From: Lycium barbarum
Taxonomy: Eukaryota > Streptophyta > Magnoliopsida > Solanales > Solanaceae
Length of the DNA stretch: 64,000 bases
Reading direction: 5' to 3'
NCBI RefSeq assembly: GCF_019175385.1
Contig: NC_083345.1
Location: forward strand, 14,718,027-14,782,026
The notes beneath the pieces were generated by a model. It worked only from the letters and a program-made list of their open reading frames with translations, was not told where the DNA came from and did no database searches. A program made the position numbers and the translations under genes. Shown one piece after another: positions 1 to 64,000 of the stretch (its first letter is position 1; the number at the start of each line of letters is the position of its first letter).

Positions 1-347
1 GATTTATACATTCAAAATAAATATTGTATTCAAGATAGTAAGTAGATATTTTTTTTCCAAGTTGCTTATCAATAGAATATAAATAATATTATAAAATCGA
101 CAAGAAATATTCGTGCAACGCACGTACATAGAGACTACATATCCCCAAAATATAGTAATCTCCTATTATGTTAATTATGCCATTGTTATTTTATTTATTT
201 GTGAAATTTTTTATCCCATGTTAATTATTCACAAGATATAATACAACATGATTCACATATTCCCTACAAATTATTAATTAGTTAAAATAATTTATCTTTC
301 GTTTCAAGAGTAATGACTAATTTAGTTTGTACAGATCGGACTCTTTC
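1..347. other. AT-rich sequence left of the PMD pseudogene
   Basis: I see no gene here. A short perfect hairpin (CGTGC-aac-GCACG, about 112-124) resembles the subterminal hairpin of plant Helitrons, but no clear CTRR end follows it. The left end of the Mutator-like element that carries the downstream pseudogene is not visible, so it probably lies outside the window. Confidence 0.4.
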
Positions 348-3300
348 ATGGATCTGAATGTTTCCCCTGGGCCCGATGATCACTCGGGGCCCGATGTTCA
401 CCCGGGGCCCGCTGATAGATCAGTATTGTCTTTGCAAGGCAATCATAGGTCAGAGTTATTATGGGCTGGTACTATAGGGATATCGACTAGGCTCCGTCCA
501 TGTAGGCTGCAGAGAGCGTGGACTCTTTTACGCGAGCGCCCCCCACACCCTCGCGTCTTAGAGATATTGTTTCAGGGCGGCATCTATCGTTGCCTATCCG
601 TTGGTCGGGTACAGCATGATTGGGCGCTCATTACGGTCATGGTTGAGCGGTGGAGGCCGGAGACACATACCTTCCATCTTCGCACTGGTGAGGCCACGAT
701 TACACTTCAGGATGTGGAGGTCCTCTTTAGATTGCTAGTAGATGGAGAGCCATTATACACTCGGTACGAGCCTCCTCCTAGTAGTACATGGGTGATAGAG
801 TTGACTAGGCTCACCTACTTCGTGCCTGATGTGATGTCGGGACAGAGTCGGGTTCAGATTAACGCACTCTGCACTTATTTGGAGGCTCTCCCTCCTGTTA
901 AGGACGTCACCCAGCAGGATGTTGTTGATCGTCATGCCCGTTTGTACCTACTTATTATATTCAGGGGCATCTTGTTCCCGAACTCATCGGGTGCCTTTGT
1001 TAGTTTACGATATTTGGTTTTCTTGGAGCATCTGGACCGCTTGGGAGTCTACAGCTGGGGCGGTGCTATTTTGTCATATCTTTATATATGCCTATGCTGA
1101 GCATCTATTGGTGCTGTCAGCAATGTGTGTGGAATTTTTGCTCTTCTCTAGGTAATATTTTAAGTGCGCGTTCCTTTAATGTAAACAAACCTCTTGAAAC
1201 GACGACTAAAAAATTATTTTTTCTAATATCGCTTACAGTTATGGGCGTGAGAGAGGATGTTGCCTTTTCAGCCCGTACCTAGGCATCACCTCGAGATTGA
1301 CATGTCTTATGCGAGGAAGTGGATAGCTAGTTTTGACCTGGATATGGATACGCACCACAGTATTCTTCCATTTTAAGACCAGCTTGATCTCATGACGGAC
1401 GATGCGGTAAAACTATTTAACTTTACATTATTAATTTAATTAAACGTCTTTTCTACTTGGTGATCACTGATTTGTATTTATATGTTATGCAACTATTTAT
1501 ATGGATGTCGTACGCTGCTATATTAGATGGTTTGCCGGCCTTTTGCAGGGCAGGGCAGGGGGTTTGAAGGTCGTGATGTCCATTGATGCACTTGGACATC
1601 GTAGAGGACCACACGCTCGAGCATGTCTTATGACAGTTCGGGCATACACAGAGTATACCCCCTGTCGTCCGTCATGAGCTCCGACACTACCAGCGGGGAG
1701 ATTGGGCTGCCATTGATGATGATTTTCTGGCTTTCATGATTGTCCAGTGCCACCGTTGGGAGAACAGGTTGGACACTTTAGCGGTGGTCGGCCATTTGAC
1801 TCCCATTGAGGGTTAGATGTGCTGGTATCATCAGATCACACGCTGATTGATCGGCAACCTAGCTTTGCGTCCCGCTAGGTATGTAGGATATTCAGCACTT
1901 GCGGGGCAGTACAAGACATTGGTAAGTTTATCGTATTTAGATTTATTTAATTGCATTTATTGTTACGTTTTAAAAAATAACTTTTTTTTTTACTGTTGAA
2001 CACAAATGCAGCTGGTGGCCGTACAGTGATTACGCATGTTGGGGTTAGAGCAAATGCCTTACCTCGGGCTTGCGGGGCTTGCGTCAGAGATAGTACGGAT
2101 ATCCGAGGATGGTATCCGGCAGGCAGGAGAGATTAGGCGCATGCAGGAGCCTGTTCCAAAGGCCGAGTATCAGCCAGCGCCGGGAGGAGGAGCGGGCGCT
2201 CCAAGAGGAGGAGGCCATGCTGTCAGAGGACGTCGTGCTGCCAGAGGACGCGGTGCTGCTGCTAGAGGACCTAGTGGTGGAGGACACCATCTGGTAGATG
2301 AGGCATATGATGCCGATCCCATTCCAGAGGACGTTCCCGTTCTAGTCGATCCGCAACCGTTCCATGCCGGTGGCAGCTCATCTGGGGACTCACCTATGTT
2401 TACGTCGGCGCTCCTACTTGCTGAGATACCTGGGTATTCATCATAGCCGAGCCAGAATGCATACATGGAGGAGCGTGATAACGTCGATTGGGCAGCATTA
2501 CGCACTTCATTAACTGATGAGCAGCCTGTGAGGAATTTAGAGAGAGCTAGGATTCTTGACTTCGATGAGTTTTTTATCCCGATTAGTATTTAAAATACTT
2601 ATTTGTTCATTTACATTACTTATGTTAAATATATATGTTACTCATTATTTAGTAATATTTTATATTTTAGGATTCGGCGCCAGCGGATCCAGCAGAGCCA
2701 CCCACTCAGGCGTTTTCTCATGGGCCTGTCGAGCCAACGGTGTCTTCCCATGTGACTGTCGAGCCACATGTAAGCTTTTTATTAAAATTAGTTTTATTCA
2801 ATTTAAGGTCAATATTTAAAATACATATTTGACTATTTAAAGTACTTATTTTAAATATGTATAGTACTTATTATTTCGTTTTTTTTTCATATTTTAGGAT
2901 TCGACGCGAGTGGGTCCACATGAGCGACCCATTCAGGAGCCTTCTCATCAGTCGGTCGAGGCAGAGGTGTCTTCTCATAAGACTACCGAGGCGCAGGTTA
3001 GATTTTTACTTAAAATCTATTTTATTCAATATAAGGTAAATATTTATTTAATTTTTATAACCTTTATTTGGACTTCGAACAACATCTCGTCCAGGAGACT
3101 ACCTCATATTCACCACCAGACCTATCTCAGGTGCCTACAGACCCTTCTCAGGAGCCTACTCAAGCGTCCGTTGATACACAGGTTTGATTATTCAACAAAC
3201 GTTAAGGTATTCAATATAAATAAGAAATTGTACTAATTATTATATACTTTTCAGGTTCATCCTTCGGCGCCTGCGGTGGCAACTCCAGACGAGAAAGAGG

Positions 3301-3543
3301 TCGAGTTCCAGACCCAGGTCAGCATGAGGTTCTGCCCGTGCTAGCGGGACCAAATTCCAAGAAGAAGCACATTCTAGTCAAGGGCGCACGAGCCAGGGGA
3401 AGAGGAGATGATCATGACTTGGAGCGCCCTATTATTAAGAGAAAAAAGGGCGATGGAGACGATAGCGAGGGCGGTAGGGATGGTATGAGCCTTAGGCCTA
3501 AGGATAGTCTCAGGCATACCACATGTGAGACCCATCCACGATA
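348..3543 (+). pseudogene. Plant mobile domain (MAIN-like) protein pseudogene
   Basis: The translation begins MDLNVSPGP and soon reads DRSVLSLQ, HRSELLW, RVLEILFQGGIYRC, DWALITVMVERWRPETHTFH and GEATITLQDVEVL, which is the plant mobile domain (PMD) shared by MAINTENANCE OF MERISTEMS and transposon-borne relatives. Exons readable by homology: 348-1151, 1239-1406, about 1492-1922, about 2011-2575, then short Pro/Glu-rich exons near 2671, 2898 and 3069, and a last basic exon 3255-3543. In-frame stops are at 1098 (TGA), 1149 (TAG), 1248 (TGA) and 1374 (TAA), with more in exon 3, where WMSYAAILDGLPAF and FLAFMIVQCHRWENRLDTLA are still legible. Many stops fit C-to-T or G-to-A changes, as expected for a methylated transposon. 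It is almost certainly non-functional as a full protein. The ATG at 348 is preferred over 327 because PMD proteins start close to this motif. Confidence 0.8.
2592..3000 (+). repeat. Tandemly repeated exon-intron unit in the PMD pseudogene
   Basis: Two exons starting at 2671 and 2898 (both opening with 'gattcg' after a 'ttttag' acceptor) and the AT-rich introns before them are similar over a period of about 227 bases. A third, more diverged exon follows near 3069. This lengthened the Pro/Glu-rich tail by copying a whole exon-intron unit. Confidence 0.55.
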
Positions 3544-4011
3544 GTGTATATACATTAGTGTTGTACAATTTATCATAAATATTATATATTTTTTGCATAT
3601 CTATTTATATTGATAAATATTATCTTAGTCTTTATTATTGTTTATAGTTTCACATCCTAAATTGATAATAAAAAAATAAAAATAAACGTGACACATTCGA
3701 AATAAGGTTAAGAATTAATTTAAAAATAACATGAAACCCTAAAAGATAAATAACGTAAAGCTAATGACTACAAGTCTTCAAATAAAAAAGGACTTCGAGC
3801 ACTTTTCAACCACTAAAATGACAATTCAAACTTTTGCGTATCCTTGAAGTATTGAGCCTACCTTATTAATCGTACAAATATAAGTATGGTTCTATATAAA
3901 ATATTGAAATTTCGGAGTCTCAAAGCATGATTAATATATAACTAAACTATGTAAAAAAGTGTGAAAATATAATAACAGGTTGTTTTGGGAAAATGGTGGA
4001 CTCCTATAGCA

Positions 4012-4146
4012 CAGTAAAATACTACGCTATAGGGGAGAGAGAATTTAGTTTAGCGCAGTAAAGCAGTATGTAACTGCGCTAAAGCACTTAACAGCTCCGT
4101 CACGATTAAGTGCTTTAGCGCAGTAAAATACTGCGCTAAAGCTATT
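4012..4146. repeat. Subterminal palindromes of the PMD-MULE
   Basis: Several copies of a short palindrome (such as 'gcgcagtaaaatactgcgct' and degenerate forms) lie back to back, with a larger inverted repeat around 'aagcacttaacagct'. The same motif with 'gtta' in place of 'gcta' lies near both ends of the element at 11721-13554. They may be transposase-binding or hairpin-forming subterminal repeats. Confidence 0.6.
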
Positions 4147-4535
4147 TTTTTATTTTTTTTTGTTGAGATATTTTGGTTAAAAAAAATTTTTTTGGGTCAT
4201 TTGGTTCCGGCCTCCTCTCTGTGTCTGTATATCCAAATTAAGCATAATATCTATTTGATCATAATAAGTTTTACTCCGAGAAATTTTGACCATTGAAAGG
4301 ACCAAACTCTCGTGACCAAATATACTTGAATTTTAATACTGTAGGCCAAGTACTCTATTTGGTTTTAGTTGGAGTCTGGTCACAGGAGTTTTTCTCACAA
4401 AATCCCGTATTAATGAATGACTTCGCCTCTGACTGGATTACAGAGGATATTTAGAAAAAAAGTATTTGATCCTGTAATATATTTTTAGCTCTATCCCGGA
4501 GCAAACAACAAAATAAAAAAAATAAAAAATAAAAA

Positions 4536-5511
4536 GGAAAAGGGTCAAATATACCCCAGTACTATGAGAAAAGGTTTAAATATATCCTTCGTTATATTTT
4601 GGGTTCAAATATACCCCTACCGTTATATTATTAGTTAAAATATGCCCTCCTCTGTTAAGTTTGTCCAAGGTGGACATGTAGTCCTACGTGGCACTGTTAT
4701 TTGATGAGATGGATGTCACGTAACATGTCACCTCAGTGCTCCTAACCCATTTTACCCCTCCCCTTTATTTATTTTTTCACCACTAAAACTTCTTTCCCCT
4801 CCACCACTATTGCCGCCACCACCGAAAAAGTTCAACTCTCGTGTCATTTCAACGATTTGGTTCGTCGCCGTCTTTTAGCTTTTTGAAATGTTTTGCATTT
4901 TGTGATGTGAAATGGCAGAACGAACTTAACAGTAGTATTTCCTATTAATGGGTTTATGAGTTACACGATTTTAATTTGATTCCAACATTCCATTTTAGAG
5001 ATAAAGGGGGAAAATGGGGTCAGTGATTCAATTCTAGAGATAATTGACTTTTGCGATATGAAAGCATCCTACAAAGAGAACATCTTATTTTTTAACATTT
5101 TTTTACTATGGTGTTTGTTGGACAACATTGTTGTCATTTGCATTTTATTTTTTTGCAAAAATCATATGCCCAACTGTTCGTTCATTTTATGTCATATGAT
5201 AGACTTCTGCTTTTATCAAGTCTTTTTGGGGCAGCAATGGTGGTAAAGGAGAATGAAGTTTTAGCGGTGAAATAACAAATAAAGGGAGGGGTAAAATGGG
5301 TTAGGGGCGTTGAGGTGGCATGCCACGTGACATCCACTTCATCAAATGACAGTGCTACGTAGGACTAGATGTCCACTTTGGACAAACTTAATGAAAGAGA
5401 GATATATTTGAACCAATAATATAACGGCAGAAATATATTTGGACCCAAAATATAATGAGGGTTATATTTAAACCTTTTCTGATAGTACAAGAGTATATTT
5501 GACCCTTTTCC
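4536..5511. mobile_element. Foldback / long-TIR element (976 bp)
   Basis: Long inverted repeats begin 'ggaaaagggtcaaatata' and end 'tatatttgacccttttcc'. Pairing extends about 250 bases inward on each side, through 'aaaaggtttaaatata', 'ggtccactttgga'-like and 'aacccattttacccctccc' blocks. The core near 4790-5260 is unpaired and has no convincing coding content. The termini resemble the elements at 48313-48782 and 61588-62619, so they form one related group. No clear target duplication was found here. Confidence 0.65.
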
Positions 5512-6454
5512 GGGGGAAATGTCTGAAAAGGAAAACAAGATTAGCTGGCTCTGGAAACAATTTATTGTTTTAGTTTCCAGTGCTAGTTTCCAGTGCAACC
5601 CAACGTTATTTTCAAAGGCCCATATAGAAGCATCGCACTAAAATCATTTGGGGAAGATCCATTTACATTTTTTTGTGCGGAATATCCTTCAAAGGCACTG
5701 ATATTTAATTTTTGTCCCTCAAATTTGAAATATTTAATTTTTGTCCTTCTCCTAAAATTTGTGGGTTTTGAATTTGAACTTTCGCCCTGTCAAATATTAA
5801 AAAAGTTCGCAAGGCAGAAATTTATAGTAAAGTTAGGCCTATTCAGGCAGAAGTTTGCCTTAAGGCAAACATTTGCCTGAACAGGCCTAACTTTTGCCCA
5901 AAATAGGCCTATTTGGGCAAAAGTTAGGCCTTAAGACAGAGGTTTGTAAAATTCCAAATAAGTTTAAAAAAAAAATCCTTAAGACAGAGTTTTGCCTTAC
6001 GCTTGAAGGCAAAATTATGCCTTTGAAGGCAAAACTCTACCTTAAGGTAGAGTTTGGAACTCTGCCTGAGGAAGAGTTTTGCATGCAAAACTTTGCCTTA
6101 CGAATCTAAACTTTACCTTAAGATTTTTTTTAAAAAAAAATTATAGAGCGGGGCTTCGAACCCGAAATCAAGGAATTTTTAGCGAAGAGCAAAAATTAAA
6201 GACCACCAATTTGAGGGACAAAAATTAAAGACCGGTGCCTTTGAAGGGCAATCGTGCAAATGACGCGATCCATTACATTTTTTTGTGCGGATTGCCCTTC
6301 AAAGGCACTGGTCTTTAATTTTTGTCCCTCAAATTAGTGGTCTTTAATTTTGCCCTTCGCCTAATACCCTCAGGTTCCGGGTTCGAACTCCAGCTCAGTA
6401 AAAAAAAAAGGAATTTCGTAAGGCAGAGTTTCAAACTCTTCCTTAAGGTAGAGT

Positions 6455-6601
6455 AGGGGTGGGCACGGTACGGTATATACCGATTACCATACCGAAACCT
6501 AAATTTTTGATATAGTAGTTTCGGTATATGGTATTTGGTATGCATTTTTAAAAAGTTTGGTATTCGGTATTGATAAAGAAAATACCGAATACCATACCGA
6601 A

Positions 6602-6669
<68 letters not shown>

Positions 6670-7166
6670 CTAACAAATATATAATTAGTATTAGTACTAA
6701 CTAATTATTAGACGTTGAAATTGTTTGTACTTTCTTTTGAATATTTTTACATGTGTAAGATGTTAGTATGATATAATTGATTGAAATGCCTTTTTTTGTG
6801 TACCGAAGTATATATGTCTTGATTGAAATGCCCTTTTTGTGTAATTGATTAACAAAGGGCATTGCTTGCACTTTCTTTTGAATATTTTTACACGTGTAAG
6901 GTGTTAGTATGATATAATTGAGATATTTCTTGAATATCCCAAGTCATAATTCTTTATTATTATTATTATTATTATTTTATATATATATAAGTCGTAGTCG
7001 AACAAACTATGGTTACCGAATTGCCGTACCGCAAAATACTGAAACCGAACTTAAAAATACCGAACCATACCGAATTAATTTGGTATGGTAATGGTATAGT
7101 ATTTTTAAATACCGAAAATTGAAATTACCGAACCAAAGTTTTAAATACCATACCATGCCCAACCCT
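6455..7166. mobile_element. hAT-like MITE nested in the array
   Basis: Termini are 'aggggtgggcacggtacggt' and the inverted counterpart ending 'catgcccaaccct', with 'taccgaa/ttcggta' inverted repeats inside. The flanks 'aaggtagagt' (6445-6454) and 'aaggttgagt' (7167-7176) look like a target duplication with one mismatch, and the last eight bases fit the 8-bp duplication of hAT elements. No transposase is present. Confidence 0.65.
6603..6664. repeat. (TA)n microsatellite
   Basis: An uninterrupted TA run of about 30 units lies inside the hAT-like MITE. Confidence 0.95.
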
Positions 7167-8850
7167 AAGGTTGAGTTATGCATTCAAAACTCTGCTTGAG
7201 GCTCGAATAGGCCTAACTTTACTACGAAACTCTGCCTTGCGAATTTTTTTATTTTTATATTACTGAGCCAGGTTTGAACCCCAAATATCATGGTGTTAGG
7301 GGAAGGAAAAAATTAAAGACCAGTGCCTTTGAAGGGTAATCATGCAAATGTTTTTGGTGCAGAGTGCCCTTCAAATGCACTGGTCTTTAATTTTTGCCCC
7401 TCAAATTGGTGGTCTTTAATTTTTGGCCCTTTCGCTTAATACAATGAGATTTGGGGTTTGAATCCTGGCTCAGTACAAAAAAAAAAAATCCCAAGGTAAA
7501 GTTTTGTAGTAAAGTTAGGCCTTAAGTCAGTGTTTTGCCTTTAGGTAGTAGAGTTTTGGCATGCATAAAGGCAAAACTCTACCTTAGAACTCTACCTGAT
7601 AGCCTGCCTAAAGGTAGAGTTTGCCTCAAAATTCTACCTGATCAGGCAGAGTTTGACTCAAACTCTGCCTGATCAGGGAGAGTTTGACTGGAAACTCTAC
7701 CTTAAGGTGAAACCTGAAAGCAAAACTCACTCAAACTCTGCCTGATCAAGAAGAGTTTGACTGGAAACTCTACCTTAAGGCGAAACTCTGCCTTGAGAAT
7801 CCAAACTCTGCCTTGAGAATCCAAACTCTTTCGATTTTTTTTTTAATTTTTAACTGAGCGGAGGTTCGAACCAAAAACCAAGGGGTTCTAATAAAGGGCA
7901 AAAATTAAAGACCACCAATTTAATTGACAAAAATTAAAGACGACCCCAAAATAAGGGCATTCCTGCGAATTGCCTTTCAAAGGCACTGGTCTTTAATTTT
8001 TCCCATGCCCAACCCTAAGGTTGAGTTATGCATTCAAAACTCTGCTTGAGGCTCGAATAGGCCTAACTTTACTACGAAACTCTGTCTTGCGAATTTTTTT
8101 ATTTTTATTTTACTGAGCCAGGTTTGAACCCCAAATATCATGGTGTTAGGGGAAGGAAAAAATTAAAGACCAGTGCCTTTGAAGGGTAATCATGCAAATG
8201 TTTTTGGTGCAGAGTGCCCTTCAAATGCACTGGTCTTTAATTTTTGCCCCTCAAATTGGTGGTCTTTAATTTTTGGCCCTTTCGCTTAATACAATGAGAT
8301 TTGGGGTTTGAATCCTGGCTCAGTACAAAAAAAAAATCCCAAGGTAAAGTTTTGTAGTAAAGTTAGGCCTTAAGTCAGTGTTTTGCCTTTAGGTAGTAGA
8401 GTTTTGGCATGCATAAAGGCAAAACTCTACCTTAGAACTCTACCTGATAGCCTGCCTAAAGGTAGAGTTTGCCTCAAAATTCTACCTGATCAGGCAGAGT
8501 TTGACTCAAACTCTGCCTGATCAGGGAGAGTTTGACTGGAAACTCTACCTTAAGGTGAAACCTGAAAGCAAAACTCACTCAAACTCTGCCTGATCAAGAA
8601 GAGTTTGACTGGAAACTCTACCTTAAGGCGAAACTCTGCCTTGAGAATCCAAACTCTGCCTTGAGAATCCAAACTCTTTCGATTTTTTTTTAATTTTTAA
8701 CTGAGCGGAGATTCGAACCAAAAACCAAGGGGTTCTAATAAAGGGCAAAAATTAAAGACCACCAATTTAATTGACAAAAATTAAAGACGACCCCAAAATA
8801 AGGGCATTCCTGCGAATTGCCCTTCAAAGGCACTGGTCTTTAATTTTTCC
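7153..8850. repeat. Tandem duplication, two copies of about 850 bp
   Basis: 7153-8002 and 8003-8850 are nearly identical; most visible differences are in A or T runs. Each copy starts inside the right terminus of the hAT-like MITE ('ccatgcccaaccct'), so the duplication came after that insertion. Confidence 0.9.
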
Positions 8851-8932
8851 CCCTCAAATTGGTGTTCTTTAATATTTTCCCTTCGCCTAATACCTCGAAG
8901 TTATGGGTTCGAACCCCAGCTCAGTATAAAGA

Positions 8933-8952
8933 GGGGGGGGGGGGGGGGGGGG
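8933..8952. repeat. Poly-G run (G20)
   Basis: Twenty consecutive G stand where sister MITE units have a poly-A or poly-T stretch. This could be real slippage or an assembly/base-calling artefact. Confidence 0.9.
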
Positions 8953-9150
8953 ATTTCGCAAGACAGAGTTTTGAATGCAAAGCTCTACCTGAGGCCTAAC
9001 TTTGTTACCAAACCCTGACTTGCAATTTTTTTTTTTAATGAGCCGGGATTCGAACTCCAAACCTCATACTATTAAGCGAAGGTAAAAGACCACCGATTTG
9101 GGGATAAAAAATTAAGACCAGTGCGTTTGAAGGATAATCGTGCAAATGCA

Positions 9151-10018
9151 CATTACATTTTGGGTCTTACCTGTATAACCAAGCCCAAGTCTAGATTTTC
9201 TTTTAAATGGGTGGACAGGGAAGAAAAAAAGGGAGAAACCAAAATATTTTGTCAATAAGAATATAAAAAGTACGACATTTTCTACACTGAGAAAATAAGA
9301 ACTAGGAGTATAAGATTTGCTAAACTTATAAGACACTTTGCTGTTTTTCCTTTCTTTTCCTAAGTGCAATAATAGTAAGGATACAAGGAATGGATGAAGA
9401 AGAGAATGGGAGTTCGCATTTTGTGTTTAATAGGTACAATTTGAATTATGTTAAAGCGTTCAATACGTACTGATCCTAGTTAAGATTCATAATGAAAATC
9501 TGCGTCAAATTTGAGAGGTTATCTATATATTTGAGCTTTTTAAGATCATTTTTTTCCATTTACATCTTTTGAGAAGATTTTTCTTGAACATGTATCTAGT
9601 GCTTTGTGACATGTTTTAAATTATACTTTGTTTTTGTTATTTTAAAATTATAAGCAATTTATTCACAAATTGAGCTAACAGCAAGCTCATAGATTATCAG
9701 CTTTATCTTCAAACGCTAACACAACTTTCCTCACACCACAACTCCACCTTCTCAATCAGACCCACACCCATTACCAACCAGCTCATAAAATTTTGTATGA
9801 CAACTTTTTGTACAATTACAATTACAACAGCAAACTCATATCGATATTTTTAATTGTTCAATTCAAGTTAGTATCTAAACTCTATAGCGTTTATATTTTT
9901 TGAGGCCAGGGTTGCAGATCTACTAACTCCTGTGTGATACGATACATCTTATGTGAATTGACATCACCCACACTAAACTTAATCAATTTATGTAAATCTT
10001 TTGTTCAATTAGTGCTTA
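9151..10018. other. Intergenic, nothing recognised
   Basis: AT-rich sequence with only short open frames on both strands. I found no protein homology, RNA gene or clear repeat boundary. Confidence 0.5.
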
Positions 10019-10117
10019 GGGTTTGTTTGGTAGGAGCGGTATTCAAGAAAATAATATTGGTATTAACTTTAGTATTATTTGATCTCTTGTTTGATAGTAT
10101 TTCAACCTAAGGTATTA

Positions 10118-10899
10118 CAGTCAAACTTCTCTATAATTGTCATTCGTTATAACAGCATTTCACTATAACGGCTTGATTTTCTCCGAAACCGATTTTGCAT
10201 GTTATATTTTACTTCTCTATAATAGCATTCTGCATGTAATAGCAATGGTATCCATTAGAGTGGTACGCTCTTTGTAAAATTACCTCTGTATAACAGCCAT
10301 ATTCAAATAGCGTGTAATAATATTTGTAATAAATATATTATGTGACAACAAAAGTGTCGATAAAGAGCCTCAACCTACTACAACTTGGAGATAGAAGAGT
10401 CAACTGTTAAGCACTTAGATAGCCTTCAAGAGAAAGCTATTGAATTTTCTTTTGCTGCAAGTTTGGACAAAATTCTTCATCAGTTCAAGCGTTTTATTAT
10501 CACTAAGAGACTAGAATTTACGAAACAGTCTACAATTGTAGAGTTCTTACATCAAACTTGAAATATTTAAATTCTCAATTAATTTATAATGCATATGTTC
10601 CATAGATTTTAATTTTTTATCTGTGTGGTACAACTAGTTATGGATTTAGTACTAATGTATTAGTCTTTTCAATTTTTGATTTATGAGATATGAAAATCAA
10701 CTGAAATTTTAAAATTTACAAGTATATTGTTTTCGTTTATAACATAAAAAGTATAAAAAGTTAACTGTTTGCGCACTTTTGTTTATAACAGCTAAATGAG
10801 ATCTAAATATCGAATGTCAGTATACATGCATAACAGCACCTCACTATAGCAGTCATGAAATTTCCGGACAAACGCTGCCACTATAGAGATGTTTGACTG
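10118..10899 (+). mobile_element. Emigrant/Lemi-type (pogo-like) DNA transposon remnant
   Basis: The termini read 'cagtcaaacttctctataa' and, at the other end, 'ctatagagatgtttgactg', flanked by TA dinucleotides (10116-10117 and 10900-10901). This matches Tc1/mariner elements of the pogo/Emigrant group, whose ends begin CAGT.AAACCTCTATAA. More inverted blocks ('ataacagca', 'tatagcag') lie inside. At 782 bp it is longer than most Emigrant MITEs and retains a coding remnant. Confidence 0.7.
10364..10561 (+). pseudogene. Possible C-terminal remnant of a pogo-like transposase
   Basis: A frame of about 65 codons without a start reads ...YYNLEIEESTVKHLDSLQEK, then AIEFSFAASLDKILHQF and ends ...STIVEFLHQT-stop. 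It sits inside the pogo-like termini, ends with its own stop and has a normal amino-acid mix, so it may be the tail of the original transposase. I infer this from position; I do not recognise a catalytic motif. Confidence 0.4.
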
Positions 10900-10983
10900 T
10901 AGTACTATTCTTATATAGAGTAAACCATGACATTAACAATACAAGTATTATTCCTATTCTATACTACTTAGAAATTATGCAAT

Positions 10984-11213
10984 CGGGGGCGGATCCAGAG
11001 CCCGCCCACCCTCGATAAAAAATTACACCATATATATAAGGTATTTTTTCATTTTTTATGTATGCACATAGATTTTGAATACTCTAAAAACAAGAGAAGA
11101 GGTTAGTTCAGTGGTTTAGGGTGTTCAAAATTCACCTTGAGATTCCAAGTTCAAATCTTAATCACTAGATTTTTATTTTTCAAACCCCTTCAGTGAAAAT
11201 CCTGTATCCACCG
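10984..11213. mobile_element. Small insertion with tRNA-like internal boxes
   Basis: The ends 'ggggcggatccagag' and 'ctgtatccaccgttg' are imperfect inverted repeats. Inside, 'tagttcagtggttta' resembles a tRNA A box and 'aagttcaaatctt' a B box about 35 bases later. It could be a tRNA-derived element captured by a MITE, or chance similarity. Confidence 0.35.
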
Positions 11214-11720
11214 TTGTATGTGATACATGTTATTTAATACAACAAACTAAACAATCGATAAAAAATAATGCCAGCAAACTAATTGTACCATAACTAATCT
11301 CAACATTATTAATACACCTTACTCAGTACTATTCTTATACACCCTACCAAACGACCCCTTATGCCTCATTTGTTTGCACTTAATGGAGTCTGAATCTGAA
11401 TGGTTGAGACGTTAGGTCATTAAGCACATTTGTTTACAATATTAAGATCTAAGCACTAATTTAGTCTGAATAGATCTTTAATCATTAAGATCTTGAACAA
11501 AAGGTATTTTTGTATGAATAATGTTTGCCATCACTCTGTCCACAACCATAAGATCCACCCCCACCCACCACCAACCCCGCCATGCCCGCCCCCGCCCCCA
11601 CACTCTTTACCCTCACCCTTCCATCCCATCCCCCACCACTAACCACCTTTGTCATCACAACTACTGTCAACCACCATCACAACACAACCATTGTCAACCA
11701 CCACCACCCTTACGCTCCCT

Positions 11721-13554
11721 GAGTCCAGAACCAAAAAGTCCCTAAAAAAGTGGGGTTGAACCAAGATACCCAAAAAACCAAAACGGTGACAAAAGTACCT
11801 TTAACGCAGTATTTTACTACGTTAAAGGATTTAACTGTAACGGCGCGGTTAATTCCTTTAACGCATTAAAATATTGCATTATAGGACCGAGTAAAAAAAA
11901 ATTGGTCAACTTTTTTTTGCAACACTTAGTGTTTTTTTCCATTTAGTCGTGTGTCAAGACTCCGAAACGTCAATATTTTATATAGAACCTGATTTTTTTT
12001 TTTTGCGTACAATAATGTAGGCTCAATACATCAAGGATACGTAAACGTTTGGATCGTCATTGTACGGGGTTGAAAAGGTGCCCGAAGTAAATTTTGTTTG
12101 AAAAAGTTTAGGTTTAAGTGTTCTATGTACGTAGATGTCCATTTTTATTTGAAGACTTGTTGTCATTAGCTTAAAGTTTTTAATTTTTAGGGTTTTAGAT
12201 TTAAGTATGTTATATTTTGAAGCGTAACTTTATTTCGAATATATGCGATTTTTTGCCGCTCAGACGGCTGATTTAAGCAATTTATTTTTTTACAACATAT
12301 TCGAAATAAAGTTACGCATTAAAAAATAACACACTTAAGGAACACTTAGTGTTTTTTTTCATAGAAAGATCGCAACATCTTATTTTAATAAATCTTTTTT
12401 TAGCAACATTTAGTGTTTTTTTCATACTTTGACCAACGATTAGTCGTGTGTCAAGACTCTGAAATGTCAATATTTTATATAGAACCTGATATTTTTTCTG
12501 CGTACTATAATGTGTGTTCAATACATCAAGGATAAGTAAATGTTCGGATCGTCGTTTTAGGGGTTGAAAAGGTACCCGAAGTAAGTTTTGTTTGAAAACT
12601 TTAGGTTTAAGTGTTTTATTTTTTAAGGTTTTAATTTAAGCATATTATTTTTTAATCAAGACATACCTTTATTTTGAATATAATAAAAATGTATTTAAAA
12701 AACGTAGGGAGAAAAGCTAGTTGTAAAGTGATCAAACTTTAGATGGTCATAACTTTGTGTTCGGATGTCCGTTTTATGCGATTTTTTTTATCTTGCGTAT
12801 TTTTTCGAGATCTACGCGGACAAACGCCGTAAGACGGTTTGGCCGAGCTGATTTAAAAAAAAGCACGTGTTATCGTATTCAATTTGAATTTTTCCCCAAA
12901 TTGGCGTGAAGTTTTTAGTTTTATTTACTTATAATATGATGATACGCAATAGATTTCAACATAAAAATCCTGAGGCAATGTAGTTATGAATGTCAATTTC
13001 ACTTTTGTGGTTTCAATTTTCGAAAATAAAGCTGACTAATTTTCTCGACATATAAAGTTGACTGAAATAACCTTATAAATATAGAACACTTAAACCTAAA
13101 GTTTTCAAATAAAACTTACTTCGCGCGCCTTTTCAACCCCTAAAATGACGATCCGAACGTTTACGTATCCTTGATGTATTGAGCCTACATTATTGTACGC
13201 AGAAAAAAAATATAAGGTTCTATATAAAATATTGACGTTTTGGAGTCTTGACACATGACTAATAATTGGTCAAAGTATGAAAAAAACACTAAGTATTGCA
13301 AAAAAAAAAAAAAGTTGACCAAATTTTTTTTTTACTGGTTCTATAATGCAGTAAAATACTACGTTATAGAAAAAACAATTACTTGGTCCTATAACGCAGT
13401 ATTTTACTGCGTTAAAGGACTTAACTGTGCCGTTACGGTTAAGTCCTTTAACGCAATAAAATACTACGTTAAAGGTACTTTTGTCACAGTTTTTTTTTTT
13501 TTTTGATATTTTGGTTCAACTCCACTTTTTTAGGGATATTTTAGTTTTGGACTC
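11721..13554. mobile_element. Non-autonomous Mutator-like element, relative of the PMD-MULE
   Basis: The terminal inverted repeats run about 42 bases: left 'gagtccagaaccaaaaagtc', right the reverse complement of 'gagtccaaaactaaaatatc', both followed by 'cctaaaaaagtgg'. Flanks TACGCTCCCT (11711-11720) and TACGCTCCCC (13555-13564) form a 9-10 bp target duplication, diagnostic of Mutator-like elements. Inside are inverted copies of the 'cagtattttactg' palindromes and of the 'acgtatccttgatgtattga' block seen at the right end of the PMD element. It encodes no PMD protein. An internal duplication of about 190 bases (about 11940-12130 and 12430-12610) is also present. Confidence 0.8.
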
Positions 13555-13996
13555 TACGCTCCCCACCCTAAGAACCACTACTGTTAGTCACTACCATACC
13601 TATCACCTCCATTATAATAATTATATAAACAGCCACCATCGCCACCACCATCATCGTCACCGCCACCACTATCAGCCACTACCACCACTGTGGTCACCCT
13701 TTACTACCAACCACCTCTACTATCATAACTAGCGTTGTCGCCAGCTACCACCAACGCCATAGTCAACCACCACACACTATTTAGCCGCCACTACCACCAC
13801 CATCAATTACTAACATCAACAAACTCAATGATGATTTCATAATCACCACCACCACTATCAATCGCCACCATCGCGACAGTCACTTTAACACCAACCACGT
13901 CCACCATGACAACTATCACCACCACCACCACTACAAAAGCATCTCCAACATCAGTAGCGAACATAATTGTTTCGTTTTTTTTTTATCAAATACTAA

Positions 13997-14278
13997 GGCC
14001 CCGTTTGTCCATAGATACCAAAAAAAAAAAAAAATCACTTTTTTTTGAAATTTTGGAGTTGAAGTTGTGTTTGGCCATAGTTTTTGAAATTGTAATTTTT
14101 GGTGAAATATAGTTATAAAAAAGTGAAAAATTTTGAAAAATAAGTTTTTTGAGATTTTGGTATTCCGGAATACAACTTCAAGTTGTATTCGAAATTCTCA
14201 TGGCCAAACGCTGATTCCGGAAAAAAGTGTAAAAAAATTTCAGAATAAAGTGAATAATTCTTATGGCCAAACGGGGGC
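13997..14278. mobile_element. PIF/Harbinger-like MITE (282 bp)
   Basis: Inverted termini are 'ggccccgtttgtccata' and 'tatggccaaacgggggc', flanked by TAA on each side (13994-13996 and 14279-14281). Internal 'tttgaaattttggagttgaag' and 'cttcaagttgtattc' blocks are also inverted. Confidence 0.75.
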
Positions 14279-14671
14279 TAATTTTATTTTATTAGTTTAT
14301 ATTTATTTTCTAATATCTAGTTACTTTTTTATTTGAATTGTATATACTTATTATATTTAAATAAATATATTACGCACATTCAAATGTTAAAAAATAATCA
14401 GTCTTAATCATTCGCTATTCACATCTAGAAATAATATCTTAATTATTTAGATATGCATTCAGATTCAGATATTTTAATCTTAATAAAAAGAAATGAGTTT
14501 ATTAGTCTAATTTGCAAGAAAAATAAATGGGACACAACATTGTCAACTTTCAAAGACTCACAGATCTAAAAGTTTATTGTATAACTCACAAAATAAACTT
14601 CCTCCACTTACTCATCCTCTCCAATAGTTTTCTCCACACCCACTAATAGCAAAGCTCATATCTCCCCAACA

Positions 14672-15184
14672 ATGGCAGCACATCCACTATCCTTCTCACT
14701 CTCACTTCCCTCTTCAAAATTACTTCACCACAACACCACCACCACCATCACCTTCTCAATTAAACCCATCCATCTCAAAAAACCCACCATTTTCAAGAAA
14801 CTCAAGACCTTCACTGTCCCAATAAAAGCCATACAAGATTCCAACCAAAACAACACCTCATCAGAAACAGACCAAAACCCACCACCAGAAAACAACAAAA
14901 TCACCGGAGGAGATGATGATGACGTGGCGTTGTCGGATGTGGGGTCAGAGATAAAGAAGTTGATGAAAGAAAGAGAAGAAAAAGAACCTGATTTTTGGAG
15001 TGGAGTGGTTGAAGAGATAAGGGAAATTGAATGGCCAGTTTTTGGTAAAGTGTTGAGTACTACTGGTGTTGTGATTGGGGTTATTGCTGGATCAAGTGTT
15101 GTTTTGCTTACTCTTAATGCTGTTTTAGCTGAACTTTCTGATCAAGTTTTTGCTGGTAAAGGTGTACAAGATTTTTTTGGTTGA
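14672..15184 (+). CDS. SECE1: Preprotein translocase subunit SecE1, chloroplastic
   Basis: SecE is the small clamp subunit that holds SecY in the Sec translocase; the plastid form works with SCY1 in the thylakoid membrane, inserting and translocating proteins driven by SecA. The 170-aa protein starts with a Ser/Thr-rich, acid-poor transit peptide (about 1-50), followed by an acidic linker (DDDD at 81-84). The SecE domain has the amphipathic helix EPDFWSGVVEEIREIEWP (105-122) and one membrane span (about 127-150, VLSTTGVVIGVIAGSSVVLL), ending GVQDFFG. Arabidopsis SECE1 is similar in length. There is a single exon; the first ATG is in a CA-rich leader after 'ctccccaaca'. The mobile-element stack ends about 170 bases upstream, so promoter elements must be compact or lie within old MITE sequence. 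Confidence 0.93.
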   Translation: MAAHPLSFSLSLPSSKLLHHNTTTTITFSIKPIHLKKPTIFKKLKTFTVPIKAIQDSNQNNTSSETDQNPPPENNKITGGDDDDVALSDVGSEIKKLMKEREEKEPDFWSGVVEEIREIEWPVFGKVLSTTGVVIGVIAGSSVVLLTLNAVLAELSDQVFAGKGVQDFFG

Positions 15185-16090
15185 TAAGGGGCTCTTTTCT
15201 TTTTGTGTATTTTACTGAATTTTTTTTCCCTTTTCTTTTTTCCTGTAATAATTTTCAACAATTTTTTCACTTTGCTGAAAGTTGAAATTATTTTTTCTTT
15301 AATGATAATGTTAACTCCATTTCCCGATTTATATGAGCTATACTAGCTAAAGCTCTAGGAAGCCAGAAGTGCTACTTTAGAAAATTGAGGATTTGATCAA
15401 GCCTTTAGAGGAAAAAATTAGTGCTACAAAAAAAAAAAAATCTTGACAAACACTTTAACCTTGCCGCACAAATTCCTCTTTGTCTGGATTTTGTGTCTGG
15501 TACATTTGTCTGAAGATTGTGAAAAACTTGTTTTCGAAAAAGAACTAGTACTATTTTCACTAAAACACCAAAAGACAGTTTTTCCAACTACTTTTGAGTA
15601 AATTTTATAGGCTTTTAGTTTGGTTCAAAAACAACTAGGCAGAAAATAGAAGATATTTGGGTTAAAGCTCTGCTTCAAATCTTTTAGACAGACACCAGAA
15701 GGTTAGGAAAAACTAGTAATAGAACTGAGAATTCGAAAAGGTTAAAAGAAGATACAAACAAAAAAGTCATTTACCTAGAAGAAAAAGCACATGGTTGTCA
15801 ATGTAAAACCAAGTAAAAATATGCAACAAGAAGCAACAGCTCTAGAAAAATTTCTGTAATAAATCCACTGGCAACAAGTGTTGTAGAAACAGTAAAATTA
15901 CAGAAGCACTAACATATACTTGAAAGGTTTTCCTTACTTAAAAAAGAACATGGCCACTAAAGAAAAGAAAAAGGCCTTATTTTCTAGCAGTTCCAGCAAA
16001 ACAGGAAAGGAAAAGTTCAGACAAGAACATTCTGCTTTCATCGGAAAGCCCACTTCGAGACTATGATCTGGTAATGGAAGGGCAAAAAGT
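15185..16090. other. Space between the convergent SecE1 and cysteine synthase genes
   Basis: It holds the 3' untranslated regions of both genes, which converge here. The SecE1 side has a T-rich tail with 'aatgataatg' near 15300. I see no other gene; the open frame on the minus strand at 15405-15587 has no homology I can recognise. Confidence 0.6.
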
Positions 16091-19000
16091 TCAAGGCTCC
16101 ACGGTCATGTTCTCTGCTTCCCGTCTAACAGATTCAAAGAGCACAGAGGAAAGATATCGCTCCCCGAAGCTTGGGAAAATAACCTGCATACCAGTTTCAA
16201 TTAGCTGTAAGTAGAAGCAAAACAAACCTCACTGCTATTGAGAATGACTTTCTATCATGCAAATGACAAAGATTGGTAAAAATACTCTCCACGTGGAGAC
16301 AATACGTCAATTTGATACTTGTATAGTTCAAGCACGGAAAGATTATTATGTGCCCAAAACTTTCAAATTAGATATGCTACTAGAACAATAGAACACTAAT
16401 GGCAGGAAGCACAAGATAAATCGACAAAGTACAGCCTGAAAAAAAGGAAAAAGATGGATCGATAAAGTAGTACATTGAACAAATTGCAAAATTAGGTTGT
16501 TTTGCTGGACAAGATGAAAATCTATTTGACAAACAATCAAAATGAGGATTGAGGTAACACTTGGCTTGACACCATAAATAAATCTACTCATTTTAGTAGG
16601 CTTATTTTAGAAGTAGGCAGACAACAATAAAGGAGTGTATTCAACAATTGCAGTAGGCACATAAGTCTTGAGCTTATAGCCCAATGACAATCAAATTATT
16701 GCATCTTTTTGGTCCCAAGCACTGCCAATGAAGCAACTTACCCTAAACAACAACTACATACCCAGTGTTATCCCATAAATGGGGTCTGGGCTTGGGGAGG
16801 GTGGCATGTACGCAGATTGTCAAATTTCAGACCTTCCACACTTACATATCAAGGATCTAACCCCCACACAACCAAAAAAGCCAGATGTATTTGAAAGAGA
16901 GGAACTGAGGAACAGAAGAAGCACAAAACTGAATAGAGGTCAATTTGTTTCACCATATTGGGCCACCTATTTAGTGTTAATGCCGAAAACAAGAGCTACT
17001 CTTTGACAAATATGCAGAAAACAAGGTTTTTTGGACGACAAATATTAAATAAGCACTTCCTGCCTATACAAGGCGAACAGGAGCAAAACATTTCACCATG
17101 TCAATCACTTAGATGCCTACGAATCACTAAATTCCACGAGTACATTTAAGATACTGATGCATCTTTTGTTCATTGTTTTGGCCCCATACGAAATTTCATT
17201 TTTTTGCATGACATAGCTTATCAGCTTTGGCTGATCATGAGTTATCTAGCATTTCATAAAAAGTGATTGATACTTACAACAATGAGCTTCCCAGCATTTT
17301 CAGGGCGCTTAGCAACTTCAATTGCCGCAGCAGCAGCAGCACCAGATGATATTCCCACCTGTTAAATGCATATGTTCATTATCCAAACATGCAGGACGCT
17401 ACTAGAAGTGTGCAAAACTGGAGCATTACTATTATGATGTTAATAGTTCTTGCGCACACTTTTTTTTTCCTGTGGGAATATTTTTTTCTTTTTCCTTTTT
17501 TGGGAGAGGGCCAGGCGGGGGGGGAGCAGTCGAACTTACAAGCAATCCTTCCTTCAATGCCAGAAGCTTAGCCATTTCTATGGATTCTTCACTTGAAACC
17601 TGATTTTATCATAATGAATAAATTCTATCACATGCCTATCAAGATTACGATCAATCAGATGGAACAAAAACTGAGATTCATTGTTTTCACTTAGTTCAAT
17701 AACTTTGTAGAAAGCATTTTCTGGAAAGTATAAATTCTATCACACGCCTATCAAGATCAATAAGATGGAACAAAGACTGAGATTCATTGTTTGTTTTCAC
17801 ATAGTTCAATAACTTTGTAGAAAGCATTTTCTGGAAAGTAAATATCTTACTTGAACTACTTCATCAATGAGATTAGGTTCCAAAACACCAGGAATGAAAC
17901 CAGCACCAATCCCCTGAATCTTATGCGGACCTAATGTATCAAGGGCAAGTTATATGTCAAATTGAATAATATAACAATGACATGAACTTTCAACATGGTC
18001 AGTTGGTCATAATGACTTCCCTGTTCTATTTTTTTCCCATTTGGTTTGGGGGGGAGTATATGTCAGTTGTCTTTTGGCATAAGAGTATATTGGATATTGC
18101 TCATGCTCTAATTTTTGGAAAGAAAATATAAACCTAACAATGATGCGAAAATGTTTAAACTACAGATTAACAGTCTCTGTAGATAGATTTTTACTGTTTA
18201 TGCATGCTAAAGTTTCACTCCAGTAAAACAACAACAACATACCCAGTGTAATCCCACAAGAGGGGTCTGGGGAGGGTGGAGTGTATGCAGACCTTACCCC
18301 TGCCTTTCTGGGATAGAGAGGTTGTTTCCGATAGACCCTCGGCCCAAGAAAAACGTTTTACAAACAGGTTTGAGAAAATACAAGAATAAAGAAGCTATGA
18401 ACAACACATGGTGTGAAATATAGCGAAAATAGATTGGTTAACAACAAGCCAAGCAGTTTCTTTTACCTTTCTTCTTTTCCAAACTAACTTTAGGTAGTGT
18501 GAATTCCATTTTTGGTATGGTGTTTCCTGTAATCTTCAGTCCAAATTAAGTTTAAGAGTTTAGTTAAAGGGTGAAAAGAAAGTCCTAAAACATTTATGAT
18601 ATAGCTCTTTTTCTTTTAGTTTTGCAATAGGCATAGGAAGGGTTAATAAGCATCCTCGGACTAGGAGAAGGTTATGATTTAAAACCAGTACATGGACCTG
18701 TGGACAAGACTTAAATATTGACCTCCACCATATGTAAGGCTGTCACAGCTCTCCAGAAAGTTTTAACAAATAAAATCTGCTTCCTTACCAATACATCATA
18801 CAAGCAAATAGATTACTAAGATGCCAAGATATGCTAATCAGCAACCAAGAAGGCAAAATAAATCCTAAACCTGTAACAAGAACATTGTCGGAGAGGGAAA
18901 GGAGCACAAAGATCAACCAATACATGCATGAAATTCCTATACTAAGATGAATAGAGGGAATTTCACCGTCCAGACTGTCTACTTCTCCGAATTACTTTTA

Positions 19001-20686
19001 CAAACCCCACCAACTCATTTACTTTGAGATTTCCATTTAAAAGTCAAAATTTCAGCTATACCAGAATCTGGGTTTTGTGTGAAATGTAGCATTAGCTACT
19101 CCAACAAATACTATTGCAAAGCTAAATGTCCTTAGGTTCTAAAGAAGAATAGCACCAGTACTGCTGCTCATTCGGCCAAATAGTTATACCACCAAAACTT
19201 CCGGTGGCTTTATACCACTTCATAAGAATGTTAGTTAGATATGGCTCAAGGTGTTGAAAACCAGAAATAATGTTAACTGCAGTAAATTAAGATAGTAATG
19301 GAAGGCCCAATAACTGATAAAGAAAGACAGAGATACGTTATTTTATAAGGTTCTCCCTCCCACGGACCTGAGTTCTCTGCAATCTGCACAAAGTAGAAAA
19401 AGGGACAAACCATAATGGTTGAGAAAGAAGAAAAAGCTCACCAGGCTTTCCTCCAGAAAGAATAGCACTTTCAACTGGTTCCACACCATACAGCTATCAT
19501 CCAATTGCAAAAAGGAAAAACGTATCAATTTTACAAGTCGCAACAATACCAGTTGGAAATTCAGCATATAGACAGAATTCAATTACTAATCAAAAGCGAA
19601 CCAAATGTTTCATACTACAAGTCATTAGCCCAATTCTTAAACAAGCTTACCTTTATGTTGGGGTTCTGCTCTCTTAAATACTTGCCTGAACCTGTGATTG
19701 TTCCTCCTGTTCCGATTCCAGAGACAAAAGCATCTACTTTCCCGTTCGAGCCTTTCCAGACCTCAGGACCAGTGGTTTCATAGTGTATCTATGTTACGGT
19801 AATATTTTCTTTAGCCCTTTCCTTATCAGAGAAAGTAAACTTAGCTTGAGAAGAAGAGATACCTTTGGGTTTGCAGGGTTTTCAAATTGCTGAAGAATAT
19901 AGGAGTTGGGTGTTTTGGCCTTTATCTCTTCAGCCTTTGAAATAGCACCTTTCATCCCCTTTGCTGGATCGGTAAGCACCAACTCAGCACCGAAAGCACG
20001 CAGAATAATTCTTCTCTCGAGACTCATTGAAGAAGGCATCGTAATGATGAGCTTGTAGCCTTTAGCAGCAGCCATAAATGCCAACCCTACACCGGTGTTT
20101 CCACTTGTAGGTTCGATGAGGACACTCTTCACAAAGAATGAAAATACGAAGTCAGATTTGATTGCTAAACAAGGTAGTAAGAAGCAAGCATTGCAAATCA
20201 TTTCTGGAAACAAGGGTAACTAACCTCGCCGGGTTTGATTAAGCCTTTCTCCTCAGCATCGTTAATCATACTATAACCAATCCTGGCAGTAGAAATAACA
20301 GATAAGCAAAACACAGTCATCCTTAATAAATACATGGCTCCAAAAGATTCACGGGTGATTCTTGTAAAACATGGAATGTAACATATAAATCTTGTGAAGG
20401 AGTATCCACAAGCAAACTGAAATTTTACCTGTCCTTCACACTAGAGCATGGCTCCATGCTTTCCAGCTTGGCAGCAACACGTGCAACACATCCATCCGTA
20501 ACATTATTCAGGTACACCAAAGGAGTGTTACCAATCAACTGTAGGCCAAAGCCGCAAATTAATACAAATCTAAGCGGTACAATACGAATTCTGAAGAAAA
20601 GCAATACCACGAAAGGAACCAGATACAACAGGTAATCAACTTACTTCAGTTATATCCTTGGCAATTCCAATCTTTTCTGCCGCCAT
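16091..20686 (-). CDS. Cysteine synthase / O-acetylserine (thiol)lyase, cytosolic type
   Basis: This PLP enzyme makes cysteine from O-acetylserine and sulfide, the last step of sulfur assimilation, and associates with serine acetyltransferase. Coding exons on the minus strand: 20645-20686, 20429-20538, 20225-20282, 19863-20126, 19651-19788, 19442-19493, 17851-17930, 17540-17599, 17278-17358, 16091-16183. All introns are GT-AG and the joined frame is 978 nt (325 aa), the usual length. Visible motifs: start [17 protein letters not shown] lysine in SSVKDR (K49), asparagine loop PTSGNTG (76-82), phosphate loop GTGGT (184-188), and serine in VGISSG (S272). There is no transit peptide, which indicates the cytosolic isoform. 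A non-coding leader exon lies near 21626-21680. Introns carry SINEs and a tandem duplication. All key residues are present. Confidence 0.95.
16746..16815 (-). mobile_element. Truncated TS-like SINE fragment
   Basis: 'acaacaactacatacccagt' followed by a diverged 'tggggtctggg...ggggagggtggcatgtacgcag' matches the 3' half of the copy at 18226-18352. It lies in the last intron of cysteine synthase. Confidence 0.65.
17618..17840. repeat. Tandem duplication of about 112 bp in an intron
   Basis: 17618-17729 and 17730-17840 are nearly identical ('ataaattctatcaca' ... 'gcattttctggaaagta'). They lie between coding exons 7 and 8 of cysteine synthase, and the first copy begins 18 bases upstream (in gene direction) of the exon 8 acceptor. 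Confidence 0.85.
18226..18352 (-). mobile_element. TS-type SINE in a cysteine synthase intron
   Basis: Read on the minus strand, the sequence contains 'ccgagggtctatcggaaaca', 'ggggtaaggtctgcata' and 'ccccagacccctcttgtggg', and ends in 'gtatgttgttgttgtt'. The (TTG)n tail and these blocks fit the tRNA-related TS SINE family of Solanaceae. It has the same orientation as the host gene, within the intron 17931-19441. Exact target duplications were not resolved. Confidence 0.8.
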
Positions 20687-20832
20687 ATTATCAGGTTACT
20701 TCTGCAATAATTTGTAGCAAAACAAAGTGAAAATCTATTGAATCGTAACGCAGTTCAACAAATCAGCTACTCATTTAACCAAGATTTATCATCGTCAATC
20801 AATCAATCAATTACGCCTCAATCCCAAATTCG

Positions 20833-21017
20833 CTAAAGGGCAGCCCGGTGCACAAATCATCCCGCGTTAGCAGGGTCCGGCGAAGGGCCACACCTCAAAC
20901 GGGTGTGATGTAGACAGTCTAACCTAATGCAAGCATTAGTGGCTGCTACCACAGCTCGAATCCATGACCTATAGGTCACACGGAGAAAACTTAACCGTTG
21001 CTCCAAGCTCCCCTTCC
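20833..21017 (+). mobile_element. tRNA-derived SINE (Au-like) in the leader intron
   Basis: It begins 'ctaaagggcagcccggtgca' and continues with 'gcgttagcagggtccggcga', 'gtgatgtagacagtctaacc' and 'cgaatccatgacctataggt', ending 'gctccaagctcccctt'. A perfect 14-bp target duplication, CAATCCCAAATTCG, flanks it (20819-20832 and 21018-21031). The tRNA-like A and B box region is present. The sequence resembles the widespread Au SINE family. Its orientation is opposite to the cysteine synthase gene. Confidence 0.85.
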
Positions 21018-21625
21018 CAATCCCAAATTCGTTGCGGTCATCTATTTGAGAACCCTCTAAATAGATCCCACACTACTCGGGTAATTTCGTTCCTTACAAA
21101 ATATAACCAGCTTTCAATATTCAGGAAGAAAAAGAAAGCTGAAAGGAACATCAACTTCTTATTATTTATTTTTCCTTTTCCTACTTCCACCAATTATAAC
21201 TATTTGCCAGCTAAATTGGGAAAAGAAAATACCCAAAAGCTCAAAACTTTGTATACTAACAAATTCAAAGAATAACATGAGCATCTTTTATCTTATCCCT
21301 TTTAAAATTACAACTAATAATTAAAGATTTCATCTTTATTCTATCAACACCAACAATCCAACCACCCCAGTTCATACAATCTCAAAGAACAAAAAACCCA
21401 ATTCTCAGAATCACTTTTTATCCCATAACAACAAATAAAAATAAAAAGACTCCATTTTTTTTTTCCATCTCATTCCCTAATACCTTCACAAGTAAAACCA
21501 ACAAATCTTGAACAAAAATCTAATTAAATGAAGAAAAAAAAAACAGTAATCTTGGCAAATGTACACAGAACCAATTATAGATAAGAAAATCAAAAGCCAT
21601 AAATGTAAGGCCAAAGAAAAATAAC

Positions 21626-21680
21626 CTGGGATTTTTGACAATGACAAGAAAGGTCCACCTTTGTTGAAGAGAGCAAATAT
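21626..21680 (-). other. Cysteine synthase 5' leader exon (approximate)
   Basis: Read on the minus strand, 'gtcaaaaatcccag|gttatttttc' gives a splice donor at 21625/21626, and the acceptor 'ttattgcag|aagtaacctg' at 20701/20702 puts a 15-base untranslated stretch before the ATG. The leader intron is about 920 bp and holds the SINE. The upstream limit is inferred from the TATA position. Confidence 0.55.
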
Positions 21681-21705
21681 AAAGGGGAGAGTAATGAATA
21701 ATGAC

Positions 21706-21713
21706 ATATATAT
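21706..21713 (-). promoter_or_regulatory. Candidate TATA box of cysteine synthase
   Basis: 'ggctatatatatgtc' on the minus strand lies about 30 bases upstream of a CT-rich 'attactctcccc' stretch that suits a plant transcription start, and about 80 bases upstream of the leader-exon donor. Confidence 0.45.
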
Positions 21714-21744
21714 AGCCACTTGTTCTGCTGATTTTTCCAATCAA

Positions 21745-24465
21745 TAATTTACTAAAGTTTTGTCATTGTTTGACTTGCCTTAATGGCTAAATCGTGCAAA
21801 TTTGGAATTCTTCCCTTTTTGTTCTTGATTCAACCTTTAATGTTTTTTTTTTTTTTTCTATTTCTAAATCGTGGCACAAGAAATTAATATTTACTACAAA
21901 TTGTTATCGACTTTTAAGTCGTTTAATTTATATATCTTGTTAGTATAAATAATTTTTTATTATTTAGAAAACACACCGGGTAAGTTGTCATTGTTGTAGG
22001 TTATTTAAAAATTATATACAGGTAAGAATTCTTTGAATGTGAAATTTGTAATGTTAATATATATATATATATCATAGGTAAAAATGACATAATAGCATGA
22101 AATTTTCTTACACTAACAATGTATATAACTTTTTAACGAATTACTTCTTCTGTTTCATTTCATATGTTGTGATTGGGCACAAAAAATAAAAGAAGTAAGA
22201 AACTCTTTCGAATAGACTAAAAATATGTATAATATACTTAAATTCTCATGTCATGTGAAATGCTAGAGTTAGAGAATTACTCAATATAGAAGTGACATTT
22301 TTTTAGATAGACAAAAAACGAAAGAAGACACATAAATTAAAATAGAGAGAATAATATTTTACTAATATATAAGGGAGAATGAGAATTTTTTGTAGTTCTC
22401 ACAAAATTTTTGATCCTATAGTGTTGTTACACTTGGCTTTGCTTTGTCTTTTTATTGCATATTTTTATTTTTGGTCTCATTTTTTTTCCTCAAGTCCATT
22501 TCTACGTGGGCCTATGTAATTGGTATATTTATTGAATTGTAGTAATATTTTGTGAATCTTTTCTTGCCCTTTATTTTTTCTATTCATATTATAGCTCTTA
22601 TATTTAGTTCGAATAAATATTTTTTTTTAATATAATTGAGAAGGTATTAACAGTTTATTTACCAATTTATCATTATTTAGATAAGTGAATTATTATAAAA
22701 CCAAAAAATCATATTAATTGGATACTATTTAATCAAGGTCATTTAGTGAAATGCTTCTTACTTTCTAGGGATATAAGTTATGTCTTAATGGGTGTGCCCA
22801 AGCTAAAAATACAAGATCATATAAACCGAAAGAATTATTAGATTACCCTTTACATCATTTGTCATTATATATTAGTAAGATTTAGGTAATTATGGAGTCA
22901 CATTATCGTTTTCAACTTGAGCATTTATTAGATCTTACTAATTACTCTTGCTCCCGTTTAAATTTATGTGGCACTTTTTATTTTTCCGGAGTCAATTTGA
23001 CTAAATTTTAAAGCTAAATGAATTAGATCAACATAATATTTTAAATTAAAATTTAGCCACTAAAAATACAAAAAGTACTATAAAGAAATTTTAACTTAGA
23101 ATTAATATTTTTAAGCATAAACTATATATAAAGAACTAAACTGATTCTTGAGGTCAATTAACAAATATAGTTTTTCCCTTAGTTTCGTCTACAAGTAAGC
23201 TAAAATCACCACATTTTTAACTAACATAAACTTTGTTACATGAAATATTATGAGCGAAATTAAAACTTAATAAATATTAAAAAAAATTACTATTTATTTT
23301 ATATTAAAGTTAGGGTCAGGGATTAACACAGGCCCCATGTAACTAGTTCATCTTATAAACAGGGAAAACTTTTTTTGTGAAAAAAAAAAAAAAAAACTTA
23401 AAACATTTATCACAAAATGTAAGTGATTATGTCTTGTATTTGACCGACTACTTAAATTAGTATAATTTGTCCTTTCTAGTTTGTCTCAATCTCAAGTAAC
23501 CGGATTCTGAAAAAAAATCTTTGCAGGTTGATGTTAAAAAATCGAATATCTTATCAAGAGAATAATTAGATAATTATGTGATTTTTCTGATAATCTACCA
23601 CTGAATATGCAGAAAAAGAAGGATCAAAGAAGTTTTTGATATTCTTCTCTATTTCTCATAGAACAAATATAATAATCCTTCATAAATTTGATCTACTCTT
23701 CGATAATATTGGGAAATCTCATATTATTCATAATGGTATCTCGATCCCAAAGATAAAATAACTTAGCAAGAAAGTAATTAAAATACGCATTCAATATTCC
23801 TTCAAGACCAGTTTACTGATTAAAGTATCATAATTCAAATGGTAGTACATAACATAAGATGATTCAACAACTTCTAGTATTCAATTTAGCAAAAGAAAAG
23901 GCTTTAAATTATTGTATAACTTATATTCTAAATAAACATGATCTGGTTGTGATTGCAGCTAACAAGCTTAGAAAGAAAATCTTGATTTAATTTGGAAACG
24001 AATATATATCCTACACCAAATCATTCATCATTTCTTAGTAATTATTAGTAGTACTTGTTAGTCCCTTGAAGGTTCCCAAAGGTCAAATTGCGTCCTTTAC
24101 TTTTTCGGTATCGTAGTGAACGAGCAAGACTGGCAAAAGAAGTCAATAACCAAACATTGAAGATATCAGAATTGTTTGAAATTGTTAGAATTCCGTCCTA
24201 ATTCATTTGTATTTTCCTATTTGAAAGAAAAAAAAATACAACAATGTCAAGGTCTTGTTGGCGTTGACTTGGAATATCACTACTATAGGCTCCAAGAATA
24301 TAAAAACAAAGGGAAGAAAGAATGAGTCAATTAACTCACCAATCATTCGAGGGAAGAAAAAGAAAAAAAAATCTATAGTCTGAAAGTTGAAATGAGATAT
24401 ACATCGAGGAAACAAAAAAGAATTAAGATAAACATGAATTTGAGAATAATGAATAATGTGATAAT
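21745..24465. other. AT-rich intergenic DNA with decayed MITEs
   Basis: No gene seen. 22142-22352 has weak Stowaway-like ends ('tacttcttctgtttcatttc' and 'attaaaatagagagaata'). 22944 onward has one Stowaway-like end ('tactcttgctcccgttta') without a clear partner. The rest, including short TA and A runs near 22063 and 23380, shows nothing I can name. Confidence 0.45.
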
Positions 24466-24692
24466 TGTTATAGATAAATATTATTTATTATGAATGTCTA
24501 TCATGTTATAGATAAATATCATTTATTATGGATGTCTATATTTAAGAGAGAAATTAAGGTTAGTAACTTTGAGACCAAATCAGTTTTCTACTATAAATAG
24601 AGATGTTTCTTTATTATATTACATCCCTCAAGAGAGAATAAAGAACTCTCTTCTCTACAATATTTTTCTTCTTGCTTTATTATTTTATAATA
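24466..24692 (+). repeat. Left LTR of the copia element
   Basis: 227 bp. It shares 'cagttttctactataaatag' and 'cttctctacaat.tttttcttcttgctttatt' with the right LTR. The sequence just after it, 'cgttatcatcacgagtctc', is the expected place for the primer-binding site; I did not match it to a tRNA. Confidence 0.85.
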
Positions 24693-27600
24693 CGTTATCA
24701 TCACGAGTCTCTAATTTTCTATTGAAATTAGTTTATATTAATACTACCGTCTCTGAGAGCTTGACGGTATAACCGGTGGCTTACTGGAAATCAAGGTGTT
24801 ATCCCTCCTATTCATTATGGTATATTGATTTCATTATTTATACCTGCTGCAGTGAAAAAAAAAAAATGATGAACTCTCCTTGAGGAGGAGAACGTTTCAA
24901 TGTATGTGATTAGGTATATTTTCAATCATTGATGAAGTTTGTGGCTCGTAATAAATTATGTATATATTTGGCAAAAGGTAGAGATGGCCGATACAGGTAA
25001 AATGTAATTTGAGCCTTTTGCTTACTCTAGATTTAATATTTTAATCAACACTTGCTAAGTTACTATGTATATGCATTAGTATGCAGTAGCTATTTTTATT
25101 TTAATGCTTATTTTAATCATAACTATTTCAATGATGGATTATGAAATGGATAACCATAATAATAACTCTTCTTTGAACTCCAGCAGACTTCATAATACAT
25201 GTACAATCACCAGAAGTGATAATATATTTCATGTTCGCATTAATCACTAAAAGTGATCATCTTTTCGAAGGTTTATTATGATTATTCTGAAAGCCATGTT
25301 AGAAAAAAATCGTCTATATTATATGAATGTCTCAATACGCTCCTGAAGTAACAATATCTTAAAAGAGGTTCTAAACTATCATAATTTAATATATTTAAAA
25401 GACACTTTCAGATGAGTCTGTTTTATTCTTGAAGAATAAAAACATTTGATAAAAGTTATAAATACAGATCCATTTCCTGAAGTGAATGTGATGATATTTA
25501 GGAAAAATTATAAATACAGGTGTGCTCTTGGTTGTTAAAATATCACGCCTCACCTCCATAAGAGGTAGATTTCTGAAGTAGTAGAACTTTGAATCTCAAA
25601 GTACTTAGAATTTGAAATTTACTCATCAAGTAGTAAGATAATGAAATTTCCTCCCCAAAATTTGTTGTGACTTTATAATACATGTAAAGGGTTTTCTTAT
25701 TTTTCTGTAAGCTTCGATTTTAGTTATTTAAGGTTGCAAATTAATGAAGGAAATGTTTAAATTTAATTTGCCACAATTTTCTTAAAGTCTTGGGATGTAC
25801 TACAAGGAATGGTTCTATATGTATTTTGGTGATCTAGAAATATTGGTATGACTTTTGACAAGTAGAAAAACGTTTGAGAAATATATTGAAGCGGTGTTTT
25901 CTTGTGGTTGAGAGAAATAATGAGCTATTGAAAATTATGTATAAAGCCCATCTAAATGAACAATTTCATTCGCCGAAGTGAATAAAAAAAATACCACAAC
26001 GCACCTCCTGAAGAGATAAAATAACAAAACATATAAATGTTATTTTATGGTATGAAGGTCATTGTTGCACGTACCTGTCATCCGTCAAATCATCTTGGAT
26101 ACTTTTATTATGTATCATTCTAAGGCAAAAGGATACAAATTTTGTAGAATACATTCTACTATAACCACATTGATATATTATGTTTACTTGTTGCTTTTCC
26201 AGAAGGAAATAACAATCATACAAAAATTTCATGAAGAAAGAAATAATTATGTGGTTGCCGCTTTGATACAAAATATTCGGATGGTAATGGGTATTCTCCC
26301 TGAAGAAGATATTTACCATAAAAGTTAATGATAAAAGTATCAAAGGCTGTATAAATTAATGTTTACATTTTGTCATTTATGAGTTTAAGAATGTCTTTAT
26401 ATTATTCATTTGGTGGCAATTTTTTCTTTTTCATGACACCAGCGATATCAAAGTAATATTTGATAATACAAAATCAATTAAGGGCTCTCGAAGAGCTAAC
26501 TACTTATCTAGAAGATCATGGCACTAGTAATATCCAAACAATATGTGATTATGGAGAATAAATTAAAGGATCTTGAAGAGCTTATATTATATTATGTCAT
26601 TCGTTCGAGATTGTATGAAGTTGTTATGATCGAAATACAAGTTGTAGTAAACCCGAAGTTTACTAAAGTAAATGGCTATCATATTGAAGCTATATGATTG
26701 GAGGATTAAATATCTTCAAAATCATAGTGGGTAAGAAATATTTATGTGAATGATTACCCTCGTTTTTCTTCAAAGTGTACTACACAAATATAAGCATGAT
26801 GAAATCACATGTGTAAACTAGAAGTTTATTGATTACAAAACAATTCATGTCATAGTAAATCAGAAGTTTATTAAAACAAATAGCACATGGCATGGTAAAC
26901 TTGAAGTTTACTAGTGTAAATAATTTTATCGGTTGGCATGAGAAATTTGGCCATCCCGATTCAAATATGATATGAAGATTGAGTATTCAACATATATTGA
27001 AGAAATAGAATATTCTTCAAGAATTTATTTGTGTTGCTTGTTCTCGTGATAAGTTGATTATGCTAGCTAATATTGGGTTGAACTCCCTAAATTTTGGAAA
27101 AATATAAAAGGTGAATATGGGCCCGTTCACCTATTATGTGATGTCTTAAATCACATGTACGTTTATTGTCAACTTGCAATTTGACATATGCAAAGTTACT
27201 TGCTCAAAATAATTGTGCTAAGAGCACAATTTTCAGATTATGCAATCCAGATAATTCATCTTGTTAATGCTGATTTATATTGAAGTTGGTTTGGCGTTGA
27301 ATGCCTTCGATAAATAGCTAAATCATTGCTTATGAGAGCAAAGCTTCATGTGTTGATCTGAAATATGATATATTGCATACAACAATACTTGTATGCTAAA
27401 GACCAATAACTTATGATAAATTCTCCTCTCACAATTGGTTCATAATTAGGAACCAGATATTTCCATCTAATAGTTTTTTATGTGTGGTATATAATTAATT
27501 GATCTACCATGATGCACAAAGATGGATTCCCCCAAAGAAGATGGTACATATGCTAGTTTTTCTAACATAAAGGGGAGAGAATAAATAGCTAGGAAATATG

Positions 27601-27869
27601 TTGTGAATTATCATTAGTATAATCATTATTCAAAAAGTAATTCAAGTTAAATGCTAGAAACATTTGCTGACCCAAAACTAGTGTCATATTTCAGCTGCAA
27701 ATTGCTCCTATTAATATTAATATCCCTGAAGGATAAAGTATATAACATGCATGAAGCATGGTAGATCAATCGGTTTCAAATGAAATAATCCTTGAAAAGG
27801 GAGAGGAGAAAATGATCAAAATTGTCATAATAAGGAGGCAATGTGCTCTTGAAGAGAATACGACATAAC
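24693..27869 (+). pseudogene. Copia gag-pol remnant, 5' part
   Basis: No long frame survives. Pieces near 27100-27450 translate in shifting frames as GEYGPVH, then a stretch resembling LLAQNNCAKSTIFRLCNPD, and IAKSLLMRAKLHV. These correspond to the integrase core and the following region of copia polyproteins, and a later piece (QRWIPPKKMVHMLVFL) to the segment after integrase. Stops, frameshifts and a missing gag make it non-functional. It is cut at 27869 by the Ogre-like insertion. Confidence 0.7.
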
Positions 27870-30800
27870 TGTTATACCCCATTTTAACCGGGGTTGAAGC
27901 GGAGTACAACATATTGGAGATTCCTATATTGCTTTATTTTAAGGAGTCGCCACCTAATTAATTTAACGGTGAATTAGGACACCTAGATATTAACTAAGGT
28001 AAATCTAGCTAAACCTCCGTTAATAGTCTGCTTAATCAGTATGATTCTAGGTAAGGGTTCTATATTATCCTAAAGGGAAGGGGTTAGGCATCCTTTAGAA
28101 TCCGTTAACTACGGTTGTCCGGCCAAACTTAGGTTAATTAATTAAGATGAAAATTCATATAAAAAAAAGGGACTTTGAATGTCATTTTAAATAAAACTCA
28201 TAAATATAACTAAGGCTTTAAATCAAATGCAATTTAACAATAAAACTTATAAAAAGATGGTTTGCATAAAAGAGGATTTTAGATGCTATTTAAACAAGGC
28301 TTAAAATGTTGCTAAGACTTTATATGAAATATAATAAATGCATTTTAAGATAAAACTTGTAGGAAATATAACAATTTTTGCCTGTAAATAATAGCTTTCA
28401 AGAAAGAGATTTAGCAATTTTGAACTTTATGTGAATGTAGCAATGTAGAAAATCTAAGCTTATAAATAGAATTCAAAGGGAAGTGAATTTGCTTATTAAT
28501 TTGCTTATTAAATATGCTTAGTTAAAAATATGCATGATTGATTCAAACTTGAAGAGTTATCTATAAAATATAGTTGAATTTATACTTGCATATTAGTGAC
28601 GTTTTTGAAACATCTATAATGAAAACATGATTCCCTTTACTTAAAATATATAGTCATGCCATTTTGCAAATCAATTATCCCAAATAAAATGAAGCATGAA
28701 AAGAATAGTATTAACTTATGAAATTAATTGTTAGTATTCCTTAAACTAACTACCCATCACTAAAACTAACCTCCTAATTCATTAGGATTTATCTAAACTA
28801 AGAAAACAAAACAAACAAAGAGTTAGTTGCATAATACAAATTAAATGCATAAATAAATAAAGGGGGAAATAATTCAGATGGATTCAGCCCATTTTTTTTG
28901 TAAGAAAGGGGCTGCTGCAGTCGGACATGGGCTCAGCCCATTTTGAGGGATGACTGATCTGCTACTGTTGGGCCTTCGGCCCAGCAGTGTTCCTTTTTTT
29001 TTTTTTTAATTTATGATTCTGGGCTGCTGTTGGGCTGGACACGGAGAAGAATAATTCACGTTGGGCCTTAGCCCAAACCGAGCGCGGAAGGAGACGAGTC
29101 TCTCGGACTCGTATGCGGTGGTCATGCATAAAAACGAAAGAAAAAGATTAGTACATAATAAATAAATAAATAAATAAGACTAGACATATACAATGTAAAT
29201 TTAAAGGAAAGAACATATTAGTGACTCATATATATACTATGTATATCTGAGTATATCCCGATCAATCAACCATACGACAGTCACTGAATATCGCAGAAAT
29301 CAATTACAAAAACGTGCTAAGGCGGAGATTCTACACAACAGCAGCGGCAAGCAAAGGTTTACAGATTGTAAATAAACTTATGAATCATATAATCTCACGT
29401 AGGAGCATACCAGACAGAGCATAGCTACGGGCTTGAGGTTTAACATAAAGCATTTTTTGACCTTATTTAACTGAAACTAAACAAAAGCAGAATAGGGGAT
29501 TGTCATAGAAAGATAGGGGAAAGGGACCTCAGTCAAACAAATCAAACACTCAGTTTAGGACCTCTCACTTAAATAAATCAAACATGTCACAGGATGGCAG
29601 GAAGCATACAAATTCGATTATTCTGACGTGATAACAGAGCAATATCAGGTCTTAGCTGGATTCAAAATGGTATCAAAAATGCATAGATGAATTCAGAAAC
29701 TTGTACATGCTATAAATCAAAGAAAGGTGAAGGACAAGGAATCAGCTATGTTTTTCGAAAGGCAGAGGTTCTAAATGACCCTAGTAGCTAGATAATTCCC
29801 TTTCAGTGAGTTTAAGATTCAAATCCATCTCTGTTAACTTTACTCATCCTTTTTAAAATTTCAGCAAAAAAGAATACAAAAAAAACAGCCAACCATAACA
29901 ATGATTTATCGCGGCAGCAACAAAGGTTTACAAATTGTGAACGAACTCAAGAATCATGTAGCCTCGCATATGAGTATACAACAGTGGGCAGGTGATACAA
30001 TGGCATGTCAACCCTTTAATTTCCAAGATAGTATTAAATCCATTTAAGTCATCTTAAGACTCTTAAGCATATTATTCTTTTAATCATATCAGGATGTCTA
30101 AACTTCACATTATATCAAAGGTCAGTAAACCTATTGTGACAGCCAAGTTGCACATCTACAATTTTAAACATCAAACTGTCTCTCTCTATTTAAACCATAT
30201 TAACCTTTTATGTCACATTGCACACTTGTTCAGTCATGGCAGAATTATTAGGCAAGTTCGCAAAATCATACAGGCCCATTTTACCACTTCAAAGCCTTTT
30301 CATACTAGTATAGTAATACTTAATAAATAAACTTGCTGATGACAGCCACAAGAGCTAGACATGCATACCACATTCTTCCAAATAGACAAGAAAGCTAAAG
30401 CACCATAGCAACTAAACCAAATAAAACTGAAGAAACACACATAGTAGGCCAAACCAAGTAAGAGGTTAATTAACTGGATTCCAACATGATGATCCAAACA
30501 GGGATGGATGATCAACTTTCATGGGCTCAAAATGATAGATTAGGCAAAGCAGCCAAGCTAGTTAGGCACAGATGACAAACATAGTAGGGAGCATGGAGAT
30601 TAAACACCATGTCTAATCATGATGAGTTAAACACAGAAGAAATGGAACTGAACACTATAACTAAGCTAGATGAACTATGCTCAACATGGTGACAAGGAAA
30701 CTTGAATGCTACAGATTAATTCAAAGCAAAGAAACCGGAGAACTGGGCATCGTAACTAAACACGGTAGGCTAAACCAAACAAAACGATGAGCTAAAAATA

Positions 30801-32462
30801 TAACTGGATATGATGAATTGGATTAAAATAAAAAAAGGGTTATATCATATGCTTGGGGAAGTAGTAGGCAGAAAATAGACTAATATACACATAACATCCT
30901 GATTCAGGACCAATAACGCTCAGATTTTACAGCAGTTAACTAACCTATTCTAACCACAACAACACATAGACCAGGCAATGCAACACTTAAGACGAATTCA
31001 ATTAAAACAAGTCAAACTGAGGCCAACAAACTAAAGAAGCATAAAAGGGCAAATATGCTTATGCGAAAGAAGCATCAAACTGAAACAACATTCACATTTT
31101 TATTGAAACATTAAACATCTAGGTAAACATAATTATGTCAACAGAATCTCTGCTAAACTAGTATAGGGAATAATAATAAACCCAAACTAAACTGTGTCCA
31201 ATCATTATTGAGCGTGCAAACTATACTCAAACTACTATAAGCTGAATACATATGGCTAATCGAAAAAAAAACATAGAATGAATCATACAGAACAAACTGA
31301 AGGTAAGCACATGCACATTATTAGCAAGCTACAAACTGATATATGGAACCAACCAAATGAAGACTAAATAAGCAATGTGGACCTAATAAACACATGATTA
31401 ATCCAAATTGGTACCTAACATAGGACTGGATGATTACAGAATTCGGTACAGGATTAAATTAAGCTCAAACATGCATAATACAACCAAAGCGAACACATAT
31501 GAGAATATAAATCGTAACTGATCCAGCGAATCACATAAGTAGCTTAACCATTCGAACATTTACTGAAGAATAACTAATAGAGGGTGTATTACCTTCTTCG
31601 GGTGCAGCGAAGTGGAGTTCGAGCCTCCGATATACCTTGAAATACTTCAAAGCTCAAGCTGGAATTCACTCGGAACCAAAAACAGTAGCAAAGGCTAAAA
31701 AAATAAAAAAAATAAGGAAACGAAGACGAACTTCTTATTCTTGAAAACAATTTTCAGAAAAATCTTTGAAACTGCCAAAGATTCTTAACTTCTCAAAGAA
31801 AATCCTCTTCTTTTCCCCCCGCTACTGACTTGGGAAAACATTATTTATAACATCAATCTTAGGTTTGAACTAGGGTTTTCGTCCGAAAAGGAAGAGAGAG
31901 AGGAGCGTGGGGGGACAATATGAAGTGGGGAGTGACAGACGGAGTGGGGAACAGGCCATAGTGGTGTGGCAAGGATCACGTGGGGGAGATGAAGGAGAGG
32001 AGAAAGAGAAGGGGTGAAGGCGGCGGTGGAGGAGGAAAAATGAGAAGGGAACCCTAGGTTCCCTTCTTTTGGACGGGAATTGGGCCTCCGGGTCGGGTTA
32101 AAAAAATGGGCCAGTTTTGGCTAAAATATGGGCTGGGCAAAAGTAAAAGAATGTCAGGTAAATTAAAATGTGGACTGGTTCTTCGTGAATTGGTCCGAAA
32201 ATAGTATGAGTTGATTGGGCTACTACATTTAAATAAAGACCAATTTAAATTACTTAATATAAAATGTGCAATTACTAATACTCGGATAATAAATTATATG
32301 CCGTCATAATAGCAGTGCAATAATATTTGAAATTCAACAGTAAGTAAATGTTGTTATCTAATTATGCGAAGATAAATGTGGTGCGTGTGCGTAAGATGGT
32401 AAAAAATGCTGAAATGATAATTATGATAATACTGGTAATAATAATGATAATAATAATAACAA

Positions 32463-32502
<40 letters not shown>

Positions 32503-32666
32503 GTAGTGACGGTAGGAAAAGATAATGACAGGATAATGAAATGTCGGTATTAATAAAAGCTAATTATAGTAAAAAATGCAAATAATTATTTTTTAAAGTT
32601 GTCAAAATATTAGAAGCGAAAAATAGGTATTTTGGAGGAAAGGTGGGACAAAATTGGGTGTCAACA
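27870..32666 (-). repeat. 3' LTR of the Ogre-like element (4797 bp)
   Basis: It is almost identical to 41089-45879 with a constant offset of 13219 until a (TAA)n microsatellite near 32450. Seen differences include 28016 (C against T), 31211 (G against A) and a few near 32350-32545. It contains 'gggccttcggccca' hairpins and an (AATA)n run near 29158. The only open frames are short ones shared by both LTRs, unlikely to be genes. Confidence 0.93.
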
Positions 32667-32682
32667 ACTTGTCCCTCTTTGC
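32667..32682 (-). other. Polypurine tract candidate
   Basis: Read on the minus strand, 'gcaaagagggacaagt' directly precedes the TGTTGACACC start of the LTR, as expected for the plus-strand primer of a retrotransposon. Confidence 0.6.
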
Positions 32683-32701
32683 CCGGTAATGATGAAAAGA
32701 G

Positions 32702-33239
32702 TTGTCGGGCAAAGACGTTGACTTAGTAGCCTATTTTGTCCCGGCTAAAGGATTATGGAGGACTAAGGGTAAAGAAAATTACGGCCGAACTCTGGTCTCT
32801 GAATCGCCTACATATCTCGGGTTGTACGAGAATCAGGTCGTGTGTAGTTCTGGGATGACTACGACACCTATGACTGGCAACTCACGATTTGATGCGAATC
32901 TTCGCAAAAATATTGTCCCAGTATCGAGTTATGATGACACTGGGTATTGTGATAGAACTCTGAAAATTGAGTGTGCTGGAACACGAACGGGATATTTTGG
33001 AATTAGAGCCGAGTGTTCGAGGTAGATCTTTGACCCTTGTCGGGAAGTCTGCCTATCCTTCCCGACGTATTGCCCCAGTTCGCTGCCGAAGAAATAGTTC
33101 CGCGTTGCGCTAAAGCTCCTGCGAAACTTTAAACTAGATAAAAATAGTCAGTAAAAATAAATATTGGAATAAAGCGATGCAAGTGTGGTGCAATGCGGCT
33201 GCGAGCGCACGCAGGGGCATTTGAAAATAATAATAAAAC
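32702..33239. other. Non-coding interior next to the purine tract
   Basis: It contains one degenerate copy of the 'gaatcaggtc.....gtagttc' motif (about 32800-32850) that recurs through the element. The 107-codon open frame on the + strand is antisense to the element and looks fortuitous. Confidence 0.5.
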
Positions 33240-34020
33240 AAGGCAGGTGCGGTGCGATGTCTTATGCAGAAATTTTTCAAAGGGCGGTGCGCAGCCTTAT
33301 GCGGAAACTACAAAGGGCGGTGCGCAGCCCATGCGACATGAAAGGCGGTGCACAGCCTTATGCAGAAAATTTAAAGGGTGGTGCATGGCCTAGGCAATAT
33401 ATGAAAGCGATGCAAAGGGCGGTGCGCAGCCTTATGCGGAAATTTAAAAGGGCGGTGCATGGCCCAGGCAATATATGAAAGCGATGCAAAGGGCGGTGCG
33501 CAGCCCATGCATCATATGAAAGGCGGTGCGCAGCCTTATGCGAAAATTTTAAAGGGCAGTGCATGGCCCAAGAAATATATGAAAGCGATGCAAAGGGCGG
33601 TGCACAGCCTTATGCAGAAATTTAAAAGGGCGGTGCACACACTGCGACATATAAAAGGCGGACGAGCTTAAAATGTCCTATTAAAGGCGGACTAGCCTAA
33701 AATGTCCAATTAAAGGCGGACAAGCCTAATGTCATATTAAAGGCGGACAAGCCCAAATGTCCAATTAAAGGCGGACAAGCCTAAATGTCCTATTAAAGGC
33801 GGACAAGCCTAAATGTCCTATTAAAGGCGGACGGGCCTAAATGTGCTATTGAAGGCGGACGGGCCTAAAATGTCCTATTAAAGGCGGACGAGCCTAAATG
33901 TGCTATTGAAGGCGGACGGGCCTAAAATGTCCTATTAAAGGCGGACGAGCCTAAAATGTCCTATTAAAGGCGAACGAGCCTAAATCGTCCTATTAAAGGC
34001 GGACGAACCTAAAATGTGGT
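33240..34020. repeat. GC-rich tandem repeats inside the Ogre-like element
   Basis: Two families abut. About 33240-33650 has imperfect units with 'aaagggcggtgc.cagcc' plus 'ttatgc.gaaa' or 'aatatatgaaagcgatgc'. About 33650-34020 has some 13 units of 27-29 bases, 'attaaaggcggacgagccta' plus 'aaatgtcct'. Short open frames here are products of the repeat, not genes. Confidence 0.9.
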
Positions 34021-34039
34021 GCTTTTGCGAACAATGATG

Positions 34040-34320
34040 ATGTGCCTTTGCAGGGCATTTGAAAGTAATAATGTAATGCAGGTCCGGTTGCTTTTGCAGT
34101 GCGGGGCATTTGAAAACAGTAGTGCGTATACAGTGCGTGGTATTTAAAATAGTAGTGCATGCAGTGCGGGGAGTTTAAAGCAATAGTGCATATGCAGTGC
34201 GTGGTATTAAAAATAATAGTGCATGCAGTGCGGGGAATTTAAAGCAGCAGTGTGTGGTATTTAAAATAGTAGTGCATGCGCAGTGCATTTGAGAGCATTT
34301 GAAAGCAATAATATTTGTGC
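34040..34320. repeat. Degenerate 'gtgcatgcagtgcgggg' repeats
   Basis: Five or more imperfect copies combine 'gtgcatgcagtgcggg' or 'cagtgcgtggtattt' with 'aaaatagta'. They continue the repetitive interior of the retroelement. Confidence 0.7.
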
Positions 34321-34574
34321 GTCGACATGTTTGAAAAATCATTTGCAAGACTCAAGCATTAATTTATTGCGAACCTCGCAAATTATTGATACTCGAGAGG
34401 CATAATTGTTATAATAAAGATCAAACCGTTCGACGTGCAATCCTTGCAAGGCTGCGAACATTATATATTTTGGCTTCTGCAACTTGGGAACCGTGAAACA
34501 AAGCGAGCGTCCTTTCTCCCAAGTCTTTTTTTTGCCTGATGACTCTGTTGGTCGTATTCTCTTTCCTGTTTCTC

Positions 34575-34750
34575 GATGTCGCTTACGATGATGCCCTTAA
34601 AAATTGTCCCAGTTACTCGCATAAGAGGGTGTCGTTTTGCGATGATGCCCCTTAAAACTGTCCCAGTTTCTGGTATATGAGGATATTGAGCTTTTGCGGT
34701 GATGCCCTTAAAATTTGTCCCAGTTTCTGGTATAGGAGGATGTTGCTTTT
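34575..34750. repeat. Three copies of a roughly 60-bp unit
   Basis: 'cgatgatgcccttaaaa' followed by 'ttgtcccagttt' and 'ctggtataggaggatgttg' recurs three times with small changes. A copy of the 'gaatcaggtc' motif follows at about 34775-34820. Confidence 0.8.
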
Positions 34751-34849
34751 GCGAATGACGAGACCGAGCCTGACATAGGCTGCCTATGTATCCCACTAAG
34801 GGAATCAGGTCAAGCGTAGTTCAAATTACAAAGCAGAATAAAATTGAGA

Positions 34850-35060
34850 TAGAAGGCGGTGCTCGGTCTTATGCTAAAATTTCGAAAGGGCGGTGCTTAG
34901 CCTTATGCAGAAATTTCAAAGGGGTGGTGCACAACCCATGCGATATATAAAATACGGTCAAGCCCAAAATGTCCTATTAAAGGCGGACGAGCCTAAAATG
35001 TCCTATTAAAGGCGGACGAGCCTAAAAATATCCTATTAAAGGCGGACTAGCCTAAATGCA
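34850..35060. repeat. Second block of 'ggcggacgagcct' repeats
   Basis: The same units as at 33240-34020 reappear ('gaaagggcggtgcttagcct' and three 'attaaaggcggacgagccta' copies). The two blocks therefore come from one array that was split or duplicated. Confidence 0.85.
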
Positions 35061-35740
35061 GTGCTTGATTTATGATTACTAAAATTAGTGTGGAGCGAGG
35101 AGCTTTTGCGATGCTTTATTTGTATGTGGTGAGACGAGTTTGACGCAGTGCGTAATTTGCAGCAGCAAATATTCATGACGTAATGCCGAAGATTTGGGGA
35201 CCTTCTACCCTGCCAAAATTTGCATCTAAAAAAGTTCCTACACTCAAAGAAATTTGTGAGTTTCAATCTAATCAGTTTTAAGTTGTCTTTGCCCTTTGCT
35301 TTATCTGAATCTTGCAATTGCCGACTTGATACTGTGTGATATCCTTCAAGAATAGCTAAAATATGCCCCTGCGTTACTTAAAGAAAAATTTGTTAGTGTA
35401 AAATAAAATGGTTGCCTTGCATTGAACACTGAAGCTTTGGCATTGAATCTGCATTTCTCGTGGTGATGGCATTGCGACAAATCTGGTGACGCTAATATAT
35501 TGCTCGGGATTTCGATTCATGCTTTTGTCGAATAATGTTAGGCCATTTGCAAAGCTGCCCCAGTGTTGCTTTATGGGGAAGATGGAATTTTCACTATATT
35601 AAGACCGTGTCCGAGAATGAACTGCCTACTTATCCCGAAGGAATCAGGTCGAAAGTAGTTCATAACAAGCTTTAGCAAAATTACAAGAAGGAAAGCTGAT
35701 GGGTGGAGAATGCTAGTGACGGTAGATCCTTTCAATCGTC
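35061..35740. other. Interior of the Ogre-like element without genes
   Basis: In element direction this follows gag, where protease and reverse transcriptase would begin in a complete Ogre. I see neither motif. A copy of the 'gaatcaggtcgaaagtagtt' motif lies at about 35605-35665. Confidence 0.55.
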
Positions 35741-37288
35741 TTACTTAGTTCCACACTTCCTTTTCAAATGTCTCGGTGCCAATTTTGACAGATCACCGGT
35801 AACAATAATTGCATTTGCAACTGAAGGGCCATCATTGTCGCACAATTTATTTTTTTGCACACTTATCTTATCCTTTTCGATCATGTTCTGGATCTTATGC
35901 TTAAGAGCCGGGCAATTTTCTGTGTCATGACCTGGAATATTAGAGTGGTAAGCACAACTCTTGGACCAATCAAAATCTGGCGGTAGGCTTTTAGGGATCC
36001 ATCCTTTCTTTGGCTTCAGGAGTCCCTTGGCTTTCATTTTCTTAAATATGCTGGTTAATGACTCTTCAAGAGGAGTAAAAGTGCGGAATTTTGCGTGCTC
36101 TGACTGTCGTAAGCTAGACTGTGCTTGATCGGGTTGATTTTGAAAGCCTCGTTGATGAAGGTATACATGATCACGCGAACATTGATAGTTCTGCCGTGAT
36201 TGCGGCTGACGTGTAGACCTGACAGTTGAGTCGGTCTCTCTGTTTTTGCCTTGCAAGTTGTTGAATGTCTCGGCTTGAAAAGTTTCTTGTACTGATGAAG
36301 TGTCAACAATTCTTCCTGCTCGAATGCCCGCTTCTACTTGCTTTCCAACTTGAATTAAATTAGAAAAGTCGCGTAACCGCGCACATAACAACTTTTCATA
36401 ATATATGCCCTTTTGCATTTGGATGAAAGTTGAAATCAGCTCATTCTCGGGCAACGGAGGGTGTATTTTTTAAGCTTCCAATCTCCACCGGATGGCATAT
36501 TCCTGAAAAGACTCATGTGGCATTCTTTCTATCTCAAGCATATCATACAGATTTGGACTAACCCCGATGTTAAATTTGAAATGTTCTACAAAGTCGCGGG
36601 CCATGTCCTCCCATGTGTACCATTTGCGAAAGTCTTGTTCTGTGTACCAATCTAACGCCAACCCTGATAGGCTCTGAATGAACAATTTCATTCTTATGAC
36701 TTCATCTTGTCCAATTCCCATTAATCTGCTACAATAGTCCTTCAAGTACGTAACAGGATTTCCTCTGCCATTAAAGGTGTTGAATTTTGGCACTTTGAAT
36801 CCTGGCGGCAAATCAACATTCAGAAGCATGCACAAACTTTCATATCTTAAACTTTGGACGTTTCTTGCCTGCATCTCTTCTTCGATAATTCTCCTTAAAT
36901 TGTGAAGCTCTCTATTCGAGTTATTCTGATTGATTGCATTCGTTTCATTTCTCAATCTCTTGTGTGGGTATACCGCTAGCTGATTTTGCTGGTTTTCTGT
37001 GAAGGGCGCTGCAAGTGCAGGCTTTTGGGCATTAGGTATCAATGTGACTTGCAAAGCTTCTGGTTTAATAGAGTATCTTGGCGGTATGTTTGTAGGAGCT
37101 GGGTGAGGAGAAATAGTGAAGGAAATGTTTTGGGTAGAGCTGGAAGCTGAACTTGTGTTAGGAAGAAGGCTGAGGGTATTTCCCAAATTGACCAATACGC
37201 TTCTTTGTACTACATTCTTCTCGCTATCCTCATTTTGCGCTTGCACCAACCCCACACCGGTGTTGAATGACTCAAATTTTTTTGCCAT
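35741..37288 (-). pseudogene. Retrotransposon Gag with one internal stop
   Basis: Two frames, 36470-37288 and 35741-36454, are in phase and separated by a single TAA at 36470-36472, just after ...YAIRWRLEA. The first part has the Gag core: VPKFNTFNGRGNPVTYLKDY, then IQSLSGLALDWYTEQ and MLEIERMPHESFQEY. The second has NELISTFIQMQKGIYYEKLL and the zinc-type motif CAYHSNIPGHDTENC. The total is about 515 codons. Gag packages the RNA in cytoplasmic particles. The stop would give a truncated core unless read through. No protease domain follows. The rest of the frame is open, in keeping with the youth of the element. Confidence 0.85.
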
Positions 37289-38731
37289 TGTATCTCGTCC
37301 TTAATGCAGATTCGCAGCCAAAACAATGTTCAATGCCAGATAACCCGTAAAAGAAGGACACAAGAAGCTCTAGAATTTGTAGTCTGACGGTATCGTGACA
37401 GGCTGAATTGATGGCACGTAATCCTGATTTGATTCGTCTTTAATCTCGTCAACCTTCAAAAACAGGTGTATAAAGTTATAGAATTATTTTGATAAAAAAA
37501 AAAAAAAAAAAGATAAGGCTGAAAGCAAAGCCGCATGGCTTTTGAGGCGAGGCCACAATGGCCCTGATTGATAGACTTGATTGTTGATCTCGCGATTTTA
37601 AGTTCCTGCATCCAAAGAAAAATTCTCAGTTTGGGAGGGGGAAAGTTGATTCGTGTTGACTCGAAGCTTGACTTTGTTGGCGCCCCATTCATCCTGTTTG
37701 TTTGGATCTTACGGCCTCCGTTTAAAGCCTCGGTAGATGAACAGTAGTGAAACAATTGAAAGAAAGTCTTCCATTTGGAAAAATATATACGTAAGTGTAT
37801 GTATGTAAAGAAAGATATATATGAAAATATATGTATACAAGTTGTAAGATATTCCTGCTAACTTTCGATTGCGACACTTCCGAGAACTTTGAAAGGTCAT
37901 TTGTGTGTACTATTCTTGTCTAGTAGCCTTAATAGTGTCGATGTCCAACTTTTCTCTTGTCTAATCTTCCAAAATATGCCCCAGTTTTGATTCTGGAGGG
38001 TATACTAAACCTATGCTATGTTGTGACCGAACCTTGTATAGGTTGCCTACGTATCCACCAAGGAATCAGGTCCGAACGTAGTTCGTGACGCATAAGATAT
38101 TTTGGATGTTATAAAGCAACTGAACCCTATGTGGGCTGCCTACGTATCCCACCATGGGAATCAGGTCAGCGTAGTTCGGACGCATAAGATATTTTGGGTT
38201 TTTGTTATAAAGCAACCGAACCCTATGTGGGCTGCCTAAGGTAATCCCACCATGGGAATCAGGTCAGCGTAGTTCAGACTGCTGTTAAAGGAAAGGTTGC
38301 AAAACTAGATTGTCTTACCTATTGTCGTCCTTTGATTTGTTCTTGGATTGCTAGCTTTCAGGTTTACGTCATCACCTATTGGCTATTTAAAAATTCTTTC
38401 GAGTGGAATCTTGTCTTGTCCCCTAGTTTCTTTGTTACTCTCTCAGGATTTGTCTATTCGTTCATGTCACAATCGTAGAGTTGGCAGATTTGATAAGTAA
38501 AGTAGAAAAAAGATGATTAAGGAAAATCAGAAATGCATTCATAGTTTCGCAATTCAAGCTTCCACAAGGTGAAGCAAAACAAACAAAATTTTGGGTACGG
38601 TTCAAGCATCAATAAAAGAAAACAAGTTCACTACATGTTCATGCCACCAAGGCTCCTGGCGAATCAGGGACGGAGTACAAGTCCAGTTCTTCAGAGTCTC
38701 TCCTGGTTCTGCACCCTGGATGGTTGGTGTC
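37289..38731. other. Spacer between the two gag-type frames
   Basis: No long frame. It contains three copies of the 'ggctgcctacgtatccca' plus 'gaatcaggtc..cgtagttc' motif (about 38020-38085, 38105-38175 and 38215-38275), and an A run at 37495-37510. A minus-strand frame at 38602-38883 overlaps the end of the upstream reading frame in another phase and may be its frameshifted tail (it ends EPWWHEHVVNLFSFIDA). Confidence 0.5.
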
Positions 38732-39943
38732 TCAGTAGTTGTTGCACCAATCTTCACTGGCACTTGTTTTCGGATCATCCCCACAGGCGCAACGAACGTT
38801 GATGACACGCCTCTCTCTATCTTTTCCAATTGGCGTAACAGTATCCTTCCGATTCTTAACTTTTCGATAATTATCATGTTCACGTTGGCGTTTTCGTGAG
38901 TAGGAAAAGGGATGGCGATCCATATCGGGTCGAGCTCCAGTGAGCTGGATTGTTCCTTCCTTAATCAAGGCTTCGATTTTGCTTTTGAAGCCATAGCAAT
39001 CCTCAGTGGCATGCCCAGGAACTCCAGAATGATATGCGCAATGCTTGGAACTGTCAAACCATTTTGGGATAGGATTGAGAATTTTCCCTTCAATAGGTTG
39101 TACCACGCCTGCCGCTTTCAGTCTTTCAAATAGCTGAGACAAAGGTTCAGCGAACTGAGTGTAATTACGGGTGTTTTTTATGACAGGGTTTGGACGGGCT
39201 CTATGTGTGGTATGTGGTCGATTTCGGTGGGTGGAAATTTGGACAAATTGGTATGGACGTAAGTTTTGATATTGAGGTGCTCGGGGTTGGTAGTAATTTG
39301 GTTGAGTACTATAGACAGGGTAAGGGAATAGTGGAGCTTGGTAGGGTTCAACGTAATGGTAAGGGTAGAAAGGTTGTTGTGGATGGCCAAAGTATGTAAG
39401 GACTTGGTTTGGTGGGTTTAGAGGAGTAATTGTAGGTGGTGGGTTAGTGTTGGTGGGTAAAGCAATGTAAGGAGTATTACCTAGTGATTGATTTGGTGGG
39501 TTGACGGGTGGTGGATCAGGAGCGGCATAGGTAGTGTAGGTTAGAGGTAAGTTGTCGTTGGTAGATACAGTGTTCTGCGGAGGAAAATGTTCAGGGACTG
39601 GAGATTCAAGTGATGGAAAATGAGGCGGGTTTGATGCGACGTCCCTAGGTTCAGGAGGTGGACTTTGGAGTGTAACAGATGAGTTGGTCATGTTTCTAAC
39701 CCGATTCAGTTCTCTGCGTAGATCCTTAATCTCTTGAGTCAGGCGGGCAATATGTTCATCCTGTTGAATAGTAGTTCCATGTTCGGAAATCTCGGGCGGA
39801 TCGCTAGAGATCACGATATTTTCCACACCAGTTGAAATAGCTGCGGCCGGATCGGACATAGTAATTTCATTTCCTTGAACAGCCCAACTACGTTCAGGTA
39901 ACGACGACGTCTTTGACCTTGTGATGTAAGGATGGTCGGCCAT
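38732..39943 (-). CDS. First reading frame of the Ogre-like element, gag-type C-terminal motif
   Basis: The 403-aa protein begins MADHPYITRSKTSSLPE. It has a short coiled-coil segment (about 61-84, DEHIARLTQEIKDLRREL), a long Pro/Tyr/Asn-rich middle and, at residues 302-316, CAYHSGVPGHATEDC followed by YGFKSKIEALIKEGTIQL. The last motif is the zinc-type region of Tat-lineage Gag and is similar to the one in the downstream gag. The central Gag core (the LDWYTEQ region) is absent. It lies between the primer site and gag, the place of ORF1 in Ogre elements. It may be a gag copy that lost its core or a diverged accessory protein. It ends with a basic stretch and CGDDPKTSASEDWCNNY. The function is unknown to me. 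Confidence 0.75.
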   Translation of the reverse strand: MADHPYITRSKTSSLPERSWAVQGNEITMSDPAAAISTGVENIVISSDPPEISEHGTTIQQDEHIARLTQEIKDLRRELNRVRNMTNSSVTLQSPPPEPRDVASNPPHFPSLESPVPEHFPPQNTVSTNDNLPLTYTTYAAPDPPPVNPPNQSLGNTPYIALPTNTNPPPTITPLNPPNQVLTYFGHPQQPFYPYHYVEPYQAPLFPYPVYSTQPNYYQPRAPQYQNLRPYQFVQISTHRNRPHTTHRARPNPVIKNTRNYTQFAEPLSQLFERLKAAGVVQPIEGKILNPIPKWFDSSKHCAYHSGVPGHATEDCYGFKSKIEALIKEGTIQLTGARPDMDRHPFSYSRKRQREHDNYRKVKNRKDTVTPIGKDRERRVINVRCACGDDPKTSASEDWCNNY

Positions 39944-41067
39944 CGAATGTCAACACGAATCAACTCTCTTTGGGGAATAAGATAAACGAAACATAAAGTA
40001 TAAACGATGTTAGTGTCATGAGCATATCTAGGCAAAGTCATGATCACGTAAAGTCAAGTAAGGTATGTAGCAAATAATTCATCAAATAGAGTCAAACAAG
40101 TTGTCAAACAGATGTAAACGATTATATCAAATGATAACGCGTCCTAACATGCATGTGACCTCTTTGTGCCAGAGGTGGGCCTAACGTTGTTTGAAGGGTA
40201 AAAGTGTGTCATAATATGTCATCCTGTTGCTTTGATTAATTAAACGAATTCTATTTCCCCAAAATAAAGTACAAAACATTGTGTAACATTTATTAACACA
40301 TTAAATGAATACAACATGAAGTGTTTCCTAATCTGAGTAAAGTAAATACAGCTTCCTATGTCTAACTTCTAGCTCCGTTTTTGATGTCCTTGATCTTCGT
40401 CATTTGTTGTACTCCAATGCAAATCCAACCCTGTCATAGAAACGTTAGTCATCCCCTCTTTCCTAAAGTTTAATTAATTAGAGCAAATAGTCAATATTTA
40501 GGCACAGTTATCCTTCAAACATGCATATAAAGTATGATTGGTGTCACTTGGGGGTCGTGAACCCGCTTGGATTTTGGTAATGTTTACTAATGGACTTAAT
40601 ACACCTTGGGTATTAAGCCTCCTAGGCTCGTGCATGTCCTTAAAAGGTTTTGGTTTTCGCTCTACCTAGGTAGACTAAGAGAGGTTTTCCTATGACGCAA
40701 GGTTCCCCCAAGCGGAAAACTTGGGAGTGGAAAGTCTGTGGCCGTCGACTGCACCGCCGATCGACTAAATCCACTAGATCAATCCAACTAAAGGGGTAAT
40801 TTAGTAGTGCACGGGCGCGAACCGTGAAGCCGTTTTAAGTGTGTGAATATGTGTGAGTTTTCCAGAAATGGAGGAAATATGAACGGAATGTCAGTTTAAG
40901 AAAGCAGTAACATATTATTACATGGAAAATTTCACATAATAAAACAATCACTTAAAAGAACATAAGAGAAACAAATAAAGCAACAATAACGGCAAAAATA
41001 AAGAAAACCAACCAAACATCTAACAAATTAATTTTTAACCTAAGTTTGTTATGGTTAGAACCTATGG
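39944..41067 (-). other. Untranslated leader of the Ogre-like element
   Basis: About 1.1 kb between the primer site and the first long reading frame. I see no frame with homology. It contains a 'ggggtaatttagtagtgcac' stretch and several AT-rich segments. Confidence 0.5.
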
Positions 41068-41085
41068 TCCCCAGTGGAGTCGCCA
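41068..41085 (-). other. Primer-binding site, tRNA-Arg type
   Basis: Read on the minus strand, TGGCGACTCCACTGGGGA starts three bases after the LTR end. It is complementary to an arginine tRNA 3' end (TCCCCAGTGGAGTCG plus CCA), as I recall it from plant tRNA-Arg genes. Ogre elements use a tRNA-Arg primer, so this fixes both orientation and lineage. Confidence 0.8.
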
Positions 41086-41088
41086 AGC

Positions 41089-44000
41089 TGTTATACCCCA
41101 TTTTAACCGGGGTTGAAGCGGAGTACAACATATTGGAGATTCCTATATTGCTTTATTTTAAGGAGTCGCCACCTAATTAATTTAACGGTGAATTAGGACA
41201 CCTAGATATTAACTAAGGTAAATCTAGCTAAACCTCTGTTAATAGTCTGCTTAATCAGTATGATTCTAGGTAAGGGTTCTATATTATCCTAAAGGGAAAG
41301 GGTTAGGCATCCTTTAGAATCCGTTAACTACGGTTGTCCGGCCAAACTTAGGTTAATTAATTAAGATGAAAATTCATATAAAAAAAAGGGACTTTGAATG
41401 TCATTTTAAATAAAACTCATAAATATAACTAAGGCTTTAAATCAAATGCAATTTAACAATAAAACTTATAAAAAGATGGTTTGCATAAAAGAGGATTTTA
41501 GATGCTATTTAAACAAGGCTTAAAATGTTGCTAAGACTTTATATGAAATATAATAAATGCATTTTAAGATAAAACTTGTAGGAAATATAACAATTTTTGC
41601 CTGTAAATAATAGCTTTCAAGAAAGAGATTTAGCAATTTTGAACTTTATGTGAATGTAGCAATGTAGAAAATCTAAGCTTATAAATAGAATTCAAAGGGA
41701 AGTGAATTTGCTTATTAATTTGCTTATTAAATATGCTTAGTTAAAAATATGCATGATTGATTCAAACTTGAAGAGTTATCTATAAAATATAGTTGAATTT
41801 ATACTTGCATATTAGTGACGTTTTTGAAACATCTATAATGAAAACATGATTCCCTTTACTTAAAATATATAGTCATGCCATTTTGCAAATCAATTATCCC
41901 AAATAAAATGAAGCATGAAAAGAATAGTATTAACTTATGAAATTAATTGTTAGTATTCCTTAAACTAACTACCCATCACTAAAACTAACCTCCTAATTCA
42001 TTAGGATTTATCTAAACTAAGAAAACAAAACAAACAAAGAGTTAGTTGCATAATACAAATTAAATGCATAAATAAATAAAGGGGGAAATAATTCAGATGG
42101 ATTCAGCCCATTTTTTTTGTAAGAAAGGGGCTGCTGCAGTCGGACATGGGCTCAGCCCATTTTGAGGGATGACTGATCTGCTACTGTTGGGCCTTCGGCC
42201 CAGCAGTGTTCCTTTTTTTTTTTTTTAATTTATGATTCTGGGCTGCTGTTGGGCTGGACACGGAGAAGAATAATTCACGTTGGGCCTTAGCCCAAACCGA
42301 GCGCGGAAGGAGACGAGTCTCTCGGACTCGTATGCGGTGGTCATGCATAAAAACGAAAGAAAAAGATTAGTACATAATAAATAAATAAATAAATAAGACT
42401 AGACATATACAATGTAAATTTAAAGGAAAGAACATATTAGTGACTCATATATATACTATGTATATCTGAGTATATCCCGATCAATCAACCATACGACAGT
42501 CACTGAATATCGCAGAAATCAATTACAAAAACGTGCTAAGGCGGAGATTCTACACAACAGCAGCGGCAAGCAAAGGTTTACAGATTGTAAATAAACTTAT
42601 GAATCATATAATCTCACGTAGGAGCATACCAGACAGAGCATAGCTACGGGCTTGAGGTTTAACATAAAGCATTTTTTGACCTTATTTAACTGAAACTAAA
42701 CAAAAGCAGAATAGGGGATTGTCATAGAAAGATAGGGGAAAGGGACCTCAGTCAAACAAATCAAACACTCAGTTTAGGACCTCTCACTTAAATAAATCAA
42801 ACATGTCACAGGATGGCAGGAAGCATACAAATTCGATTATTCTGACGTGATAACAGAGCAATATCAGGTCTTAGCTGGATTCAAAATGGTATCAAAAATG
42901 CATAGATGAATTCAGAAACTTGTACATGCTATAAATCAAAGAAAGGTGAAGGACAAGGAATCAGCTATGTTTTTCGAAAGGCAGAGGTTCTAAATGACCC
43001 TAGTAGCTAGATAATTCCCTTTCAGTGAGTTTAAGATTCAAATCCATCTCTGTTAACTTTACTCATCCTTTTTAAAATTTCAGCAAAAAAGAATACAAAA
43101 AAAACAGCCAACCATAACAATGATTTATCGCGGCAGCAACAAAGGTTTACAAATTGTGAACGAACTCAAGAATCATGTAGCCTCGCATATGAGTATACAA
43201 CAGTGGGCAGGTGATACAATGGCATGTCAACCCTTTAATTTCCAAGATAGTATTAAATCCATTTAAGTCATCTTAAGACTCTTAAGCATATTATTCTTTT
43301 AATCATATCAGGATGTCTAAACTTCACATTATATCAAAGGTCAGTAAACCTATTGTGACAGCCAAGTTGCACATCTACAATTTTAAACATCAAACTGTCT
43401 CTCTCTATTTAAACCATATTAACCTTTTATGTCACATTGCACACTTGTTCAGTCATGGCAGAATTATTAGGCAAGTTCGCAAAATCATACAGGCCCATTT
43501 TACCACTTCAAAGCCTTTTCATACTAGTATAGTAATACTTAATAAATAAACTTGCTGATGACAGCCACAAGAGCTAGACATGCATACCACATTCTTCCAA
43601 ATAGACAAGAAAGCTAAAGCACCATAGCAACTAAACCAAATAAAACTGAAGAAACACACATAGTAGGCCAAACCAAGTAAGAGGTTAATTAACTGGATTC
43701 CAACATGATGATCCAAACAGGGATGGATGATCAACTTTCATGGGCTCAAAATGATAGATTAGGCAAAGCAGCCAAGCTAGTTAGGCACAGATGACAAACA
43801 TAGTAGGGAGCATGGAGATTAAACACCATGTCTAATCATGATGAGTTAAACACAGAAGAAATGGAACTGAACACTATAACTAAGCTAGATGAACTATGCT
43901 CAACATGGTGACAAGGAAACTTGAATGCTACAGATTAATTCAAAGCAAAGAAACCGGAGAACTGGGCATCGTAACTAAACACGGTAGGCTAAACCAAACA

Positions 44001-45879
44001 AAACGATGAGCTAAAAATATAACTGGATATGATGAATTGGATTAAAATAAAAAAAGGGTTATATCATATGCTTGGGGAAGTAGTAGGCAGAAAATAGACT
44101 AATATACACATAACATCCTGATTCAGGACCAATAACGCTCAGATTTTACAGCAGTTAACTAACCTATTCTAACCACAACAACACATAGACCAGGCAATGC
44201 AACACTTAAGACGAATTCAATTAAAACAAGTCAAACTGAGGCCAACAAACTAAAGAAGCATAAAAGGGCAAATATGCTTATGCGAAAGAAGCATCAAACT
44301 GAAACAACATTCACATTTTTATTGAAACATTAAACATCTAGGTAAACATAATTATGTCAACAGAATCTCTGCTAAACTAGTATAGGGAATAATAATAAAC
44401 CCAAACTAAACTGTGTCCAATCATTATTGAGCATGCAAACTATACTCAAACTACTATAAGCTGAATACATATGGCTAATCGAAAAAAAAACATAGAATGA
44501 ATCATACAGAACAAACTGAAGGTAAGCACATGCACATTATTAGCAAGCTACAAACTGATATATGGAACCAACCAAATGAAGACTAAATAAGCAATGTGGA
44601 CCTAATAAACACATGATTAATCCAAATTGGTACCTAACATAGGACTGGATGATTACAGAATTCGGTACAGGATTAAATTAAGCTCAAACATGCATAATAC
44701 AACCAAAGCGAACACATATGAGAATATAAATCGTAACTGATCCAGCGAATCACATAAGTAGCTTAACCATTCGAACATTTACTGAAGAATAACTAATAGA
44801 GGGTGTATTACCTTCTTCGGGTGCAGCGAAGTGGAGTTCGAGCCTCCGATATACCTTGAAATACTTCAAAGCTCAAGCTGGAATTCACTCGGAACCAAAA
44901 ACAGTAGCAAAGGCTAAAAAAATAAAAAAAATAAGGAAACGAAGACGAACTTCTTATTCTTGAAAACAATTTTCAGAAAAATCTTTGAAACTGCCAAAGA
45001 TTCTTAACTTCTCAAAGAAAATCCTCTTCTTTTCCCCCCGCTACTGACTTGGGAAAACATTATTTATAACATCAATCTTAGGTTTGAACTAGGGTTTTCG
45101 TCCGAAAAGGAAGAGAGAGAGGAGCGTGGGGGGACAATATGAAGTGGGGAGTGACAGACGGAGTGGGGAACAGGCCATAGTGGTGTGGCAAGGATCACGT
45201 GGGGGAGATGAAGGAGAGGAGAAAGAGAAGGGGTGAAGGCGGCGGTGGAGGAGGAAAAATGAGAAGGGAACCCTAGGTTCCCTTCTTTTGGACGGGAATT
45301 GGGCCTCCGGGTCGGGTTAAAAAAATGGGCCAGTTTTGGCTAAAATATGGGCTGGGCAAAAGTAAAAGAATGTCAGGTAAATTAAAATGTGGACTGGTTC
45401 TTCGTGAATTGGTCCGAAAATAGTATGAGTTGATTGGGCTACTACATTTAAATAAAGACCAATTTAAATTACTTAATATAAAATGTGCAATTACTAATAC
45501 TCGGATAATAAATTATATGCCGTCATAATAGCAGTGCAATAATATTTGAAATTCAACAGTAAGTAAATGCTGTTATCTAATTATGCGAAGATAAATGTGG
45601 TGCGTGTGCGTAAGATGGTAAAAAATGCTGAAATGATAATTATGATAATACTAGTAATAGTAATGATAATAATAATAATAAACTAATAATAATAATAATA
45701 ATAATAGTAGTAGTAGTAGTGACGGTAGGAAAAGATAATGACAGGATAATGAAATGCCGGTATTAATAAAAGCTAATTATAGTAAAAAATGCAAATAATT
45801 ATTTTTTAAAGTTGTCAAAATATTAGAAGCGAAAAATAGGTATTTTGGAGGAAAGGTGGGACAAAATTGGGTGTCAACA
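41089..45879 (-). repeat. 5' LTR of the Ogre-like element (4791 bp)
   Basis: Partner of 27870-32666. It is identified as 5' because the primer site adjoins it and the gag frames read away from it. The microsatellite near 45660-45720 differs in structure, with (TAG)n after (TAA)n. Confidence 0.93.
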
Positions 45880-47103
45880 ATAACACTTCATGAAACCTAA
45901 TGAGAAGTTTAGGTACCTAAAATAATGAAAGTGATGAGATCTCAATAAGTTATGTCACATTGCGAACCGATACAAATGATATATCGTCGACGATATCTTT
46001 GGTACAATATAGCGCAATATTTTACAAGATTGTGAGGATCTGAATTCTGTGTCTATAAAGCATGCTAACATAGACATTATTCCCAAGTGAAATGATGCAT
46101 TCTGGTAAGCTTCAAGCTTATTGGACCTGTAGTCCAGACAATCAGAAAATGTCACGCATTTAAATATTGATGGATATTGTCACTTGACAAAATTAATATG
46201 AAAATTCTTCAAGCAAGGTTCTAAAATTCTTGAAGCATATACAGGTTCTAAAAATCTATTCATAATTCTTATATGGATTAAATCAAGCAAGGTGAATGCA
46301 ATTTTATCACAATGAGTATTCATTGACTAAGGGTACACATGACTCTACTATCCTTATGTGTTTATGAGTGTAAATTGATTACTTGAATATTATTCGAACT
46401 CTTGAAGAGTTTTCACAAGCAATAGATTATCTACTTAAAGAAGTTGAAATGAGAAGCTTGCATAATTCTTTGGTCTTGAAGTGCCATATCTTTATGCAAT
46501 TGATGCATTTATATATTTTGCTATGACTACGAAGAATTACAGTCATATGGTGTTGTTCTACATGACAGTCAAATCATATAAAGATAACATATGTTTATAA
46601 AGCAAGTAAGAAATGTACTTGTTATACGCTGATGCAACTTTATCCAAAGACTGAAGATGCAGCAGCATACATAGCCCAACTAAAGGGAGGATTCATATAA
46701 GGAGATAGAACAAAGATTTCACCAAAGTTGTTCTTCACACACGATCTCCAAAGAATGATGATCTCAACGTGCAACAGATTCGTTCAAGTGATAATGTGGT
46801 TGATTTGTTCCCCAAGTCTCTACCAACAACAACTTTCGAGAAGATGATGCACGAGATTGGAATGCGAAGATTCAAGTTTTGGATTTATGTTCTCATCTGG
46901 GGGAGTTAATACGCGTTGTACCATTTTTCCCTTAACCAAGATTTTGTCCCAATTGGATTTTTCTGGTAAGGTTTTTAATGAGGCAGCCAAAATGCTTATT
47001 ATTATAAATGTGTACTCTTTTTTCTTGAATTTTTCTCACTGGATTTTTTCTAGTAAGGTTTTAATGAGGCATATTATCTATCAAATAGACATCCAAGGGG
47101 TAG
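45880..47103 (+). pseudogene. Copia pol remnant, 3' part
   Basis: Broken frames continue the copia polyprotein after the Ogre-like insertion. Near 46620-46870 the RNase H tail is clear: an AQLKGGFI-like piece, then SSDNV, DLFPKSLPTTTFEKMMHEIG and MRR, close to the usual copia ending. Upstream pieces are too decayed to read with confidence. The 47091-47103 purine tract and right LTR follow. Confidence 0.7.
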
Positions 47104-47328
47104 TGTTATAGATAAATATTATTTTTTAAGGAAGTCTATCATGTTATAGATAAATATCATTTATTATGGATGTCTATCTTCAAGAGAGAAATTAGGGTTT
47201 GGGACCAAGTCAGTTTTCTACTATAAATAGAGATGTTTCCTTCATTGTATTTATATGTCTCAAGAGAAATAAAGAATTCTCCTCTCTTCTCTACAATGTT
47301 TTTCTTCTTGCTTTATTGTTTTATAACA
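47104..47328 (+). repeat. Right LTR of the copia element
   Basis: 225 bp, clearly diverged from the left LTR by substitutions and small indels ('gggtttgggaccaagtcag' against 'ggttagtaactttgagacca'). This marks the copia insertion as much older than the Ogre-like one. Confidence 0.85.
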
Positions 47329-48312
47329 ATAACTAAATTCTTTTTTAATATCGCAGTGAAGAATATCTCCTTTTTTCCAACAGTGTGATATATCTCTCTC
47401 GAAAATACATTGAACAATAGCTAATGATCATGAGAAATATAAAAGCAATTATCCTCCTAAAATACTTCTATACGAGTACAGATATGTATGTCTCACCTGA
47501 ATTAATAATTATGAATATTAGGATTTGATAATACTTATAGAAGTAGTGCAAGAGTTAGAATTTTTAAAAAGAAAAATGAAAATTTAATGAAATAAGCACA
47601 CGAAGACGCCAAATGAATACAACATAGATATACCAAAAAAAGAAATTACCTCTTTACACTGTGTAATTTTTCAAGTAAGAATGACATCCCTAATCCCTTG
47701 GACAATGCTGATTCCGCCAAGCATAGAAGTAATTAAGAGTCATAAATTAAAGGTGAAAATACATATTAATGTTTAATTATAAGAGTATATGAAGACACTC
47801 GTCATATCTTCATTTGGTTGATGCAAATATCGAATGCTGGTAAATTCTTATCGAAATATTAATACTGGTAAGCAATACGACTACTAATTAGTATGTACGT
47901 AAGTTTGTATATACTTTCTAAAAATCTAACGTCTGTCCCACAAGTATACCTCATACAACAATAAATCTTACTTGGTAATAAATTAGTTTGAATTTAAACA
48001 CACACCAAAAATCGGACTAACCTACCTTATATATAGATAAAATTAAGAGTAATTTCACGTATAATCAATCAAATTTACTTTGTTGCAGCAAAATCTAATA
48101 AGTAATTTTCGGTAACAAAGTCATTTAACTTTCTAAGTATCGAAAGTTATTAGATAACTTTTGTTATCGAAAGTCACTTAAAATAGCCTTAACTTCATAT
48201 AAACTGCCTCCTTTGAATTCGCCTCATAGTACAGTGACTACGGATGGCTCGTGTAGCTTGCTAATGTAATTTGCTTTTTAATTTTGAAAAGAAAAAAAAA
48301 AAAAAAAAGGAA
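47329..48312. other. Intergenic, nothing recognised
   Basis: AT-rich sequence with no gene or repeat boundary I can identify. It ends in an A-rich run at 48292-48310. Confidence 0.5.
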
Positions 48313-48782
48313 GGAAAAGAGTCAAAAATGCCCCTCTATTTTGGGAAAAAGGGCTAAAAATATCATTCGTTACAAATTTGAGTCAAAAATACCCCTCCCG
48401 TCATTAAAGTTTTCAAATCTACCCCTATCTAAATGGAAATCCCCAAATCCCCCAAAATAACCCGATTTCATTTGTTAAACCTGCTCCATTTAAACCCGAC
48501 TCAACTACCTAAAAAACTCATATGCGACCAACTTGTTCCCGAGTCCTACATCTGGAGCCACTAGGCACAGGAGCGGGTAACCCATATGAGTTTTTTATTT
48601 AGTTCGGTCGGGTTTAAATGGAGCGGGTTTAAAAATAAAATCGAGTTATGTTGGAATTTCCATTAAGACAGGGATATATTTGAAAACTTTAATGACGGGA
48701 GGGGTATTTTTAATCCAAATTTACAATAGATGATATTTTTAGCCCTTTTTCCAAAGTAAAGAAGCATTTTTGACCCTTTTTA
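48313..48782. mobile_element. Foldback / long-TIR element (about 470 bp)
   Basis: The arms pair along most of the length: 'gtcaaaaatgcccctc' and 'aaaaagggctaaaaatatca' on the left, and their reverse complements near 48740-48782. The centre also pairs ('aaacccgactcaa' with 'ttcggtcgggttt', 'aaactcatatg' with 'catatgagtttt'). It is related at its ends to 4536-5511 and 61588-62619. Confidence 0.7.
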
Positions 48783-49027
48783 AAAATAAAAATAAAAAAA
48801 TCAAGGCACAAACTTTTTCTTAATTGCAACCTCGACATTTATAAGGAAAAAAAAATCTTTCTCCTTTTCGGTAATAATAAGATAAGCATTCAATTCTCGA
48901 CAATTTCAAGAATCGACTGAGCTCGGAAAAAATCCAATTACCCTTTTGCATTACCTTCACAAGCCTCAGCCTTTCCAATTCGAATTATCCACAAGCTCAA
49001 TCTTTCAAGGAAACCTTACTGCTATCC

Positions 49028-49409
49028 ATAAAAGGGTCATTTGCACGATTACCCTTCAAAGGCACTGGTCTTTAATTTTTGCCCCTCAAATTGGTGGTCT
49101 TTAATTTTTACCCTTCGCCTAATACCATGAGATTTCGGTTAGAACCCCGGCTCAGTTAAAAAAAATCACAAGGCAGAGTTTCATTGCAAAGTTAGGCCTC
49201 AGGCAAAGTTTTGAACTTTGCATGCAAAACTCTGCCTAGCGAATCTAAACTTTTGCCTTGCGAAATTCCATTTTTTTTTCTGTTACTGAGCTGGGATTCG
49301 AACCCAGAACCTCAGAATACTAGGCGAAAGAAAAAAATTAAAGACCACCCATTTGAGGGACAAAAATTAAAGACCAGTGCCTTTGAAGGACAATCCCCAC
49401 AAAAAAATG
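49028..49409. mobile_element. Solo copy of the 'ttcaaaggcactggtc' MITE
   Basis: The ends 'cgattacccttcaaaggcac' and 'gtgcctttgaaggacaatc' are inverted repeats. The inner 'gaaccccggctcagt' and 'gagctgggattcgaaccc' boxes and 'aactctgcct' motifs match the array at 5661-9150. Confidence 0.75.
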
Positions 49410-49609
49410 TCCATGAAATGGTGAAGATAAAAAAAGCCCAATAACAAAATTTGAGCAGATTTAGGAGTCCAATCCATCTCTAAGGTTCAGATGCTTTGCG
49501 AGTCCACAGGAAACAATTTAAGAATTTTTATTTGGTGTAGCTTCTTCTAAGAGATAATTATTGATAATAACTACCTTTTAATTTATTTATTTTTAGTAGC
49601 TATAGTGAT

Positions 49610-50341
49610 TTTGTAAATTACCATTCGTAGCTACACCAAAATATATAAAGTTGGAGTGGCTAAAGTGGTTATTGTGCGAGGCTCACACCCTGCCCGCTCA
49701 GGTTCGAACCAAGGCAACAACATTTTGAGTGTATTTCGCCATATGTATTTGGCTCATATTGTATCTCATATGTATTTGAGAAATATGTAAGAAAAGTAAT
49801 GTTGTTGGTTGGGTTCGAACCTTGGTAAGCAAGGGGAGAGTCTCGCCCAAATACACACGAATACACAAAATACACGCAAAATACACAGCTTTTGCTTAAA
49901 AGTAAGCTACGAATTGTAATTTGGAAAATGATAGCTACTAATGGTAACTCCCCAAATACACACGAATACACAAATACACAGCTTTTGCTTAAAAGTAAGC
50001 TACGAATAGTAATTTGAAAAATGATAGCTACTAATGGTAAGATCCTCGTAGAAGGTAGTTAGGTCTCTAAGTTTGCCAAAAATTTATACTAGGCTCCTCT
50101 TTATTTTTTCAAATCTCATTAAGTACACTTGCAATTTTTTTGTACTCCCCAAATACACACGAATACACAAAATACACAGCTTTTACTTAAAAGTAAGCTA
50201 CGAATTGTAATTTGAAAAATGATAGCTACTAATGGTAAGATCCTCATAGAAGGTAGTTAGGTCTCTAAGTTTGCCAAAAATTTATACTAGGCTCCTCTTT
50301 ATTTTTTCAAACCTCATTAAGTACACTTGCAATTTTTTTGT
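49610..50341. repeat. Repeat cluster with a 197-bp tandem duplication
   Basis: 49947-50143 and 50144-50341 are near-identical units beginning 'actccccaaatacacacgaa' and ending 'caatttttttgt'. A partial copy precedes them (about 49843-49946). The start 'ttaccattcgtagcta' (49620) is inverted relative to 'tagctactaatggtaa'. A pair of inverted 'ggttcgaacc' boxes lies at about 49700 and 49808. Confidence 0.75.
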
Positions 50342-51803
50342 GCAATCACTTATTTGCTCTAAGTAAATTGTACTTGCCCAAATGATCAAGACGTTGTTCA
50401 CTTAATATTCCTGTGAATGTCAAATTTTACCACGAGTTTATTCACTGTCAATGAACACTACATCAGCTCGGCATTAAATCAATGAATTACATTTAAGCAT
50501 TTTACCTCTTCCGTGTGTGCTCTTCGATTTATTTGGAATTTTGGGTATTAGAACTGTTTTTAGTTTCTTAATGCGTCTAATTTATGATTATTTGAAAATA
50601 ACAAACATAAATTAATGATTAATATACTTGAAAAGCTAGTTGTAATAGCAACTGGCCATGATAGGTGAGACAACAAATTGGTGGTGGTCGTGGTTGATGG
50701 AGAGGCTGGTGATAGTGCTCGTCTGCTAGTGATATGATTATGCAATGGAGGATGTGGACGGTTGTGGTCTTGGTGAAGGTAGTTTATTGCTTGCAGTGGA
50801 AGTTGTTAGCAATACAGTAGTGGTTGATGGTGATGATTGCAAAAATGGCGGACTATTTTGTACAAACTTTAGTATAGAGTTGTGTCATGTGTGATACTCA
50901 CATACACATACTTGCTCTTTCATTCATTTCCCCTAATCCAGAATGTGATCACTACACTTTTTACTTTTACACTTTTACACTTTTACTTTTCATTGTGTCA
51001 AACTGTCAATCCTTTTTACTTCTAACTTACTACTTCCATTCATTTTTTAAATATTTCTGGTACCAACTAATTCATGTGGGCCAGACTTTTCACTTCTTTT
51101 AACTCCTTCCTACACTTTTTCTAACATTCCCCAGTACCAACTAATTCGAACAAGAAGACATCTCACAACCTCATGATGCGCCCATTCTAGAATATGATCA
51201 ATTAAGCATGCAAGTTCATAAAAGCTTCTTGATTACTACCATACACAAGACTCAACATCATTACAAATCCGAGATAATCCTCCGGACTTACAGTATAGAA
51301 CCCATATTTCAAACTTACCAAGTATATCACTGCCCCAGAGACGTAGAAATAACAGTCCATACACTAACAAGGTTGTCAAGATGGAAATGATCAAACTAAC
51401 CAAGTAACTAAGTCAGAAATGATACGAACATAAAATTCACAAACACTACATTTGAGGATATTGTTCAAGAAAGAATTTGAAGATTCAAAAGGCAACTAAC
51501 TAAGATAAACAAATATTATTGATACTGGACACTACTCTAATGGAGCGGATCCACAGAAGTGTGAAGGTGACCTAAAAGTGCTAGAAATTTATTTATTTTG
51601 GATAGAGGGAGTAATACTTATATACATATATATACAGAGAAATTTATTTATTTTGGATAGAGGGAGTAATACTTATATATATATTTATATATATACACAC
51701 AGAGCATGTCAATATTTTTTTCCATCTCATCTTTCTCAAAAAGTCTTTGACTATTTTCTATTTGATTAGTATGATCGCAGTTGGCGACAGTGATAAAATG
51801 CTA
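50342..51803. other. Intergenic; contains a diverged copy of FRIGIDA-like 3' flank
   Basis: No gene seen. 51390-51500 resembles 55985-56095, downstream of the FRIGIDA-like gene: both contain 'ttcacaaac.ctaca', 'gttcaaga.aga.tttgaaga' and 'aaaggcaacta'. A 70-base segment ('gaaatttatttattttggat' to 'agtaatacttatata') is repeated at 51584 and 51640. Confidence 0.5.
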
Positions 51804-52789
51804 CTCCCTCCATCCTAATTAAGTATCATACTTTCCTTTTTGGTCTATGCCAAAAAGAGTGTCTCTTTGTATATTCAGTAAGTTGACAATTCAAACATCT
51901 TACATGGCAAGTTTAAGGCCTCATTTGTTTGCACTTATTGAAGGTCTGAATCTGAATGGTTCAGACCTTAAGCCATTAAGTACATTTGTTTGCATTAAGA
52001 TCTAAACGCTTATTGGGTCTGAATAGGTCTTAATCATTAAGATCTTGAACTAAGTCTTAATATCATTAAGAGATGTTTTGTATGGAACTTTTTTATCACC
52101 AGCTCCAACCCCAACGCCCAACCCTCCGCCTCAACCCCACCCCCACCAACTCTCCACTCCAACCCTACCCCACCACCCACCCACCCCTCCACTCCCCACC
52201 ACCCCCACCCCACCACCAACCCTAATCCCACCCTACACCACCCACCCTCACTCCCCACTACCTCCACTTCCCACCACCAACCCTACCCCCATTCCCCACC
52301 AACCCCACCATCAACCCCTACCCCACACCACCCACCCCCACTCACCCACTCACCTCTCCAACACCACTCACCACCCACCACGACTACAAAACATCTCCAC
52401 TATTACTAGTGAGCATAAATATTTCATTTTTTTTATCAAATAATTTTTTTAAAATTAAATTTGTATTTATTTTCTACTATTTAGTTACTTTTTAATTTGA
52501 ATTGTATATTTATTATGTTTAAATAAATACATTATGCATATTCAGATATTGAAAAACAAACAGTCTTAATCATTCAGTGTTCAGACCTAGAGACAACATC
52601 TTAATGATTCAGATGTGCATTCAGATTTAGACGTCTTAATCTTAATGAAAACAAATGAGGCCTAAAACTACAAGATTCAAAAGACATTTTAGTACACTTC
52701 ACACATCTTTAATCTAAGACCACAAGATTTAAAATTTACTTTTTAAATTTTGTGTCCAGTCAAACTAACTTAAATTAGAACGGAGGGAG
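51804..52789. mobile_element. Stowaway MITE, split by another MITE
   Basis: The ends CTCCCTCCATCC and TAGAACGGAGGGAG are inverted and flanked by TA on each side, as in Stowaway (Tc1/mariner-type) MITEs. Without the insertion at 51917-52662 the element is about 240 bp, a normal Stowaway size. Confidence 0.8.
51917..52662. mobile_element. Harbinger-like MITE with C-rich core (746 bp)
   Basis: Termini 'ggcctcatttgtttgcactt' and 'aaaacaaatgaggcc' are inverted and flanked by TAA on each side (51914-51916 and 52663-52665). Subterminal 'ctgaatctgaatggttcaga' and 'cattcagatttagac' also pair. The core 52100-52400 is almost purely CCACCC/CCAACCC on the + strand. Open frames through it are compositional artefacts. 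Confidence 0.8.
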
Positions 52790-52791
52790 TA

Positions 52792-52920
52792 CTTCTCTAT
52801 TACCAGAGAAAAATAAGTAGTGAAAAGGGAATTTAAAAAAGAAAAATTAAGAACGGACAAGTTATGGTTGTGGTAGTGTTTTGGAAAAGGTTTGCTTTTA
52901 AGATCTTCATGTTTCCCACT

Positions 52921-52954
<34 letters not shown>

Positions 52955-54392
52955 GAGTTTTTACAGTTTCAGAGAATGACCAAGGTTTTGGAGGATCAAG
53001 AAGAGTTGAAGATAGAAGCAGAATAAGAATATTTGGAGCATGCAGGTGCGCAAAGGGGAACGAGTTTTCTGATAAATATATATACATATATTGCAGAGTA
53101 GTTTTGCGCAATTGTATTCGTCAATGGTCTTTATCAGCACATATCTTTTTATTATCAGAACCTCTAAATGACTAATAACCATGTTCAAAGACATATTTGG
53201 TGTTTTCATATTGTAGCCCTGTACATAAGTAGAGGGGTTGTAAGACTTTATTGCAAAAAAAAAATGATCATATCGTTATCCTTCTTGAGCATTAGCTATC
53301 GTAAATTCATATATTTCCCTATCCAAACTTATCCTTTCATTTCATATTTGAAGTAGTAATTTTGTTATATTTATTGCATTAATAGGTTCATGTTTTACTT
53401 TGGCTTGGAGAAAAAGAAAGCTTTTGATTAATGGTCATTTGCTTGTGGAAGTGAATGTCGACAAGAGCTCGAAAAATTATGCGTTGATTCTTTATTTTTA
53501 TTTTCCTTCTATTTTTTAATGATTAAGTTCATAAGAATGATGTGTGTATATTTTCTTCTTTATTTTTTTCGTATGTTTTTTCTATGATTCCTCTTTAGTT
53601 TAACTTTTATATGAATTTATGATTGTTGTAAGTCTATAATTTCTTCTGATTCAAAATAGTAACTTATGATTAATTTGTGGGAAGTCTGCTAATTACTAAT
53701 TAAATGTTTTCTCCTATGGAATCAATTGAATGTCTGCGTGTTTATATAGAAATGGTCAAGCAGGTGTAATTTTTTTTTCTTTTTGTATTTTTCTATTTTA
53801 TATTCTTTTTTATGTAAGGAAAAAACTCAAAAAATATTTAAAAATGCTTACTTAGATAGGAATATATTGAAATATGTATTAGTTAAAGACATTATTATGT
53901 ATATGAAAAATGGCATAAATTATCTTCAAACTTCAATATTTTACGAAACAAGGAGATAATCGATTGAGAAATACATATCAACTTTATAAATATAGTCCAA
54001 TTATAAAAGTCGAGCCATCTGTACGCTTTCATAGACAACTTCTAACATGTAATATTAAGTATGAAAATTGCCACTATATTATTGAAAGTGCTTTATATTT
54101 TTGAGTATATATCATTTGTATAAATTATAAATACCTCTTCTATTTATGTTATATTATATTACATTTAATAAATTATTAGTATCCTTTATGACCGCGCGAA
54201 ACATAGACAAATTCACAAGTTCTAAATATAAAAAGAGCAAGTTCTTTAAGAGTGATTTAATAACATCAGAAAAGTGCAAATTGTTGCAATCCAAATCAAG
54301 ATTTTGTGGACCTAACCAAACTGAGATTTTCTTTGTATAAAACACCGGAACCCCTCTCTCCCCTTTCATTTTCGATACTTATCTTCTCCTAT
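52792..54392. other. AT-rich intergenic DNA before the S-protein pseudogene
   Basis: There is a T run of about 33 bases at 52921-52953 and short open frames with no homology I recognise. Sequence near 54200-54392 probably includes the old promoter of the pseudogene, but I cannot point to a box. Confidence 0.45.
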
Positions 54393-54794
54393 ATGGCTCT
54401 CTCCATCATCAACATCTTCTCCTTGTTATTAATCACACCCCTTGACCTTTCACTAGCAAAAAGATGTGCCTTTTCAGATAAATATCAGGTAAATATTATC
54501 AACAAACTTTCTCCTAATTCCCCACAACTGCAAATTCACTGTGCTTCGAAGAATGAAGAACTTGGAAATCGAAATCTTGCAGTAGATGAAGACTCAGTTG
54601 GTGGTATTGCGAGACACTTACTGATTAAGCTCTGTAAAATTGTCATTTTTGGTGGGGTGCAAAGGATAAATCTTTTAAATTTGAATTTACTAGATTATTG
54701 TAAATGGGAGGTGAGGGCAGATGATTTTTATTTGGAACAATATAATACTACCACTGGAATATATTATATGGATCGCTATTATGAGTGGTTGTAG
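54393..54794 (+). pseudogene. S-protein homolog (plant self-incompatibility S1 family), frameshifted
   Basis: S-protein homologs are small secreted plant proteins related to the Papaver stigma S determinant. From the ATG at 54393 the frame gives a signal peptide (MALSIINIFSLLLITPLDLS) and the family start YQVNIINKLSPNSPQLQIHC with ASKNEELG. It also has the family end CKWEVRADDFYLE, YYMDRYYEWL and a stop. The middle is wrong in this frame. The hallmark CHFWWG followed by AKDKSFKFEF lies in another frame at 54641-54690, with WWYCETLTD before it (54599) and stops at 54626 and 54635. At least two frame changes have therefore occurred. The 134-codon open frame is an accidental bridge. A functional protein is unlikely. 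The longer start at 54306 is not supported by the family. Confidence 0.8.
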
Positions 54795-55244
54795 GTAAAA
54801 TGATATTTTGTTTGCATTCGTGTTTACGTAAAGTGAGAAGGAAAACTAAACCTGCATTTTAGTGTGGCCATTTGTCCTTTGTTTAATCACTGTTTTTTTA
54901 TATTGCAATAAGGTCCAGATTTGCTCATGGTACTTCACAAAAACAAAAAACAAAAAACAAAAATTGCCCTCAATTAGAGGTTTGACTCATCCATACTCTC
55001 GCGATATAACTTTTAACTCGAAACTGTCCTTAAATCACCAAAGAGGCAACATTATATAGCTAGGAAAATATCAAAATTACTCCTTATGGCTCGAAATTGC
55101 TCTTAATCACCAACGGATCAACGATGATCTTTGTCTAGAACAATGGAATATCACCCAGAAGTGGCTGAAAAACACTTCATTTCTTCATCCCATATTATGC
55201 TCCTCATTTTTCATGGTAGAGATCAATTTTATGACTTGCTGCGT
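54795..55244. other. Intergenic, nothing recognised
   Basis: It includes a short 'aaaaacaaaaaacaaaaa' run and no gene that I can support. Confidence 0.5.
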
Positions 55245-55526
55245 ATAACAGTTAACTATCCATATACTCCAACACAAGTGCAAACCTAGCGTATTACGAG
55301 AGATGACACGTGCCCTGATAATTTCGAAAAAAACTCTATATATATGTGTGTATATACCTTTAATATCTATCATATATTTAAAAAAATAACAGTTAACTGT
55401 CCATATACTCCAACACAAGTGCAAACCTAGCGTATTACGAGAGATGACACGTGCCCTGATAATTTCGAAAAAAACTCTATATATATGTGTGTATATACCT
55501 TTAATATCTATCATATATTTAAAAAA
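55245..55526. repeat. Tandem duplication, two copies of 141 bp
   Basis: 55245-55385 and 55386-55526 are almost identical ('ataacagttaact' to 'catatatttaaaaaa'), so the duplication is recent. Confidence 0.95.
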
Positions 55527-56582
55527 ATCCCTCAAAACGTATCTGCTTGAGTGGTCCATTTGGTCAGCGTGCCCTTAGGTCCTTGTTCTCGACTGCCCAA
55601 CCCGGAGTTAGAATCTAGGCTGCAGCCTACATTTTTTGCATTTTCGTTTTTGTTGATAATTGAAAAAATGCATAAAAAGAAGGCGTTGTTGGTAGGTTTC
55701 GAACAGAAACCTATCGCATGCAAAAGGGTGCCCAAAACACCGGTCCTTAGAACGAATTTCATGCAGATGTACCATTTAATTAGTATTTAAACGCTAGTAC
55801 ATTGATTTTATGGGTGTTTTTGTAAAATTTTAAAACGGTGTTGCGTAACATCTCTTCGACCAACATGCATCTGCTTTTAGTGGTGCCCCGTCGCCTTCAA
55901 ATCCTGGGTCCGACTCTGCCCTAACGAAGCAATTACGATGGGAATGCAGAGACCAACCTAATCATTAGAGTTGGACATCAAACTAATCAACTGAGTAACC
56001 AATGATCAAACAAAGTTCACAAACGCTACAATCCAGGATAGCGTTCAAGATAGATTTTGAAGATTCGAAAGGCAACTAGCAAATCAGCTTGAAAAAACAA
56101 ATAAAGAAGGCAATAACAAACCAATCCACCAGAGAAACAAACCAATCTATCAACCAGAGAAACTATGTACTAACAGGACAAGACCTCAAAACTATTTGTT
56201 ATCGGACATTATAATCGGACAGCGATGATGCAACTGCTCGGATCAAAAGAACGACGCACAATTGCAAACAACCGATCTCATGTCATCTATAAATAACCTT
56301 AGGACGCAGCATAAATTCAGCATCATCGGCTATTACCTTATAGTCATTTGTTAAGCATATTGATTACTTTTCACAACCACCTAATACTACACATTCAATT
56401 AACATCAGAAATACAACCTGCTGTTTTGCGTAGCAAGAAAGCAGGATAAAAGTCAGAATTAGGAATTAACACACACATAAAGCTACCATTAAAGGTTAGT
56501 GATTACTGATTACAAGCCATATAAAAAGAAATTTAGATTGGGTCATCATATCAGTTGTCACCAGTTTAGAAGCATGTTATGT
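55527..56582. other. 3' flank of the FRIGIDA-like gene
   Basis: It contains the untranslated end of the FRIGIDA-like transcript (nearest 56582) and unassigned sequence. The segment 55985-56095 has a diverged copy at 51390-51500. No other gene seen. Confidence 0.5.
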
Positions 56583-59500
56583 CTATCGGTAGTACGCTTG
56601 CTGGTAAGCTGGGGCCATACCATTGCCATAGCCTCCGTATGGAGAGTAGTTCACTGGTGTGCCTGGATATGGAGCAGCTTCTGGGGAGTAAGGATAAGGT
56701 GGGCTCCGGCTACCGTAGATGGCTGGTGGGGCCGCATATGCTGGAACCGCAGCGGGGTATTGGGTGTGTTGTGGAGACCTAACAAATGCTGGAACTGCAG
56801 CGGGGTATTGGGTGTGTGGTGGAGACCTAATAGGGAAAGATGAGACATAGGCATTTGTTGAACGGCCTGCTTTAGCAGGAGGCATAGGACCATTATTACT
56901 CGCTCTCGTTCTTTTATTTGCTGGTACAGCAGCTGGTGACCTCTTTTTCTCATTATTCCTCGGCTTCTCCAACTGCTCAAGTTGCTTCTTAAGGTTGTCT
57001 GGTGGAAATTCAGCTTCAAGCTTGTATTCTTCAATGCACTTGAGAACAGAACGAATTGCCGATTGCTCTTTTTTGGCAGCAAAGTGCTGTTAAACATGCA
57101 AAAGCAATAAGTAATTTAGAATAACAAATAGTGTCTTATCATTCTATAGATAACCCTCATGCTTCTTTTGTCGCAATAAACTTAATGTACTGGACGGCAT
57201 ACACCATAACAGCATTAAAGTTTCATAACAACCTTTGAGCTTAGAGCTCAATGGCATCTAATGTGTCGCATATCAGGACAGACATGGTGCGAGAGAAGCT
57301 AAGATCTCTCCCATTATTATGTCGACCACTTAGGCAACACTTGACTGACTATGTCTAGACCCTCTAGTCTCAACAAGCACAAACAGAAGCATGCAAAACT
57401 TGGCGAAGCTGCGGACCAAATTATTATTTTTTTTAAAAAAAAACACCATCACTGAACCTGATGGCATCGTTGACAGGGAGAGAATAGCAGAAAGAGACAG
57501 AGACAAACATAGCCAACTACCACTATTGTAGGACAAGACAATCTGGAAAATAGTTTTGAACAAGATGCAGTAAAGCTAGAAGTGATATAAAGAACAGGAG
57601 AAAAGGAATTGGATGATACCGCAGCTCGCCCGGAATTATTTGGATCTTCCAGTATTGCCGCAGCAGCTTTTTTCGCATCCTTTAGAAAAGCTTTCAGAAG
57701 GGGAACAGGAGGGAACTTATCTGCAAGTCCAACTTCATAAGTGAAATGTACAGCATCAACTTGCTGTCCCCGGCTGATTAATTCTTCAATCATTTCTGCA
57801 TACAAAATAACAGAAGATTACATATCAAGAATCATTTCTTAGAGAAATATAGACAAAAATGAAAACTGTAAGCATATATAAGGTACGGTGACAATCCGTA
57901 AGCCACACATACCTACAGCCAAACAAAAACCATTAAGATGACATACAAATATGAAAGCAGCTAGATCAGAGAAAAGAGAGATGCACTGGATATCCCAAAA
58001 GCAGGTTTCAAGGACATGAGCAACAAATTATTAACCCAGAAAGGTTAGATTTAGATCCCGCTGTCAACATGTTCTCATTGTGTTCCTTTCACAGTCTAAT
58101 ACAAAAAAGGGAGGACTACGGAATAATATTTCATGCACCATACTTTACAAAAAGAACTACAGAAAGAACCTTAACTCATGAGACTAGTCTAGCACCTCTT
58201 TGCTTCGCCTCATTTCACAGTTCATTTTCATCACCTACGCCTCAATCCAAAAGATATATTTTGTTTCTAAAGATTCCACAATAAGAAACCAAACCAAATT
58301 CATCTAATTAAAAAGCACTTTCAATATGGTGAAGCAAACTAAAGCATTTAACTCAAGTAGCATACTGTTCTAGGACACGACAACTGCACACATTATCAAA
58401 AAAGCAACCAACGTTGTAACCAATCTAATAGATCAACTAGTCCAAAGAACAAATGGCTACTTAACAAATGGCTATCTATCCTACCAATTTCCAAAAGAAT
58501 AGACACTGTGCTTCCACAGAAGCAGCAAAGGAAAGCATGTTTTTACAATGCAATGAAGGACAAAGGAGAAGAAGCTGGATAAGTAGGCTTTGAAGTCTTA
58601 ATGCTAAAAAATTTCAAACTCAGCATGGCAAGAACGCAACTCCCTTTAACAACATGTCACTTAAGAGAGACCTCAAAGCACTAGGTGAACTCTGCTAAGA
58701 CAGCTTCACTTGTTTTAGATGTTTATTTTGAAAATACAGAATTCAAACTCAAACACAAACACATCAATTGAAGTTCCAAGACAAGGAGATGGCCAGCCAG
58801 GACGGGACAACTAAATACCAAATGGGACTCTCATTAATATTGAAGATAAGATCTATCTCATACAGTTCACAGTGAAGTCCACCACACAAGCAGAATGCTC
58901 TCAAATTACAACAGTTTAGCAAAACGTATTAGCACAAAAACGGGTAAAAAAATTATTAACATAAAACAAAAGACCATTTATCCCATGACTTAGCTAGGAG
59001 ACACCCTCAGAAGCTGCTCTGCCATTCAAACAAGCAGCAGTACAATATTTCCCTTGCAAAGACCGACTTCTCTTGTCTAATAATGGCCCTTATATAGTGA
59101 GATTTACTAATACCAAAAGTCGATACCAGTATGAAGCTTCAAGAAAACATCCCATAACGAACTCTAACTCAGGAAATGAAAGAACAAAAAGGTAAATGAT
59201 AATATCCCACTACATGGTCACTCAATTCAAAGCTACTAAGAAGCTAAATTTCCAAATTAACCAGACCTTTTTCAACTTCAAACCTACTCATAAGCACACT
59301 TAAATTCCCCAGAAATCAGAACAGATCAACAATAACAAGAATTTACTGTCTTACTTCCAAGCTACTTATCCATTTCAGCAAAACATAAGACCATGGAAGA
59401 CATATTACTCCTATTTTTCAAACCCAAAACAACAACATAAACAACATAGTATAACATAACACAAGAATTTACCAGGCATTTTATCACCAAGACCAAGAGA

Positions 59501-60361
59501 TATAGCCAATTTAGGCATCTGTTTCCTCCAAGCAGAGCCAACAACAAGTTTCCTATACAAATCAAAATCCTCATCTTTCACAACACCAAAAGTGACCAAA
59601 TGTTGCAAGAAAGTATGCACATCAGGTGTCTTAACATTCTCAATCCCACCTCTTTCATCCAAACTCTTCTTCCATATCTCAGCTATCTCATTAGCCTTAT
59701 CTTTCACACTTGGTGTCACCAATTTCCTCTCATTACCCAATACAGGATCCATCATAACTGGTATCAATGACTCCAACATCAACACACAAGCCCACCCCAA
59801 ATCATTATTCCTCTCATTTTCCCTTTTATCCTCTGGAAACACTGATGATATTGTTTCCAACACAAATCTTGGTGGATCCACACATTCTTCTAAAGCTTTA
59901 GGTATTTCAACCCTTAAAGAATCCAAATCTTTCTTTTTCACAATCAAGAACTTCCAAAAACTTGTTGAATCCATCTTAACACAAAAACTCTTCAATTTTA
60001 ACAACAACCCATTACTGTCATCCACTTCAGGTTGTTCTAAACCATCATTTAAGGCTAAAATTGCAGCTTTCTTGTTTTCAACAACTTTTTGTAAAGCAAT
60101 TGAGAGGGTTTCATTCATTGAAGTCTCACGATGTTCCAGAACTTGGAGAGATTGTTTGGTTTGGGAATCTAGGGTTTGGATTTTGGACTTTAAAGATTCG
60201 GATTTTTTAAGGATGTCTTGTTCAAGTGAAGTGAAGTGATCAGAGAGTTCTTTCCATAAAAGTGTGCAACTTGTCATTAAGGATGTTTGTCGTTGGAACT
60301 CATCGAAACTCGGTGGTGGTGACACCGAGTCCAGTTCGCCCGGATCGGCGAGAGAACCCAT
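56583..60361 (-). CDS. FRIGIDA-like protein (FRL4 type)
   Basis: FRIGIDA-like proteins are nuclear coiled-coil proteins; some Arabidopsis members act with FRIGIDA to raise FLC expression. Exons on the minus strand: 59473-60361, 57620-57795, 56583-57086, with GT-AG introns; the joined frame is 1569 nt (522 aa). The start MGSLADPGELDS is chosen over the in-frame ATG at 60520 because family similarity begins here. Residues about 35-105 form a coiled coil (WKELSDHFTSLEQDILKKSE onward). The FRIGIDA domain follows (LLLKLKSFCVKMDSTSFWKF; LVVGSAWRKQMPKLAISLGL; exon 2 EMIEELISRGQQVDAVHFTY). Exon 3 has EQSAIRSVLKCIEEYKLEAE, a basic KKRSPAAVPANKRTR stretch (likely nuclear signal) and a Pro/Tyr/Ala-rich tail. 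The length and tail fit FRL4A/FRL4B rather than FRIGIDA itself. The role in this plant is not known. Confidence 0.9.
56743..56838 (-). repeat. 48-bp in-frame repeat in the FRIGIDA-like tail
   Basis: Two adjacent units encode RSPPHTQYPAAVPAF and RSPQHTQYPAAVPAY. The duplication preserves the frame and adds 16 residues to the low-complexity tail. Confidence 0.85.
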
Positions 60362-60558
60362 AATTTTGGTGGAGAGGAAATTGGAAACCCTAATTTGAGA
60401 GGGGAATTGGGGAATTTGGGGGAAGGGGACAAAGTTTTGGGGTTTGGTGGCTGATGATTCATAAAGTTTAAGGTTAAGGGAAACAGGTTGGGTGCTTTTG
60501 TCCCATATTACTTGGTCCACTTTAAAAAATTATAAATAAAATAAAAGCGTGTTTTTAG

Positions 60559-60933
60559 AGCTTGTTTAAATGGATTAGCTTATAAGTTATTTTTAACTTT
60601 TTCAGAATGTTTGATAAAATAAAATAAAAAATGTTTAAAATAAACTAAAAACAAGAAGGTGGGGACCTCAACATTTTTTTGTTTGGGTTAAAAGTTATTT
60701 TAATTTGACCAACGTCTTTACTTTTTTATCTCTTATACTTTCTTCTAATTTCAATATTATCCTCACTATTAAAAATCCTAAACTATCATCTTTCTCTTTC
60801 AACAATTTATTTTCAACTTCAACACTTTTATCTAAACACGTAACTGTTTATTTACAAAATAACTTTTAGCACTTAAAAAGTATTTTAATTATTTATGCTT
60901 AAAAGTCATTTTTTAAGCTAATCCAAACGGGCT
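60559..60933. mobile_element. MITE upstream of the FRIGIDA-like gene
   Basis: Inverted ends are 'agcttgtttaaatggattag' and 'ctaatccaaacgggct', with 'taacttttt' and 'aaaagtcattttttaagcta' inside. The family looks hAT- or PIF-like; the target duplication is unclear. It begins only about 200 bases from the start codon. Confidence 0.6.
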
Positions 60934-60940
60934 TTTACTA

Positions 60941-61305
60941 CTCCCTCTGTTCACTTTTACTTATGCAATATTCTAAAAATATATTTTTATTTTCACTTGT
61001 CACTTTTAGCATATCAAGGGAAGATAATTTTTTTTCCTGTTTACCCATATTATTAATTGCTCATTTCAAATTATTTTTCAAGTCTACTAATATTATACAC
61101 CAATTAATATGAGCATCGTGGTAAATTACTTTTATTTCTCTTCAATTAATTACATTCTAATCAATATTGGTTACTTAATAAAACAATTAATGTTAAGTTC
61201 AAAGTAGGAAAAACTTACTTAATTTTATCTTAATTTTGCAAATGGACAAGTATTTTGAGACAAATATTTATAGCAGTGTGGACAATTAATATGGGAAGTC
61301 GGGAG
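60941..61305. mobile_element. Stowaway-like MITE (365 bp)
   Basis: The ends are CTCCCTCTGTTCACTTTTAC and '...aatatgggaagtcgggag', flanked by TA on each side. Confidence 0.65.
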
Positions 61306-61405
61306 TACTATCTTTCATTCATTTTACTTGTTGTGGTTACTAAAAATAACAGGTTAAAAATATTTAGTATCATTGTAAAAAATCAAAAAAAATAATTAAT
61401 TGTTA

Positions 61406-62670
61406 TTCCCTCCGTCTCATTTTAACTATAGTACTATCCTTTTCGGTTTGTCCTAAAAAATGTATCATTTGCTATATTAAGTTTTACCGTTCCAACATTT
61501 TATATGACAAGTTTAAAATCATTTAACGGACTACACACATTGTTAATTTAAGACGAAAATTTCAAAAGTCTTCCTTTAATTTTTAAACGGAAAAGGTTCA
61601 AAAATACCCCTGAACTATTGAAAAAGGCTCATAAATACCCTCCTTCCACCTTTTGGTCTAAAAATACCCTTAAGGTTTGTTTTTGGCTCAAATATACCCC
61701 TCAAACTAACAAAGTTAAAGTTAACTCTTTTAAAAAGCCAAATGGCATTTTGTGATTGGACACATATATTATTTAATTTAAAAATTAAAAAATATGAACA
61801 AAACTGTTTTTTTTTTTTGCATTTCGTGAATTAATCAACGAATTTTTTTTTTTGCATTTCGTGAATAAAAAAATGAAATAGGAAATTATAATTTTTTTTT
61901 TGCATTTCGTGTATTGAAAAATGAAATAGGATAAAAAAAAATAATTTTGTTCATATAAAAACAAAATTGGAAAATATATTTTGTCCAATTTTCCAATTTC
62001 GTTTTTATATGAACGAAAAAAAAAATTATCCTATTTCGTTTTTATATGAACGAATTTTTTTTTTATCCTATTTCGTTTTTTAATACACGAAATGCAAAAA
62101 AAATTATAATTTCCTATTTCGTTTTTTTATTCACGAAATGCAAAAAAAAACATATTTCGTTGATTAATTCACGAAATGCAAAAAAAAATAAAAACAGTTT
62201 CGTTCATATTTTTAAATTTTTTAGTTTTTAATTTTTAAGTTTCCACACAATTTTTTTAAAACAAATATGTAAATTACGGAATTTTATTATTGACAATTTT
62301 TTTTTTAAATCTGGAATTTTAAATTACTGGAAATTTATTATTGGCAATTTTTTTTTAAATTTGGATTTTTTTTTTAAATTTGGATTTTTTTTTTAAATTA
62401 CGGAATTTTATTATTGACCAATTACAAATTGCCATTTGGCTTTTTAAAAGAGTTAATTTTAACTTGTTAGTTTGAGGGGTATATTTGAGCCAAAAACAAA
62501 CCTTAAGGGTATTGTTAGACCTAAAAGGTGGATGGAAGGGTATTTTTAGACCAAAAGGTGGAAGGAGGGTATTTATGAGCCTTTTTCAATAGTTCAGGGG
62601 TATTTTTGGACCTTTTCCGATTTTTAAATTTTATGACACTTAAACTAAAAAACTTAAATTGAGATGGAAG
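61406..62670. mobile_element. Stowaway-like MITE, split by a foldback element
   Basis: The left end TTCCCTCCGTCTCATTTTAA and right end '...ttaaattgagatggaag' are inverted and flanked by TA. Removing 61588-62619 and one copy of its 9-bp target duplication leaves about 225 bp, a normal Stowaway size. Confidence 0.7.
61588..62619. mobile_element. Mutator-type foldback element with a perfect 9-bp target duplication
   Basis: The ends 'cggaaaaggttcaaaaatac' and 'gtatttttggaccttttccg' are nearly perfect inverted repeats that pair for roughly 200 bases ('ctgaactattgaaaaaggct', 'ccttccaccttttggtcta'). The inner part is a second large inverted repeat made of 'tgcatttcgtgaat' and 'cctatttcgttttt' blocks around 61985. 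ATTTTTAAA flanks both sides (61579-61587 and 62620-62628), which points to a Mutator-like transposase. No protein is encoded. Confidence 0.8.
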
Positions 62671-62899
62671 TAGTAGTTTACTTTCCACTGTCACTCTTAG
62701 TCAATATATGTGGAGAAACAAGAATTTGATTTTTAAAAAAATAGTATCAAAATGAGATCAAAGAATAAAGAACGTTAATTGAGTCAAATTAAACTTTTAA
62801 TTAATGTTTTCTTAGGAGAACTAAAAAGAAAAAGAAAAAAAGAACATAAAACGTAAAATAGACCTTAGAAAAGGTGCCCATGGTTGAATTAATTTAATA

Positions 62900-62972
62900 T
62901 TGGGGAAGGGGACAAAGTTCGTTTGGGGTTTGGTGGGTGATGATAAAGTTAAGGTTAGGGGAAATAGTGATG
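62900..62972 (-). repeat. Duplicated fragment of the FRIGIDA-like 5' region
   Basis: 'ggggaaggggacaaagtt' followed by 'ggggtttggtgg.tgatgat' and 'aaagtt.aaggtta.gggaaa' matches 60417-60482, the leader region of the FRIGIDA-like gene, in the same orientation. The following bases do not encode the start of the protein. Confidence 0.75.
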
Positions 62973-64000
62973 AGATGATGACGTGGACGAGAGAATGGAA
63001 GTTTCTATTTTTCACCAGAGGGAAAATCCTTGATCTTTATGTACAGTAGGATAACAATCAATTGAACATGAGATAAAGGTCAAAGACGCATTTAAAGTAT
63101 CTCTCTCTCTTTTTTTTTCTTTTTTTCCCCCTACCTAAATTATTAAATATTTATATTATTCTGTTAAATTAACACTAAATATTTATCAAAACACATCTCA
63201 TAACTGACTAGATAAAGTGTTTGAATACAATAGCTAAAAGGCTCATAGTAGCTTAATTTACCCATAAACTTTAGCAACGTGATAACTGATTCATTAATCT
63301 CGAGGTGTGTTACGATTGATGATAGTTCAGGTTGAGAACTTGCAAAAAAAAAAAATTTTAGCGCGATAACATACCGTTCAAAATTAGATGGATAATCGAT
63401 CGTTTTATTATCTCTCCACTTAAATGTTGTTTTTATTTGCTGCAATTTTCGAACTCATGGTATACGCCATACACCTTCATAATTAGACTAAAGTCCCGAC
63501 GACTCACAGGTAAATATTAAAATAAATTTGTATGTGTCCTGACTACTTATTTATAATTTAATTTGCATCATTAAATTATAAATAAGTTCTATATATATAT
63601 TTTTTTAAGTTCTATATTCTTGAATGTAAAAAGATTGTTTAAACTAATACATCACCTAAAAATTAATTACGGGTAAGTTCTCTTAAAATGATGGGTTCGT
63701 AATCTAAAAAATAAGATAAGTTAGTACCAGTTATAATAATTAAAATGATCTGATAAAGATAATTTACATTAACAATATTAATTATGATAGTAATTTTATA
63801 CCATTATTTTTCCCGAAATTACTCACACCGTCACACGTGCCTGGGGAATGGTTAGGTGGAGTGTTTCTTAAGGATGATGACTCATGGGGTTTCAGAAGTA
63901 ACAATCTTATCGTTTTGTTTTGTTTCTTTTCGTTATTTTATTTGGTTATTTGTCTGTCTCATTTACATTTAAGAATTGATTGTATATTTTTTTATTTTAT
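62973..64000. other. AT-rich intergenic DNA to the window end
   Basis: There is a short CT/T-rich run at 63101-63131, an A run at 63344 and no gene that I can support. Confidence 0.5.

Follow-up and report, generated by a model that had tools for sequence, protein, structure and literature searches.

A young pol-less element of Ogre/Tat type with two Gag-derived genes in Lycium barbarum, probably moved in trans

The element and its contents

The window considered here, a stretch of 64,000 nucleotides from Lycium barbarum, contains on its minus strand an 18-kb LTR element (27870-45879 in window numbering; Table 1). Both LTRs have TG...CA ends, and an earlier note on this DNA was right that they are near-identical and some 4.8 kb long: blastn gives 99.65% identity. 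Its count by eye of about eight substitutions came close, though alignment yields 12 (11 transitions and one transversion) plus one 6-bp gap, with seven of the 12 and the gap lying in or beside an AAT microsatellite. At commonly used plant substitution rates, the K2P distance of 0.0025 corresponds to an insertion age of about 0.10-0.18 Myr, in keeping with that note's 'very young'. The 5-bp target-site duplication (GTTAT/ATAAC) has no mismatch between its sides; this, and the purine tract, had also been correctly noticed. The primer-binding site is presumably of tRNA-Arg type. Related elements have tandem arrays similar to those of the 3' untranslated region at the equivalent place.

Table 1. 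Features of the element, in window coordinates
Feature	Coordinates	Strand	Description or basis
Target-site duplication, downstream copy	27865..27869	.	ATAAC on +; perfect
3' LTR	27870..32666	-	4797 bp; start TGTTGACACC, end ATAACA
Polypurine tract	32667..32680	-	sequence
3' untranslated region	33249..35056	-	several tandem arrays, periods ~29, 31, 54 and 104 bp
gag-B	35741..37288	-	diverged second Gag, 515 codons, capsid region and zinc knuckle
Tandem 93-bp repeat	38026..38279	-	spacer separating ORF A and gag-B
Remnant of gag-pro frame end, 35 aa	38647..38751	-	tblastn E 1.5e-7 to L017 8332-8835; out of frame with ORF A
ORF A	38732..39943	-	403-aa Gag, capsid region removed in frame
5' leader	40441..41088	-	whole or part common to related pol-less and pol-bearing elements, 79-91%
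Primer-binding site (PBS-like)	41067..41085	-	sequence; TGGCGACTCCACTGGGGAC
5' LTR	41089..45879	-	4791 bp
Target-site duplication, upstream copy	45880..45884	.	ATAAC on +; perfect

Is any of pol left inside? A Pfam scan covering 10 sense frames out of 34 listed for the interior returned sub-threshold matches only, the meaningful one being that of gag-B to Retrotrans_gag (E 0.006, 17.2 bits against a cut-off of 24.1). Sensitive tblastn of the 8.4-kb interior with the protease, G-patch, RT, RH/INT and ORF1 proteins of one pol-bearing relative found the 35-aa remnant of the gag-pro end and matches to Gag, all other matches having E of at least 0.02; the relative's ORF1 had none above chance (best E 0.02). 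Neither search detected RT, RNase H, integrase or protease in the interior, so that the lack of protease, RT and integrase claimed earlier stands, with the gag-pro-end remnant the sole trace. The two gag-type frames of the earlier note are both present, though ORF A is without a capsid domain and gag-B of the window copy has a single in-frame stop (36470-36472).

A family with two Gag-derived genes

The element does not stand alone and is no product of a collapsed assembly. Seven further copies that were read have the same interior layout, at 93.9-98.4% identity to the window interior, and the longer element collapsed in assembly for which the earlier note had allowed is thus not what lies here. 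At 29 scored loci, a set that includes one of those seven copies, ORF A and gag-B occur on the same strand 1348-1748 bp apart; both frames are open at 25 of the 29, some of which are tandem duplicates, and gag-B is without a stop at 28. Evenly spaced tandem copies occur in these families. Mean identity among the eight read copies, window copy included, is 80.1% over the first 500 bp of leader, 93.2% over the 500 bp after that and 97.1% over the 3.8-kb gag cassette. In the portions read of related elements that have gag-B without ORF A, nothing matched pol. From the layout shared by seven copies and 29 loci, and from these pol-less gag-B relatives, it follows that pol was lost long before the window insertion.

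Over 287 aa, the product of gag-B shares 39% identity with the Gag of the pol-bearing L018, and the frame is without a stop at 57 of 84 scored loci (12270 candidates). It has been under purifying selection (0 of 500 simulations for B1 against B2, 10 of 500 within B1, in tests that omit L009, L012 and L013, where gag-B is broken or cut, and also L029-L035, L056 and L057). It might be thought that gag-B is decaying faster than ORF A, since ORF A is open in all eight read copies and gag-B in two; however, one gag-B stop is common to three of these, which points to few independent breakage events. Among the 84 loci a stop in gag-B is found at one of the 29 with a listed ORF A versus 26 of the 55 without one, but the search was made with a query taken from an element that has no ORF A, and the listing therefore favours intact two-gag copies, so that we draw nothing from it.

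ORF A comprises an N-terminal part, a proline-rich part, a zinc knuckle and a basic tail. Of the 103 genome loci scored for it (9309 candidates), 85 have no stop, a rate like that of the helper RT (84 of 104), with both lists favouring good copies, and the frame is open at full length in 17 of 22 read copies, the expectation being about 0.40 per copy from substitutions only at half the mean pairwise divergence, for copies that are non-independent. Selection tests used the 18 of the 22 that exceed 350 aa. When two groups of nine sequences are compared, w comes to 0.44, where neutrality would give 0.67 on average (0.38-1.05); the successive parts of the frame have values of 0.30 (codons 1-95), 0.69, 0.42 and, in the tail with its few changes, 1.72. 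Simulations at or below the observed count numbered 78 of 1000 for the whole frame, 20 of 1000 for the first 95 codons and 558 of 1000 past them, where the nonsynonymous fraction equals the neutral expectation. The bootstrap range is wide (0.32-0.70, from 4 x 4 rows), and with the whole-frame figure the tests do not establish that ORF A is under strong purifying selection. The N-terminal signal may predate the loss of capsid or stem from recombination.

Is ORF A then a mere passenger, open since the copies are young and their masters few, with gag-B and the cis signals doing the work? The neutral-like stretch past codon 95, the value for the tail and the small excess of differences at third codon positions (2406, 2743 and 3174 at positions 1, 2 and 3) sit well with this, and it is a sizeable possibility, if short of an even one; the proportion of open copies and of stop-free loci, read with the cautions given above, and the N-terminal result sit less well. 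That ORF A acts in trans as a brake on helper particles, in the manner of p22 of yeast Ty1, seems rather unlikely: p22 retains part of the capsid and ORF A none, and there is no sign here of a gain for ORF A's own element. Still, ORF A is a truncated Gag, mostly stop-free at the scored loci, and there is the precedent of restriction of Ty1 in yeast by a truncated Gag, as described in PMC4599808.

How did ORF A come by its capsid cut? Splicing was considered, and no GT-AG was present at the junctions as read in one donor element; the CCAA-type microhomology seen by eye at the cut would be a better fit to deletion or template switching. The closest capsid-bearing Gag found is gag-C (P0001 type), at 72% over 42% of ORF A (74% in another alignment), and over 1264 bp the gag-C leader shows 82.5% identity. 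As a complete parent gag-C is doubtful: downstream of one such gene, at 1.9-3.1 kb, there is no RT, that sequence being only tandem repeats and 3'-region-like. By a weak test, none of 65 scored gag-C loci is within 15 kb of an RT locus among the best 104 of 65657 RT candidates. The gag-C family may be pol-less too.

Mosaic structure and pol-bearing relatives

The window interior is 98% identical to that of a chromosome 10 copy (C10:12.57M) whose LTRs, themselves 99.77% identical to each other, are largely unrelated to those of the window copy. In blocks of 100 or 200 bp the two copies are about 97-100% identical from inside the LTR (41364) to about 35.5 kb, after which identity drops in the repeat-rich 3' region and the largely unrelated LTR follows. 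The last 276 bp of the 5' LTR (41089-41364) are 97.5% identical to C10:12.57M, with the remainder unshared except for short patches. For the middle 2 kb of the LTR, full-length matches of 98-99% were found only in the LTRs of C9:24.4M and C10:91.5M (40 scored of 422 candidates); the former has both gag frames, its ORF A being of another subtype, and the piece read from the latter is gag-B2. In the 3' region the best match is 93% and the C10:12.57M copy is at 92% (40 scored of 1540 candidates), lower in part because of the tandem repeats, with unique blocks still at 95-97%. Neither C9:24.4M nor C10:91.5M is among the matches listed for that region, and C9:24.4M, considered as donor of the whole 3' end, is supported for the LTR middle only. 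A second exchange within the 3' region is possible. On these sequence comparisons the window copy is a recombinant of an interior module and an LTR module, a feature that the earlier note had missed.

Could the mosaic have arisen by gene conversion, or ectopic or unequal recombination, among genomic copies rather than by template switching? Evenly spaced tandem copies do suggest unequal recombination in these families, but we think this origin improbable for the window copy, whose LTRs are both of one type with a perfect target-site duplication around them, and whose border, 276 bp from the LTR end, is a plausible U3/R border as strand transfer predicts. That the window copy is an isolated product of recent deletion in a full-length Ogre, with pol lost in it or just before it and dead on arrival, is very unlikely: one gag frame has a stop and the gag-pro-end remnant persists, but the multi-copy layout refutes this reading unless all copies duplicate one insertion, and the gag-B relatives without ORF A are also at odds with it.

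Pol-bearing relatives, for which the earlier note had proposed a genome search, are many. One, L017/L018, encodes RVT_1, RT_RNaseH, RVT_3, rve, G-patch, Retrotrans_gag and a PMD-type ORF1, with a second RNase H between RH and INT in L017 (RT_RNaseH 28-130, RVT_3 188-305, rve 472-569) and a PMD/DUF7745 ORF upstream of gag in L018. The 104 RT loci scored of 65657 candidates are all at least 94% identical and mostly free of stops. Three of them have, on the same strand and 9.0-9.3 kb off, an LTR start like that of the window copy (89-91%) and are candidate helpers. One pol-bearing element matches both ends of the window LTR and some of the leader at about 90%, with no match to the LTR middle.

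Mobilisation in trans and known systems

We consider it probable that the window holds a young non-autonomous Ty3/gypsy insertion of Ogre/Tat type, moved by a helper, that is a template-switched mosaic and carries two Gag-derived genes. Mobilisation in trans suggests itself and is well supported, given a many-copy family without pol and pol-bearing relatives whose LTR start and leader are similar; the recent move by a partner elsewhere in the genome that was proposed earlier is upheld to that extent, though the helper role is one that we infer. The element RNA would bring LTR ends, PBS, leader and PPT usable by helper machinery, together with its two Gag-derived genes, and RT, RNase H and integrase from complete Ogre-type elements elsewhere would see to packaging, reverse transcription and integration. 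Co-packaging of RNAs would permit a template switch during reverse transcription, joining an interior of one origin to the U3/LTR of another. ORF A would most likely serve as an accessory Gag, binding the RNA so as to mark or condense it, with capsid supplied by gag-B of sister copies or by the helper. More tentatively, and with more doubt than confidence, one may picture a parasite with a split Gag, in which ORF A handles RNA, gag-B brings the capsid, pol comes from Ogre helpers and template switching moves a near-uniform cassette of about 4 kb into LTRs of diverse kinds.

Plant surveys count pol-less elements that bear Gag; the function of Gag in such elements, and the means by which their cis signals stay matched to helpers, can be addressed in this family, where two Gag-derived genes, one of them capsid-less, are jointly open in many copies and sister elements and pol-bearing relatives share the genome. 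The results suggest that the history of the cassette can differ from that of the LTRs, and classification or dating that takes a single history for granted is affected by this.

TR-GAG elements were reportedly described by Chaparro in 2015. They are presented as having LTRs and Gag coding without pol, in a single Gag frame and short (median 4837 bp), and one transposed in Arabidopsis ddm1 (PMC8704663, PMC10025401). The window element is like them in its two LTRs, PBS, PPT and target-site duplication and in having no protease, RT, RNase H or integrase. On this much the proposed fit to TR-GAG holds; strict membership fails, however, for the window copy is 18 kb long, has two Gag-derived frames and is without an unbroken capsid-containing Gag, although gag-B is free of stops at all but one of the paired loci. 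By analogy it would work like a TR-GAG or the semi-autonomous Sabrina of wheat. RLG_Sabrina_SA, RLG_WHAM and RLG_Wilma are described as high-copy Gypsy elements without RT and INT that keep GAG or GAG-Pro, with mobilisation by a complete relative proposed and, in shorter Sabrina variants, other sequence in place of the GAG-Pro segment (PMC9744471). The Lycium family is likewise a high-copy Gypsy with Gag kept and no RT or INT, but differs in being of Ogre/Tat type in a 1.67-Gb Solanaceae genome, in its two Gag-derived frames, one capsid-less, and in having differing LTRs around one cassette.

The PBS region, part of the leader, the LTR ends and the 3' region resemble those of the pol-bearing L017/L018. 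Ogre elements are marked by a PBS for tRNA-Arg, the presumed type here, and by tandem repeats that follow the coding part and precede the 3' LTR; the window element has such repeats before its 3' LTR. In Retand, also of Tat, an antisense TRP28 ORF lies ahead of the 3' LTR, and antisense frames are among those listed for the window interior. LARDs have a large non-coding interior, unlike the window interior with its two Gag-derived frames. Compared with complete elements of Ogre, a lineage of Tat (PMC6317226), the window element is without ORF1, protease, RT, RH, INT, the second RNase H or an ORF upstream of gag. As to the exchange of parts, recombinants among family members, recombinant LTRs included, are described for Onsen (PMC5668417). 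The Lycium recombinants are of the same kind, but here the exchange involves pol-less families and a two-gag cassette. A further likeness is to the autonomous and non-autonomous soybean pair in which, as Du is said to have found in 2010, LTRs were swapped, the pol-less families and cassette again setting Lycium apart.

Structure, age and coding content of the element

The element, an Ogre/Tat-type LTR retroelement, lies within the window, C9:14718027-14782026 of the Lycium barbarum haploid assembly, published as 1.67 Gb in 12 chromosomes (PMC8175696). TSD, PBS and PPT are all present, and the LTRs enclose an 8.4-kb interior, much of 33249-35056 being occupied by tandem arrays. Pairwise alignment of the LTRs gave 11 transitions, 1 transversion and one 6-bp gap (K2P 0.0025). 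Literature substitution rates are 1.3e-8 and 7e-9 per site per year. They place the insertion at ~0.10-0.18 Myr; since an AAT microsatellite and its borders account for the 6-bp gap and for 7 of the 12 substitutions, this age is inflated and the element may be younger. The microsatellite, by the LTR start (32413-32502 and 45632-45706), is unlike between the two LTRs.

Features of the element and candidate helpers
Feature	Position	Strand	Remarks
LTR	27870-32666	minus (element)	4797 bp
LTR	41089-45879	minus (element)	4791 bp
ORF A	38732-39943	minus	Gag-type frame
gag-B	37288-35741	minus	Gag-type frame, one stop at 36470-36472
Candidate helper	C3:123.00M		RT-holding frame open 1157 codons
Candidate helper	C9:20.47M		RT-holding frame open 1176 codons
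Candidate helper	C5:137.42M		same-strand LTR start like the element's

ORF A is a Gag without the capsid region and gag-B a second, diverged Gag. A Pfam scan that took in 10 of the 34 interior frames listed gave sub-threshold matches only; of these just one, to Retrotrans_gag in gag-B, is meaningful (17.2 bits against a cut-off of 24.1). When the proteins encoded by a pol-bearing relative served as tblastn queries, no match above chance level to RT, RNase H, integrase or protease turned up in the interior, and the sole pol-side match was 35 aa of the gag-pro frame end (38751-38647). The earlier note, made from the sequence alone, had described a real, near-identical pair of LTRs of about 4.8 kb, a recent insertion and an interior with two Gag-type frames and no pol, all of which stand; its count of about eight LTR substitutions needs amending, to 12 plus the gap.

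The gag-B stop also occurs in L031 and L032 and is missing from their closest sisters, L034 and L033, and from the twin copy L029 at C10:12.57M, a patchy sharing that points either to exchange among copies or to polymorphism in their ancestor. Elsewhere in the window, two frames with Frigida-like matches ~11 kb from the element (59414-60529 and 56586-57089, minus strand) are probably exons of a single gene. A SecE-like frame (14597-15181, plus), at 20.2 bits just under the 22.7 cut-off, is possibly plastid SecE. There are also a Plant mobile domain frame (321-1097, plus), a 36-aa Self-incomp_S1 match in a fragment at 54264-54791 (plus), and an 852-bp tandem duplication, 99.2% identical, at 7153-8851.

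A family of copies and the mosaic of interiors and LTRs

The interest of the element lies more in its family than in this one copy. A search with positions 35000-41088 scored the best 26 of 5397 candidates, the window included; of the others, six match at 92-98% across virtually the full 6.1 kb, and a seventh, on C8, matches at 95% over the greater part of that length. All seven of these copies, which were read, have an open ORF A, and two have an open gag-B. When 14 further regions are added to the window and the seven copies, ORF A is open at full length (394-424 aa) in 17 of 22, the remainder comprising one early end at 380 aa and four broken or incomplete frames. Searches by coordinates only found a stop in ORF A at 18 of 103 loci (the best 103 of 9309 candidates) and in gag-B at 27 of 84 (the best 84 of 12270), open frames being over-represented in both because these are the best-scoring places. 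Where the two sets overlap, the frames are paired on the same strand, 1348-1748 bp apart, at 29 loci, which include C8:114.4M, also one of the seven read copies, and several neighbouring tandem copies; 25 have no stop in either frame, 1 has a stop in gag-B only and 3 in ORF A only.

Head-to-tail copies at an even 11-18 kb spacing occur at C1:171.35-171.38M, C6:101.76-101.78M, C9:2.78-2.81M, C10:7.62-7.65M, C2:127.53-127.56M and C3:8.28-8.31M, in the two-gag and gag-C families alike, as expected of tandem LTR elements with a common LTR. The highly abundant gag-C family includes the gene of the Gag P0001 (G000:C8:9472596-9474650); its best 65 of 18363 candidate loci are all at least 93% identical, 59 of them without a stop. 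No RT was found 1.9-3.1 kb downstream of one gag-C gene, and this family may lack pol too.

Interior and LTRs have different affinities. The twin is 98.4% identical to the window copy across 6.1 kb, and block identity is ~97-100% from w41364 (w, window position) to ~w35.5 kb and 94-96% to w35.1 kb. The LTRs of the two, by contrast, agree only in the last 276 bp, at 97.5%, and across scattered stretches 62-245 bp long that are 76-89% identical. The twin's own LTR pair has only 9 mismatches in 4319 bp compared, so both copies are young. In the repeat-rich 3' region 100-bp blocks range from 74 to 99%, unique blocks reaching 95-97%, and the top match to this region of the window copy is 93% (best 40 of 1540). 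From these block identities along the element, exchange of LTRs is clear and a second exchange, within the 3' region, only possible.

An LTR start of the twin's type is carried by other two-gag copies at C12:92.4M (96-97%), C2:153.5M (87-89%) and C11:98.2M (83%), and none of the 25 two-gag loci listed by the interior search has any of the listed window-type LTR places within 20 kb. Such a place does lie within 20 kb at C9:24.4M, outside those 25, a two-gag element with a different ORF A subtype and a gag-B 95.8% identical to that of the window copy. The full 2 kb of the window-type LTR middle recurs at 98-99% there and at C10:91.5M, where the 1.4-kb piece read is of the gag-B2 subfamily, and elsewhere at 92% at most, over part of its length (best 40 of 422). 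Across 8 copies, mean identity is 80.1% (70.9-99.2) in the first 500 bp of the leader, 93.2% in the next 500 bp and 97.1% (95.7-99.0) in the two-gag cassette (w39588-35789); the simplest reading is a single young cassette housed in several older shells.

Origins of the two Gags

The closest protein found to ORF A is P0001, an L. barbarum Gag of 685 aa with Retrotrans_gag, of which ORF A covers residues 1-186 and 509-677. By this alignment ORF A is a Gag of the P0001 kind minus the intervening stretch, joined in frame; GT-AG is absent at both junctions in the donor DNA. Past the zinc knuckle its frame differs from that of the related P0002, giving a new basic tail, and an overlapping frame retains the P0002-like reading. 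Solanum commersonii P0003 (333 aa) likewise lacks the capsid part; because its borders differ and its knuckle, by eye, looks damaged, it was rejected as the same protein. As to role, we would rank ORF A as an accessory RNA-binding Gag or a passenger, and then as a brake.

Against the Gag of the pol-bearing L017/L018, gag-B is 39% identical over 287 aa in the window copy and 43% over 238 aa in L019, and a second subfamily, gag-B2 (L010, L028), is ~52% identical to L019 gag-B. Nonsynonymous changes between the two subfamilies are far below neutral (0 of 500 simulations), and this selection may date from an older, complete ancestor. Directly upstream of gag-B, L013 and L021 match the L018 ORF1 end and ORF1-gag spacer at 78-79%, with 17 aa of ORF1 matched in L013; gag-B therefore seems to occupy the position of gag in a complete Ogre. 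The pieces read of gag-B elements without ORF A gave no pol match.

Candidate helpers and known systems

Could a partner have moved such an element? L017/L018 (C5:137.41-137.43M) has RVT_1, RT_RNaseH, RVT_3, rve, G-patch, Retrotrans_gag and a PMD-type ORF1, in interrupted frames, and is ~89-93% identical to the element at the LTR start, across the LTR end and the early leader, and over a portion of the 3' region. The best 104 of 65657 first-look RT candidates are all at least 94% identical, 84 of them without a stop. Ogre-type relatives with a similar LTR start do occur: 3 of these 104 loci, at C3:123.00M, C9:20.47M and C5:137.42M, have one on the same strand, 89-91% identical to the element's, 9.0-9.3 kb off. 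That note's interpretation was mostly right, the cis signals, lack of pol, youth and pol-bearing relatives being matters of observation, as are the family and the interior/LTR mosaic; movement by a partner is what we infer from them. Transcription would start from the LTR, the RNA would be packaged with Gag of a helper or of sister copies, and helper enzymes would carry out reverse transcription, presumably with template switching, and integration. Co-packaged RNAs of Onsen are reported to recombine (PMC5668417).

In the literature searched (TR-GAG/Ogre; semi-autonomous GAG elements, Solanaceae; Lycium Ogre/Tat) no report was found of an element that pairs a capsid-deleted Gag with a second one, and none of the defective Retand clusters tabulated in PMC11963269 lacks AP, RH and INT together. 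The element works like the TR-GAGs, one of which has transposed in Arabidopsis ddm1 (PMC8704663). In its working the closest likeness is to the semi-autonomous Sabrina and WHAM of wheat with their helper Wilma (PMC9744471).
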